A stretch of 40,829 nt of DNA, taken from the NCBI GenBank assembly GCA_030527665.1, contig JAUNAK010000021.1, positions 1 to 40,829 of the forward strand, given 5' to 3'. The position numbers were made by a program, and so were the translations under genes. The notes beneath the pieces were generated by a model, which did no database searches, was not told the DNA's origin, and saw only the letters and a program-made list of their open reading frames with translations. The stretch is from Eubacteriales bacterium (GTDB lineage: Bacteria; Bacillota; Clostridia; Lachnospirales; Lachnospiraceae). Below are positions 1-40,829 of the stretch, piece by piece; position 1 is the first letter of the stretch; every line of letters begins with the position of its first letter.

Positions 1-74
1 AAGCCTCCGTTTCTGCTTCAGCCTCCGCTTCTTCGCCTTTATCTTTGCTTTTGTCCGTTTCTCTTCTTCATCTG
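1..74. other. Window edge, no complete gene
   Basis: A purine-rich stretch on the minus strand just downstream of the pyridoxamine kinase stop codon. One minus-strand frame is open and would encode a Lys/Glu/Ala-rich peptide running off the window, but no start codon with a ribosome binding site is visible. I see no terminator hairpin for the kinase gene here. Confidence 0.5.
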
Positions 75-950
75 TTATTTCCACCTCAGCTGTTCCATCA
101 GTTCTTCAAAGGGAACACCATCCTCGGTGGGCAGATCCATCTCGATCGCTTTCATGATACATTTCCGGATAAAACCGGAAGCTTTTAGAACCGATACTTC
201 AAAAGGCACGCCGTTCACCGCATCCGCAGCAATAACTGCAGTAAAAATATCTCCGGTTCCCGCCCGGGACACACCGATCTTATGGGTCCGGTTTCTGCGC
301 AGCACCTCCGTACCGGAAGTACAGTCATAGCAGAGATTGCACAGCATGGATCCGGCAGGAATTCCTGTGATCACTACCCGTTTGACTCCCAGTGCAGCCA
401 CCTTTCGAATAAGAGTTTCCAGTTCTGCGGATGTCCATTTTTCTTTATACGGGGTATCCGTCAGCAGACAGGCTTCCGTCAGATTGGGGGTCACAATGTC
501 CGCCAGGGCCACCAGACGTTTCAGCTCCCCGCACATCTCCGGCGGATAGGCCGCATACAGTTTCCCGTAATCGCCCATCACCGGATCCACAACAACGACC
601 GTATCCCCTGTTCGAAATTTCCGGACAAATTCCTCCACGATCCGGATCTGACGAACCGATCCCAGAAATCCGCTGCAGATTCCGGAAAAACGCAGTCCCA
701 GCTTCTCCCACATCTCCAGATATTCCTCCAGATGGTCGGTATAATCCTGGCAGAAAAATTCCGGATACCCGGTATGGTTGCTGAAGATCGCCGTCGGAAC
801 CGGACAGCACTGTACGTGCATCCGCGACAGGATCGGCAGCTGCGCTGTGATCGAACATCTTCCGAAACCGGAAAAATCGTTGATCAATGCAATTTTTTTC
901 TGATTGTTGTGATTCTCTGTTATTTCCAACGGCATCTCTTTCCTCTGCAT
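75..950 (-). CDS. Pyridoxamine/pyridoxal kinase
   Basis: Cytoplasmic ATP-dependent kinase of the vitamin B6 salvage pathway (PfkB/ribokinase superfamily), phosphorylating pyridoxal, pyridoxamine or pyridoxine. The sequence shows the substrate-side NDFSGFGRCS block near residues 24-33, VDPVMGDYGKLY at 121-132, TPNLTEA at 154-160, ITGIPAG, and the anion-hole/catalytic GTGD at 231-234 with Asp234 as the expected base. The length (291 aa) is normal. Two starts are possible: the first ATG, or the ATG at codon 6 (position 935), which has the better AGAGGAAAGAG ribosome binding site. It is last in a minus-strand series, 138 bp beyond the nucleosidase gene, with a solo repeat element between them. 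Family assignment is firm; which B6 vitamer is preferred is not visible. Confidence 0.88.
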   Translation of the reverse strand: MQRKEMPLEITENHNNQKKIALINDFSGFGRCSITAQLPILSRMHVQCCPVPTAIFSNHTGYPEFFCQDYTDHLEEYLEMWEKLGLRFSGICSGFLGSVRQIRIVEEFVRKFRTGDTVVVVDPVMGDYGKLYAAYPPEMCGELKRLVALADIVTPNLTEACLLTDTPYKEKWTSAELETLIRKVAALGVKRVVITGIPAGSMLCNLCYDCTSGTEVLRRNRTHKIGVSRAGTGDIFTAVIAADAVNGVPFEVSVLKASGFIRKCIMKAIEMDLPTEDGVPFEELMEQLRWK

Positions 951-980
951 CTCTTTTATTCGTACATTTCCCGGTGGTTT

Positions 981-1029
981 TATCTCAGTCGCGAAGACTC
1001 CCGCTTCTGCAAGTGGTAAGCAATTACAA
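981..1029 (+). repeat. Solo 49-bp hairpin element, copy 1 (IS605/TnpB right-end-like)
   Basis: This 49-bp sequence recurs inverted at 26762-26810 with 45 of 49 identical positions. Both copies contain GACTCCC followed by a 6-bp hairpin with loop CTGC (arms at 1002-1007 and 1012-1017 or close by). One of the four differences replaces an A:U pair by a G:U wobble in the stem, so pairing is kept. The plan GAGAAG-x-CTCCCA-hairpin-TGGTGAGC-x-ACAA resembles the conserved right end of IS200/IS605-family elements, which also forms the 3' part of the TnpB guide RNA. No transposase or tnpB is nearby, so this would be a remnant or a passenger end. It lies between the nucleosidase and kinase genes, antisense to both. 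Confidence 0.55.
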
Positions 1030-1088
1030 AATCACCTCAGTGGGAGTCCAATCTCCGACGGAGATATTTTGTATGACTCGTACTTTAT

Positions 1089-1814
1089 TTATGCATTCTC
1101 CATCATGCGGATCAGTACCTTTGCGGATTTCTCACCGGCTGCCGCAGCAAATACCGGGAAGTTTACCTCGCTGTCGCTGTCTGCGGTATCGGACATTGCA
1201 CGGATCACGCAGAAGGGCACCTTGTTCTGTACACAGACATGGGCAATTGCAGCACCTTCCATTTCTGCACAAAGAGTCTCCGGGAAATTGCCGAGAATGA
1301 TCTCTCTCTGGGCATCAGTGGAAATAAACTGATCACCGGAAACAACCAGTCCCTCCAGGACATGCTCCTCAGCAGGAGTTGCCTTACGGATCATCCGACG
1401 CAGCTCTGCATCCGCCTCCATAAATACTCGCTCCAGCGCATAAATGTAACCGCGGGGAGCACCGAGAACGGTCGTATCCATATCCCACTCCGCACAGGCG
1501 GTGGACAGAACGATATCACCGATCTTCAGTCCTTTTCCCAGGCCGCCCGCACAGCCGGTATTGATCACATAATCCGGCTCAAAAGCGAGGATCATTGCCT
1601 GCGCACCGGCAGCGGCGCTGACCTTACCCTCACCGCAGCGCATCAGAACGGCATTGCAGCCGCCGATCTCTCCGTAATAAAAAGTCGTTCCTGCGATCTC
1701 GCAGCTTCCTGCATGCACCAGTGCTTCACGGAGAGCGGAAACCTCCACATCCATGGCAGCAATGATGCCGATCGTTTTTTTATCGTTATTTTTAATAAAT
1801 CCTGTATTCATCAT
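1089..1814 (-). CDS. mtnN: 5'-methylthioadenosine/S-adenosylhomocysteine nucleosidase
   Basis: Hydrolyses the N-glycosidic bond of methylthioadenosine and S-adenosylhomocysteine, releasing adenine and recycling the by-products of methylation and polyamine synthesis; a cytoplasmic dimer in known members. Diagnostic residues are present: IAAMDVEVS with Glu24 (general acid/base region), NTGCAGGL at 85-92, VSGDQFIS, the ribose-binding AEMEGAA block with Glu184-Met185-Glu186, and RAMSDTAD with the purine-binding Asp209. The length of 241 aa is slightly above the usual ~230 because of a short N-terminal extension; the start has a good AAGGAG site and two adjacent ATGs. It is separated from the upstream transketolase operon by a strong terminator, so it probably has its own promoter. 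Confidence 0.93.
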   Translation of the reverse strand: MMNTGFIKNNDKKTIGIIAAMDVEVSALREALVHAGSCEIAGTTFYYGEIGGCNAVLMRCGEGKVSAAAGAQAMILAFEPDYVINTGCAGGLGKGLKIGDIVLSTACAEWDMDTTVLGAPRGYIYALERVFMEADAELRRMIRKATPAEEHVLEGLVVSGDQFISTDAQREIILGNFPETLCAEMEGAAIAHVCVQNKVPFCVIRAMSDTADSDSEVNFPVFAAAAGEKSAKVLIRMMENA

Positions 1815-1840
1815 CTTTCTCCTTTTCTGAAACTGTGTCC

Positions 1841-1869
1841 ATTATTGCACACCCCGACACACGCCGCAA
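1841..1869 (-). promoter_or_regulatory. Candidate mtnN promoter
   Basis: On the minus strand, a -35-like TTGCGG (1864-1869) and a -10-like AATAAT (1841-1846) are separated by 17 bp, just downstream of the transketolase terminator and about 27 bp before the mtnN start codon. The -35 is weak. The position, squeezed between a terminator and a gene, is the main support. Confidence 0.4.
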
Positions 1870-1880
1870 CAGGCAAAAAC

Positions 1881-1906
1881 AGAGCCGGAAGATCACTTCC
1901 GGCTCT
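1881..1906 (-). terminator. Rho-independent terminator of the transketolase operon
   Basis: An 11-bp perfect stem (AGAGCCGGAAG, loop of 4) followed on the minus strand by GTTTTTGCC. It lies 24 bp beyond the stop codon of the C-terminal transketolase subunit gene. Confidence 0.88.
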
Positions 1907-1929
1907 GCAAAATTCTTTATTTGTCTGTA

Positions 1930-2853
1930 TTACAGTGCAGCTTTTACCTTTGCCACAATGTTTGCAGCGGTCAGACCATACTCTGCAAACAGCTGATCCG
2001 GCTTGCCGGAATGTCCGAACTTGTCCATGATGCCGACTCTGTCGAACTTAGCGCCGCCTTTTCCGGCGATCACTTCTGCAACAGCGGATCCGAGACCGCC
2101 GATAATGGAATGCTCCTCAGCGGTAACGATCACTTTGAATTTCTCAGCTGCAGCCAGACAGTACTCTTCATCGATCGGTTTTACGGTATGTACATTGGCA
2201 ACCTCAGCGGAGATTCCCTCAGCGGCCAGCAACTCAGCTGCCTCCAGTGCCTTCGGGATCATCAGGCCGTTTGCCATGATGCAGACATCGGTTCCTTCTC
2301 TCATCACATTGATCTTGCCCGGAATAAACGGAGTCTCGGCCGTTGTTACATCGTCAACGTTCGGTCTTCCTGTACGGATATATACCGGTCCGTTGATCTC
2401 CAGTGCTGCATTGACTGCCTTCTCCATCTCAGTCGGATCACAGGGAACAAAAACAGTCATTCCCGGCATCTCTCTCATAAGAGCAACGTCCTCGATGGAC
2501 TGATGAGAACCGCCGTCCTCACCTACGGACAGACCGGAATGAGACAGACCGAATTTTACGTTCAGCTTCGGATAGGCAACAGAGTTTCTGATCTGCTCAA
2601 ATGCTCTTCCCGCACCAAAGATCGCAAAGGTGCTTACAAACGGGATCAGACCGGATGCAGCCATACCTGCTGCAATGCCTACCATATTGCCCTCGGCAAT
2701 ACCGCAGTCGAAGTGACGCTCCGGATAAGCAGCTTTGAAAATAGATGTCATGGTTGCGCCTGCAAGATCGGCATCCAGTACCACGATCTTGTCATTTTTC
2801 TCTGCAACTTTTACTAAAGATTCGCCATAGGCTACTCGTAATGATTTTCCCAT
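1930..2853 (-). CDS. Transketolase, C-terminal subunit (split type)
   Basis: Carries the pyrimidine-binding (Pyr) and C-terminal domains of a two-polypeptide transketolase, which moves two-carbon ketol units between sugar phosphates in the pentose phosphate pathway. CGIAEGNM contains the conserved glutamate (Glu54) that activates the thiamine diphosphate aminopyrimidine ring; SHSGLSVGEDGGSHQ is the conserved loop, and the transketolase C-terminal domain runs from about residue 185. The length of 307 aa is typical for this half. It follows the N-terminal half with one base between stop and start; its GGAGG ribosome binding site lies inside the upstream gene, so the two are translationally coupled, fitting an equimolar complex. 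A transaldolase-like or DXP-synthase-like role is less likely given the paired N-terminal subunit. Confidence 0.93.
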   Translation of the reverse strand: MGKSLRVAYGESLVKVAEKNDKIVVLDADLAGATMTSIFKAAYPERHFDCGIAEGNMVGIAAGMAASGLIPFVSTFAIFGAGRAFEQIRNSVAYPKLNVKFGLSHSGLSVGEDGGSHQSIEDVALMREMPGMTVFVPCDPTEMEKAVNAALEINGPVYIRTGRPNVDDVTTAETPFIPGKINVMREGTDVCIMANGLMIPKALEAAELLAAEGISAEVANVHTVKPIDEEYCLAAAEKFKVIVTAEEHSIIGGLGSAVAEVIAGKGGAKFDRVGIMDKFGHSGKPDQLFAEYGLTAANIVAKVKAAL

Positions 2854-2854
2854 G

Positions 2855-3655
2855 TTATGCCTCCAATTCCTTCATTGCCTGCTCGTACAGTTCTGTATTC
2901 GGAGCCTTTCCGTGCCATCCAGCCTGATCGGTCATGAAGGATACTCCCTGGCCCTTATGTGTTTCACAGCAGATGAATTTCGGCTTGCCCGGCTCAAACG
3001 GAGCATTCAGTGCCTCCAGAACCGCATCTACATCATGTCCGTTCACCTTGAAGGTCTGGAATCCGAATGCAGCGAATTTGGCAACCGGATCACCGATGGA
3101 CATAACCTCATCGTTGGATCCGTCGATCTGCAGTCCGTTATGATCCAGAATTACAGTGAAGTTATCCAGCTTGTAATGAGCAGCTGCCATGGCAGCCTCC
3201 CATACCATACCTTCCTGGATCTCACCGTCTCCTACCAGTGTATATACCTGATAGGTCTCTTTCTTATATTTTGCAGCAATTGCCATACCGCAGGCGATGG
3301 AGATTCCCTGTCCCAGAGAACCGGTATTCATATCTACACCCGGTGTCTTATTCTTATCCGGATGTCCCTGCAGATGAGAGCCCATCTGTCTGAAGCCTGC
3401 AAGATCCTCTTTCGGGAAATAGCCTTTGTTTGCAAGAACGGCATATAAAGCCGGTGCCGCATGTCCCTTACTCAGAATAAAGCGATCACGATCCTCTTTG
3501 TTCGGATTCTTCGGATCAATGTTCATTTTCTCATAGTACAGTGCATACAGAATATCCGTGCAGGACAGAGATCCACCCGGATGCCCGGACTGTGCATTGT
3601 AGACCATTGTCAGAATGTCTCTGCGCAGCTGTTTCGTTGTTGCTTCGTAGCTCAT
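2855..3655 (-). CDS. Transketolase, N-terminal subunit (split type)
   Basis: The PP (thiamine-diphosphate-binding) half of a split transketolase. The classic VGDGEIQEG motif begins near residue 141 and is followed by the NFTVILDHNGLQIDG segment that completes the Mg/ThDP site; conserved histidines lie in SGHPGG (His25) and SKGHAAPALY (His65). At 266 aa it has the usual size of the bacterial/archaeal split form. It is the first gene of a two-gene operon with a good promoter 120 bp upstream, and has a GGAGG site seven bases before ATG. Single-chain transketolases of ~650 aa fuse these two halves in the same order. Confidence 0.93.
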   Translation of the reverse strand: MSYEATTKQLRRDILTMVYNAQSGHPGGSLSCTDILYALYYEKMNIDPKNPNKEDRDRFILSKGHAAPALYAVLANKGYFPKEDLAGFRQMGSHLQGHPDKNKTPGVDMNTGSLGQGISIACGMAIAAKYKKETYQVYTLVGDGEIQEGMVWEAAMAAAHYKLDNFTVILDHNGLQIDGSNDEVMSIGDPVAKFAAFGFQTFKVNGHDVDAVLEALNAPFEPGKPKFICCETHKGQGVSFMTDQAGWHGKAPNTELYEQAMKELEA

Positions 3656-3776
3656 GGTTAGCCTCCTTATTTGACCTTCACCGACCTTCGGTATCTCAGC
3701 AGCCTCCGCTGCGAAACAGATCCTCGGTATTTACTCTTCTACATGTCCCAATGACATACCCAAGAAGTATACCCTT

Positions 3777-3804
3777 ATTATAGCTTTAAAAATCTTTTCG
3801 TCAA
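3777..3804 (-). promoter_or_regulatory. Promoter of the transketolase operon
   Basis: On the minus strand, -35 TTGACG (3799-3804) and a consensus -10 TATAAT (3777-3782), spaced 16 bp. The predicted leader is about 115 nt and carries a small GC-rich hairpin-forming segment near 3695-3715. Confidence 0.7.
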
Positions 3805-3997
3805 TGTCAAAAGCCTGCCGCAGAGCGACCTCTTTGGCAAAAAGCATTCGTTCATGTCAAAATTCCCATATGTATTTTTGACCCGGATCCGTACAATCGA
3901 ACGTCTCATCTCCAGGTCAATATTCTTTGTTATTCATGATCTTCCGCCTGCACACAACTGTTATATATACTGTTTATCTCGCATGAACAACAAAAAA

Positions 3998-4026
3998 ATG
4001 AGGCAATGCTCTGCACATTGCCTCAT
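3998..4026 (-). terminator. Rho-independent terminator of the zinc-ribbon membrane protein gene
   Basis: An 11-bp perfect stem (ATGAGGCAATG) with a 7-nt loop, followed on the minus strand by TTTTTTG. It lies 37 bp past the stop of the gene at 4063. Confidence 0.9.
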
Positions 4027-4062
4027 TAAGATACTTCAAATCAAATTTCAGATCACATTCGA

Positions 4063-5115
4063 TCACTTGAGAGATGCGTTGATCTCCTCATAGAAAGCCG
4101 CCTGTACAAGTCCCATAAAGAGATTGAAAAACAGGGCAACTGCGATTCCGAACAGCACCATAATAATACTGAACAGTACACCGATATACGGAATTTTGCC
4201 AAGAAGTGCCAGAACAAGCATGATCACTCCGATAATAACATGAATCAGGAGATCTGCACCGAACATTTTGCCTTTCCAGCCTTCGGTTCTCTTTTTGGAT
4301 ACTTCAATTGCTTCGGTAGCATTCACATCCGGTTCCGTAACCAGAATATACGGTGTCAGACGATACTGATAGCTGCGAATAATCATAAGAATCGGACCTG
4401 CTATCGGAATCAGTCCCCAGACAAGGATCCACATGTACATCCATGCCATTCCCCCGAGCGTACGCTTGATGGTTGCCCCATCCTTAAATGCATCAAACAG
4501 CTGTACAGTATGCACCTCTTCTCCGCGATATCCGTGAAGATATACCATTGTCATTCCTACAGAGAGCAGTAAACTGAGACACACTCCCACGCCGGCAACC
4601 AGACCGAACAACATATTAAAAGCAAAAGCAATCACTCCGGACAAAAGAGAAATTCCCCAGAGCACAAGCGGTTTTTTCGCCAAAACAGCCAGTGCTTTTT
4701 TGTAAATTTCCATTATACCGATTCTGGAACCATACGGCGGCTGATACTCATTGGTAAAACCGCCCGGCTGGTAACCGCCCTGGTAATCGTTCTGCTGATA
4801 GCTGCCCCGATACTCATTATGATGGTAACCGCCCTGATACTCATTCTGCTGATAGCCGCCCTGAAAACCTCCCGGCTGATAACCGTTCTGATACTGGTTC
4901 TGCTGGTAGCTGCCATCCTGCTGATAACTGCTCTGAAAACCTCCCGGCTGATAACTGTCCTGATATCCTTCCGAAGCACTCTCTCCATTAGCAGGCTGGA
5001 TTTCCTTCACTTCCGGTGCCGCTGTGCTCCCCGCACTTTTGATCGGCGCACCACAGGAAGTACAGAAAAGCGAACCATCCTTATACTGTGCACCACACTC
5101 TGTACAATATCCCAT
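4063..5115 (-). CDS. Zinc-ribbon, Tyr/Gly/Gln-rich DUF975-like membrane protein
   Basis: A three-part protein of 350 aa. Residues 4-21 form a zinc ribbon (CTEC, then CTSC, i.e. Cys4, Cys7, Cys18, Cys21). Residues ~49-128 are a low-complexity segment of repeated decapeptide-like units such as YQGGYQQNEY and YQPGGF, almost free of charge and rich in Tyr, Gly, Gln and Asn. Residues ~150-345 hold about five hydrophobic segments in pairs and the VTEPDVNATEAIEVSKKRTEGWKG stretch is broken here into its key parts: TEPDVNATEAI and S-x-x-x-TEGWKG, which resemble the DUF975 family of integral membrane proteins. Function is unknown. It is monocistronic with its own terminator. The repetitive DNA also creates long spurious antisense frames. 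Confidence 0.75.
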   Translation of the reverse strand: MGYCTECGAQYKDGSLFCTSCGAPIKSAGSTAAPEVKEIQPANGESASEGYQDSYQPGGFQSSYQQDGSYQQNQYQNGYQPGGFQGGYQQNEYQGGYHHNEYRGSYQQNDYQGGYQPGGFTNEYQPPYGSRIGIMEIYKKALAVLAKKPLVLWGISLLSGVIAFAFNMLFGLVAGVGVCLSLLLSVGMTMVYLHGYRGEEVHTVQLFDAFKDGATIKRTLGGMAWMYMWILVWGLIPIAGPILMIIRSYQYRLTPYILVTEPDVNATEAIEVSKKRTEGWKGKMFGADLLIHVIIGVIMLVLALLGKIPYIGVLFSIIMVLFGIAVALFFNLFMGLVQAAFYEEINASLK

Positions 5116-5182
5116 ATACTATCTCCTTTTCATTTTATTATCCGGCCGACTTATTTTCTGTCTTCTGCCGGAAATTGTCTTT

Positions 5183-5211
5183 ATTATACTAAACATTCCG
5201 GTATATGAAAA
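5183..5211 (-). promoter_or_regulatory. Candidate promoter of the zinc-ribbon protein gene
   Basis: Minus strand: -10 TATAAT (5183-5188) with a weak -35 TTTTCA (5206-5211), 17 bp apart. An 8-bp inverted repeat (TTCCGGTA, arms 5196-5203 and 5217-5224) overlaps the spacer and -35; it could be an operator or the end of the upstream transcript, but it has no U-run. Confidence 0.45.
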
Positions 5212-5248
5212 GCATTTACCGGAAACAGCATCAGCAAACCATCACGGA

Positions 5249-6310
5249 TCACTCTCCCATACCAAAGCACTCTCTTTTTGTCATTGAGATTTCCAGCTGG
5301 TATTCCGCAGAGACCCGATCCACTTCCTCCGTAAGAACCGCTTCCATCTTTTCTTTTTCACCTACACCGCTGCCGTTGATCACAACAGCGATCTGTGTAC
5401 AGGGTTCTGCAAAAGAATGATTGCATTCGATTTCCCGATCCCTGCCGATCAGATCCACTCTTCCGTAATCGCCCTCTACATTCCATGCCAGCAGTTTCAG
5501 ATGCGGGATATCTGCTCCCTCCTCCGGAATTGCTGCCAGAATCTTTTCTGCAATATCCCTTAAATAGGCATTTCCATCAAAGGTATTGCAGCATACAACA
5601 GCAGCAAACTGGTAGTAATATTCCCAGATACTGCCCATGGCCTGCATAAATACCGGTCCGCCATATCCGATATCCGGACGACGCATGGATGCCTTTCCTT
5701 CCCGAAGCAGCTTCGCCAGTTCATCGATGCCTGTTCCGTCCTCTGCACTGATTCCGATGCAGACAGCCTGCGGATACCGGCTGCGAAGCCATGCCAGAGC
5801 CTCCTCTTTCTCCGTTTCCGTCAGCAGATCGCATTTATTCAGAACGATCAGATCGCCTTCCGTCAGCTGCGTGTTGTACAGATATTCCAGATCCGGACCA
5901 CAGCCGTCCCGGAGCGCCCTGATCGTCTGCGGCTCTGTCAGCACCGTAAACGGAGCCAGCTCAAACTGTCCCGGAAACTTTTCGGTCAGTCCATGATATA
6001 CATGCTCCAGTGCCCCCACACCAAAGCCGGGTATATCCGAAACGACCAGCTCAAATCCGTTCTGATAATATGTCTGCAGTCGTTCTGCCAGATCCTCATT
6101 CCGATAGCAGATGCAATCCTCGGTCATATCAGATGCATGACAGCCGGCAAGCTGGGCAAATCGATTGTCCGCCAGGATCACACCATGTCCCAGATCATTG
6201 GAGATCATGGCTGCATCTGCATATTTTTCCGAATAATATTTCGTCAGTTTCATCATGGTCGTTGTCTTTCCGGATCCCAGAAAGCCGCTGAATACAGCAA
6301 ATTTCTTCAT
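5249..6310 (-). CDS. CobW/CobP47K-family GTPase (metallochaperone-like)
   Basis: A G3E-family P-loop GTPase. Visible are Walker A GFLGSGKTT at the N-terminus, the switch region with DIPGFGVGALEH, the NKCDL guanine-specificity motif, and a CobW C-terminal region. The family's metal-binding CxCC motif appears here as CICY (Cys-Ile-Cys-Tyr, residues ~66-69), so one of three usual cysteines is lost. Family members insert metals or cofactors into client enzymes or activate corrinoid proteins; the client is not shown by the neighbours. I choose the ATG at 6310, which has an AAGGGG site nine bases upstream; a GTG two codons earlier (6316) is possible. It stands alone, with a -10 box and small palindrome upstream. 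Confidence 0.8.
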   Translation of the reverse strand: MKKFAVFSGFLGSGKTTTMMKLTKYYSEKYADAAMISNDLGHGVILADNRFAQLAGCHASDMTEDCICYRNEDLAERLQTYYQNGFELVVSDIPGFGVGALEHVYHGLTEKFPGQFELAPFTVLTEPQTIRALRDGCGPDLEYLYNTQLTEGDLIVLNKCDLLTETEKEEALAWLRSRYPQAVCIGISAEDGTGIDELAKLLREGKASMRRPDIGYGGPVFMQAMGSIWEYYYQFAAVVCCNTFDGNAYLRDIAEKILAAIPEEGADIPHLKLLAWNVEGDYGRVDLIGRDREIECNHSFAEPCTQIAVVINGSGVGEKEKMEAVLTEEVDRVSAEYQLEISMTKRECFGMGE

Positions 6311-6316
6311 GCTCAC

Positions 6317-6649
6317 ACCCCTTGTCTGCGCCTTTCGTTTCTGCGCACTTTTCTGAATTATAGTTTTTTACACGTAAACCTTTCTGTGCAGTTGTATTTC
6401 ACTTACCCCGTATCTACGCATCTAAAAAACGATGAAAAAGCAGTGGCCTGTATTGAGTTCCCCCGGCTGTCAGATTCCGGTCTGACTTTTGGGAGACACC
6501 CATGTCTGCCAACACGCTTTCCATCGTTTTTATTTTACCTCTGCCGACAGGCAGCGGACAATATTTTTATTACTCAAGTCGAGCTCTTCGAGACCTGGCG
6601 CGGGATTGAAATCAGCATTTGCTGACATCTGCCCATCCGAATCCCGGCT
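6317..6649 (-). promoter_or_regulatory. 333-bp gap: CobW-type GTPase upstream region
   Basis: On the minus strand a TATAAT (-10 candidate) sits at 6357-6362. A near-perfect small palindrome, TTTACACGTAAA (6367-6378), lies where the -35 would overlap, suggesting an operator. Elsewhere in the gap are short hairpins (GTCAGA/TCTGAC around 6472-6487, TCAGCA/TGCTGA around 6613-6626) that might end the dehydratase transcript, but none has a convincing U-run. I see no gene here. Confidence 0.35.
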
Positions 6650-7891
6650 TTATGCCTCAACGATCTTTCCTGCAGCCGCACATGCTGCAGCAGTCTTCGG
6701 AGATGCCAGGAAGATCTCTACCTTGGATGTTCCCATACGTCCCAGGAAATTACGGTTATTGGTCGCAACCACACGCTCATGATCGGTCAGAATACCGCCG
6801 GTTCTTCCGCAGCACAGTCCGCAACCCGGATGTGTTACGATCGCACCTGCCTTCACCAGTGTTTCGATCGTTCCGTCTTCCAATGCCTGATTGTAGATCT
6901 TCACACTGGCCGGTGTTACGATCAGTTTGACGAACGGAGCTACCTTTTTGTCCTTCAGGATCTCGGCAGCAGCCTGCAGATCCTCCAGACGTCCGTTGGT
7001 ACAGGAACCGATAAATACCTGATCGATCTCGGTGCCTTCCAGATCTTTGACCGGTTTGATATTGTCGACCTGCGGCGGACATGCCAGAACCGGTACCAGG
7101 TCTTCTGCCTGATAGTGGATCTCCCGGACATAAACTGCATCCGCATCACCAACCAGATCACGCTCCTTGTCCGTCAGTTCGATCTCACAGTATTCCGCCG
7201 TCTTCTCATCCGGTGTGAAAAGCGCACATTTTGCACCAGCCTCAATTGCCATATTGGCAATCGTCATACGGCTGGCTACGCTCATCTCCTCAATGGCGGA
7301 ACCGGCAAACTCCAGTGCCTTATAGGTAGCACCGGCAGCTGTCAGATCGCCGATCAGACGAAGAATGATATCCTTGGAAGTCACATTAGCCGGAAGTTTT
7401 CCGTCTACCGTAACTTTAATCGTCTCCGGCACACGTACCCAGAGTTCTCCGGTTCCCAGAATGCCTGCCATCTCGGTATAGCCGATTCCGGAGGAAAAAG
7501 CACCGACACAGCCGTAGGTCGTGGTATGTGAATCGGTTCCGAAGGCAATATTGCCCGGCTTAACATAGCCCGCCTCTGTCATCAGCTGGTGGCAGATACC
7601 ATCCGCACGATGAATGTTCTTCATACCGTATTTCTCTACAAATGCATTGCCCTCACGGAAATGGCGGGTATCATCCACCTGAGAAGCCGGTACCAGATGA
7701 TCGTAGATCAGAACGACCTTATCCGGATCCCACAATCTGGAAAATCCCATCTCCTCGAATTTTTTTGCAACAAATGGAATAAAAATATCGTGGATCATGA
7801 CCCGGTCTACATTGACCGTTACGATATCGCCGGGCTTTACTTCATGTCCAACGTTGTTTCCAATGATTTTTTCAATGATCGTATGTCCCAT
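6650..7891 (-). CDS. Isopropylmalate dehydratase-family large subunit (pair 1)
   Basis: Large subunit of a two-subunit [4Fe-4S] hydro-lyase of the LeuC/aconitase superfamily, which isomerises or dehydrates a 2- or 3-hydroxy dicarboxylate. The three cluster ligands are clear: Cys297 in GSCTNGR and Cys357/Cys360 in PGCGLCCG. GTDSHTTTYG and the RNFLGRMG segment are the other signature blocks. At 413 aa it fits the short LeuC/HacA/DmdA type rather than the longer E. coli LeuC. It is coupled to its small subunit (7909-8406), 17 bp upstream, with its own GGAGG site. There is no leuA or leuB in the window, so leucine synthesis is possible but unproven; citramalate/dimethylmalate-type substrates are alternatives. 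Confidence 0.88.
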   Translation of the reverse strand: MGHTIIEKIIGNNVGHEVKPGDIVTVNVDRVMIHDIFIPFVAKKFEEMGFSRLWDPDKVVLIYDHLVPASQVDDTRHFREGNAFVEKYGMKNIHRADGICHQLMTEAGYVKPGNIAFGTDSHTTTYGCVGAFSSGIGYTEMAGILGTGELWVRVPETIKVTVDGKLPANVTSKDIILRLIGDLTAAGATYKALEFAGSAIEEMSVASRMTIANMAIEAGAKCALFTPDEKTAEYCEIELTDKERDLVGDADAVYVREIHYQAEDLVPVLACPPQVDNIKPVKDLEGTEIDQVFIGSCTNGRLEDLQAAAEILKDKKVAPFVKLIVTPASVKIYNQALEDGTIETLVKAGAIVTHPGCGLCCGRTGGILTDHERVVATNNRNFLGRMGTSKVEIFLASPKTAAACAAAGKIVEA

Positions 7892-7908
7892 GTTCTTCTG
7901 TTCCTCCC

Positions 7909-8406
7909 TTATGCATCCAGACCGTTTCTGCGGCGCATTGCCTTTACCAGACCGCCTGCACGCAGGATCTCCATCAGATTTTCCGGAAGGGAAGCGATCT
8001 CATACTCTTTGCCCTCGTATACGACCTTCTCACCCGGAGTGACCTCCGCCAGCTTTCCTTCTTCCACAACATCTCCCAGCTCACCATTCTCGATCAGCAG
8101 CAGACCGTTGTTGATGGAATTACGGAAAAAGATCCTTGCGAAGGATTTTGCGATTACACATCTGATTCCCAGTGCCTTAATGATCTCCGGTGCCTGCTCA
8201 CGGGAGGAACCGCAGCCGAAATTCTTGCCGGCAACGATCATATCGCCCGGCTGGATCTGTCCGGCCAGTTCCGGACGCAGCGGGGAAAATGCATACGGTT
8301 TCATATCTTCTACGGTTTTTAAAGCCAGATACTCGGTGGGAATGATGATATCGGTGTCGATGTCATCGCCCAGCACCCAGATTCTGGCGGTAAATTTCTC
8401 ACTCAT
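7909..8406 (-). CDS. Isopropylmalate dehydratase-family small subunit (pair 1)
   Basis: Small (swivelling) subunit, 165 aa, partner of the large subunit directly downstream. It contains GDDIDTDIIIP, the NFGCGSSREQAP serine loop that binds substrate, and AKSFARIFFRNSINNG. The specificity loop after the TDIIIP block reads YLAL. From memory of characterised archaeal enzymes, homoaconitases have an arginine in this loop (YLRT type), so a tricarboxylate substrate looks unlikely and a substrate with a hydrophobic side group (isopropylmalate-like) more likely. The start has AGGAGC eight bases before ATG. It begins 217 bp after pair 2 ends, the gap being filled by a GC-rich structured element. Confidence 0.88.
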   Translation of the reverse strand: MSEKFTARIWVLGDDIDTDIIIPTEYLALKTVEDMKPYAFSPLRPELAGQIQPGDMIVAGKNFGCGSSREQAPEIIKALGIRCVIAKSFARIFFRNSINNGLLLIENGELGDVVEEGKLAEVTPGEKVVYEGKEYEIASLPENLMEILRAGGLVKAMRRRNGLDA

Positions 8407-8503
8407 AACTTTGCTCCTGTCTGTTTATTCCCAATCGTATTGTTTTCGTTCTCTGCATGCAGGTTGTGCATGTACCATAAGCAGGTACTCTGAAACCGCC
8501 GGC

Positions 8504-8577
8504 ACTTAGTGAGCCCGCAGAGCGGACTTAGTACCGCTGCGTGCCGAAGGCAGCGAGAGCGTGTCTGCGTCGGTACT
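8504..8577 (-). repeat. GC-rich structured intergenic element between the two dehydratase pairs
   Basis: Inside the 217-bp gap, ACTTAGT occurs twice (8504-8510 and 8526-8532), flanking a CCGC/GCGG mini-hairpin. A perfect 7-bp inverted repeat AGTACCG/CGGTACT (8530-8536, 8571-8577) encloses a further GCC-GAA-GGC hairpin. The composition differs from both flanking genes and recalls the dispersed palindromic units common in Lachnospiraceae genomes. A 68-codon reading frame crosses it, but has no ribosome binding site or coding character. Confidence 0.5.
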
Positions 8578-8623
8578 GCACGACCTGTACGCAGGAGAAC
8601 GCAAAACAATGCTTATTTTTATC

Positions 8624-9871
8624 TTATACCCGGTCGGCGGTTGTGATCTCGCCTGCGATGGCGGATGCGGTTACGGTCGCTGCGGAAGCCAGATATACGA
8701 AGGAATCCTTATGTCCCGCACGGCCTTTAAAGTTTCTTGTTCCGGTGGAGATCAGGGTTTCCCCTTCTCCGATGACACCCTGACAGGATCCCCAGCATAC
8801 CGAACAGTTCGGGTTCATAACGATCGCACCTGCATCAATAAAGATTTTCAGCAGTCCTTCTTCCGCTGCCTGCAGATATACACTGCGGGATGCCGGAACG
8901 ACCAGGAAACGAACCTTATCGGCAACTTTTTTGCCTGCGATGATCTTTGCACCTACACGAAGATCTTCGATACGACCGTTGTTGCAGGATCCCAGGAACG
9001 CCTCATCGATCTTCACGCCGAGAGATTCTTCTGCAGGAACTACATTATCCACAAAATGCGGTTTTGCTACGATCGGACAGATCTCGGAAAGATCAATATC
9101 ATAAACTGCGGAATACACCGCATCTTCATCAGCCTTTACGATTGCCTTCGGCTCTCTTCCATGCTCCTTCAGATAGTCCATGGCAATGTCATCCACTTCC
9201 ATAAGTGCGGTTTTCGCTCCTGCTTCCACACAGAGGTTGCAGACAGAGATACGGTCACTCATGCTCAATGTCGCCAGACCTTCTCCTCCGAACTCCATGG
9301 CCTTGTAGTTGGCACCGTTTGCACCGATCCGGCCGATAATGGTCAGAATCAGATCTCTGGCATATACGCCCTCCGGAAGTTTTCCTTTCAGGTTAAAACG
9401 CAGAGTCTCCGGAACAAGCAGCCAGGACTGACCGGTAACCATGGCATACAGGTAATCGGTACAGCCGACACCGGTACCGAAGGCACCTAAAGCGCCGTAT
9501 GCACAGGTATGGGAATCCGCACCGAAGATCAGATCACCCGGGCATACGTGATTTTCCATCATGACCTGATGGCATACGCCCTCTCCTTCATAGAAACGGA
9601 TACCGTTTGCCTTTGCGAAATCGCGCATCTTCTTGTGCGAAGCCGCTGTTTTTGGGCAGTCGGCAGGAATATTGTGATCCACGATCCAGACCAGTTTGTT
9701 CACATCTGCGATCCGCGGATTTTTCAGTTTATTATACATATCGATGGTAAGATGCGTCGTTCCATCGTTACTCATCAGTTTATCCAGTGTTACGGTCTCG
9801 ATATCACCGGCTTTTGCAGTCTCTTTTCCGGCTGCCAGCGCGATGATTTTTTCAGCCATTGTCATTCCCAT
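8624..9871 (-). CDS. Isopropylmalate dehydratase-family large subunit (pair 2)
   Basis: A second LeuC/aconitase-superfamily large subunit, 415 aa, clearly divergent from pair 1. Cluster ligands are Cys296 in GSCNNGR (Asn replaces the usual Thr) and Cys356/Cys359 in NPNCSVCWG, where pair 1 has PGCGLCCG. GADSHTCAYG and RNFKGRAG are conserved. The different residues around the cluster and the DHNIPADCPKTA segment argue for a different substrate from pair 1 rather than a recent duplication. It follows its small subunit by 24 bp with an AAGGAG site. One pair is probably for leucine synthesis; which one cannot be decided here. Confidence 0.87.
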   Translation of the reverse strand: MGMTMAEKIIALAAGKETAKAGDIETVTLDKLMSNDGTTHLTIDMYNKLKNPRIADVNKLVWIVDHNIPADCPKTAASHKKMRDFAKANGIRFYEGEGVCHQVMMENHVCPGDLIFGADSHTCAYGALGAFGTGVGCTDYLYAMVTGQSWLLVPETLRFNLKGKLPEGVYARDLILTIIGRIGANGANYKAMEFGGEGLATLSMSDRISVCNLCVEAGAKTALMEVDDIAMDYLKEHGREPKAIVKADEDAVYSAVYDIDLSEICPIVAKPHFVDNVVPAEESLGVKIDEAFLGSCNNGRIEDLRVGAKIIAGKKVADKVRFLVVPASRSVYLQAAEEGLLKIFIDAGAIVMNPNCSVCWGSCQGVIGEGETLISTGTRNFKGRAGHKDSFVYLASAATVTASAIAGEITTADRV

Positions 9872-9895
9872 GATCCATCTTCTCCTTTCCTCTGA

Positions 9896-10363
9896 TCAGG
9901 CATCCAGAGATGCGATCAGTCCGCCCTGATCCAGGATTGCCTGCATCTTGGCCGGAAGTTTTGTGCATTCATATGTTTTGCCTTCACAGGTGATGGTTCC
10001 GTTCTCCATGGAAAGTTCCATTTCCTGTCCGGCCTCTACGTTGTCATACAGATCCTTGCATACTATAACCGGCAGTCCGATATTGATCGCATTGCGATAG
10101 AAGATGCGTGCGAAGGATTTGGCAACAACAGCCTTTACCCCCAGTGCCTTCAGCACACTCGGTGCCTGCTCTCTGGATGAACCGCAGCCGAAGTTTTCAT
10201 CGGCAACAACATAATCACCCGGTTTTACCGTTGATGCAAAATCCGCATCCAGCGATTCAAAGGTATGTGCTTTCATCTCATCAATGGTAGGAAAAAGCAG
10301 ATACTGTGATGCAATGATCTGATCGGTATCTACATCTTTATAAAAGCGAAAAATCTTTCCCAT
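9896..10363 (-). CDS. Isopropylmalate dehydratase-family small subunit (pair 2)
   Basis: Small subunit, 155 aa from the chosen start, with KDVDTDQIIAS, the ENFGCGSSREQAPS substrate loop and AKSFARIFYRNAINIG. The specificity loop reads YLLF, again without the arginine of homoaconitases. I choose the ATG at 10363 because AGGAGG lies seven bases upstream and the protein then begins MGKIFRFYKDVD as in the family; the reading frame extends 23 codons further (to 10432), but that extension has no ribosome binding site and overlaps the repeated leader. It is the first gene of a four-gene minus-strand series (small-large, small-large) and is preceded by a leader of about 210 nt with two 48-bp repeats. 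Confidence 0.87.
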   Translation of the reverse strand: MGKIFRFYKDVDTDQIIASQYLLFPTIDEMKAHTFESLDADFASTVKPGDYVVADENFGCGSSREQAPSVLKALGVKAVVAKSFARIFYRNAINIGLPVIVCKDLYDNVEAGQEMELSMENGTITCEGKTYECTKLPAKMQAILDQGGLIASLDA

Positions 10364-10424
10364 GGGGAACCTCCTGTCATTCATACTTATCTCTCTTGTT
10401 CCTCTGCTTCCCTTCCCTGTGTGC

Positions 10425-10520
10425 GAATACATTTTTGCGATTCACGTTTTACGCACAGTTCCTGCAAAACAGCAATACACGTTTGCGATCCGTGTTTCAC
10501 TCACAGATCCTGCTAAGCAG
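10425..10520 (-). repeat. Two abutting 48-bp repeats in the dehydratase leader
   Basis: Unit 1 (10425-10472) and unit 2 (10473-10520) abut exactly and match at 37 of 48 positions. Read on the transcript strand each unit starts CTG-x-AGCAG or CTG-x-GCAG (a small hairpin) and ends ATCGCAAA-x-GTATT. In the upstream unit an 8-bp stem GATCTGTG/CACGGATC can form. They lie between the predicted -10 (10581) and the start codon (10363), so they would be in the 5' leader RNA. Confidence 0.7.
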
Positions 10521-10580
10521 ACCTTCTGCTCTGCGCTTTCGGAAACCAGTCGGCTGCCCGTCATGCGGACACATACAGTC

Positions 10581-10610
10581 ATTATATAAGCATTCCGCTA
10601 AATACACAAA
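10581..10610 (-). promoter_or_regulatory. Candidate promoter of the dehydratase operon
   Basis: Minus strand: consensus -10 TATAAT (10581-10586) preceded 18 bp upstream by a weak TTTGTG (10605-10610). It sits just after the peroxidase terminator and would give a leader of about 210 nt before the small-subunit ATG. Confidence 0.5.
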
Positions 10611-10618
10611 CAAAAATC

Positions 10619-10641
10619 GCCCGTATCCGGAAGATACGGGC
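10619..10641 (-). terminator. Terminator of the glutathione peroxidase gene
   Basis: A 9-bp perfect stem GCCCGTATC/GATACGGGC with a 5-nt loop, followed on the minus strand by GATTTTTG. The plus side is also T-rich. It lies 53 bp past the peroxidase stop. Confidence 0.85.
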
Positions 10642-10693
10642 AAATTATTTTTGTCAGAAATGATTTTATTATTAATAAATTCGGATTCAGCGA

Positions 10694-11236
10694 TTACAGA
10701 AGCGCTTTTACAGCTGCATCTACGTCCTTCATATCAGCGGTCGGCTCGAATCGGGCAACAACCTCACCATCTCTGTTTACAAGGAATTTTGTGAAGTTCC
10801 ACTTGATATCCGGATTGTTCTTGTAATCCTTGTCGATTTTCTTGAGCATAGCGCTCATGGCAAGCGCTTTCACCCCTTTACCGAAACCAGCAAATCCCTG
10901 CTGCTCCTTCAGATAGCCGTACAGCGGAAGTGCATTCTCACCGTTTACATCGCTCTTCTTCATCTGCGGGAATTTTGTATTGTAGTGAAGGGTACAGAAC
11001 TCATGAATCTCCTCATCGGTTCCCGGTGTCTGTCCGGCAAACTGGTTGCAGGGAATGTCCAGGATATCGAATCCCTTCTCTGCATAATCCTCAAACATCT
11101 GCTCCAGCTCCTTGTACTGCGGAGTAAAGCCGCAGCCGGTTGCTGTATTCACTACCAGAAATACTTTACCGCGATACTGCTCCAGAGATACTTCCTCACC
11201 ACGTGCGTTTAATACATTGTACTCATAAATAGACAT
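10694..11236 (-). CDS. Glutathione peroxidase family protein (Cys type)
   Basis: A thiol peroxidase of the GPx family, reducing hydroperoxides in the cytoplasm. The catalytic tetrad is readable: peroxidatic Cys35 in NTATGCGFTPQY (cysteine in place of selenocysteine), Gln65 in PCNQF, and Trp146-Asn147 in KWNFTKF. A second cysteine at 81 in EIHEFC is in the place of the resolving cysteine of thioredoxin-dependent members, so thioredoxin rather than glutathione is the likely reductant in a clostridium. The length of 180 aa is normal. It is monocistronic, with a strong promoter and a perfect palindrome over the predicted transcription start, implying repression relieved by peroxide or a related signal. 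Confidence 0.93.
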   Translation of the reverse strand: MSIYEYNVLNARGEEVSLEQYRGKVFLVVNTATGCGFTPQYKELEQMFEDYAEKGFDILDIPCNQFAGQTPGTDEEIHEFCTLHYNTKFPQMKKSDVNGENALPLYGYLKEQQGFAGFGKGVKALAMSAMLKKIDKDYKNNPDIKWNFTKFLVNRDGEVVARFEPTADMKDVDAAVKALL

Positions 11237-11285
11237 CTGCTGTTCCTCCTGTTAAATTATATATGTTCGCTTTTTAATTTTGTGA

Positions 11286-11304
11286 AATTGTATTTGATAC
11301 AATT
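11286..11304 (-). promoter_or_regulatory. Perfect 8-3-8 palindrome over the peroxidase transcription start
   Basis: AATTGTAT-TTG-ATACAATT is a perfect 19-bp inverted repeat, two bases downstream of the -10 box and so covering +1. The half-sites resemble those of MarR/OhrR-type repressors more than the 7-1-7 PerR box. The binding protein is not in the window. Confidence 0.75.
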
Positions 11305-11305
11305 G

Positions 11306-11334
11306 ATTCTAATCCAACAGCACCATTCTGTCAA
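11306..11334 (-). promoter_or_regulatory. Promoter of the glutathione peroxidase gene
   Basis: Minus strand: consensus -35 TTGACA (11329-11334), 17-bp spacer, -10 TAGAAT (11306-11311). The predicted start lies in the adjacent palindrome. Confidence 0.82.
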
Positions 11335-11385
11335 CTACTTTTTTCACTTTTTTTAGATATTTGCTTCGATTTATTCTACGCAGAA

Positions 11386-11419
11386 GATCCGCAGATTCTC
11401 CTGAGAAAATCTGCGGATC
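11386..11419 (-). terminator. Hairpin downstream of the GH32 gene
   Basis: A 12-bp perfect stem GATCCGCAGATT/AATCTGCGGATC with a 10-nt loop, 110 bp past the fructosidase stop. The U-run after it on the minus strand is weak (TTCTGCG), so termination may be incomplete. Confidence 0.6.
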
Positions 11420-11528
11420 AACACCATTCCTTATCATACGAATGAACCTGCATGCAGATCATCTTTCCGGATCCGCATTATATATGCCGTTCTTCCCGTA
11501 TCTCTTATCTTATTTCATTACAAGCATC

Positions 11529-13004
11529 TTACTTCATTACAAGCTCATATTTTTCCACATCGATCACAGCAGTTCCCTGCGCCGAGAAACGAATTCCTTC
11601 CGACTGCAGCGGAGTAACCATGGCCATACTGAAAACCTGCTCGCCATCGTTTACAAACAGTTCCGCAGAATTGCGGTCCAGAATGAAGCGAAGTTTGATC
11701 TCACCATTTCTGTCTGCCACACGCATTTTGCGCTGGCAGAGAACATCCCGAATCAGTCCGGAATATGTTCTGTCCGCTTCCATCATGTTTCTCGCCGGAT
11801 CATAGGTAAATACAGTTGTATTTTCCTCGTCACAGGCAATTTCCACGGTAAAGGAATCATAGCTGCCGCCCTTGACCGTCACTGTCATATCCAGATATCT
11901 TCCGCGGATACCCTCCAGTTCACAGTCTCCGGCAACCGTAACATCCGTATAGACGGTCTTTCCGGTTCTGTAATTCTCGATCTCCCGGATGGGTATCTGC
12001 CAGATACGGCCGTTTTTCAGTGTCAGTTCTCTCGGAATGGTCATCATGCCGTTCCACTTCCGTCCCTGCGGCAGGAAGTTGTTATCCCAGGACTGCATCC
12101 ATCCAACCATTACCCGTCTGCCATCCGGAAGCAGCAGGGTCTCCGGTGCATAAAAATCGAAGCCGTAATCCAAAGCCCGCGCATCTCCATAGGAATAGAC
12201 ATGCTTTTCTGCATCGTAGTCACCGGTGAAATAGATTGCATTGTTTCCGTTGTGGAACTCATATCGGTCTGCACGCATATCCTGCGGGGAAGTGATCAGT
12301 ACGTGCTTGTCTCCCAGTGCAAAAAAATCCGGACACTCCCACATGCCGCCGTATCTTCCGTCATTATGTGCCAGAACCGTTTCATATTTCCAGTTTCTAA
12401 GATCGGTACTGGTAAACAGAAGGATCTGCCCGAAACGATTCTCATCCCGGTTTCCGGCGATCATGCAGTAATGATCACCTTCCTTCCAGAACTTCGGATC
12501 CCGAAAGTCGGTTCGGTTAAAGCCGTCAGGCAGGTCCTCGCCCCGAACCACCGGATTGTTTTCGTATTTGCTGTAATTGACTCCGTCACCGACGGCAAGA
12601 CACTGGTTCTGCAGCTCGGTCTCGGTTCCGTCTCCATTCGGCACTTTGCTCACTCCGGTATACAGCAGCACATGTCCCTCCTCCGTTTCCATAGCCGTAC
12701 CGGAAAAGCATCCGATGGCATCCGGATCCGAATCCGGTGAAAGAGCCGCCGGAAGAAACTCCCATCTGATCAGATCCTCACTGACTGCATGTCCCCAGTG
12801 CATGGGACCCCAGCAGGTATCATATGGATAGTACTGGTAGAACAGATGTGTCTTTCCCTGATACACGGAAAAACCGTTTGGATCGTTCATCCATCCAACC
12901 AGCGGTGTCAGATGAAAAGCCGGGCGATCCTTCTCACCGATGGCTTCCGACGCCTTCTTCTCATATGCACGTGTTTCTTCTATTGTATATCTGCGAAATT
13001 CCAT
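11529..13004 (-). CDS. GH32 beta-fructofuranosidase / sucrose-6-phosphate hydrolase
   Basis: Glycoside hydrolase family 32 enzyme that cleaves beta-fructosidic bonds in sucrose, fructo-oligosaccharides or their phosphates. The three catalytic blocks are present: WMNDPNG with nucleophile Asp41, FRDP at 167-170 (transition-state stabiliser) and WECPDFF with acid/base Glu223. A beta-sandwich domain fills residues ~340-491. At 491 aa it has normal length. No signal peptide, so it acts inside the cell on imported sugar. It is the last gene of the operon permease-permease-binding protein-hydrolase, 123 bp after the binding-protein gene. Because import is by ABC transporter and not PTS, unphosphorylated fructosides are the likelier substrate. 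Confidence 0.93.
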   Translation of the reverse strand: MEFRRYTIEETRAYEKKASEAIGEKDRPAFHLTPLVGWMNDPNGFSVYQGKTHLFYQYYPYDTCWGPMHWGHAVSEDLIRWEFLPAALSPDSDPDAIGCFSGTAMETEEGHVLLYTGVSKVPNGDGTETELQNQCLAVGDGVNYSKYENNPVVRGEDLPDGFNRTDFRDPKFWKEGDHYCMIAGNRDENRFGQILLFTSTDLRNWKYETVLAHNDGRYGGMWECPDFFALGDKHVLITSPQDMRADRYEFHNGNNAIYFTGDYDAEKHVYSYGDARALDYGFDFYAPETLLLPDGRRVMVGWMQSWDNNFLPQGRKWNGMMTIPRELTLKNGRIWQIPIREIENYRTGKTVYTDVTVAGDCELEGIRGRYLDMTVTVKGGSYDSFTVEIACDEENTTVFTYDPARNMMEADRTYSGLIRDVLCQRKMRVADRNGEIKLRFILDRNSAELFVNDGEQVFSMAMVTPLQSEGIRFSAQGTAVIDVEKYELVMK

Positions 13005-13044
13005 ATTTGTTCTCTCTTCCTGCGATGGGTCTCTGATATAAATG

Positions 13045-13112
13045 GAGCTGACGCCCCAAATGTTCTATCCTGCGTTTAGCATCACATTCTATCACATTCT
13101 GTTTGTCAGCTC
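13045..13112 (-). other. Intercistronic stem between binding-protein and GH32 genes
   Basis: GAGCTGAC (13045-13052) and GTCAGCTC (13105-13112) form a perfect 8-bp stem with a 52-nt loop. The loop holds an exact 10-bp tandem duplication, ATCACATTCT twice (13081-13100). It could protect the 3' end of the binding-protein mRNA. No U-run follows. Confidence 0.4.
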
Positions 13113-13127
13113 TGATATGTTTTTATG

Positions 13128-14804
13128 TTATTTTGCATCTGCGTAAAAGGCATCCAGATATTTCTGGTAGATCTCCAGATACTTCGGAAGTCCGTATGCA
13201 TCCAGATCTTTGAGATACTGATCCCAGTCTGCATCGGTGAATCCATTCATGATCCAGTCGGATTTCTTTGCATTGATATTTTTCTGAATATCTGCCTGCA
13301 GATTGGACAGTTCCTCTGTATCCTCGCGATTCATGAATACGTTTGGATATACATACTTTGTATTCATATCCTGTGTATAGATGTCCTTGATCCAGTCCAG
13401 ACGATACTGTGCATCATCCGGGCAGGTTACATAAACGCCGTAGTACTCATCCAGAATTGCCAGCGGTCCGGCAACGTTCTCTGCCTCACGAACCTCTACC
13501 GGAGAAGCATCACCCAGCGGTGCATGTTTCAGCATATCTTCACCAGCATCATTTTTTCCAAGTTCAAAAATATCAAACTCATCGTCTTCGCCATAGGTTC
13601 CCCAGTTATTCTGCGGAGACTGGAACGGATCATACATCTGATCAAGCCATGCACAAACCAGTGCCGGATTCTTTGCTACAGAAGTAACTACGCAGCGTCC
13701 TCTGTCATATCCACTTGTGAAGGAACCATTCTGCGGAGTAATGTTTCTTGTGTCTGCAGTCAGTGCCGGAAGCGGAACCCAGTCTTCCAGATTGTCGATG
13801 TTGGCAACATCCCAGCTGAAGCATACGCCGTAGCGTCCGGACTTACCTTTTGAAACATACGTGGACCACTCCTGTGTAAATGCCTCCGGATCGATCAGTC
13901 CTTCTTCATATAATTTATGCAGCCAGGTCAGACCATCTTTGTAGCCCTGCTGTGTCGCACTGCAGATTACTTTCAGATCATCGGTTACGGCAATATGACG
14001 GCCTCTGTCAGCATCTCCGTATCCTTCACCGAAGCCATTGATAATGATTGCCGGATCCTGGTCTCCGTCATTGACGATACAGGACATCGGAATAATATCA
14101 CCTTCGATCCCAAACTCAGCCTGCAGCTCAGAGGAATGATCACGGAATGCGATCAGAACCTGTTCAAATTCATCAACGGTAGTCGGCATTTCCAGTCCCA
14201 GGAAATCCATCCATTTCTTGTTGATAAAGCTCATGTCACCGACAGTCTGGATTGCTGTCTTGTTTGCACCCAACTGCTCGATCCACGGCAGGGACCAGAT
14301 ATGGCCTTCTGTATCAGTTGTCATGGTACGATATTCCGGATATTTATCAAATACCGCTTTCAGATTCGGCATGTAGGCATCGATGTAATCTTCCAGATTG
14401 ATGATAACACCCTGATCGGCATATTTCAGAAGATCACTGTCACTGAATCCGGCTGTAAAAATGAAATCGGTCAGTGAATTCACATCTGCCATTGCCAGAG
14501 AGATCTTGTCGGACCACTGGTCGCCCTGGATCGCTGTCCACTCGATCTCAACATTGGTCTTCTCCTGCAGTCTCTTGAAGATCGTACGATTGTTTGGATT
14601 CGATTCGGTATTTGCCGGATAGCTGATCATACCGGTCAGTGTTGTCTTCTCTGCCAGCGGCATTGCTACAGATGCCGGATCCACCTCTTTAAATGTTCCG
14701 TCATTCAGTTCCACTTTGGAGCTGCTTCCGCAGCCTGCCATGGAGATCACGGTCGCTGCTGCAAGTGTAACTGCAAGCATTCTTTTGACTACGCTCTTTT
14801 TCAT
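13128..14804 (-). CDS. Extracellular sugar-binding lipoprotein of a CUT1 ABC importer
   Basis: A 558-aa solute-binding lipoprotein. Residues 1-24 are a lipoprotein signal ending in the lipobox SMAGC, so Cys25 is the anchor. The large size and the body (VDEFEQVLIAFRDH, GRCVVTSVAKNP, QYRLDWIKDIYTQD) match the LplA-type family that works with LplB/LplC-like permeases on oligo- and polysaccharides. It is placed after both permease genes, with a 91-bp gap containing a small CCGGT/ACCGG hairpin (14844-14860), and before the GH32 gene. Substrate inferred from that neighbour: beta-fructosides. No ATPase gene lies in the locus; a shared MsmX-type ATPase elsewhere is expected for such systems. Confidence 0.9.
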   Translation of the reverse strand: MKKSVVKRMLAVTLAAATVISMAGCGSSSKVELNDGTFKEVDPASVAMPLAEKTTLTGMISYPANTESNPNNRTIFKRLQEKTNVEIEWTAIQGDQWSDKISLAMADVNSLTDFIFTAGFSDSDLLKYADQGVIINLEDYIDAYMPNLKAVFDKYPEYRTMTTDTEGHIWSLPWIEQLGANKTAIQTVGDMSFINKKWMDFLGLEMPTTVDEFEQVLIAFRDHSSELQAEFGIEGDIIPMSCIVNDGDQDPAIIINGFGEGYGDADRGRHIAVTDDLKVICSATQQGYKDGLTWLHKLYEEGLIDPEAFTQEWSTYVSKGKSGRYGVCFSWDVANIDNLEDWVPLPALTADTRNITPQNGSFTSGYDRGRCVVTSVAKNPALVCAWLDQMYDPFQSPQNNWGTYGEDDEFDIFELGKNDAGEDMLKHAPLGDASPVEVREAENVAGPLAILDEYYGVYVTCPDDAQYRLDWIKDIYTQDMNTKYVYPNVFMNREDTEELSNLQADIQKNINAKKSDWIMNGFTDADWDQYLKDLDAYGLPKYLEIYQKYLDAFYADAK

Positions 14805-14895
14805 AGTTTTGTCTCCTTATGAATATGAAAACTCTATATCCACCCGGTCATATGAACCGGATAAACTTCATGTATCTGGATAGCCGGTACGTTTA

Positions 14896-15795
14896 TCAAC
14901 CCTTTACCGATCCTGCCATAATGCCCGCATCGAAATATTTCTGGAAGAACGGGTACATAACAAGCAGCGGCAGACTGGAAATAATGATCGTTGCATACTT
15001 TAAAAGCTCAGCCAGCTGTGCACGCTGTGCGGTACTCTGCATATCCGCGATCATTCCGGACTCCGGCTGGTTCTGGATCAGAATCGAACGAAGCACCAGC
15101 TGCAGCGGCTGTTTTGCCGCATCGTTCAGATAGATCATGGCATCAAAGTAACTGTTCCACATGGCAACAAACTGCCACAGTGCAAGTACGGCGATCAGCG
15201 GAAGGCATACCGGAAGCAGAATTTTGAAGAAATAGGTTACCTCGCTGGCACCATCCACCTCTGCTGCCTCACGCAGCTCCTGCGGAACTCCCTGATAGTA
15301 TGTTCTGGCGATGATCATGTTCCAGACGCTGAATGCACCCGGAAGAATGATTGCCCACATGCTGTCCTTCAGTCCCAGGCCGGTAACAAGAAGGTAGGTC
15401 GGGATCAATCCGCCTCCGAAAAACATGGTGATCATAAAGATCACATTGAAAAATTTTCTTCCCTTAAAATCCACACGAGACATCGGATAGGCTGCCAGCA
15501 GTGTGATGAATACAGATACGACCGTAAATACCAGTGAGTAGATCACCGCGTTTTTGAAGCCGACCCAGATCTGCGCATTGGAAATAACACGTTCATAGGC
15601 GGTCGTCGTCCATTTGCTGAAATCAAAGGAAATTCCACTGTTCTGCAGTGTGATCGGATCCATGAAGGAAGCAATCACGATATAAAGCATCGGTACGATA
15701 ATTGCCAGTACAAACAATCCCAGAAGGATATAGCCGATCATCAGTAAGGTTTTATCCTGACCGGAAAGTCTGGCAAACTGACTTTTCTTTTTCAT
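14896..15795 (-). CDS. CUT1 ABC sugar permease, LplC-like
   Basis: Inner-membrane permease of the carbohydrate uptake-1 family, 299 aa with about six membrane segments. The cytoplasmic EAA loop that docks the ATPase reads EAAEVDGASEVTYFFKI near residues 200-215. I place the start at 15795 (MKKKSQFARLSG), which has AGAGGGGGA upstream and begins 13 bp after the preceding permease stop; the reading frame extends 11 codons further into that gene without a ribosome binding site. It forms the translocation pore with the LplB-like permease encoded just upstream. Confidence 0.9.
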   Translation of the reverse strand: MKKKSQFARLSGQDKTLLMIGYILLGLFVLAIIVPMLYIVIASFMDPITLQNSGISFDFSKWTTTAYERVISNAQIWVGFKNAVIYSLVFTVVSVFITLLAAYPMSRVDFKGRKFFNVIFMITMFFGGGLIPTYLLVTGLGLKDSMWAIILPGAFSVWNMIIARTYYQGVPQELREAAEVDGASEVTYFFKILLPVCLPLIAVLALWQFVAMWNSYFDAMIYLNDAAKQPLQLVLRSILIQNQPESGMIADMQSTAQRAQLAELLKYATIIISSLPLLVMYPFFQKYFDAGIMAGSVKG

Positions 15796-15808
15796 TGCTG
15801 TCCCCCTC

Positions 15809-16759
15809 TTACAAGCCCTTACCGTCATTCATCTTCTCAACGATCTTGTTAACTGCGATCAGCAGAATAACATTGATAACGGTATTGAACAGACCAACTG
15901 CCGTTGAAAAACTGTAGTCACCATCCAGAAGACCTTTCTTATATACATAGGTTGCAATGATCTCGGATGCGCCCAGGTTCAGGTCCGTCTGCAGGGCATA
16001 TGCTTTTTCAAAACCGATGCTCATGATGTTTCCTGCCTGAAGAATGAACTGGATAATAACCATATCCTTGATTGCCGGCCACTCAACCGCTTTGATCTGC
16101 TGAATGATATTGGCTCCGTCGATCAGAGCAGCTTCCCGAAGTTCCTGACTTGCATTGGAAAGGGAAGCGGTATACATGATGGATGCCCAGCCGGCTCCCT
16201 GCCAGATTCCGCTGATGATGTAAATCGAACGGAAGGCTTCCGGCATTGTCATGAAGTTGATGCTGGAATGAAACATCAGGTTGACCGGTCCGGTAACGGA
16301 CAGGAAGATCTTGACGATACCGCAGAGTACGATGACCGAAATGAAGTTCGGCATATACAATACCAGCTGTATCTTCTTCTTGATTCCGGTACTCTGGATC
16401 CGATTCAGAAGAAACGCCAGAATGATCGGAACCGGAAAGCCCCAGAGCATTCCGTAAATACTAAGTTTCAATGTATTTACCAGATACCGCATAAAATCCG
16501 GTGATGATAAAAATCTCCGGAAATACTTCAATCCTACCCACCTGCTTCCGAATACGCCGGCAATCGGATTGTAATCTTCAAAGGCAATCAATATTCCGCC
16601 CATCGGGATATACCTGAAGATCAATGTCAATGCCAGTGCCGGAAGCAAAAAGATCACATACAGCTGCCAGTGTGATCTCATATAAGCAAGTGTGCCCTTG
16701 AGATCCGCCCCGCGTCCTGCTTTCGTTCCTGCAGCAGCCGCTTTTGCTTTACCGCTCAT
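15809..16759 (-). CDS. CUT1 ABC sugar permease, LplB-like
   Basis: First gene of the importer operon; 316 aa. An unusually Ala/Lys-rich cytoplasmic N-terminus (~20 residues) precedes six predicted membrane segments, beginning with LYVIFLLPALALTLIF. IPMGGILIAFEDYNP and the EAA loop REAALIDGANIIQQIK are characteristic of LplB/YtcP-type permeases for complex saccharides. Its promoter lies in the 426-bp divergent region shared with the LacI-family regulator, under an array of repeated boxes. Confidence 0.9.
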   Translation of the reverse strand: MSGKAKAAAAGTKAGRGADLKGTLAYMRSHWQLYVIFLLPALALTLIFRYIPMGGILIAFEDYNPIAGVFGSRWVGLKYFRRFLSSPDFMRYLVNTLKLSIYGMLWGFPVPIILAFLLNRIQSTGIKKKIQLVLYMPNFISVIVLCGIVKIFLSVTGPVNLMFHSSINFMTMPEAFRSIYIISGIWQGAGWASIMYTASLSNASQELREAALIDGANIIQQIKAVEWPAIKDMVIIQFILQAGNIMSIGFEKAYALQTDLNLGASEIIATYVYKKGLLDGDYSFSTAVGLFNTVINVILLIAVNKIVEKMNDGKGL

Positions 16760-16781
16760 TACGATTCCCCTTCCTTGATTT

Positions 16782-17085
16782 GTGCATTTGTAAAATCGCG
16801 TTGTTGCTTTTGTGACTTCAGAATAGCATCATTGTTACAAAATGTCAACTTTCATTTTTACATTTGCACGATTCATATTTGCACATTTTTCACATCGCTT
16901 TTTTGTGCATTTTTACTTCCGCGTTTCAGGAATCAACTATTTTTCCGCAATACATAAGAAAAAACAGGCTGTTTTCCTGTCACAATACCACTTTGTCATT
17001 TGCACAAAGGCTCACAAATGCAAAAAGCATCTCCTTCCTCACCGTTTTTACATTATATTTTACATTTGTAACATTTCATTTGACA
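16782..17085. promoter_or_regulatory. Operator array: nine CATTTG-centred boxes
   Basis: Nine variants of a 12-bp box related to TTACATTTGTAA lie in 304 bp, in both orientations: 16782-16793, 16835-16848 (14 bp, four central T), 16858-16869, 16873-16884, 16905-16916, 16994-17005, 17012-17023 (inverted), 17060-17071 (the near-perfect palindrome TTACATTTGTAA) and 17074-17085. One overlaps the -35 of the importer promoter and one the -35 of the regulator promoter. The adjacent LacI-family protein is the obvious candidate binder, which would make the region a negatively autoregulated switch. Confidence 0.65.
16820..16848 (-). promoter_or_regulatory. Promoter of the fructoside importer operon
   Basis: Minus strand: consensus -35 TTGACA (16843-16848), 17-bp spacer, -10 TATTCT (16820-16825). 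Box 16835-16848 overlaps the -35. The leader would be about 55 nt. Confidence 0.7.
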
Positions 17086-17107
17086 TTTTATGTTTCTCCA
17101 TTATAAT
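17080..17107 (+). promoter_or_regulatory. Promoter of the LacI-family regulator operon
   Basis: Consensus -35 TTGACA (17080-17085) and consensus -10 TATAAT (17102-17107), 16 bp apart, with box 17074-17085 covering the -35. The leader to the regulator ATG is about 72 nt and carries an AAAGGAG site. Confidence 0.8.
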
Positions 17108-17185
17108 AGTGGTATAAGAAAGTAAAACATATCGTATAATCACATATATACACTGCATAAAAACACTTAAAGGAGACCCGACCAA

Positions 17186-18256
17186 ATGGCAGGAAGAGTA
17201 ACGATCCAGGACATCGCAGATGCACTGGGAGTTTCACGTAATACCGTTTCAAAAGCTTTAAACAATACAGGAATTCTGGCCGAAGCGACCAAAGAAAAGG
17301 TTTTGCAGAAGGCAATGGAGATGGGATACAAGCAGTTCTCCTATGTTAATTATACCAACCAGATGGAGCCCGGATATCTGGCTCCCGCTTCGGAGGACTG
17401 CTCCGAGATTGCTCTGTTCACCGCTTATTTTATGGATAATTCTCATTTCGGCCGCTCTATGCTGGACAAATTTCAGCAGGAGATCTCGATACTCGGATAC
17501 AGCCTGACCATGCACCGAGTACTTCCCGCCAATCTGGAGAATATGACCCTTCCGGCTTCCTATAATCCGGAGCGTACAGCAGGCATTGTCTGCATTGAGC
17601 TTTTTAACTATGAATATGCACAGATGGTCTGCGGTCTCGGCAAGCCTACGCTGTTTGTAGACGGTCCGCTCCCCAATAAAAAAGGACCTCTGAATACGGA
17701 TTTTCTGTGTATGGATAACCAGACGCACATCTTTTCCGTAGTCAATCACATGGCAGAGATCGGAAAAACACGAATCGGTTTTATCGGCCAGTATAATCAC
17801 TGCACTTCTTTTTATGAGCGCTACATTGCCTATCGCAATGCCATGTATCTGGCCGGACTACCAATCGATGAATCACACTGCCTGATTCATAATTATCCGG
17901 GCGTCGAGCGGCCGAACGGAGAAGATTATCTCCGTTATCTGGAAGCGGGCATAGCAAAGATGGATGCTCTGCCGGATATCTTTATCTGTGCCAATGATTT
18001 TGTTGCACTGGATGCCATGCGTGTCTTCAAAAAATTGGGGATCTCCGTTCCGGAAGATGTTTATCTGTGCGGTTTCGATGATTCTCCGGAATCCCGCATC
18101 GTCACCCCTGCACTGACCACGATCCATATTCACACACAGATCATGGGCTTCTCCGCCGCACAGCTTCTGCTGTCCCGCATCAAAGAGCCTACTCTGAATA
18201 ATCGTACGATCTACACAGAAACAAGCCTGATCTACCGGGCTTCCACCAACGATTAA
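17186..18256 (+). CDS. LacI-family transcriptional regulator
   Basis: A 356-aa regulator. The N-terminal helix-turn-helix is VTIQDIADALGVSRNTVSKALN (residues 5-26, given here in parts: IQDIADALGVS and RNTVSKALN), and a periplasmic-binding-protein-like sensor fills residues ~70-350, including DIFICANDFVALDAMRV and LCGFDDSPESR. The hinge after MEMGYK reads QFSYVNYTNQ and lacks the usual YxPN-x-x-AR-x-L pattern whose leucine inserts at the central CG of standard LacI operators. The surrounding boxes also lack a central CG. It is divergent from the importer/GH32 operon and heads an operon with YesL and a membrane protein. Likely effector: a fructoside or its breakdown product. Confidence 0.9.
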   Translation: MAGRVTIQDIADALGVSRNTVSKALNNTGILAEATKEKVLQKAMEMGYKQFSYVNYTNQMEPGYLAPASEDCSEIALFTAYFMDNSHFGRSMLDKFQQEISILGYSLTMHRVLPANLENMTLPASYNPERTAGIVCIELFNYEYAQMVCGLGKPTLFVDGPLPNKKGPLNTDFLCMDNQTHIFSVVNHMAEIGKTRIGFIGQYNHCTSFYERYIAYRNAMYLAGLPIDESHCLIHNYPGVERPNGEDYLRYLEAGIAKMDALPDIFICANDFVALDAMRVFKKLGISVPEDVYLCGFDDSPESRIVTPALTTIHIHTQIMGFSAAQLLLSRIKEPTLNNRTIYTETSLIYRASTND

Positions 18257-18324
18257 TAAAGGTCTTCTGCATCACCTGCAGATTTCGCATTATTAAATTT
18301 CAGTACCATTCAAAGGAGGCCTCT

Positions 18325-18999
18325 ATGAACCGTCTATTCAATCCTGACGCACCGATCATGCATCTACTCTCCAAAATAGCAATGAGCATCTATCTCAATG
18401 CACTCTGGATGATCTGCTGCATTCCAATTGTTACCATAGGTGCCTCCACGACCGCACTCTTCTATGTCAGTCAGAAGCTTGTAAAGAATGAAGAAGGGCA
18501 TCCTACCCAAAATTTCTTTCATTCCTTTCGTGCAAACCTGAAACAGGCCACCGGCATCTGGCTGATCCTGCTGGCTGTCGGCCTTGTACTCGGCGTGGAT
18601 GCCTATGCCTTATATCATCTGCGCTTCAGCAATGCTTTCTGGACGGTTCTGACAGCGGTCTTTATCGTTGCCCTTGCCGCCTATGTTATCGTGCTGCTGT
18701 ATATTTTTCCGCTGCTCGCCCACTTCGACAATACGACCGGTGCCATGTTCCGCAATTCCCTGATCATCGGCATGCATTTTCTGCTCTGTACCGTGCTGAT
18801 GGCTGCCGTATATGCCGCAATGGTTTTCCTTATCATTCGAATCTTTACACCGGCATTTCTTCTCGGCATGGGAGTATGTGCACTGCTGTGCTCCTATCTT
18901 CTGTCCGGAATCCTGCGGCAGATGGAAGGCTCTGATCCGGAAGGCAGCTCAAGCAGCAGCAACAGCTCTGACGGAAACACGGAGGACGAAAACAGATGA
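18325..18999 (+). CDS. YesL-family (DUF624) membrane protein
   Basis: A 224-aa polytopic membrane protein with the DUF624 signature near the N-terminus (MNRLFNPDAPIMHLLSKIA and WMICCIPIVTIGASTTALFY, split here into its two conserved parts) and about five membrane segments. The C-terminal tail is a Ser/Asn-rich cytoplasmic or extracellular stretch (GSSSSSNSSDGN). YesL proteins are encoded beside CUT1 transporters for plant or host oligosaccharides and may support the permease, but no biochemical role is established. It lies 68 bp after the LacI gene and overlaps the next gene by ATGA. Confidence 0.85.
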   Translation: MNRLFNPDAPIMHLLSKIAMSIYLNALWMICCIPIVTIGASTTALFYVSQKLVKNEEGHPTQNFFHSFRANLKQATGIWLILLAVGLVLGVDAYALYHLRFSNAFWTVLTAVFIVALAAYVIVLLYIFPLLAHFDNTTGAMFRNSLIIGMHFLLCTVLMAAVYAAMVFLIIRIFTPAFLLGMGVCALLCSYLLSGILRQMEGSDPEGSSSSSNSSDGNTEDENR

Positions 19000-19658
19000 G
19001 CAAACCATTGAGCAAATGGTCGAAGGACTGGTCATCGAAGCAAAAGCTGCAGTATATATGGGATTATTACAAACTGCCTCTGTTTGCTGCAGTGATTCTC
19101 CTCTATGTTCTGGGTTCCCTTTTTTATGGACGTCTGACCAGAAAGGAAATCGTTCTGTACACAGCATTGATCAATGTGGAGCCATCCTCTGCACTGGTAC
19201 AGCAGCTGACCGATCATTACCTTGCCGATGAAATATCCGGAGATTCCGCAGCTACTTCCCGCGCCAGCCGTCAGGAAGTATATCTCTATCAGAATCTCTT
19301 TCTGTCTGCAGCCGACAATGCAGATCCGCAGTACACTGCTGCATCCCGCATGAAGATCCTGGCCGCAATCGATGCTGAAGAACTGGATGTTATCGTGACA
19401 TCCCGTGAAGTAATGGATGCTTTCGCAGAAAAAGAATATCTATATGATCTGACAGAACTGGTGGATGCAGATGTACGTTCAAACCAGTCGACTCTGTACC
19501 GGTACGACTCCGCTTCCTCCGACCGGATACTGGGACTGCATATATCGGAAGATTCAATTCTTGAACCCTCCAGGTATGATCAGGATCTGTATGTCGGAAT
19601 CCTGGTCAATACGCCAAGAATCGAGCAGGCATCCGCCTATCTGAAGTATCTGTATTGA
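18996..19658 (+). CDS. Membrane-anchored YesL partner, binding-protein-like
   Basis: A 220-aa protein translated by ATGA overlap with YesL. A basic N-terminus (LSKWSKDWSSKQKLQYIW) is followed by one membrane segment at ~28-46, so the remaining ~170 residues are outside the cell. The outer part resembles pieces of extracellular solute-binding proteins: MKILAAIDAEELDVIVTSRE is like the hinge region with a xGxLDVxI motif, and VGILVNTPRIEQASAYLKYL is like their late helix. It is too short to be a complete binding protein. It may help the YesL/CUT1 complex; no function can be assigned with confidence. Confidence 0.7.
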   Translation: MSKPLSKWSKDWSSKQKLQYIWDYYKLPLFAAVILLYVLGSLFYGRLTRKEIVLYTALINVEPSSALVQQLTDHYLADEISGDSAATSRASRQEVYLYQNLFLSAADNADPQYTAASRMKILAAIDAEELDVIVTSREVMDAFAEKEYLYDLTELVDADVRSNQSTLYRYDSASSDRILGLHISEDSILEPSRYDQDLYVGILVNTPRIEQASAYLKYLY

Positions 19659-19791
19659 ATCAGCATATAAGAGATCCGTTTCTGCAGTATCGATCCATCA
19701 CACATGCGTATACACGCTATCCTTTCAAATGCGACAGGACAACCGTTGATCGGTTCTCCTTTCTGCAGATAAAACCTCTATACAAGCCAAA

Positions 19792-19817
19792 AGGACAGGA
19801 GCATCTGCTCCTGTCCT
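19792..19817 (-). terminator. Bidirectional terminator between convergent genes
   Basis: An 11-bp perfect stem AGGACAGGAGC/GCTCCTGTCCT with a 4-nt loop. On the minus strand TTTTGG follows, serving the lipoprotein gene at 19893; on the plus strand GCTTCGTTTATTC follows, which could end the YesL operon. Confidence 0.75.
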
Positions 19818-19892
19818 GCTTCGTTTATTCTTACCTCTATCGAAAATCCGTATTTACAGCAATGTAAGTCACCAGACGCAAGCTTCTGTTTC

Positions 19893-20555
19893 TTATGCGA
19901 TCTGCTCCGCCAGCTGCTGTACCTCATCTTCTGTCAGTCCCTTGTCCGAATAGATTGAAAACGAATATCCGTTTTTGCTCCATGTCACATTCCGAATGGT
20001 TCCGTTCTCACCGCGCAGTTTCAGCTCTGCGCCCTCGAATTCCACATATTTTTCTTCCGGATACTCATTATAATCACCGCTGATATCTTCATGTCCGGCC
20101 TGTTTGCGAATGCAGATCTCCTGCTCTGCATTGCGGTACACCGCCTGGAACATCTGACCATCCATGACCGAAATGTTCATTTCCGTAAATCCTTCGATCT
20201 GCTCCGGTACCTGCACATCGAAATCGATATGCTTTTTCGCCTCATCCACAGAATCATATTCCACAAACGGATTTGCCATTCCCACAATTTCCGATTCCGA
20301 AACCGTTGAGGATGCATTGCTGTCAGCAGCTGATGTACTGCCTGCGGCTGTTGCTGCCGTACTGTCGGCTGCTGATGTACTGCCGGCAGCTGTCGATACC
20401 GCACTGTCGGCTGCAGATGCGCAGCTTACTGCGGATGCGGCCTTGCTGTCCGCCGAAGCCGCCGTCTGCTTTCCTCCGCAGGCTGCCAGTGCAGCTGTAC
20501 AGGCTCCGAGTGTCAGAAGTACAGTCAGTTTATGATAATATTTTTTCGCATTCAT
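19893..20555 (-). CDS. Lipoprotein with Ala/Ser/Thr-rich spacer
   Basis: A 220-aa secreted lipoprotein with lipobox LAAC (Cys26). Residues ~30-90 are a low-complexity spacer with two copies of TAAGSTSAADS, visible as a DNA repeat. The folded part (residues ~92-220) has alternating beta-strand-like stretches (FTEMNISVMDGQMFQAVYRN, EICIRKQAGHED, IRNVTWSKNGYSFSIYSD) ending in a helix EDEVQQLAEQIA, a pattern reminiscent of DUF4367/anti-sigma C-terminal domains. Function is unknown. It follows the PAP2 gene by 43 bp and may be read through from the lipid operon or from its own promoter. Confidence 0.75.
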   Translation of the reverse strand: MNAKKYYHKLTVLLTLGACTAALAACGGKQTAASADSKAASAVSCASAADSAVSTAAGSTSAADSTAATAAGSTSAADSNASSTVSESEIVGMANPFVEYDSVDEAKKHIDFDVQVPEQIEGFTEMNISVMDGQMFQAVYRNAEQEICIRKQAGHEDISGDYNEYPEEKYVEFEGAELKLRGENGTIRNVTWSKNGYSFSIYSDKGLTEDEVQQLAEQIA

Positions 20556-20598
20556 CGCCTTCTGTATGATCCGGGTTCACTCTTGCGAGCCCTGCGGA

Positions 20599-21246
20599 TC
20601 ATTCCCCTTTCTCCCGTTTTCCGGGTATTGCCATTTTCTTCGATATCCAATATGCCAGCTCTGCTGTCAGTATACCACCAAATACATCAGCCAGCACATG
20701 CTGTTTAGTCGTTAATGTGGATACACAGACTGCCAGCGAAAATACCAGTGTTCCGTATCGAAAAAACGGTGAACAGTCCTCTTTTCTCTTTCGCATACCG
20801 ATCCAGCAGAACCAGCTGACCATACAGTGAATTGACGGAAACAGGTTATCCGGTGCATCGATCCTGTACAGGAAACGCATCAGAATATCCCACACACCAT
20901 TCCCGGTTATTTCCGGACGCAGCATCGTCGTCGGCATAAGCAGATAAAGCAGCAAAGCGATCGTCTTGCCGATGATGTCCGCCCGGAAGAAGATCTTCGC
21001 CTCCTTCCGGTCTCCGCATGCGATATACACATAGGTAAGCGCCCACACCAGAAAACAGATCAGATAGATCGCGATCGTCCATGTCACAAGCGGGATCCGT
21101 TCATCGATCCCGGAAGTCAATACATAATGCTGTCGATTCTTCGTCAGGATCCTTGCTCCGTAAAATACCGATTCGTTCCAGATCAGGCACAGGATCGGGG
21201 CAAGCAGGTTCCGCCTGTTCTCTTTCCATATTTTCAGGTATTTCAT
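20599..21246 (-). CDS. PAP2-superfamily membrane phosphatase
   Basis: A 215-aa multi-pass membrane protein with the acid-phosphatase/vanadium haloperoxidase core: RP in MLRPEI (motif 1, partly degenerate), FPSIHC (motif 2, PSxH near residue 139) and STLTTKQHVLADVFGG (motif 3, H and D). The arrangement, with PSIH and a widely spaced H-x3-D, is like the PAP2_3/inositol-phosphorylceramide-synthase-like group. It dephosphorylates lipid phosphates such as phosphatidate or phosphatidylglycerophosphate, or moves a lipid head group. I use the ATG at 21246 with AAGGGA upstream; a TTG three codons earlier is less likely. It is the last enzyme gene of the phospholipid operon. Confidence 0.87.
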   Translation of the reverse strand: MKYLKIWKENRRNLLAPILCLIWNESVFYGARILTKNRQHYVLTSGIDERIPLVTWTIAIYLICFLVWALTYVYIACGDRKEAKIFFRADIIGKTIALLLYLLMPTTMLRPEITGNGVWDILMRFLYRIDAPDNLFPSIHCMVSWFCWIGMRKRKEDCSPFFRYGTLVFSLAVCVSTLTTKQHVLADVFGGILTAELAYWISKKMAIPGKREKGE

Positions 21247-21277
21247 ACTATTCAAATCCCTTTTACTTTTGCTTTTT

Positions 21278-22084
21278 CTATTTCCTCACATTGATTCGCT
21301 GTCCGGCTTTCACTGGTACCTCTTTTCCTTCACGAGTCTGCGCATACAGTTTTGATGAAAACTGTACCTGACCGGGTTTCACAAGCAGAATAATGGTAGA
21401 ACCTCCGTATTCGAAATATCCCTTTTCCTGCCCTCTTCGGATGACAGCCTCCTGATGCAGGTTTTGAATGCGTCCCACCAGCATGGCCCCTACTTCCATC
21501 TGGATCACATCGCCGAAGTTCTCGGTATGAAGCACGGTATATTCTCTCGCATTCTCAGTGAACACAGGCACATTTCGCAGTGCGATCGGGCGGACGGTAT
21601 GCAAAACACCGGGAATACAGATATTTTTTCCTTTGGTTCCGCTGTCAGGATACATATACCGGTGATAGTGATTCACACAGAGCCGGAACACCAGACAGGT
21701 ACCGCCCTCATATTCCGCGGCCAGCTGCGGATCCCGAAGCAGATCCGGAATACCGAAGCGGGACTGCTTGACCGGTATGACCAGGTCTTTTTCGATCGGA
21801 TAGATACTTAACAGTCCGTCACAGGGAGCTATAAATGCACCCGGATCCCTGTCCACCGGCCGGCAGCCGGTTCGAATCTTCCGGCAGAAAAACTGATTGA
21901 AGGATTCGTATTTTCTGTTTTCATACTCCCGCAGGTTGATATGATTCTTGCGTACAAAACCGGGAATCAGAAAACGAGAGCATCGGCTGTCACAGAATTT
22001 CCCCGCCAGGCGGGAAAGGGAAGGTCTGGTCAGGACCTTCAATATGCATCTGCCGATGACGGTTTCATATAAAAAACGCAGCAT
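21278..22084 (-). CDS. psd: Phosphatidylserine decarboxylase proenzyme
   Basis: Converts phosphatidylserine to phosphatidylethanolamine. The self-cleavage motif reads YGGST (residues 226-230): chain cleavage between Gly228 and Ser229 would generate the pyruvoyl group, in place of the LGST of E. coli. The other triad residues are in APCDG (Asp89) and VNHYHRYMYP (His141). At 268 aa it is the shorter clostridial type. The gene lies directly after pssA, separated by 74 bp with a hairpin, so both steps of PE synthesis are encoded together. Confidence 0.93.
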   Translation of the reverse strand: MLRFLYETVIGRCILKVLTRPSLSRLAGKFCDSRCSRFLIPGFVRKNHINLREYENRKYESFNQFFCRKIRTGCRPVDRDPGAFIAPCDGLLSIYPIEKDLVIPVKQSRFGIPDLLRDPQLAAEYEGGTCLVFRLCVNHYHRYMYPDSGTKGKNICIPGVLHTVRPIALRNVPVFTENAREYTVLHTENFGDVIQMEVGAMLVGRIQNLHQEAVIRRGQEKGYFEYGGSTIILLVKPGQVQFSSKLYAQTREGKEVPVKAGQRINVRK

Positions 22085-22117
22085 ATAAACTATTCCCTTT
22101 CCATATCATTTTCTAAA

Positions 22118-22156
22118 GGCAAAATGCGAATCTCGAAAGAGAATTCGCGTTTTACC
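22118..22156 (-). other. Hairpin between pssA and psd
   Basis: A long imperfect stem of roughly 16 bp (GGTAAAACGCGAA against TTCGCATTTTGCC, with one bulge and one mismatch) begins three bases after the pssA stop. On the minus strand TTTAGAAAA follows, too weak for a clear terminator. It may act as an attenuator or mRNA stabiliser inside the lipid operon. Confidence 0.5.
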
Positions 22157-22158
22157 TT

Positions 22159-22851
22159 TTATTTCAGCACCATGAAGAACAGAAGGATCAGGAAGTCCAC
22201 CGCTCCGACACCTACCATGATCAGGATCTCGCGAAGGCCAGGTTTCGGAACCTTGAATTTAGAGATAAAAGCAATGCCGACAAGCAGCAGCCCCAGAAAG
22301 TAGATCGGTGTGATATCTCTCGGCTGAATATACTGTATGGTCAGGATCAGCGGAAAAATGATTGCCGAACTGGTTACCGGCAGGCCCTCGTAGTATTTGC
22401 GGCAGCCGCCTTCCTTCTGCTGTCTCTCTTCTTCGGTCACGTTGAAGTAGGCCAGACGGATCAAAGCAGCCAGCAGGAAGAACAGCATGATCGCCAGACT
22501 CAGAATATTCAGGATCATACCATTGGTGTTGACCCGCAGTTTCGATGCTACACTGGGAATCGTTTCATATACACGCAGCATCGCACTTCCTACACAGATC
22601 GGAAGCACACCAAAAGCAACCAGATCTGCCAGAGAATCGATCTGTACGCCGTAGTTCATTTCCATGCGTGTACGATTCTTTTTGCTTCTTGCCACTCTTC
22701 CGTCAAAAGCATCACACAAGCCGCTGATCATCAGGAAGAAAATACCCACATACGGATGTCCGGTTCCATGCAGGCTGAACAAAATACCTGCCCCGGCAGA
22801 CAGAAGTGATGCATAGGTCAGCCAAACCGTGTAATCATAAAATCCCAACAT
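22159..22851 (-). CDS. pssA: CDP-diacylglycerol-serine O-phosphatidyltransferase
   Basis: Integral membrane CDP-alcohol phosphatidyltransferase that makes phosphatidylserine from CDP-diacylglycerol and serine. The family motif DG-x2-AR-x(n)-G-x3-D-x3-D is read as DAFDGRVAR followed by YGVQIDSLADL, with a spacer of twelve residues, and the LADLVAFGVLP segment is typical of the serine enzymes. It has 230 aa and about seven membrane segments. It overlaps the flippase-like gene by 17 bp, implying translational coupling, and supplies the substrate for the decarboxylase encoded next. Confidence 0.92.
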   Translation of the reverse strand: MLGFYDYTVWLTYASLLSAGAGILFSLHGTGHPYVGIFFLMISGLCDAFDGRVARSKKNRTRMEMNYGVQIDSLADLVAFGVLPICVGSAMLRVYETIPSVASKLRVNTNGMILNILSLAIMLFFLLAALIRLAYFNVTEEERQQKEGGCRKYYEGLPVTSSAIIFPLILTIQYIQPRDITPIYFLGLLLVGIAFISKFKVPKPGLREILIMVGVGAVDFLILLFFMVLK

Positions 22852-23935
22852 TTTCTCTTTTTCTCCTTATATACCCTATTATCGTTATAATTCCGCCTGT
22901 AATCACACATCCATAAAAGGTGATTCCTCTGCAGATCAGTTCCATATTCACTGCCATGGATTCTCCCAGCAGGTGGGTAAACCCATTGATCATCATATAA
23001 TCAGCCACGCCCATGGCACCGGGAATCGGTATGCTATTCGATCCCACAGCAACAAAACACTGTACCGCAACCGCCTTAAGTGCCAGCAGCCAGTCCTTTT
23101 TCCATGCCATAAACAGGAAGAAGGATACCCCCAGCTGCGAGATCCGCTGCAGTACGTTATAGAAAAAAACGTCCCGCACCACCCGGCGGTCCCCGGCGAT
23201 GATCCCTGCACAGGCATGGTACTGTTCCATCGACTGCAGAAGTTTTCTTCTTCTTTTCTTCCCGTCACGAACCAGCTTCATTTTTTCTCCGACACCGATC
23301 AGCCAGTCGCCCAGACGATAGATCAGCTTTCCCTGTTGAATCAGAAGATAAAACAGTACAGACAGGCCGATGAGAATGACCAGTCCGACGCAGTAGAGAA
23401 TATTGAACCGGATCGACAGATGCGACAGTATATTGCCGAAAAAACAGAAGTTCAACGCTGCAATACTCAGCAGTGCCACACAGTAAAACACCAGATTGAA
23501 CAGCAGTGTTATGGCAACCGCCGAGCCGTTCATGCCGTCCCGGATCATGAAGTAGGCACTGGCCGGCTGTCCGCCGGATGCAGAGGGCGTGATTGCTGAA
23601 AAATACACATCCGCTGCCCCGTAGACCAGACCGGATCCCGGTCTTTTCGTTATGTTTAATGTTTTTGCAATGCGAAGGATCGCCTGACCCTCAAACCAGA
23701 TGAACCCGAACATGCTCATGATTGCCAGCAGCACCCAGCCTCTGTTCATGCTTTGTAAACTGGCCCGGAAATCCTCCAGCCGGAATTCCTTGCTCCTGCC
23801 GATGACCATGGCAATACTTCCGATTGCAATCAGGAAGGAGAGCACAGCCCAGATCACCTTTTTTCTGTTTATTTCACATTTCCTGTTATCGTGCACGGAA
23901 CGTACCTGCCGGCACACGGAACTTATTTTCTTCAT
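22835..23935 (-). CDS. Flippase-like membrane protein (LPG synthase TM-region family)
   Basis: A 366-aa protein with about eight membrane segments of the YbhN/UPF0104/MprF-N-terminal family. Signature blocks are TPSASGGQPASAY and the late PIPGAMGVADY (usually PxPGGxGxxE). MprF's equivalent domain flips aminoacylated lipids; stand-alone members are thought to move lipids or lipid-linked sugars. I place the start at 23935 (MKKISSVCRQ), with GGAAGAGAG upstream; the frame begins ten codons earlier without a ribosome binding site. The start overlaps the 3' end of the upstream glycosyltransferase fragment by 50 bp. Its place before pssA and psd fits export of a lipid to the outer leaflet. Confidence 0.87.
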   Translation of the reverse strand: MKKISSVCRQVRSVHDNRKCEINRKKVIWAVLSFLIAIGSIAMVIGRSKEFRLEDFRASLQSMNRGWVLLAIMSMFGFIWFEGQAILRIAKTLNITKRPGSGLVYGAADVYFSAITPSASGGQPASAYFMIRDGMNGSAVAITLLFNLVFYCVALLSIAALNFCFFGNILSHLSIRFNILYCVGLVILIGLSVLFYLLIQQGKLIYRLGDWLIGVGEKMKLVRDGKKRRRKLLQSMEQYHACAGIIAGDRRVVRDVFFYNVLQRISQLGVSFFLFMAWKKDWLLALKAVAVQCFVAVGSNSIPIPGAMGVADYMMINGFTHLLGESMAVNMELICRGITFYGCVITGGIITIIGYIRRKRENVGIL

Positions 23936-24296
23936 CTTTACTCTCTTCCAGATTCTCCAGCACATAGATCTGACGCAGAATCTTCCTGATCAGTACCCAG
24001 TCTCTTTCCTTCGGTACAACATAAACCGGTTTTCTGATTCCGCATTTTTCCAGGATTCTCTTCTCTTCCTGTGTTTCCGTAATCAGAACATCCCCCTGCT
24101 CATAACAGTGTTTTTCCCATATTCGTACAATAGATTTTCCGGGTGAAGACGTTCGCAGCCGTTTCTCTGTCTGCCGCGGCATATGTACAAGAAACACAAC
24201 TTTTTTGCCTTTTCTTCTCGCACGCTTTGCCGCACGGACCGAAGCCAGAAATGTATTCCCGATCGAGATCATTTCCGCCTGTCTTGCATTCTGCAT
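23886..24296 (-). CDS. GT4-like glycosyltransferase N-terminal fragment
   Basis: An open frame of 136 aa from the ATG with AGGAGG six bases upstream (24296), or 155 aa from 24353 with no good site. The middle matches the N-terminal half of lipid-type GT4 glycosyltransferases: GKKVVFLVHMP is like the GKKVV-x-HxHS stretch, and GDVLITETQEEKRILEKCG followed by KPVYVV is like the GD-x-ITPTEYSKxLL-x-YGI-KPIY-x-SNG block. The nucleotide-sugar-binding C-terminal domain (E-x7-E) is absent; the frame ends inside the flippase gene. It is either a remnant of a glycolipid synthase that once headed this lipid operon or a small protein kept for another use. Confidence 0.5.
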   Translation of the reverse strand: MQNARQAEMISIGNTFLASVRAAKRARRKGKKVVFLVHMPRQTEKRLRTSSPGKSIVRIWEKHCYEQGDVLITETQEEKRILEKCGIRKPVYVVPKERDWVLIRKILRQIYVLENLEESKDEENKFRVPAGTFRAR

Positions 24297-24366
24297 ATCC
24301 ATCCTCCTTTTCCGATAGTCCTTTTTGCAGCAGTAAAGAATGTGCTCCGGCATATTCCCGCAGAGT

Positions 24367-24408
24367 TTTTTTGTTTACCGGGAATATAATTTCCCGGTAA
24401 ACAAAAAA
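24367..24408. repeat. 42-bp perfect palindrome (18-bp arms)
   Basis: Arms of six T plus GTTTACCGGGAA and its exact complement, loop TATAAT. The T-run comes before and the A-run after the GC part on both strands, the reverse of a rho-independent terminator. It lies in the leader of the lipid operon, 71 bp upstream of the chosen start of the GT4-like fragment. Confidence 0.8.
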
Positions 24409-24452
24409 GCTCTTTTCTGCCGCAATGCCTATATTACCTGGCATAGCTAAAC

Positions 24453-24471
24453 AGATAAGAGCCTCTTATCT
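24453..24471 (-). terminator. Hairpin downstream of the response regulator
   Basis: An 8-bp perfect stem AGATAAGA/TCTTATCT with loop GCC, 96 bp past the regulator stop. On the minus strand it is followed by GTTTAGC, so it is a weak terminator at best. Confidence 0.35.
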
Positions 24472-24566
24472 AAACATATTCTAAACTTTTGTTTCCATAC
24501 ACCTTTTTTCTGTAACGGCTGCTTCCGTATCTTTACGCACAGCGCACCGTTTATCCGCGGTTTATC

Positions 24567-25265
24567 TTATGCATTCAGCCTGTATCCTACCCCGCGGATG
24601 GTCTCGATGATTCGGGGATCCCGGCTGTCTTCTTCGATTTTCTCCCGGATCCGGTTTACATGTACCATGACGGTCGCACTGTCACCGGCATACTCAAAGC
24701 CCCAGATTTTTTCAAACAGCTGCTCCTTGGAAAAAACAAGATTTGCATTCTCTGCCAGAAACAGCAGCAGTTCAAATTCCCGGTTTGGAAAACGAATGGC
24801 CTCTTCTCCTTTATAGACCATATGGGATTCCGGAATGATCCGGATATTGCCGACCGTGATCTCCCTGACTTCCGGCTGCCGATGAGCTGCCTGCCGTTCA
24901 TACTGCCGGATATTGGCACTGACCCTTGCCACCAGCTCTGCCGGATCAAAGGGTTTGCTGATATAATCGTCCGCCCCCTGGTTAAAGCCCCGGATCTTAT
25001 CCAGCGATTCAGACTTGGCCGTAACCATAAGAATTGGCATCGGATAGATATCCCGGATCTCCTGGCAGATCTGGTATCCGTTTTTTCCCGGAAGCATGAT
25101 ATCCAACAGCAGCAGATCAAACGTCTGCTGCCCCAACAGTTCCCGGATTCCTTCTCCATTGTTCCGCACGGTTACCTGATACCCGCTGTTCTCCAGATAG
25201 ACCTGCTCTACCATCGCAATGTCTTCATCATCCTCGATGATCAATACATGATATTCTTTAGCCAT
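24567..25265 (-). CDS. OmpR/PhoB-family response regulator
   Basis: A 232-aa two-component regulator. The receiver domain has the acidic pair in IIEDDEDI, phospho-acceptor Asp in LLLLDIMLP, Thr in MVTAK and Lys in SKPFDP. The C-terminal winged helix shows FPNREFELLLFLAEN and VMVHVNRIREKIE and ends RGVGYRLNA, as in PhoB-type proteins. The start is ATGGCTAAAG at 25265, overlapping the kinase stop codon by eight bases with GGGGAGAAG upstream; an 11-codon extension is not needed. The kinase gene comes first in this operon. The divergent efflux operon is the natural target. Confidence 0.94.
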   Translation of the reverse strand: MAKEYHVLIIEDDEDIAMVEQVYLENSGYQVTVRNNGEGIRELLGQQTFDLLLLDIMLPGKNGYQICQEIRDIYPMPILMVTAKSESLDKIRGFNQGADDYISKPFDPAELVARVSANIRQYERQAAHRQPEVREITVGNIRIIPESHMVYKGEEAIRFPNREFELLLFLAENANLVFSKEQLFEKIWGFEYAGDSATVMVHVNRIREKIEEDSRDPRIIETIRGVGYRLNA

Positions 25266-26715
25266 TCTTCTCCCCTTCCTCTGCATACGGGAAATCAAAC
25301 CGGATCTCCAGACCTTCGTTATTTTCTGCCGTTACCTTTCCGTTCATAGCCTCCGTCAGATATTTTACGATATGAAGGCCCAGACCATTTCCTTCCGTCT
25401 CATTGCGGGATTCATCCGCACGATAAAATTTCTCGAAAATATGCCCCAGCTTCTCCTCCGGAACTCCCCTTCCGTTATCCGATACCCACAGGTGAACACG
25501 ATCATCCTTCCTGCTGAGAGTAAAGCTGATGGTCAGCTCCTCACATCTGGCATATTTTTTACTGTTTTCCACCAGATTATCCAGAATACGCTCCATTTCT
25601 CTGGGATCGATCTCCGACTCGATATTCTCGCCGGTCTCATGGAAATAATACCGGACATTCGCTGTATCCAGCGTCTTTCTCTTTTCCATATACTCTTTCA
25701 TATACTCTGACCAGTTGATCCTCTGCAGATGGACCGGCATGTTTCCGGTTTCGATCTTGGAAAAATAAAACAGCTGATCCAGCAGCTGGCTCATCTCCAC
25801 AGAACGCCGGAACGCAGTCTCCGTAAACTTTTTCTGCATCTCCGGTGTTCTTGCCACTCCGTCCAGCAGCCCCTTCAGCGTACCCTGGATAGCGGTCAGC
25901 GGAGTACGCAGGTCATGTGAGATACCGGCAACCATATCGGTACGTGCCTTTTCGTATTCCTCCTGCTTTTTCCTTGCCTTTGCCACCTGATGCTGCATGG
26001 AATTAAAGGAATTGCACACCTCTTCGAATTCGAAATCTCCCTGATATTGAATATCCTCGGAAAAATTCTCCTCCCGGATCCGGTCGGTCGCTGCATTCAG
26101 CAGCTGCAGCGGTTCCATGACCCGTTTGCTCAGCCGGCTCATAAAATAACTGCTGACAACACTGAGTACGAATACAAAGATCAGAATACTGATCACCACA
26201 TAAATGATCGACAGGATCAGACGCTTCCAGGGTCCGTCCAGCGATACATTGTTTTCATTGAAGGCATAGACCTCTATTCCCGAATTCTCCGGAACATATG
26301 TCATGACCGTCATGCCACCCAGAATATACGTATGCACCAGCCCGTCCCGCATACTGTAGGTATGCAGTTCTTTATAATCACTTCGTGACAGTCCGCTGCT
26401 GTTCAGGTAAATCGTCTCTCCGGTATCATGCGTCACCAACAGATAAAACTCCAGTTTCTCCAGTTCCTCCGCAAGTGCCTCGATCCGGGCTTCATCCGTA
26501 TAATCGACCTGCGGCAGAATCTGAGAAGCCTGCTGCGCCTGCGGTGCCAGTTCCGTCCGCCGTACATAGTTGGCCTGATTCAGAAACTGATAGACCGTAT
26601 AAATGCTTCCGTAGATCAGAACAATACACAGCATGACCACCAGGATCATGATGGTATTGGACCGGAATATATATTTTTGAATGCTCTTTCGTTTTATGCG
26701 TTCTATAGCAAACAC
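25258..26715 (-). CDS. Sensor histidine kinase with HAMP domain
   Basis: A 485-aa membrane sensor: TM1 at ~20-42, an outer sensing domain of ~120 residues, TM2 at ~166-190, HAMP at ~190-245, HisKA with phospho-acceptor His267 in AGISHDLRTPLTA, and an HATPase with N-box LDNLVENSKKYA (Asn380, Asn384), SDNGRGVP and GNGLGLHIV. The start is a GTG at 26715; the next ATG (codon 23) would cut TM1. It overlaps the regulator gene by eight bases. Its upstream region is shared with the divergent MacA/MacB-like efflux operon, a layout common for systems that sense cell-envelope antibiotics or peptides. Confidence 0.93.
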   Translation of the reverse strand: MFAIERIKRKSIQKYIFRSNTIMILVVMLCIVLIYGSIYTVYQFLNQANYVRRTELAPQAQQASQILPQVDYTDEARIEALAEELEKLEFYLLVTHDTGETIYLNSSGLSRSDYKELHTYSMRDGLVHTYILGGMTVMTYVPENSGIEVYAFNENNVSLDGPWKRLILSIIYVVISILIFVFVLSVVSSYFMSRLSKRVMEPLQLLNAATDRIREENFSEDIQYQGDFEFEEVCNSFNSMQHQVAKARKKQEEYEKARTDMVAGISHDLRTPLTAIQGTLKGLLDGVARTPEMQKKFTETAFRRSVEMSQLLDQLFYFSKIETGNMPVHLQRINWSEYMKEYMEKRKTLDTANVRYYFHETGENIESEIDPREMERILDNLVENSKKYARCEELTISFTLSRKDDRVHLWVSDNGRGVPEEKLGHIFEKFYRADESRNETEGNGLGLHIVKYLTEAMNGKVTAENNEGLEIRFDFPYAEEGEKNG

Positions 26716-27009
26716 CTCTCTTTACAGCCGTAATATAGACTTTCAGATTTCATTTCTATTCTTGTAATAGCTCACCACTTGCAGAAGTGGGAGTCTTCTC
26801 GACTGAGATAAATTCTACCATAGACCAAACCAAAAGTGAGCTCTGAAAAATTTTCTGAAAATATATGCTTAGACCAGAGGGCTGTATGATAGAATAAAAA
26901 ACATAGAACTTCTTGCTACGAATATATATTCCTATGTACTTACCGGATCAGATGCCGGACACGCAGCGTTCGTTCTGATTCTCCTATATATAATGAAAGG
27001 ATCTGTTTT
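26716..27009. promoter_or_regulatory. Divergent control region of kinase and efflux operons
   Basis: This 294-bp gap must contain both promoters. On the plus strand TAGAAT (around 26890-26895) preceded by TTAGAC 15 bp upstream is a candidate for the efflux operon, and a TATATT on the minus strand near 26745-26750 is a candidate for the kinase; neither is strong. The repeat at 26762-26810 sits between them. The region 26820-26990 is AT-rich with no gene. Confidence 0.4.
26762..26810 (-). repeat. Solo 49-bp hairpin element, copy 2 (IS605/TnpB right-end-like)
   Basis: The inverted partner of 981-1029, 45 of 49 positions identical. This copy has the fully paired stem CCACTT/AAGTGG around loop CTGC and the flanks TATCTCAGTCGAGAAG and TGAGCTATTACAA. 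It lies 46 bp upstream of the kinase GTG in the same orientation, so it may be part of the kinase promoter or leader. Confidence 0.55.
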
Positions 27010-28830
27010 ATGAACTCCCGGATAAAGAAACATAAAAAGCTTCTGATCGGCGGCGGTATTGCCATTGCTGTTCTTGCAGGCGGGGGCATGTATGCCTCCC
27101 AGACAGCCAAACAGGCTGCGGCCATTATGGAAGAAGCCAGTCAGCAGGAAACTGTATCGGTCGAAAAACGGAACATCACGGAAAGCGTTTCCGCCACAGG
27201 AACCGTCACCAGTGTCGGAAAACAGGAAGCATCGGCTTCGGTAACCGGTGTAAAAGTTCTGACGGTCAATGCAGCTGTCGGAGACACCGTCAAAAAAGGA
27301 GACATACTGGCTGTACTTGATTCTTCCGGCATAAAGGAAGATCTGGCTGATGCCCAGAACGCCCTGGGTGCCTCAAAAGAAAAAAACGCCCTGGACAACA
27401 GCTCTGCGCAGCGAAGCCTGGCCGAGGCGCAGACAGAACGAAATATTGCCCTTGAACGTGCCGACGAGGATATCGCATCGGCATGGAACAACTATGTAAA
27501 AGCCGTTGACGGCATAAGCAAAGCCGAGCAGGAATATGCGGATGCATGGACCAAAGCAGAGAATTCCCGTCTGGATCTTTCCGCGAAGATCGATGAACTG
27601 AATAACGCAGAGATCATCGAATACTCCGGCCCCCCCTCTTCGGATTACGAAAAGGAATTCAATGAATCAAAGGAAGATCTGAAAAAACTGGTCTACGCAC
27701 TGGACGATCCTTCCTGGAATGTAGAACGAAGAATCACTCTTTCCGCTGACTTTTCGGAGATCAGGATCGAAGATATCATCGGCACTTCGGAAAATGCAGA
27801 TACCCAGAAGATCCAGCGTGTTCTGGATGAGCTTGCCGATTATCAGCAGGATTATCTGACCGCCGCAGCAGGTGAGGCGGAAGCCGCCCAGTCCGCAACC
27901 GCTTATCAGAAGCTGCAGGAGGAAAACCAGACACTGCAGGCAGCTTTTGATGCAGATGTTGCTGCCCTTGACCAGAAAAATGCGGCCATCGAAAGTGCGG
28001 AAGCTTCCGCAAACAGTGCACTGGATGCCTATCGTCAGCAGATCCGAAGCAAGGAAGATGCCGACCGGAACAGTGCAAGCAGCATCGACAGCAAGCAGGA
28101 CAGCATCAATATCTCCGCTGTCACCGAGAAGACCGGTACACAGACGGAAGAAAAATCCATCCGCGGGTATCAGAAACAGATCGAGGAATGCACCGTTCTG
28201 GCAGAGACCTCCGGTGTTGTCACCTCGGTTGCGGTATCGGAAGGCTCCCTCTATACCGGCGGAACCATCATAACCATCGAGGATAACAGCGATTACGAGA
28301 TCACCACGGAAATCACCGAGTATGACATCAACAAGATCAAGGTCGGTCAGAAGGTAATCATCAAAACAAACGGAACCGGCGATAAAGAACTAAACGGCAA
28401 GGTCAAAACGATTGCTCCCCGTTCCACAAAAGCAGAGGCAGCCGCATCCGCAGCTGCAGTCTCCACTGCCGGAGGCGTAAACTACAAGGTCGTTGTTTCC
28501 ATCGATGAGAAAAACGAAGATCTGCGCATGGATATGACTGCCAAAATGAATATTCTGCTCATGGAAAAAGAAAACGTTCTCTCCGTTCCGTTCAATGCCA
28601 TTCAGGAAGATGACACCGGCTTTTATGTGGAATGCCCGCCGGAAAACACCTCCGAAGAAAGCGGAACCGCTGCCGTCCCAGAAAACCGGAAGATCTATGT
28701 GACAAAGGGACTGGAGACCGATTACTACGTTGAGATCAGCGGCGAAGGAATCACTGAAGGCCTGACCGTTCTGATTCCGCAGACCGACAACGCAAGCACT
28801 TCTGCCGATCTTATGCTCGGAGGTTTCTAA
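27010..28830 (+). CDS. HlyD/MacA-family efflux adaptor
   Basis: A 606-aa membrane-fusion-type protein. One N-terminal membrane segment (residues ~11-28, Gly/Ala-rich) anchors it; the biotinyl-lipoyl-like half-motifs follow (TVNAAVGDTVKKGDILAVLD and, after the hairpin, SGVVTSVAVSEGSLYTGGT). Between them, residues ~105-375 form a long Ala/Glu/Lys-rich coiled coil. A beta-barrel (EITTEITEYDINKIKVGQKV) and a C-terminal domain complete it. In Gram-positive bacteria such adaptors work with MacB-type ABC proteins to export peptides or antibiotics. Its stop codon abuts the ATPase start directly. It is longer than usual (~400-450 aa) because of the extended coiled coil. Confidence 0.9.
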   Translation: MNSRIKKHKKLLIGGGIAIAVLAGGGMYASQTAKQAAAIMEEASQQETVSVEKRNITESVSATGTVTSVGKQEASASVTGVKVLTVNAAVGDTVKKGDILAVLDSSGIKEDLADAQNALGASKEKNALDNSSAQRSLAEAQTERNIALERADEDIASAWNNYVKAVDGISKAEQEYADAWTKAENSRLDLSAKIDELNNAEIIEYSGPPSSDYEKEFNESKEDLKKLVYALDDPSWNVERRITLSADFSEIRIEDIIGTSENADTQKIQRVLDELADYQQDYLTAAAGEAEAAQSATAYQKLQEENQTLQAAFDADVAALDQKNAAIESAEASANSALDAYRQQIRSKEDADRNSASSIDSKQDSINISAVTEKTGTQTEEKSIRGYQKQIEECTVLAETSGVVTSVAVSEGSLYTGGTIITIEDNSDYEITTEITEYDINKIKVGQKVIIKTNGTGDKELNGKVKTIAPRSTKAEAAASAAAVSTAGGVNYKVVVSIDEKNEDLRMDMTAKMNILLMEKENVLSVPFNAIQEDDTGFYVECPPENTSEESGTAAVPENRKIYVTKGLETDYYVEISGEGITEGLTVLIPQTDNASTSADLMLGGF

Positions 28831-29670
28831 ATGGAACGAACACCGGTCATCGAATTAACGAATATTCACAAAAAATACTACATCGGAACCCCGAACGAAC
28901 TGGAAGTCCTGAAAGGCATCGACCTGACCGTATACAAAGGCGAATTTGTCAGCATCGTCGGCCAGTCCGGTTCCGGCAAATCCACGCTGATGAATATCAT
29001 CGGTGCACTGGACCGTCCGACAGAAGGGGGCTATATCCTGGACGGCGTAGACATAATTGCTGCCAAAGACAAAGAATTGTCCCGGATCCGCAACCGCAAG
29101 ATCGGCTTTGTCTTCCAGAGCTACAACCTGATCTCGAAGACAAATGCACTGATGAACGTCGAAATGCCGATGCTTTATGCCGGTTTTTCCCGCAAGGAAC
29201 GCACCGCCCGTGCAAAGGAGCTGCTGGAGATGGTCGAAATGTCCGACCGTATGAAGCATTTCCCGGAGGAATTATCCGGCGGTCAGAAACAGCGAATCGC
29301 CATCGCCAGAGCCATGGCCAACGATCCGGCGATCATTCTGGCCGACGAACCCACCGGTGCCCTGGATTCCAATACCGGCCGCCTGGTCATGGATATCTTC
29401 CATCGGCTGCACGAAGAGGAGGGCAAGACCATCGTGCTGATCACCCACTCTCCCGAACTGGCCGAGGAAACCCAGCGCCAGATTACGATCAAAGACGGCG
29501 AAGTGATCCGCGTACATACAAAGGAGCCGACCGATTCCTCCTTCCGTAATTTAAGCCATAACACCCAGGCGGTTCCGGAATCCATGAAAGCATCAGCGCC
29601 TTCCGCCTTCGGCACTCCGGACAATGACGGCACAGCAGTCCTTGAACATATAAAGGAGTCAAGCGTATGA
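28831..29670 (+). CDS. MacB-type ABC transporter ATP-binding protein
   Basis: A 279-aa ATPase of the LolD/MacB subfamily: Walker A GQSGSGKST, Q-loop in FVFQSYNLI, ABC signature LSGGQKQR, Walker B IILADEPTGALD, and H-loop THSPE. About 50 extra residues follow the canonical domain, Ser/Thr/Pro-rich and not conserved-looking. It drives the permease encoded next (ATGA overlap) and works with the adaptor upstream. The three genes form one plus-strand operon divergent from the two-component system. Confidence 0.94.
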   Translation: MERTPVIELTNIHKKYYIGTPNELEVLKGIDLTVYKGEFVSIVGQSGSGKSTLMNIIGALDRPTEGGYILDGVDIIAAKDKELSRIRNRKIGFVFQSYNLISKTNALMNVEMPMLYAGFSRKERTARAKELLEMVEMSDRMKHFPEELSGGQKQRIAIARAMANDPAIILADEPTGALDSNTGRLVMDIFHRLHEEEGKTIVLITHSPELAEETQRQITIKDGEVIRVHTKEPTDSSFRNLSHNTQAVPESMKASAPSAFGTPDNDGTAVLEHIKESSV

Positions 29671-30953
29671 TCATACTTGAAAATATACGACTGGCCCTGT
29701 ACAGTCTCATGGCCAACAAGATGCGTGCACTCCTGACCATGCTGGGCATCATCATCGGCATTGCATCGGTTATCGCCATTATGACCGTCGGCAATTCCCT
29801 GACGAATTCCGTAAATGACTCCATGTCCTCCATGGGGGCCAATAACATTACCGTCGGTATCCGCCAGCGCACGGCCGAAGGCGAAACAAACGAGGACGGC
29901 ATTTACTTTGAATCCCTGATCGAAGCGGGAGAAATGAAGACTTCCGATTATTTCAGCAGCGAGATGCTGCATCACTATGCAGAAAAATATGCCGGCGAAA
30001 TAAAAGGAATCTCCATTCAGGAATCGATCGCATCCGGCAAGATCACCGAAGGAAGCCGCTACGCAAATGTTGATGTCAGCGGTGTAAATCCCGCCTACTT
30101 CGTTGCCAATAATCTGAAACTTGTGTCCGGCAGCTACTTCAGCAAGGAAGCCATGAACCAGGGTTCCATGGTTGCCGTGATCTCCGACAAGGCTGTCAAC
30201 AATCTGTACGGCGGGGATACCGAGTCTGCACTTGGTCAGACCATTGAGATCCAGCTGGAGCAGAAATACTATCGCTTCGTCATCATCGGTGTCTATCAGT
30301 ACGATACTTCTCAGGGCATGTTTTCATCCGCTTCCGAGAAGGATATTATCACTGCTGCCTATATTCCGCTGAAAACCGCACAGACCCTGAATCACACCGA
30401 AGGCTATTCCATGTTCACCGTCATCACCAATTCCGGTGTTGATGCGGACAAATTCGCCACGGAGACGCAGAATTTCTTCGCCTCCTATTACCGGAATAAC
30501 CGTTCCTTCGAGCCCTTTGCCTACAGTATGGCTTCCATGGTCAGCACACTGACCGATATGCTGTCCACGATCACCACGGCCATCTCCGTCATTGCCGGAA
30601 TTGCTCTTCTGGTAGGCGGCATCGGCGTTATGAACATCATGCTGGTCTCCGTGTCCGAACGAACCCGCGAGATCGGAACCCGGAAAGCCCTCGGTGCCCC
30701 GAACAGCTCCATCCGGCTCCAGTTCATCGTGGAATCGATCGTCATCTGTCTGATCGGAGGAATCATCGGCATCATACTGGGTCTGGTTCTTGGATCGGTA
30801 CTCGTAAAAGTACTCGGACAGACGGCCTCCCCGTCCATCTCCAGTATCATTATTTCCCTGACCTTCTCCATGGTCATCGGCATCTTCTTCGGCTACTATC
30901 CGGCCAACAAGGCGGCAAAGATGGATCCGATCGATGCCCTGCGGTATGAATAA
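29667..30953 (+). CDS. MacB-type ABC transporter permease
   Basis: A 428-aa FtsX/MacB permease: TM1 at ~20-45 (MRALLTMLGIIIGIASVIAI split around ALLTMLGIIIG), a ~200-residue MacB periplasmic-core domain on the outside, then three membrane segments near the C-terminus. The cytoplasmic loop ERTREIGTRKALGA is the family hallmark that contacts the ATPase. MacB proteins use a mechanotransmission mechanism to export substrates from the outer membrane face. Starts by ATGA overlap with the ATPase gene and is followed by a strong terminator. Confidence 0.94.
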   Translation: MIILENIRLALYSLMANKMRALLTMLGIIIGIASVIAIMTVGNSLTNSVNDSMSSMGANNITVGIRQRTAEGETNEDGIYFESLIEAGEMKTSDYFSSEMLHHYAEKYAGEIKGISIQESIASGKITEGSRYANVDVSGVNPAYFVANNLKLVSGSYFSKEAMNQGSMVAVISDKAVNNLYGGDTESALGQTIEIQLEQKYYRFVIIGVYQYDTSQGMFSSASEKDIITAAYIPLKTAQTLNHTEGYSMFTVITNSGVDADKFATETQNFFASYYRNNRSFEPFAYSMASMVSTLTDMLSTITTAISVIAGIALLVGGIGVMNIMLVSVSERTREIGTRKALGAPNSSIRLQFIVESIVICLIGGIIGIILGLVLGSVLVKVLGQTASPSISSIIISLTFSMVIGIFFGYYPANKAAKMDPIDALRYE

Positions 30954-31047
30954 CGCTTCACACAAAGCAACACACTGCAAACAGAATATGCAGTATCATA
31001 AAGCAGTACAATCATGCAGCATAATCATGCAGCCATAAAAAAAGAAC

Positions 31048-31086
31048 AACCGGCCGAGCGGTATCCTGTGAACCGTTCGGCCGGTT
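31048..31086 (+). terminator. Terminator of the efflux operon
   Basis: A 15-bp stem AACCGGCCGAGCGGT against ACCGTTCGGCCGGTT (one G:U pair), 9-nt loop, followed by ATTCTTTTTGCC; an A-run on the left makes it partly bidirectional. Confidence 0.92.
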
Positions 31087-31130
31087 ATTCTTTTTGCCAT
31101 ATATACTATGTATGCCATGTATGTAAAAAA

Positions 31131-31149
31131 GAACGTCCTATGGACGCTC
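31131..31149 (-). terminator. Terminator of the amino-acid importer operon
   Basis: GAGCGTCC-ATA-GGACGTTC followed on the minus strand by TTTTTTAC, 26 bp beyond the ATPase stop. It is flanked by A and T runs on both sides and could also stop plus-strand read-through. Confidence 0.9.
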
Positions 31150-31174
31150 TTTTTTATGTGCAGTCAATGCTGAC

Positions 31175-31915
31175 TTAATATTCAAATGACTTCAGGAACT
31201 GCTGTGCCCTCTCTGTCTCCGGCTTTTCGAAGAATTTCTTCGGATCCCGGCTCTCTTCTACGATCTCACCGTTCTCCAGGAAGAGGATACGGTCGGCAAT
31301 CGCTTTGGCAAATGCCATCTCATGGGTCACGATCAGCATGGTACTTCCGCTCCTGGCCAGATTCAGTACGACCTGCAGAACCTCATGTACCATCTCCGGA
31401 TCCAGTGCTGCGGTGATCTCATCCAGCAGAAGGACTTCCGGATGCATGACCAGTGCACGAACAATGGCGATACGCTGTTTCTGACCGCCGGACAGCTGGC
31501 GCGGGTAATCGTTTTTGCGGTCTGCCAGTCCTACACGTTCCAGCAGCTCTACAGCTTCCGCTTCCACCTCTGCACGCTTTCTCTTCTGTACCTTCAGCGG
31601 GGCAAGCAGGATATTTTCCAGAATCGTTTTGTGCGGGAAAAGATCATAACTCTGGAATACCATACCGATCTTCTGACGCATCAGTGAAATATCTTTGGAC
31701 TTCTTGTCCAGCGGCTTTCCGTCCACAAGAATCTCTCCGCCCTGGATATCCTCCAGACCGTTCAGGCAGCGAAGCAGCGTACTTTTTCCGCAGCCGGAAG
31801 GACCGATCACAACGATGACTTCCCCTTTCTGAACATCCAGATCCAGGTTTTTGAGGATCACTTTGTCTCCGAACTCTTTATGAAGATTTTTGATCTGTAC
31901 AAGGGTTTCTCCCAC
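31175..31915 (-). CDS. Polar amino-acid ABC transporter ATPase (GlnQ type)
   Basis: A 246-aa ATPase: Walker A GPSGCGKST, Q-loop MVFQSYDLFPH, signature LSGGQKQR, Walker B VLLLDEITAALDPE (Ile replaces the usual Pro of DEPTSALD, as in several amino-acid ATPases) and THEMAFA. The start is a GTG. I choose 31915, whose first base is the last base of the upstream permease stop codon and which has AGAGGTGG five bases upstream; a second GTG three codons earlier (31924) is possible. It is the last gene of the importer operon. Confidence 0.93.
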   Translation of the reverse strand: MGETLVQIKNLHKEFGDKVILKNLDLDVQKGEVIVVIGPSGCGKSTLLRCLNGLEDIQGGEILVDGKPLDKKSKDISLMRQKIGMVFQSYDLFPHKTILENILLAPLKVQKRKRAEVEAEAVELLERVGLADRKNDYPRQLSGGQKQRIAIVRALVMHPEVLLLDEITAALDPEMVHEVLQVVLNLARSGSTMLIVTHEMAFAKAIADRILFLENGEIVEESRDPKKFFEKPETERAQQFLKSFEY

Positions 31916-32589
31916 TATGACCACCTCTTTTCCATATATACCGATAATTTGCTGATTGGCCAGCAGATCAGGAAATACAAAATAAATACAACGGCAAACA
32001 GACCGAAGGCCGCATTCGGAGAACTTCTTCGATTGGCTTCAATGATCTGCTGTGCAACCTTCAGAACCTCTACGATACCGATCATCATGACCAGACTGGT
32101 TGTCTTGATCATTCGCGTGATCAGATTGATGGACAACGGAATCAGACGACGGATCGTCTGCGGCAGAATGACATGGGCATATACCTGTGTCGTATTCATT
32201 CCCAGTGCCATCGCGCTCTCATACTGGATCTTCGGAATACTGAGCAGGGCGCCCCGCACCAGGTCTCCCATCTCTGCGGTTCCCCAGAAACAGAATACAA
32301 AGATCGCGGATACTTCCGCCTCCAGATTCCATCCGAATACTCTCGTCGTACCAAAATATACAATGAACAGAAGTACCATCTGCGGCATGATCCGCACGAT
32401 CTCCAGATACACACGGAAGATCGCTTTCAGTACTTTATTTTTGGATGTCATCAGCACGCCGACGATCAGTCCCAGAACGATACTGATGGCGACGGAGATC
32501 AGGCTGATCCGGACCGCCACCCAGAGACCGCCCAGAAGCCGGATAAAGTTTTTTCCTTTAAAAAGGACATCAATCCCCAAACTCTGCAT
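31915..32589 (-). CDS. Amino-acid ABC permease 2 (HisM/GlnP family)
   Basis: A 224-aa His/Glu/Gln/Arg/opine-type permease with about five membrane segments. The EAA-like loop, ESAMALGMNTTQVYAHVILP near residues 127-146, is the family signature. With permease 1, whose gene overlaps it by 20 bp, it forms the heterodimeric membrane pore for polar amino acids. The C-terminus (KLSVYMEKRWS) leads straight into the ATPase start. Confidence 0.92.
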   Translation of the reverse strand: MQSLGIDVLFKGKNFIRLLGGLWVAVRISLISVAISIVLGLIVGVLMTSKNKVLKAIFRVYLEIVRIMPQMVLLFIVYFGTTRVFGWNLEAEVSAIFVFCFWGTAEMGDLVRGALLSIPKIQYESAMALGMNTTQVYAHVILPQTIRRLIPLSINLITRMIKTTSLVMMIGIVEVLKVAQQIIEANRRSSPNAAFGLFAVVFILYFLICWPISKLSVYMEKRWS

Positions 32590-33229
32590 AGCGAAGTCTC
32601 CTTTCCAGAACAGTTCCGAGAATAGATACCGGAAGCAGCATGATCAGATAGAAAATAACCAGCAGTGTCAGACACTCAATGGTTTTTGCATACATACCGA
32701 TCAGATCCTTGGCCGTAAACATCAGGTCCATCAGGCTGACCGTCGAAAATACACTGGTCTCCTTCAGCAGGAAGATGACATTGGCCACCAGACCGGGGAC
32801 ACTGGAGGTTACCGCCTGCGGAAGAATCACATAGCGGAAGACCTGCAGCGGATTCATGCCCAGGCTCTCCGCACTTTCAAACTGGATCTTCGGAATGTTC
32901 TCCAGACCACTTCGGAAGGTCTCCGCCATATAGGCACCGCCCAGCAGTCCGACGCCCCAGACACCGCAGCTCTCCGGTGATACTTTTATTCCGATCTGCG
33001 GAAGCGCAAAATAGATGAAGAAAAGCTGAACCAGCAGTGGTGTATTTCGAAAAAGCTCGGTATACACACTCATGATCTGCCGGAGTACCGGAATCTTAAA
33101 GTGCTGGATCGCCGATCCGACAATTCCGATCACAAAAGCGATCAGCACACCCTCCCAGCCGATCCTCATCGTCAGCAGAAGCGCCTCCTTATAGAGCGGC
33201 AGATATGAGATCATAACATTCAGATCCAT
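32570..33229 (-). CDS. Amino-acid ABC permease 1 (HisM/GlnP family)
   Basis: A 219-aa permease. VYTELFRNTPLLVQLFFIYF is the conserved N-terminal family block, and ESAESLGMNPLQVFRYVILP the EAA-like loop. Its AAGGAG ribosome binding site directly follows the U-run of a terminator hairpin that separates it from the binding-protein gene, so its expression is likely set by partial read-through. The substrate cannot be told from the permease. Confidence 0.92.
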   Translation of the reverse strand: MDLNVMISYLPLYKEALLLTMRIGWEGVLIAFVIGIVGSAIQHFKIPVLRQIMSVYTELFRNTPLLVQLFFIYFALPQIGIKVSPESCGVWGVGLLGGAYMAETFRSGLENIPKIQFESAESLGMNPLQVFRYVILPQAVTSSVPGLVANVIFLLKETSVFSTVSLMDLMFTAKDLIGMYAKTIECLTLLVIFYLIMLLPVSILGTVLERRLRYAEFGD

Positions 33230-33249
33230 AAGAAATCTCCTTAAAAAAT

Positions 33250-33277
33250 CGGGCAGTGATCAATGATCCGCTGCCCG
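33250..33277 (-). terminator. Attenuator between binding-protein and permease genes
   Basis: Minus strand: CGGGCAG, an inner GATCA-T-TGATC mini-stem, CTGCCCG, then ATTTTTT, then at once AAGGAG of the permease gene. Partial termination here would give more binding protein than membrane complex. Confidence 0.82.
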
Positions 33278-33304
33278 GTATAGTTTTTCTATATTCTATG
33301 TCAG

Positions 33305-33520
33305 TTTACTGCATTCTGCAACTAATTCTTTGTTTATTTCCTGCAATCCACAGCAATTTTTTTGCTTATCCACTGTTTTTTGCGGCATTTGCTTTGCTCA
33401 TTACCTGCATTCCACAGAAATACCTTCACTTACTTACTGCTGTCTGAAGAAACGGCTTTACATATTTACCGCTGTCTGCAGATACGCTTTGCTTATTTAC
33501 TGCTGTCTGCAGATACGGCT
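33305..33520 (-). repeat. Seven degenerate ~32-bp tandem repeats at the 3' end of the binding-protein gene
   Basis: Units begin near 33305, 33334, 33366, 33400, 33433, 33465 and 33496 (periods 29-34 bp). The last three share GCTGTCTG-x-AGA-x-ACG; units at 33465 and 33496 are nearly identical over TTTAC-x-GCTGTCTGCAGATACG. The unit at 33496 is coding: it gives the last residues (VSADSSK) and stop codon of the binding protein. The others lie past the stop codon and become less alike with distance. Confidence 0.7.
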
Positions 33521-34476
33521 GCAACGGAAACAGACTCTACTGCCTCTGCCTCCTCAGCGCCTGCTGCCTGACCGCCTTCAACGACCAGAGTATCCTCATA
33601 ATCTGCGCCATAGGTATCCAGCAGGGTTGCTTCATAATCTGCATGGAAGAAGTTCTCATTGCCAAGAGCTTTGATCTCATCGTTCAGCCAGTTCAGAAGG
33701 GTTTCGTTTCCTTTTGTAACTGCCGGTGCAATGGTATCTGCGCTTCCGAGGGACGGAATACCTACGGTATATCCTTCGTTCTCGTTTGCAAATGCAATAA
33801 CCTCTGTGTTGTCATTTGCCCATGCAACAGCGTTTCCGTTAACAAATGCTGTCTTTGCTTCTGCATATGCGTCATATTTCTGCAGCTTGATCTCCGGGTT
33901 GTTCTTCTCCAGATAGGTCTCTGCGGTTGTACCGGAGATAACGATCACCTGATCGTCTGCACCGATCTGATCCAGACTCTCGATCACTGCATCGTCCGGA
34001 GAGATAACACCAAGTGCAACGTTCATGTACGGAAGAGCGAAATCAACTTCCTGTGCACGCTCCTCGGTAACTGTGAAGTTTGCAAGAATGATATCGACTT
34101 TTCCGGTCTGCAGATACTCGATACGGTTGGCAGCCTCGGTATTTACATAGTTGATCTCAACACCAAGATCCTCACCGATACGGTTTCCGAAGTATACATC
34201 GTATCCCTGATAGTCACCGTTCTCATCTACATAACCAAACGGGCTCTTGTCAGAGAATACACCGATGTTGATGGTGCCGCTCTCTTTGATCTCATCCAGT
34301 GTACGATATACAACTTTCTCAGAAGAAGCCTCTGCTGCCGCTTCGCTCTGTGCGGATGCTGCTGTCTCTGCTGCGTCTGTATTCTCGGATGCGCTGCTGC
34401 CGCATCCTGCAAGAGAAGCTCCAACAAGTGTTAAAGCCAAAAGTGCTGCTGTTGCTTTTGTAAATTTCTTTTTCAT
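33493..34476 (-). CDS. Amino-acid-binding lipoprotein of the ABC importer
   Basis: A 327-aa family 3 solute-binding lipoprotein: signal with lipobox LAGC (Cys25), an Ala/Ser/Glu-rich linker, then the fold with INIGVFSDKSPFGYVDENG, YQGYDVYFGNRI, KVDIILANFTVTEERAQ and VDFALPYM, which resemble glutamate/aspartate/cystine-type binding proteins (PEB1-like). An unusual C-terminal tail of ~25 residues (GGQAAGAEEAEAVESVSVAA, then VSADSSK) is encoded partly by the first unit of a tandem repeat array. Separate strong promoter upstream; attenuator downstream before the permease genes. Confidence 0.92.
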   Translation of the reverse strand: MKKKFTKATAALLALTLVGASLAGCGSSASENTDAAETAASAQSEAAAEASSEKVVYRTLDEIKESGTINIGVFSDKSPFGYVDENGDYQGYDVYFGNRIGEDLGVEINYVNTEAANRIEYLQTGKVDIILANFTVTEERAQEVDFALPYMNVALGVISPDDAVIESLDQIGADDQVIVISGTTAETYLEKNNPEIKLQKYDAYAEAKTAFVNGNAVAWANDNTEVIAFANENEGYTVGIPSLGSADTIAPAVTKGNETLLNWLNDEIKALGNENFFHADYEATLLDTYGADYEDTLVVEGGQAAGAEEAEAVESVSVAAVSADSSK

Positions 34477-34521
34477 ATCCTTTACCTCTACTTCCTAACT
34501 TATTTAAAAGTTGATGCTGTG

Positions 34522-34550
34522 AATATACACCTCATTTCCCACTATGTCAA
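34522..34550 (-). promoter_or_regulatory. Promoter of the amino-acid importer operon
   Basis: Minus strand: consensus -35 TTGACA (34545-34550), 17-bp spacer, -10 TATATT (34522-34527), about 45 nt before the binding-protein ATG. A direct repeat (ATAGGG-TATAGGGG, 34550-34564) lies just upstream of the -35. Confidence 0.82.
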
Positions 34551-34716
34551 TAGGGTATAGGGGTTTTATTTTTCTTTTTTCTGAAATTCATCGGCAAACA
34601 GGTACCCTGCTGCCCCTGCACTGAACATGCCAGCATACTTTTACACTTCTCATTTAGAGAAACTGCTGAAAGCTGCATCCAAGAATACGAATTATTGTAT
34701 TCCGAAAAAAAGGATT

Positions 34717-34751
34717 ACTTCTTCGGTCAATTTTCGACGCATTCGGTCATG
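34717..34751 (+). promoter_or_regulatory. LytTR-type direct repeats upstream of regulator 1
   Basis: Two copies of AC-x3-TTCGGTCAT-like 15-mers begin at 34717 and 34737, exactly 20 bp apart, so on one face of the helix. The proximal copy ends 8 bp before the -35 box. The same motif occurs three times, again at 20-bp steps, upstream of regulator 2 (36641-36695). This matches known LytTR operators in having two direct repeats two helical turns apart. Confidence 0.72.
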
Positions 34752-34759
34752 CAGATATA

Positions 34760-34788
34760 TTGAGTAATCTGCGAAAGTTAAGTAAAAT
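34760..34788 (+). promoter_or_regulatory. Promoter of LytTR regulator 1
   Basis: -35 TTGAGT (34760-34765), 17-bp spacer, -10 TAAAAT (34783-34788). The direct repeats end just upstream, the position expected for an activator. Confidence 0.65.
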
Positions 34789-34796
34789 AGAAGCAT

Positions 34797-34830
34797 CCCC
34801 ATCGGGGAGTCCCCTCTTCTAAAAAGGGGA
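34797..34830 (+). other. Two small hairpins in the leader of regulator 1
   Basis: CCCC-AT-CGGGG (34797-34807) and TCCCCT/AGGGGA (34810-34815, 34825-34830), followed by AATTTCTG. They fall at the predicted 5' end of the transcript and could stabilise or attenuate it. Confidence 0.45.
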
Positions 34831-34882
34831 AATTTCTGTCCGATCCGCACAAATATACAGCGCAAAACAGGAGAATGAAAAT

Positions 34883-35599
34883 ATGAGAATTGCAATCGTA
34901 GATGATGAGGATTTCTTTCTTAATCAGCTGAAAGACACCATGCAGGACAAACTATCGGATATGGGCATCACCATCCGGCAGATCGATCAGTTCCATTCTT
35001 CTGAGGAATTCTTCTCTGTCCGGAAGCCCCATATGTATTCCGTCATTTTTCTTGATATCTATATTGATGAAGAAAACGGCGTAGACATCGCCCAGAAGAT
35101 CCGTGAGACCGATCCGGACACCGCTCTGGTTTTCTGCACCACCAGCAATGAATTCGCTGCACAGAGCTATGAAGTGGATGCCCGCTACTATCTGCAGAAA
35201 CCGATTACCGAAGATAAGGTCGCGGCCATGCTGAAGCGTGTCAACTTCCTGAATCTGGAGAAAAACAGATCCATCGTTCTTCCGGACGGCTATCGATGCA
35301 TCTTCCGCAAGATCCGCTATACCAACTATATGAACCACAGCGTTGTCTTCTATATTGAAGGGGCTGAGCCGCACAATGTGTACATGTCCCATTCGGATGC
35401 CGAGAAGCTGCTTCTCCCCTATCCCGAATTCGTTACGATCAATAAGGGCAACATCGTCAATATGAATATGGTGGAACGTATCTCCAAGAATACCTTCCAT
35501 ATGAAAAACGGAGAACTTCTTCCCATCTCCCGCCGTAGATTCAAAGATGTCTCCGAAGCCTATGCCGCTTTTCAGTTTAAAAAAATGGAATCCGAATAA
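34883..35599 (+). CDS. LytTR-family response regulator 1 (orphan)
   Basis: A 238-aa AgrA/LytR-type regulator. The receiver (1-125) has Asp7-Asp8, phospho-acceptor Asp58 in IFLDIYID, Thr86/87 and Lys106 in YYLQKPI. The LytTR DNA-binding domain (~132-232) ends NGELLPISRRRFKDVSEAY, as expected. No histidine kinase adjoins it, so its signal comes from elsewhere. Two 20-bp-phased repeats upstream suggest autoregulation or control by its neighbour, regulator 2, which is convergent and shares the same kind of sites. The stop codon lies in the loop of its own terminator. Confidence 0.93.
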   Translation: MRIAIVDDEDFFLNQLKDTMQDKLSDMGITIRQIDQFHSSEEFFSVRKPHMYSVIFLDIYIDEENGVDIAQKIRETDPDTALVFCTTSNEFAAQSYEVDARYYLQKPITEDKVAAMLKRVNFLNLEKNRSIVLPDGYRCIFRKIRYTNYMNHSVVFYIEGAEPHNVYMSHSDAEKLLLPYPEFVTINKGNIVNMNMVERISKNTFHMKNGELLPISRRRFKDVSEAYAAFQFKKMESE

Positions 35600-35609
35600 A
35601 TCGGATTCC
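35587..35609. terminator. Bidirectional terminator between the two LytTR genes
   Basis: GGAATCCGA-x5-TCGGATTCC, flanked by AAAAAAT on the left and ATTTTTT on the right; the stop codon of regulator 1 (35597-35599) lies in the loop. It can serve both convergent genes. Confidence 0.9.
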
Positions 35610-35709
35610 ATTTTTTCTATTCTATACAACAATTCCATACACCAATGATCCGACTGCTTTCTCTTTGCATGCAGATCTGATTATATAATCTATGTTTCCA
35701 GCCACAGCC

Positions 35710-36558
35710 TTATACCCGGCAGAGTTCATTCATTTCGATCTCGATCTGCAGTCCGGAAATATGATTGCGCAGTTCCCGAATCTGATCCGGCTCCATTGCG
35801 ATCGAATATCTGCCGCTCAGCTCTATACCGGTCTTTTCGGCTGCCCCGTCTCCGGTCTTACCGCTGCATTCCGCAGCGCCCGATGAATTTCCCGTATTCC
35901 TTTTGGACTTACCGGATTTTCTCATATCTTTATTTACGCTGTCTGCATCTCTGAAAGCCGTGATATGTGCCATATTCACTACGGAATCCGGTGTGACCCG
36001 ATAGAAGCAGCGATATACCTGCATCATCTTCTCCATGACCTCTTCATCGATCTCCTGCACCAGATGTTCTCCTCCGTCATCCAGATACAGGTGAAAACAA
36101 TGATCATAGATCCGGATATAGGCAATATCGATCATATGACAGATAAAGCCGTCAGCCAGCTTTAGTTCCCAGCTCTGCGGACACATGCGATGCAGCACCC
36201 GGTTAAGGATCCGGAAGCACTTTTTCTCATCGATCGGCTTCATGAGCAGATATGCTGCATCGACCATATAAGTCTCTGTAGCATATTCGTTAATGGAGCT
36301 GATAAAAACGATGGGGACCTCCTCGTCCCGTACCCGAATCGCCCCTGCCACTTCAATTCCATTGGTCCCCGGCTGATACAGATCCATCAGGATCATGAAG
36401 TATTCTCCGGTCGTATAGGTCCGATTCAAAAACTTCTGCGGCTCATCATAAACGTCCAATACACAGTTACTGATTCCGACCGTGTCCATACAATGCCGGA
36501 GCAGCGGTACAAAGGAAGATGTAAATGTATGATCGCAATCGATTAAGGCAATTTTCAT
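35710..36558 (-). CDS. LytTR-family response regulator 2 with internal insertion (orphan)
   Basis: A 282-aa regulator. The receiver has Asp7 and Asp9 in IDCDHTF, Asp59 in ILMDLYQ and Lys107 in LLMKPI. The LytTR domain starts near 130 (ELKLADGFICHMIDIAYIRI split as ELKLADGF and IAYIRIY) and reaches YRVTPDSVVNMAHITAF, but residues ~207-244 are a Ser/Gly/Lys-rich insertion where other LytTR proteins have a short beta-turn, and the end (SGRYSIAMEPDQIRELRNHI) lacks the SRR consensus. It follows the pilus/sortase operon on the same strand but has its own -10 and three phased repeats. No kinase adjoins. DNA binding may be altered. Confidence 0.87.
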   Translation of the reverse strand: MKIALIDCDHTFTSSFVPLLRHCMDTVGISNCVLDVYDEPQKFLNRTYTTGEYFMILMDLYQPGTNGIEVAGAIRVRDEEVPIVFISSINEYATETYMVDAAYLLMKPIDEKKCFRILNRVLHRMCPQSWELKLADGFICHMIDIAYIRIYDHCFHLYLDDGGEHLVQEIDEEVMEKMMQVYRCFYRVTPDSVVNMAHITAFRDADSVNKDMRKSGKSKRNTGNSSGAAECSGKTGDGAAEKTGIELSGRYSIAMEPDQIRELRNHISGLQIEIEMNELCRV

Positions 36559-36604
36559 AGTTACTTACTTCCTCCCTCTGTTCCATTTCCTGCATGTTAT
36601 CCTA

Positions 36605-36610
36605 ATTATA
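36605..36610 (-). promoter_or_regulatory. Promoter -10 of LytTR regulator 2
   Basis: TATAAT on the minus strand; the region 16-17 bp upstream (TTATCA) is a poor -35, as expected for an activator-dependent promoter. The gap between the -10 and the nearest phased repeat is 30 bp here and 31 bp at regulator 1. Confidence 0.6.
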
Positions 36611-36640
36611 CATTACCCCCGTCCTATGATAAGACCAATT

Positions 36641-36695
36641 ACTCGAACGGTTCATTTTCTACTCGTTCGGTCATGTTTTTACCCGTTCGGTATAT
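36641..36695 (-). promoter_or_regulatory. Three LytTR-type direct repeats at exact 20-bp steps
   Basis: 15-mers begin at 36641 (ACTCGAACGGTTCAT), 36661 (ACTCGTTCGGTCATG) and 36681 (ACCCGTTCGGTATAT). The first copy holds the small palindrome GAACGGTTC. They lie upstream of the regulator 2 promoter. Relative to the promoter, the motif runs opposite to its orientation at regulator 1. Confidence 0.74.
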
Positions 36696-36702
36696 AGCAC
36701 TC

Positions 36703-36733
36703 GGCACTGCAGTTCTCCCGAACCTGCAGTGCC
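36703..36733 (-). other. Perfect 10-bp hairpin between sortase and regulator 2
   Basis: GGCACTGCAG and CTGCAGTGCC with an 11-nt loop, 83 bp past the sortase stop. There is no U-run on the minus strand. It may mark the 3' end of the pilus transcript and separates it from the regulator's repeats. Confidence 0.45.
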
Positions 36734-36815
36734 ATGTACGAATCCGCACCGGGATTCACATTTTTAACTCCCCGGATGCATCACATACAACAAATTCGGT
36801 TCGGAGAATACTACT

Positions 36816-37463
36816 TTACTCGTCCGCTTCCTGTATCCGCCTGCAGCGAATGGTATATCTGGCCATGCCGCTGGGCACACAGGTAAACAAGGTCAGATCG
36901 TAGGAATTGCTGACCATTTTCTCCACGCCTGTCGGTTCGATCACCTCATTCGCCTCTACGGTATAGCGAAACTCGTTCCCGTCCATATCGGTAAATCGAA
37001 TTTCCGCACCTTTTTCCAGACTCTGCAGCATACCAAAATGCCTTTGATAATTGTGTGCTGCCAGAACCATGTCGTTCTTATATACGCTCCCCGTATAACG
37101 GCATGGTGCCACCCGCAGCATATCGTAGTTCCATCCGGTGATCACCGGCAGATCCAGTCCCAGAGACGGAACCTGCAGATTACCGATATAGGCTATACCG
37201 TCGATCACAACTTCCGGCATGGGACGATCCGTATCCTCCGTCTCTTCGTCAGTTTCTCCTGAGATTCCGTCCATATTCCCCGAAAGATAAGGATCCTCCT
37301 CCGTATTCTCACGATACTCCTGCAGCAGCTGCGCCGCTTCTTCGATGGAACGTCCTGCACGGTCCGTATCCCAGATATTATAAAACAGCAGTGCACAGGC
37401 GCAAAAAAGAAGCACAATACCGAAGGTACTGACTGCTCTTCCGTTTATTCGTCTTCCCTTCAT
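36816..37463 (-). CDS. Sortase (class D/B-like), last gene of the pilus operon
   Basis: A 215-aa membrane-anchored transpeptidase. One N-terminal membrane segment (~12-29), an acidic linker (~35-82), and the sortase barrel with YIGNLQVPSLGLDLPV, catalytic His137 in LAAHNY, Cys195 in LTLFTCVPSG and Arg202 in MARYTIRC. No C-terminal membrane segment, unlike class C enzymes. In pilus loci such a second sortase usually attaches the finished fibre to the cell wall. It follows the LPQTG pilin gene by 89 bp. Confidence 0.9.
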   Translation of the reverse strand: MKGRRINGRAVSTFGIVLLFCACALLFYNIWDTDRAGRSIEEAAQLLQEYRENTEEDPYLSGNMDGISGETDEETEDTDRPMPEVVIDGIAYIGNLQVPSLGLDLPVITGWNYDMLRVAPCRYTGSVYKNDMVLAAHNYQRHFGMLQSLEKGAEIRFTDMDGNEFRYTVEANEVIEPTGVEKMVSNSYDLTLFTCVPSGMARYTIRCRRIQEADE

Positions 37464-37552
37464 ATCATGCTCCTTTGATCCACATCATTTTTTCTTTTTT
37501 TCCTGTTGAAACAGAAATGAATGTACCACTTTCCGCTTTTCTTTTGTCTGCA

Positions 37553-38530
37553 TCAGTTTTTCTTCTTTTCCTGTTCCAGAATAACTCCCAGAATATACAG
37601 GAACAGGCCTCCTGTGAAAAGTACGGGAACCGGCCACCACAGAACACCTGTCTGCGGAAGCCTTTCGCTTGCTTTCCCGGACGATGTTCCGGAACCGCCG
37701 GAGGGTGTACCGGAGCCGCCGGATGACCGGTAGTTATTTCCTGACGGAGTCGGTGTTGTACTCGGGGTCGGTGTCGGCGTTGTATTCTTCGGTTTATCTT
37801 TTAACTCCGACTTAGCTTCGATCTGCACCGAATAGAGATTCTGATCCGTATCCGCTTCTGTGCTTTCCGGAACAGACACCAGGATCGTACTGGCCGAATA
37901 TACCTTATTGTCTGACCGTTCCGGTGCTTCTGTCAGCACCAGATAATATCCGGGTTCCACACCGGTAAATGTGACCGTTTTGTCTGCATCGATCTGCTGC
38001 GGATCGGTATATGCCTTCATCTTTTGTGCCGTGATCAGTTTAGCCAGACCATCGATCAGTTTTTCCTGATTCGCTGCTGTACCCAGGTTATCCGGAAGTC
38101 CGGTAAGCTTGTCCTTCGCTCCTGTCCAGGCATCGGTATAGTATGCCGTACCGTCCGCATCAAATACTGCAACCTGATACAAATTGTATTTTGCCCCTTC
38201 TCCGTACCGGTCATGAATGCGGATGGATCCGCGGATACCGGTGTCCACGTTCGGCTCTGAGATCCCGCAAAACCGAACTCTTCCGGCATCTGTCTGTTCA
38301 TTCCCGCTGCTCTGTGCGCCGGAAGCATCTGTACCGGCTTGCTGACCTTTTGATCCGGCAGTACTTTCCACTGTAGTTTGCTGTCCCGCCGATCCGTCGG
38401 TGCTTTCCACAGCTGTCTGCTGACTCTCTGTCTCACCGGCAGCAAATACCTGCAGAGGAGCGGACAGAGTCAGACAAAACAGACTGCAAAGCATGCATAC
38501 GATCCTTTTTTTCCATTTACTGTTTACCAT
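37553..38530 (-). CDS. LPQTG-anchored minor pilin/surface protein
   Basis: A 325-aa cell-wall protein: signal peptide ~1-31 ending VFAAG, then a 13-residue repeat region (QQTAVESTDGSAG, QQTTVESTAGSKG, and a partial third), a SpaA/Cna-B-like domain (~95-245, GSIRIHDRYGEGAKYNLYQV and GYYLVLTEAPE), a Thr/Pro linker (TPTPTPSTTPTP), a Gly/Ser stretch, the sorting signal LPQTG, a hydrophobic segment and the basic tail EQEKKKN. It lies between the two sortase genes; probably a tip or basal pilin substrate of the class C sortase. Confidence 0.9.
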   Translation of the reverse strand: MVNSKWKKRIVCMLCSLFCLTLSAPLQVFAAGETESQQTAVESTDGSAGQQTTVESTAGSKGQQAGTDASGAQSSGNEQTDAGRVRFCGISEPNVDTGIRGSIRIHDRYGEGAKYNLYQVAVFDADGTAYYTDAWTGAKDKLTGLPDNLGTAANQEKLIDGLAKLITAQKMKAYTDPQQIDADKTVTFTGVEPGYYLVLTEAPERSDNKVYSASTILVSVPESTEADTDQNLYSVQIEAKSELKDKPKNTTPTPTPSTTPTPSGNNYRSSGGSGTPSGGSGTSSGKASERLPQTGVLWWPVPVLFTGGLFLYILGVILEQEKKKN

Positions 38531-38640
38531 GAAATTGTTCCTTCCTTCTGCAATGGATTGCCTGTTTATTCTTTCCTGTGCGAATTCTTTTACGGGATTC
38601 GCAATCTAATCGCCTGCAGATCCTCTTTTGAGCTCTGCAC

Positions 38641-39471
38641 TTACTTTTCCTTTTTTCTGCGTCCGGGTCTGCCTGCCAGACTCCAGTCGAGAATGCAGCC
38701 CAGAAGCAGAATAACAGCAGCCGCCGCTCCCGAAACGACGATCGGTGAGATCACCTGCAGATCATCGTTTATCGTTACCTCCTGGAATGTCGGGTAGATC
38801 CGGGTGCCCCTGACCAGCAGGCGGTGGGAATTAATGCCGTAGGGTGTACATGTCAGCAATGTACAATAGTCGTTGCCGGCTCTTGGCACCAGTATGGTCG
38901 TTTCCTCCGGAAGAATGACGGAGATATCATCCACCTGATAGTAATATTCTTCGTGGTAGATATGAACCGTGAATACATCTCCCACCTGCATCGCGTCCAG
39001 GTCCGTAAACAGCTTTGCACTGGGAAGTCCCCGGTGTCCGGAGATCACGGTGTGCGTATTTTCTCCACCCACGGGAAGCGATGTCCATTCCAGATGTCCG
39101 GCTGCTACCTGCAGCACATTTTCTTCTGTTCCGTGATAGATCGGAAGCGTGACCTGGATCGTCGGGATATCCACATATCCCATAATGCCGCTGTTCTTCA
39201 GGTTCAGCAGACTCTCATATTCCTGCCGGTGTGTTTCCATAAACTTCGCTTTATCCGCTTCCTGATTCAGCCTGTCATTGTACGCCCTGGCTTTGGCGAT
39301 CTCCGCCTCCGCTTCCGATACATCGATTTCCGCGAGCTGATCGTTATATACCGAAATTGCACGGGAGGTATGATTTTTATTCCACCAGTTGCTGACGGTC
39401 GGGTACAGAAGCAGGCCAAGTCCCAGAAGGAAAAAGATACCCACAACAATATTTAGAATTTTTCCTTTCAT
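38641..39471 (-). CDS. Class C (pilin-polymerising) sortase
   Basis: A 276-aa sortase with membrane segments at both ends (~8-24 and ~238-262), the class C plan. Catalytic residues: His146 in VISGHRGLP, Cys208 in TLLTCTPYGINSHR and Arg217. GYVDIPTIQVTLPIYHG is the conserved first strand. The usual DPW/DPF lid motif before the barrel is not seen; the lid region (AEIDVSEAEAEI) is acidic instead. The gene lies directly after the backbone-type pilin gene and would join pilins by isopeptide bonds. Confidence 0.92.
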   Translation of the reverse strand: MKGKILNIVVGIFFLLGLGLLLYPTVSNWWNKNHTSRAISVYNDQLAEIDVSEAEAEIAKARAYNDRLNQEADKAKFMETHRQEYESLLNLKNSGIMGYVDIPTIQVTLPIYHGTEENVLQVAAGHLEWTSLPVGGENTHTVISGHRGLPSAKLFTDLDAMQVGDVFTVHIYHEEYYYQVDDISVILPEETTILVPRAGNDYCTLLTCTPYGINSHRLLVRGTRIYPTFQEVTINDDLQVISPIVVSGAAAAVILLLGCILDWSLAGRPGRRKKEK

Positions 39472-39631
39472 AGGGACGCCTCCTGCGGTCTTTTGATTTA
39501 AAAATCACCTGCGATTCTCAGCTAATAATCCAGGATAGTTTCAGCTGTCACTTTTCTAATCAGCTGCCAGTGGACACTCGCAATGCTTTTCTCTCACCTG
39601 CGGAAAGCTCCGGTCTTACTTCCGGTAAGAG

Positions 39632-39663
39632 AAAGGCCACGCATGAAAGCTGCATGGCCTTTT
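39632..39663 (-). terminator. Partial terminator after the pilin gene
   Basis: Minus strand: AAAGGCCATGCA, 7-nt loop, TGCGTGGCCTTT (one G:U pair), then CTCTTACC, 20 bp past the pilin stop. A second small stem TCTTAC/GTAAGA (39613-39629) follows. Incomplete termination would make the backbone pilin more abundant than the sortase. Confidence 0.75.
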
Positions 39664-39682
39664 GAGTTCCTTTACCTGTCAA

Positions 39683-40829
39683 TCACTTTCTGCTGATTCG
39701 TTTTCTGAATACCAGAGTTCCGCTTGCACCAAGTGCCATTGTGCCGCCAAGCAGGTAGAAGAGCATGGTACCCATTCCACCGGTCTCCGGAAGTTTGGAA
39801 CCTTTTTCGTTGATGATCTTGTTCTCGTCGAATGCCTCACCGTTCAGTGTTCTTGTGAATTTAGCAAGTTCTGCCGTTTCCTTGTCTTCATTCTCTTTAT
39901 GCTCTGTTGTAATTTCGATATCCATATCCTCAGCTGCTACGTATCCTGCAGGAGCAAAGGTCTCTTTCAGAACATATGCACCGGCATCCAGACCGATCAC
40001 ACGGAATTTACCGCTGTCACTTGTCTCGATCTCGGTAACAACACCCGTCTCACCGGCCTTTGCCAGACGGTAGGTATCGTATCCGTCCTTCTCGCCCACA
40101 TGGATCAGGTTGATCGGAGTTTTGTCATTGTCCTTTGTAAATACGGAGAACTTCGCTTTCGCAAGAGGTGTGGTTCCGTCTTCTTTGGTCTTGAAGTTCT
40201 TCACATCATAGGTGAATACAAAAACAGTATCATCCGGTGTTTCTTCGGTATCATCCGGTTTATCCTTTCCGTTGGATTCCCATGTCGGATTGTTGCCGTA
40301 CTCCAGTCTTGCATTGTTCTGGTTGTCGTCGTTTCCTTTTTCGTCCACGGAAATGGCTGCATTCTCATTCAGGTGTGCATTGTAGATCACATCTACCTGT
40401 GCCTCGCTGAGGGAACCGCCGTTCAGCTCTGCCTTCAGATCCATGATCTCCAGGGACCATTTCTGCTCTGCATCCGGTGTCTCTGTCAATGCAGCAGTCG
40501 TATCTGTGTAGTTGGTAATTACCTTTGTCTGCTTCTGTCCGTTGGCATCCGTGTAAGTTACCACTACCTTGTCGATACTTTCGAAGGAAAGTTCTTTGGA
40601 CATGGTATCGTGGAATGCCATGTAGTAGGATTTGTAGTTGTCGATGGTATCACTCTTCGGAAGTGTTGCTGTCAGACGGAACTGGAAGGACTCGCCGATG
40701 GCATGGTCTGCAGTCTCTCCCCAGTAACCGCCTTTATCGGACCGTGTGTTCTCCTCAACGGTCTGACCTGCATTCTCAGTCACATCGTCTTTTTCATTAT
40801 CCAGAACCTGTTTGTCAAATCCAGGTTTG
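39683..40829 (-). CDS. Backbone-type pilin, LPETG-anchored (5' part outside window)
   Basis: At least 381 residues of a fimbrial isopeptide-forming pilin; the frame is open to the window edge (upstream residues read KPGFDKQVLDNEKDDVTEN), so an apparent GTG start at 40783 is internal. The visible part has a D2-type fimbrial domain (FQFRLTATLPKSDTIDNYKS and YYMAFHDTMSKELSF, MDLKAELNGG), a Cna-B/SpaA domain (FVFTYDVKNFKTKEDG, TPLAKAKFSVF) with the E-box YVLKETFAPAGY, and the sorting signal LPETGG plus a hydrophobic segment and RKRISRK tail. It is the first visible gene of the pilus operon and substrate of the class C sortase downstream. Confidence 0.92.
   Translation of the reverse strand, partial: KPGFDKQVLDNEKDDVTENAGQTVEENTRSDKGGYWGETADHAIGESFQFRLTATLPKSDTIDNYKSYYMAFHDTMSKELSFESIDKVVVTYTDANGQKQTKVITNYTDTTAALTETPDAEQKWSLEIMDLKAELNGGSLSEAQVDVIYNAHLNENAAISVDEKGNDDNQNNARLEYGNNPTWESNGKDKPDDTEETPDDTVFVFTYDVKNFKTKEDGTTPLAKAKFSVFTKDNDKTPINLIHVGEKDGYDTYRLAKAGETGVVTEIETSDSGKFRVIGLDAGAYVLKETFAPAGYVAAEDMDIEITTEHKENEDKETAELAKFTRTLNGEAFDENKIINEKGSKLPETGGMGTMLFYLLGGTMALGASGTLVFRKRISRK

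What the first reader, a model, noticed from the sequence alone, without database searches (positions are those of the whole stretch)
16782..17085. Dense CATTTG operator array across a divergent sugar-locus promoter region
Nine copies of a 12-bp box close to TTACATTTGTAA lie in 304 bp, in both orientations, and one copy overlaps the TTGACA of each divergent promoter. Most LacI-family operators are one or two 14-20-bp palindromes with a central CG. Here there is no central CG, many weak half-palindromes, and the adjacent LacI-family protein lacks the usual hinge-helix sequence. This suggests a LacI-type regulator that binds cooperatively along an AT-rich array, forming a nucleoprotein complex rather than a single-site block. 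An alternative is that the array binds a different, nucleoid-like factor.
Basis: partly seen in the sequence, partly recalled or inferred. Interest (0 to 1): 0.75.

Follow-up and report, generated by a model that had tools for sequence, protein, structure and literature searches.

The report
Phased operator array for fructan-gene switch
Between two oppositely facing sugar-uptake operons in a gut bacterium lies a row of near-identical repressor docking sites, spaced in whole turns of the DNA helix and kept in dozens of related bacteria; they appear to belong to an unusual Lac-repressor relative that has lost its normal DNA-bending hinge.

Summary
The array is real. Against a motif learned from relatives, the window has 8 boxes of at least 9 bits between 16780 and 17073 (0.65 in shuffles), 7 in one orientation. 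All 84 orthologous permease|regulator regions examined have at least 2 boxes (mean 5.0).

The box is a 16-bp even pseudo-palindrome, TTKTRCA-TT-TGYAMAA, centred on TT/AA instead of the CG usual for LacI-family operators. Box spacings repeat at about 10.6 bp. A box centre falls on the regulator's -35 in 45 of 66 regions, and 14-16 bp upstream of the permease -35 in 37 of 50.

Boxes follow the regulator. They are kept when it moves elsewhere, recur beside paralogues facing another GH32 gene, and are rare in 11 genomes that keep the permease but lack the regulator. This regulator group lacks a hinge-helix pattern in 122 of 122 upstream-scanned members.

Most likely this is a cooperative, phased operator array of a hinge-less LacI-type repressor of fructan (GH32) loci. 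Binding, repression and looping are inferred; no binding data exist. Phased LacI sites and hinge loss with a non-CG centre were known separately, so I rate it a new variant.

The parts
16780..16795 (+). Box 1, TTGTGCATTTGTAAAA, 18.8 bits; centre 61 bp downstream of the start of the permease -35 (about +26 from the inferred start site)
16856..16871 (+). Box 2, TTTTACATTTGCACGA, 21.9 bits; centre 15 bp upstream of the permease -35; 76 bp from box 1
16871..16886 (+). Box 3, weaker (11.1 bits), overlaps box 4 at an 8-bp offset
16879..16894 (+). Box 4, 13.6 bits; centre 23 bp from box 2
16903..16918 (+). Box 5, TTGTGCATTTTTACTT, 12.9 bits
16992..17007 (+). Box 6, TTTGTCATTTGCACAA, 13.2 bits
17010..17025 (-). 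Box 7, reversed, 10.8 bits
17058..17073 (+). Box 8, TTTTACATTTGTAACA, 20.9 bits; centre 15 bp upstream of the regulator -35
17072..17087 (+). Weak box (6.0 bits) in the register that is fused to the regulator -35 in 45 of 66 regions
16834..16849 (-). Weak box (6.0 bits) overlapping the permease -35
17080..17107 (+). Regulator promoter TTGACA (17080-17085), 16 bp, TATAAT (17102-17107)
   Evidence: sequence
16820..16848 (-). Permease-operon promoter TTGACA (16848-16843), 17 bp, TATTCT (16825-16820)
   Evidence: sequence
17186..18256 (+). LacI-type regulator, 356 aa: PF00356 HTH and PF13377 sugar-binding core, no hinge-helix sequence
15809..16759 (-). ABC permease (permB), first gene of the divergent operon
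14896..15828 (-). ABC permease (permC)
13128..14804 (-). Extracellular solute-binding protein, lipoprotein-like start
11529..13004 (-). GH32 beta-fructosidase / sucrose-6-phosphate hydrolase family (TIGR01322 above cut-off)
18325..18999 (+). DUF624 / MusI-like membrane protein, found beside the regulator in most of the loci long enough to show it
18996..19658 (+). 220-aa protein with no Pfam match, found with the DUF624 gene in most of those loci

Best explanation
The array is the operator region of the adjacent LacI-type regulator, which controls uptake and intracellular cleavage of fructosides. Each box is a 16-bp dyad, TTKTRCA-TT-TGYAMAA, that one regulator dimer occupies. The regulator lacks the hinge helix that kinks a central CG in ordinary LacI proteins; its boxes have a TT/AA centre instead. 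I propose that single sites are weak, and that occupancy is gained by several dimers binding on one face of the helix at multiples of 10.6 bp. A box at or next to the regulator's own -35 gives autorepression. A pair of boxes flanking the permease promoter (about -51 and +26, 76 bp or about 7 turns apart) holds that promoter shut, possibly as a small loop. A fructo-oligosaccharide or breakdown product would release the complex. Shown from sequence comparison: the boxes, their conservation, register, phase, and dependence on the regulator. Inferred: binding, dimer state, cooperativity, sign of regulation, loop and inducer.
For: Conservation: 84 of 84 regions have >=2 boxes of >=9 bits, mean 5.0; CATTTG is present in 84 of 84. 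In 66 non-redundant regions the mean is 4.85 against 0.38 in shuffles. At 12 bits, density is 4.11 per kb in the 800 bp upstream of the regulator and 0.038 per kb elsewhere in the loci scanned. Link to the regulator: boxes >=11 bits within 500 bp upstream in 48/49 close, 56/67 intermediate and 5/6 distant homologues, against 0/5 and 3/19 for other LacI proteins. permB without the regulator: 1 of 11 regions has a box >=11 bits, while a twelfth genome, where a cut-off regulator was found, has 7 boxes. The best regulator match in those 11 genomes is E 1.4e-23, all matches 23-34% identical, every candidate scored. Boxes stay at the permB|DUF624 promoter when the regulator sits elsewhere (L185, L186; L261; L082). 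Paralogues 42-43% identical that face another GH32 gene carry boxes in 3 of 3 genomes looked at. Dyad and phase: best period 10.5-10.6 bp, mean resultant 0.35-0.43 at six redundancy cut-offs (largest of 1000 jittered nulls 0.17-0.32). Same- and opposite-orientation pairs share the phase. T-runs (R 0.13) and A/T runs outside boxes (R 0.12) show little of it. Register: regulator -35 in 45/66 regions, with an exact TATAAT in 31 of those 45; permease -14..-16 in 37/50 and +60..+62 in 17/50. Hinge: pattern Y.[PA]N..[AG]..L in 0 of 122 homologues of the boxed group and 14 of 24 other LacI proteins; GYKQF in 101 of 122.
Against: No binding or expression data. The matrix was trained on most of the regions scored, so densities there are partly circular; the window leave-out and the untrained loci are the independent tests. 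The phase null jitters distances and does not model ancestry. Sites of the reversed control matrix at 5 bits also show a weak 10.6-bp phase (R 0.19 over 204 pairs). Orientation is strongly biased (397 to 64), which a symmetric dimer does not explain. In the window the fused -35 box is weak, and several spacings are off phase (15, 18, 47 and 89 bp). Both the -15 and +61 boxes are present in only 15 of 50 called permease promoters, so the loop is not universal. At 9 bits, 5 of the 11 permB regions without regulator hold 1-2 weak boxes. Coriobacterial relatives have few boxes, and 3 of 9 of their unlinked permB copies have none >=10 bits. Regulator homologues L208 and L190 have none, and only 1 of 6 in the most distant tier has two or more. 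Other LacI proteins without a hinge pattern (10 of 24) mostly do not have the box, so hinge loss alone does not predict it.
Confidence: 0.72

Rival explanations
1. The regulator binds the boxes as an activator (or dual regulator), from the strong sites just upstream of each -35.
For: The strongest window boxes are centred 15 bp upstream of both -35 hexamers, a position compatible with contact to polymerase; 37 of 50 called permease promoters have one at -14 to -16.
Against: The box is fused to the regulator -35 in 45 of 66 regions, and there are boxes at +60..+62 in 17 and at +7..+9 in 15 of 50 permease promoters. These would block polymerase.
Confidence: 0.15
2. A different DNA-binding protein (nucleoid-like factor or another regulator) reads the array.
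For: The sites are AT-rich and no footprint exists.
Against: Only 1 of 11 permB regions lacking the regulator has a box >=11 bits; boxes recur beside paralogues of the regulator at other GH32 genes; among own-genome pattern hits listed the only cluster of near-perfect matches is this one.
Confidence: 0.07
3. The boxes are a compositional by-product of AT-rich, curved promoter DNA.
For: The region is AT-rich, A/T tracts often recur with the helix, and reversed-matrix sites at 5 bits have R 0.19 at 10.6 bp.
Against: Enrichment stands against dinucleotide shuffles. The reversed matrix finds far fewer sites (73 against 323 at 9 bits). A/T runs outside boxes show little phase (R 0.12).
Confidence: 0.02
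4. Ordinary independent LacI-type operators without cooperativity; the phase reflects shared ancestry.
For: Orthologous regions are related and many sites may be inherited; the null used does not model ancestry.
Against: The phase persists among 19 regions whose regulators are <60% identical (R 0.43, null maximum 0.32), and peaks appear at several whole numbers of turns.
Confidence: 0.15

Closest known systems
Canonical LacI/GalR-family operators (LacI, PurR, CcpA; survey PMC4052901)
   Same: Even palindrome; peaks of inter-site distance at 22 and 32 bp, read there as cooperative binding; local regulators mostly autoregulated (section 9 and passages read). By recall, the outer half-site TTGTG matches the symmetric lac operator.
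   Different: Centre TT/AA instead of CG (1173 of 1303 regulators have CG, 49 a different pair). Groups of three and four sites were found for only 116 and 5 operons; here the mean is 5 boxes per region.
CytR of gamma-proteobacteria (PMC3454398, passages read)
   Same: LacI member with a flexible linker (title of Jorgensen 1998 seen in the reference list of PMC2978694), relaxed half-site arrangement, sites in whole helical turns; octamer GTTRCATT resembles TTTRCATT.
   Different: CytR acts with CRP as an anti-activator and its half-site spacing varies; here the dyad spacing is fixed and no second motif stands out among the top 8-mers apart from ribosome-binding and -35 sequences. CytR model score 94 against cut-off 436.
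EbgR-like LacI regulators (LacR, GalR, RafR of L. plantarum; PMC2329647, passages read)
   Same: Loss of the hinge leucine coincides with loss of the central CG.
   Different: EbgR-like motifs have a single central C or G; here the palindrome is even with TT. Their insertion before helix 3 was not compared here.
GalR loop at the E. coli gal promoters (recalled, no call)
   Same: Operators flank the promoter, upstream and downstream, with dimers expected to touch.
   Different: Two sites about 113 bp apart with HU there (recalled); here 76 bp and several further sites.
Roseburia/E. rectale fructan loci Eub-3 and Eub-4 (PMC5320581, passages read)
   Same: GH32 + ABC transporter + LacI-type regulator.
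   Different: 'Operator' and 'binding site' do not occur in its main text; whether the regulators are orthologues was not checked.

Membership tests
LacI/GalR transcription factors | LacI HTH domain PF00356 | tested here: met
   43.6 bits, cut-off 27
LacI/GalR transcription factors | Periplasmic-binding-protein-like effector domain | tested here: met
   PF13377 99.2 bits, cut-off 26.5
LacI/GalR transcription factors | Hinge helix with conserved Ala and Leu (AA-51, AA-54; mostly Leu, 82%, at 54; PMC2978694, passages) | tested here: not met
   KQFSYVNYT in the window; hinge-like pattern in 0 of 122 homologues of the boxed group; none invariant or nearly invariant between Y53 and E74.
Canonical LacI-family operator | Even palindrome of 16-22 bp | tested here: met
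   Left and reverse-complemented right halves broadly agree; palindromic consensus at the permease +61 position
Canonical LacI-family operator | Central CG | tested here: not met
   CAnnTG centres in 66 regions: TT/AA 205, TA 30, AT 14, CG 4 (palindromic centres are printed doubled there)
LacI/GalR transcription factors | Homodimer binding its operator | not testable with these tools
   Indirect only: opposite-orientation box pairs share the helical phase
CytR | CytR equivalog model NF008269 | tested here: not met
   94 bits, cut-off 436
D-fructose-responsive FruR/ScrR-type (TIGR02417) | Subfamily model cut-off | tested here: not met
   20.9 bits, cut-off 389.55
CcpA | Equivalog TIGR01481 | tested here: not met
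   54.1 bits, cut-off 442.35
Nucleoid-associated protein array | Sites spread over AT-rich regions irrespective of one regulator | tested here: not met
   0.038 per kb at 12 bits outside the regulator's upstream region; 1 of 11 permB regions without the regulator has a box >=11 bits

The most novel reading that the evidence does not exclude
A whole branch of the LacI family in gut Firmicutes and relatives has replaced hinge-helix intercalation by the conserved MGYKQFsY segment, which reads an A/T core (CA-TT-TG) without the usual kink. It regains affinity by assembling several dimers on a helically phased array of about five operators, so that fructan genes are switched by a multi-dimer complex rather than by single-operator binding. 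Overlapping boxes at 8-bp offsets and the one-way orientation would reflect ordered assembly.
Probability: 0.35. Interest if true: 0.72.

Novelty: new variant of a known kind. Interest (0 to 1): 0.6.

Why it matters
LacI is the textbook single-operator switch, in which the hinge helix inserts at a central CG. Here a widespread group of regulators, linked by gene context to fructo-oligosaccharide use in gut bacteria, appears to work without that hinge and with many phased sites. It gives a natural test of how DNA-binding specificity evolves once the hinge is lost. It also gives an operator motif with which regulons of prebiotic-fructan loci can be mapped in Lachnospiraceae; the two papers on such loci in which I looked up terms do not use the words operator or binding site.

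Tried and rejected
Free-rate motif EM collapsed onto T-runs and was replaced by a thresholded search seeded on CATTTG. Rfam found no RNA element at 16000-18500 at the gathering threshold. First all-pair spacing counts suffered from rounding to even numbers; redone with exact centres. Single matches elsewhere in the own genome: all 14 places and 30 of the 173 counted became loci and were re-scored, along with five longer stretches. Outside the array they reach at most 17.4 bits and lie mostly inside open frames; not pursued.

Rejected: nucleoid factor and composition artefact (see rivals). Searching print for the motif letters gave 32 papers, 20 seen in the listing, none about a LacI regulator by title or abstract start. 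Searches (listings only, apart from the papers named here) showed no description of this group's operator; one search returned 0 papers. Terms were also looked up in PMC7833758 ('LacI', 'operator' and 'binding site' absent) and PMC8579813 (passages).

Weak points of my own method: promoter calls take the best -35/-10 pair anywhere in a region. No permease promoter was called in 16 of 66, and three -35 pairs have impossible negative distances, so some calls are wrong. Regions were taken only where the regulator scored >=250 bits and permB lay divergent within 1500 bp, and they include 60 bases of permB. One search left out loci below L032 other than L003-L007. One search left out hits starting after residue 12, with under 150 bp upstream, or duplicates. 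In some searches at most five candidates per genome were scored; for the 11 genomes that matter this was redone with all candidates scored.

Full report
WHAT WAS GIVEN. The finding names a dense array of boxes near TTACATTTGTAA at 16782-17085, between a leftward ABC-permease operon and a rightward LacI-type gene. I read the region and the ORFs of 10000-26000. Pfam gives LacI HTH plus Peripla_BP_3 for 17186-18256, two BPD_transp_1 permeases, a solute-binding protein, GH32 (11529-13004) and DUF624 (18325-18999). NCBIfam places the GH32 enzyme in TIGR01322, above its cut-off. By gene content this is a fructoside uptake and cleavage locus.

IS IT MORE THAN CHANCE? Yes. In the own genome the exact 12-mer occurs once, in this array.

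RELATIVES. A regulator homologue at E <= 1e-60 is in 40 of 397 family genomes, with at most five candidates scored per genome, and 80 loci of genome contigs were fetched. Synteny is strong in the loci long enough to show it: permB, permC, binding protein and GH32 on one side, DUF624 and the 220-aa gene on the other. Of 90 permease|regulator regions extracted, two are the window itself and five are exact duplicates. This leaves 84 with the window counted once, and 66 non-redundant ones by shared 10-mers. CATTTG is present in all 84 (mean 3.2). The 18 top 8-mers are ribosome-binding sequences or pieces of one motif: TTTTACAT, TGTGCATT, ATTTGCAC, CATTTGAC and the like.

THE BOX. A thresholded matrix search gives 353 sites (14.5 bits). 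At 9 bits the mean is 4.85 per region against 0.38 in shuffles. Left half and reverse-complemented right half broadly agree. By position, the consensus is TTGTGCATTTGCACAW at the permease +61 site, TTTTRCATTTGCACMA at -15, and TTTTACATTTGACACA where the right half doubles as the regulator -35. It is thus a 16-bp even pseudo-palindrome with a TT/AA centre: among CAnnTG words TT/AA occurs 205 times, TA 30, AT 14, CG 4 (palindromic centres are printed doubled there). In the survey PMC4052901 (section 9 read), 1173 of 1303 LacI-family regulators have a central CG and 49 a different pair.

SPACING AND ORIENTATION. Centre-to-centre distances of 17-110 bp have a period of 10.6 bp. The mean resultant is 0.35 over 84 regions (largest of 1000 nulls 0.17), and 0.43 over 19 regions whose regulators are less than 60% identical (largest null 0.32, best period 10.5). 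The null jitters each distance and does not model ancestry. A bootstrap over regions gives 10.5-10.8, on the earlier rounded centres. Same-orientation (318) and opposite-orientation (88) pairs share the phase, at 0.66 and 0.47 bp. This is what a dyad-symmetric unit predicts. T-runs and A/T runs outside boxes show little phase; the reversed matrix at 5 bits shows a weak one (R 0.19 over 204 pairs), and at 9 bits its best period is 8.4 bp over 33 pairs. Orientation is biased, 397 to 64, which I cannot fully explain. A separate class of overlapping boxes lies 8 bp apart (34 adjacent pairs).

REGISTER WITH PROMOTERS. A box centre falls exactly at the first base of the regulator's -35 in 45 of 66 regions, and 8 bp further up in 16. 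Of those 45, 44 have TTGACA and 31 an exact TATAAT at the right spacing. For the permease promoter, called in 50 of 66, a box lies at -14 to -16 from the -35 in 37, at +60 to +62 in 17 and at +7 to +9 in 15; 15 have both -15 and +61. The window has both (boxes 16856-16871 and 16780-16795, 76 bp apart). Its strong regulator box lies at -15 and its fused box is weak.

WHO READS IT? Six tests point to the regulator. (1) At 12 bits, density is 4.11 per kb in 800 bp upstream of it and 0.038 per kb elsewhere in the loci scanned. (2) In two same-genus genomes where the regulator is third gene of a DUF624 operon, 4 and 7 boxes (>=10 bits) lie in the permB|DUF624 region or at its very edge, and none (>=9 bits) in the 700 bp before the regulator. 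In L261 the regulator is on another contig and 4 boxes stay at permB|DUF624; in L082 the regulator is displaced, 4 boxes stay at permB|DUF624 and it has two of its own. (3) In eight coriobacterial or other actinobacterial genomes with unlinked permB, 6 of 9 permB copies have a box >=10 bits upstream; 3 of the 12 genomes asked had no permB match. (4) By homology tier, boxes >=11 bits precede 48 of 49, 56 of 67 and 5 of 6 regulators, against 0 of 5 and 3 of 19 other LacI proteins; two of those three share their region with permB. Two of the 11 misses in the second tier are the displaced regulators of test 2. (5) Paralogues 42-43% identical that face a different GH32 gene carry 2, 2 and 3 boxes in three genomes. 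(6) permB occurs at E <= 1e-115 in 43 of 397 family genomes. Of 12 that lacked the regulator at E <= 1e-60, one proved to have it cut off at a contig end and has 7 boxes. In the other 11 only one has a box >=11 bits; at 9 bits 5 of 11 have one or two. Searched again with every candidate scored, those 11 have no match better than E 1.4e-23.

THE PROTEIN. The HTH is strongly conserved and ends in MGYKQFsY. Y48 is invariant and G47, K49, Q50, F51 and Y53 nearly so among 37 aligned sequences, and none is reported between Y53 and E74. A hinge-like pattern (Y.[PA]N..[AG]..L) is found in 0 of 122 homologues of the boxed group and in 14 of 24 other LacI proteins of the fetched genomes; GYKQF is in 101 of the 122. 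So hinge loss is not unique to this group, and the 10 other hinge-less proteins mostly lack the box. PMC2978694 (passages) ties hinge Ala-51 and Leu-54 to the central CG and calls exceptions rare. PMC2329647 (passages) reports EbgR-like proteins that lost both. The group here fits that correlation with a different, even, TT-centred site.

MECHANISM. I favour repression by several cooperatively bound dimers: occlusion of the regulator's own -35, and clamping or looping of the permease promoter by flanking boxes. Boxes on -35 and downstream of the start favour repression over activation; the -15 boxes leave a dual role open. Binding, inducer and loop are inferred.

NOVELTY. Phased LacI sites and hinge-less members are each known. 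The combination (a conserved hinge replacement, a TT-centred palindrome and about five phased sites per region, kept across Lachnospiraceae and beyond) I found in none of the searches listed. These cover open-licence PMC papers only, and I saw mostly listings.

Noticed in passing
18325-19658: A DUF624/MusI-like membrane protein (NF052431 122 bits, below its cut-off of 160) and a 220-aa protein without Pfam match follow the regulator in most loci that show them, and head its operon in two same-genus genomes; role unknown.
   Followed up: partly
16871-16894: Boxes overlapping at an 8-bp offset (half-site direct repeats); 34 such adjacent pairs in 66 regions. Two dimers could hardly bind both at once.
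   Followed up: partly
L008, L011, L018, L020, L031: Other LacI-type proteins of the same genus lack the hinge pattern in different ways (for example YGYDFSR, HGYDLGR); 10 of 24 checked have no hinge-like pattern, so hinge-less members may be common in these bacteria. Their operators were not looked for.
   Followed up: no
L188:5103-9014, L189:5471-9376: Very large (about 1300 aa) open frames next to the second GH32 gene of the paralogous boxed locus; no convincing Pfam match.
   Followed up: no
16 genomes of the window's genus: The regulator is patchy: only 6 of 16 genomes (the window's included, some incomplete) have a close match (E <= 1e-80), suggesting loss or transfer of the locus.
   Followed up: no
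19893-20555: Lipoprotein-like protein with a repeated Ala/Ser-rich stretch (AGSTSAADS) and a weak DUF4367 match just below its cut-off.
   Followed up: no
L187, L188, L189: L188 and L189 hold two boxed regulators of the group on the fetched stretch, and G318 (L187, L047) has two in one genome; the shared box makes cross-regulation between fructan loci possible.
   Followed up: no
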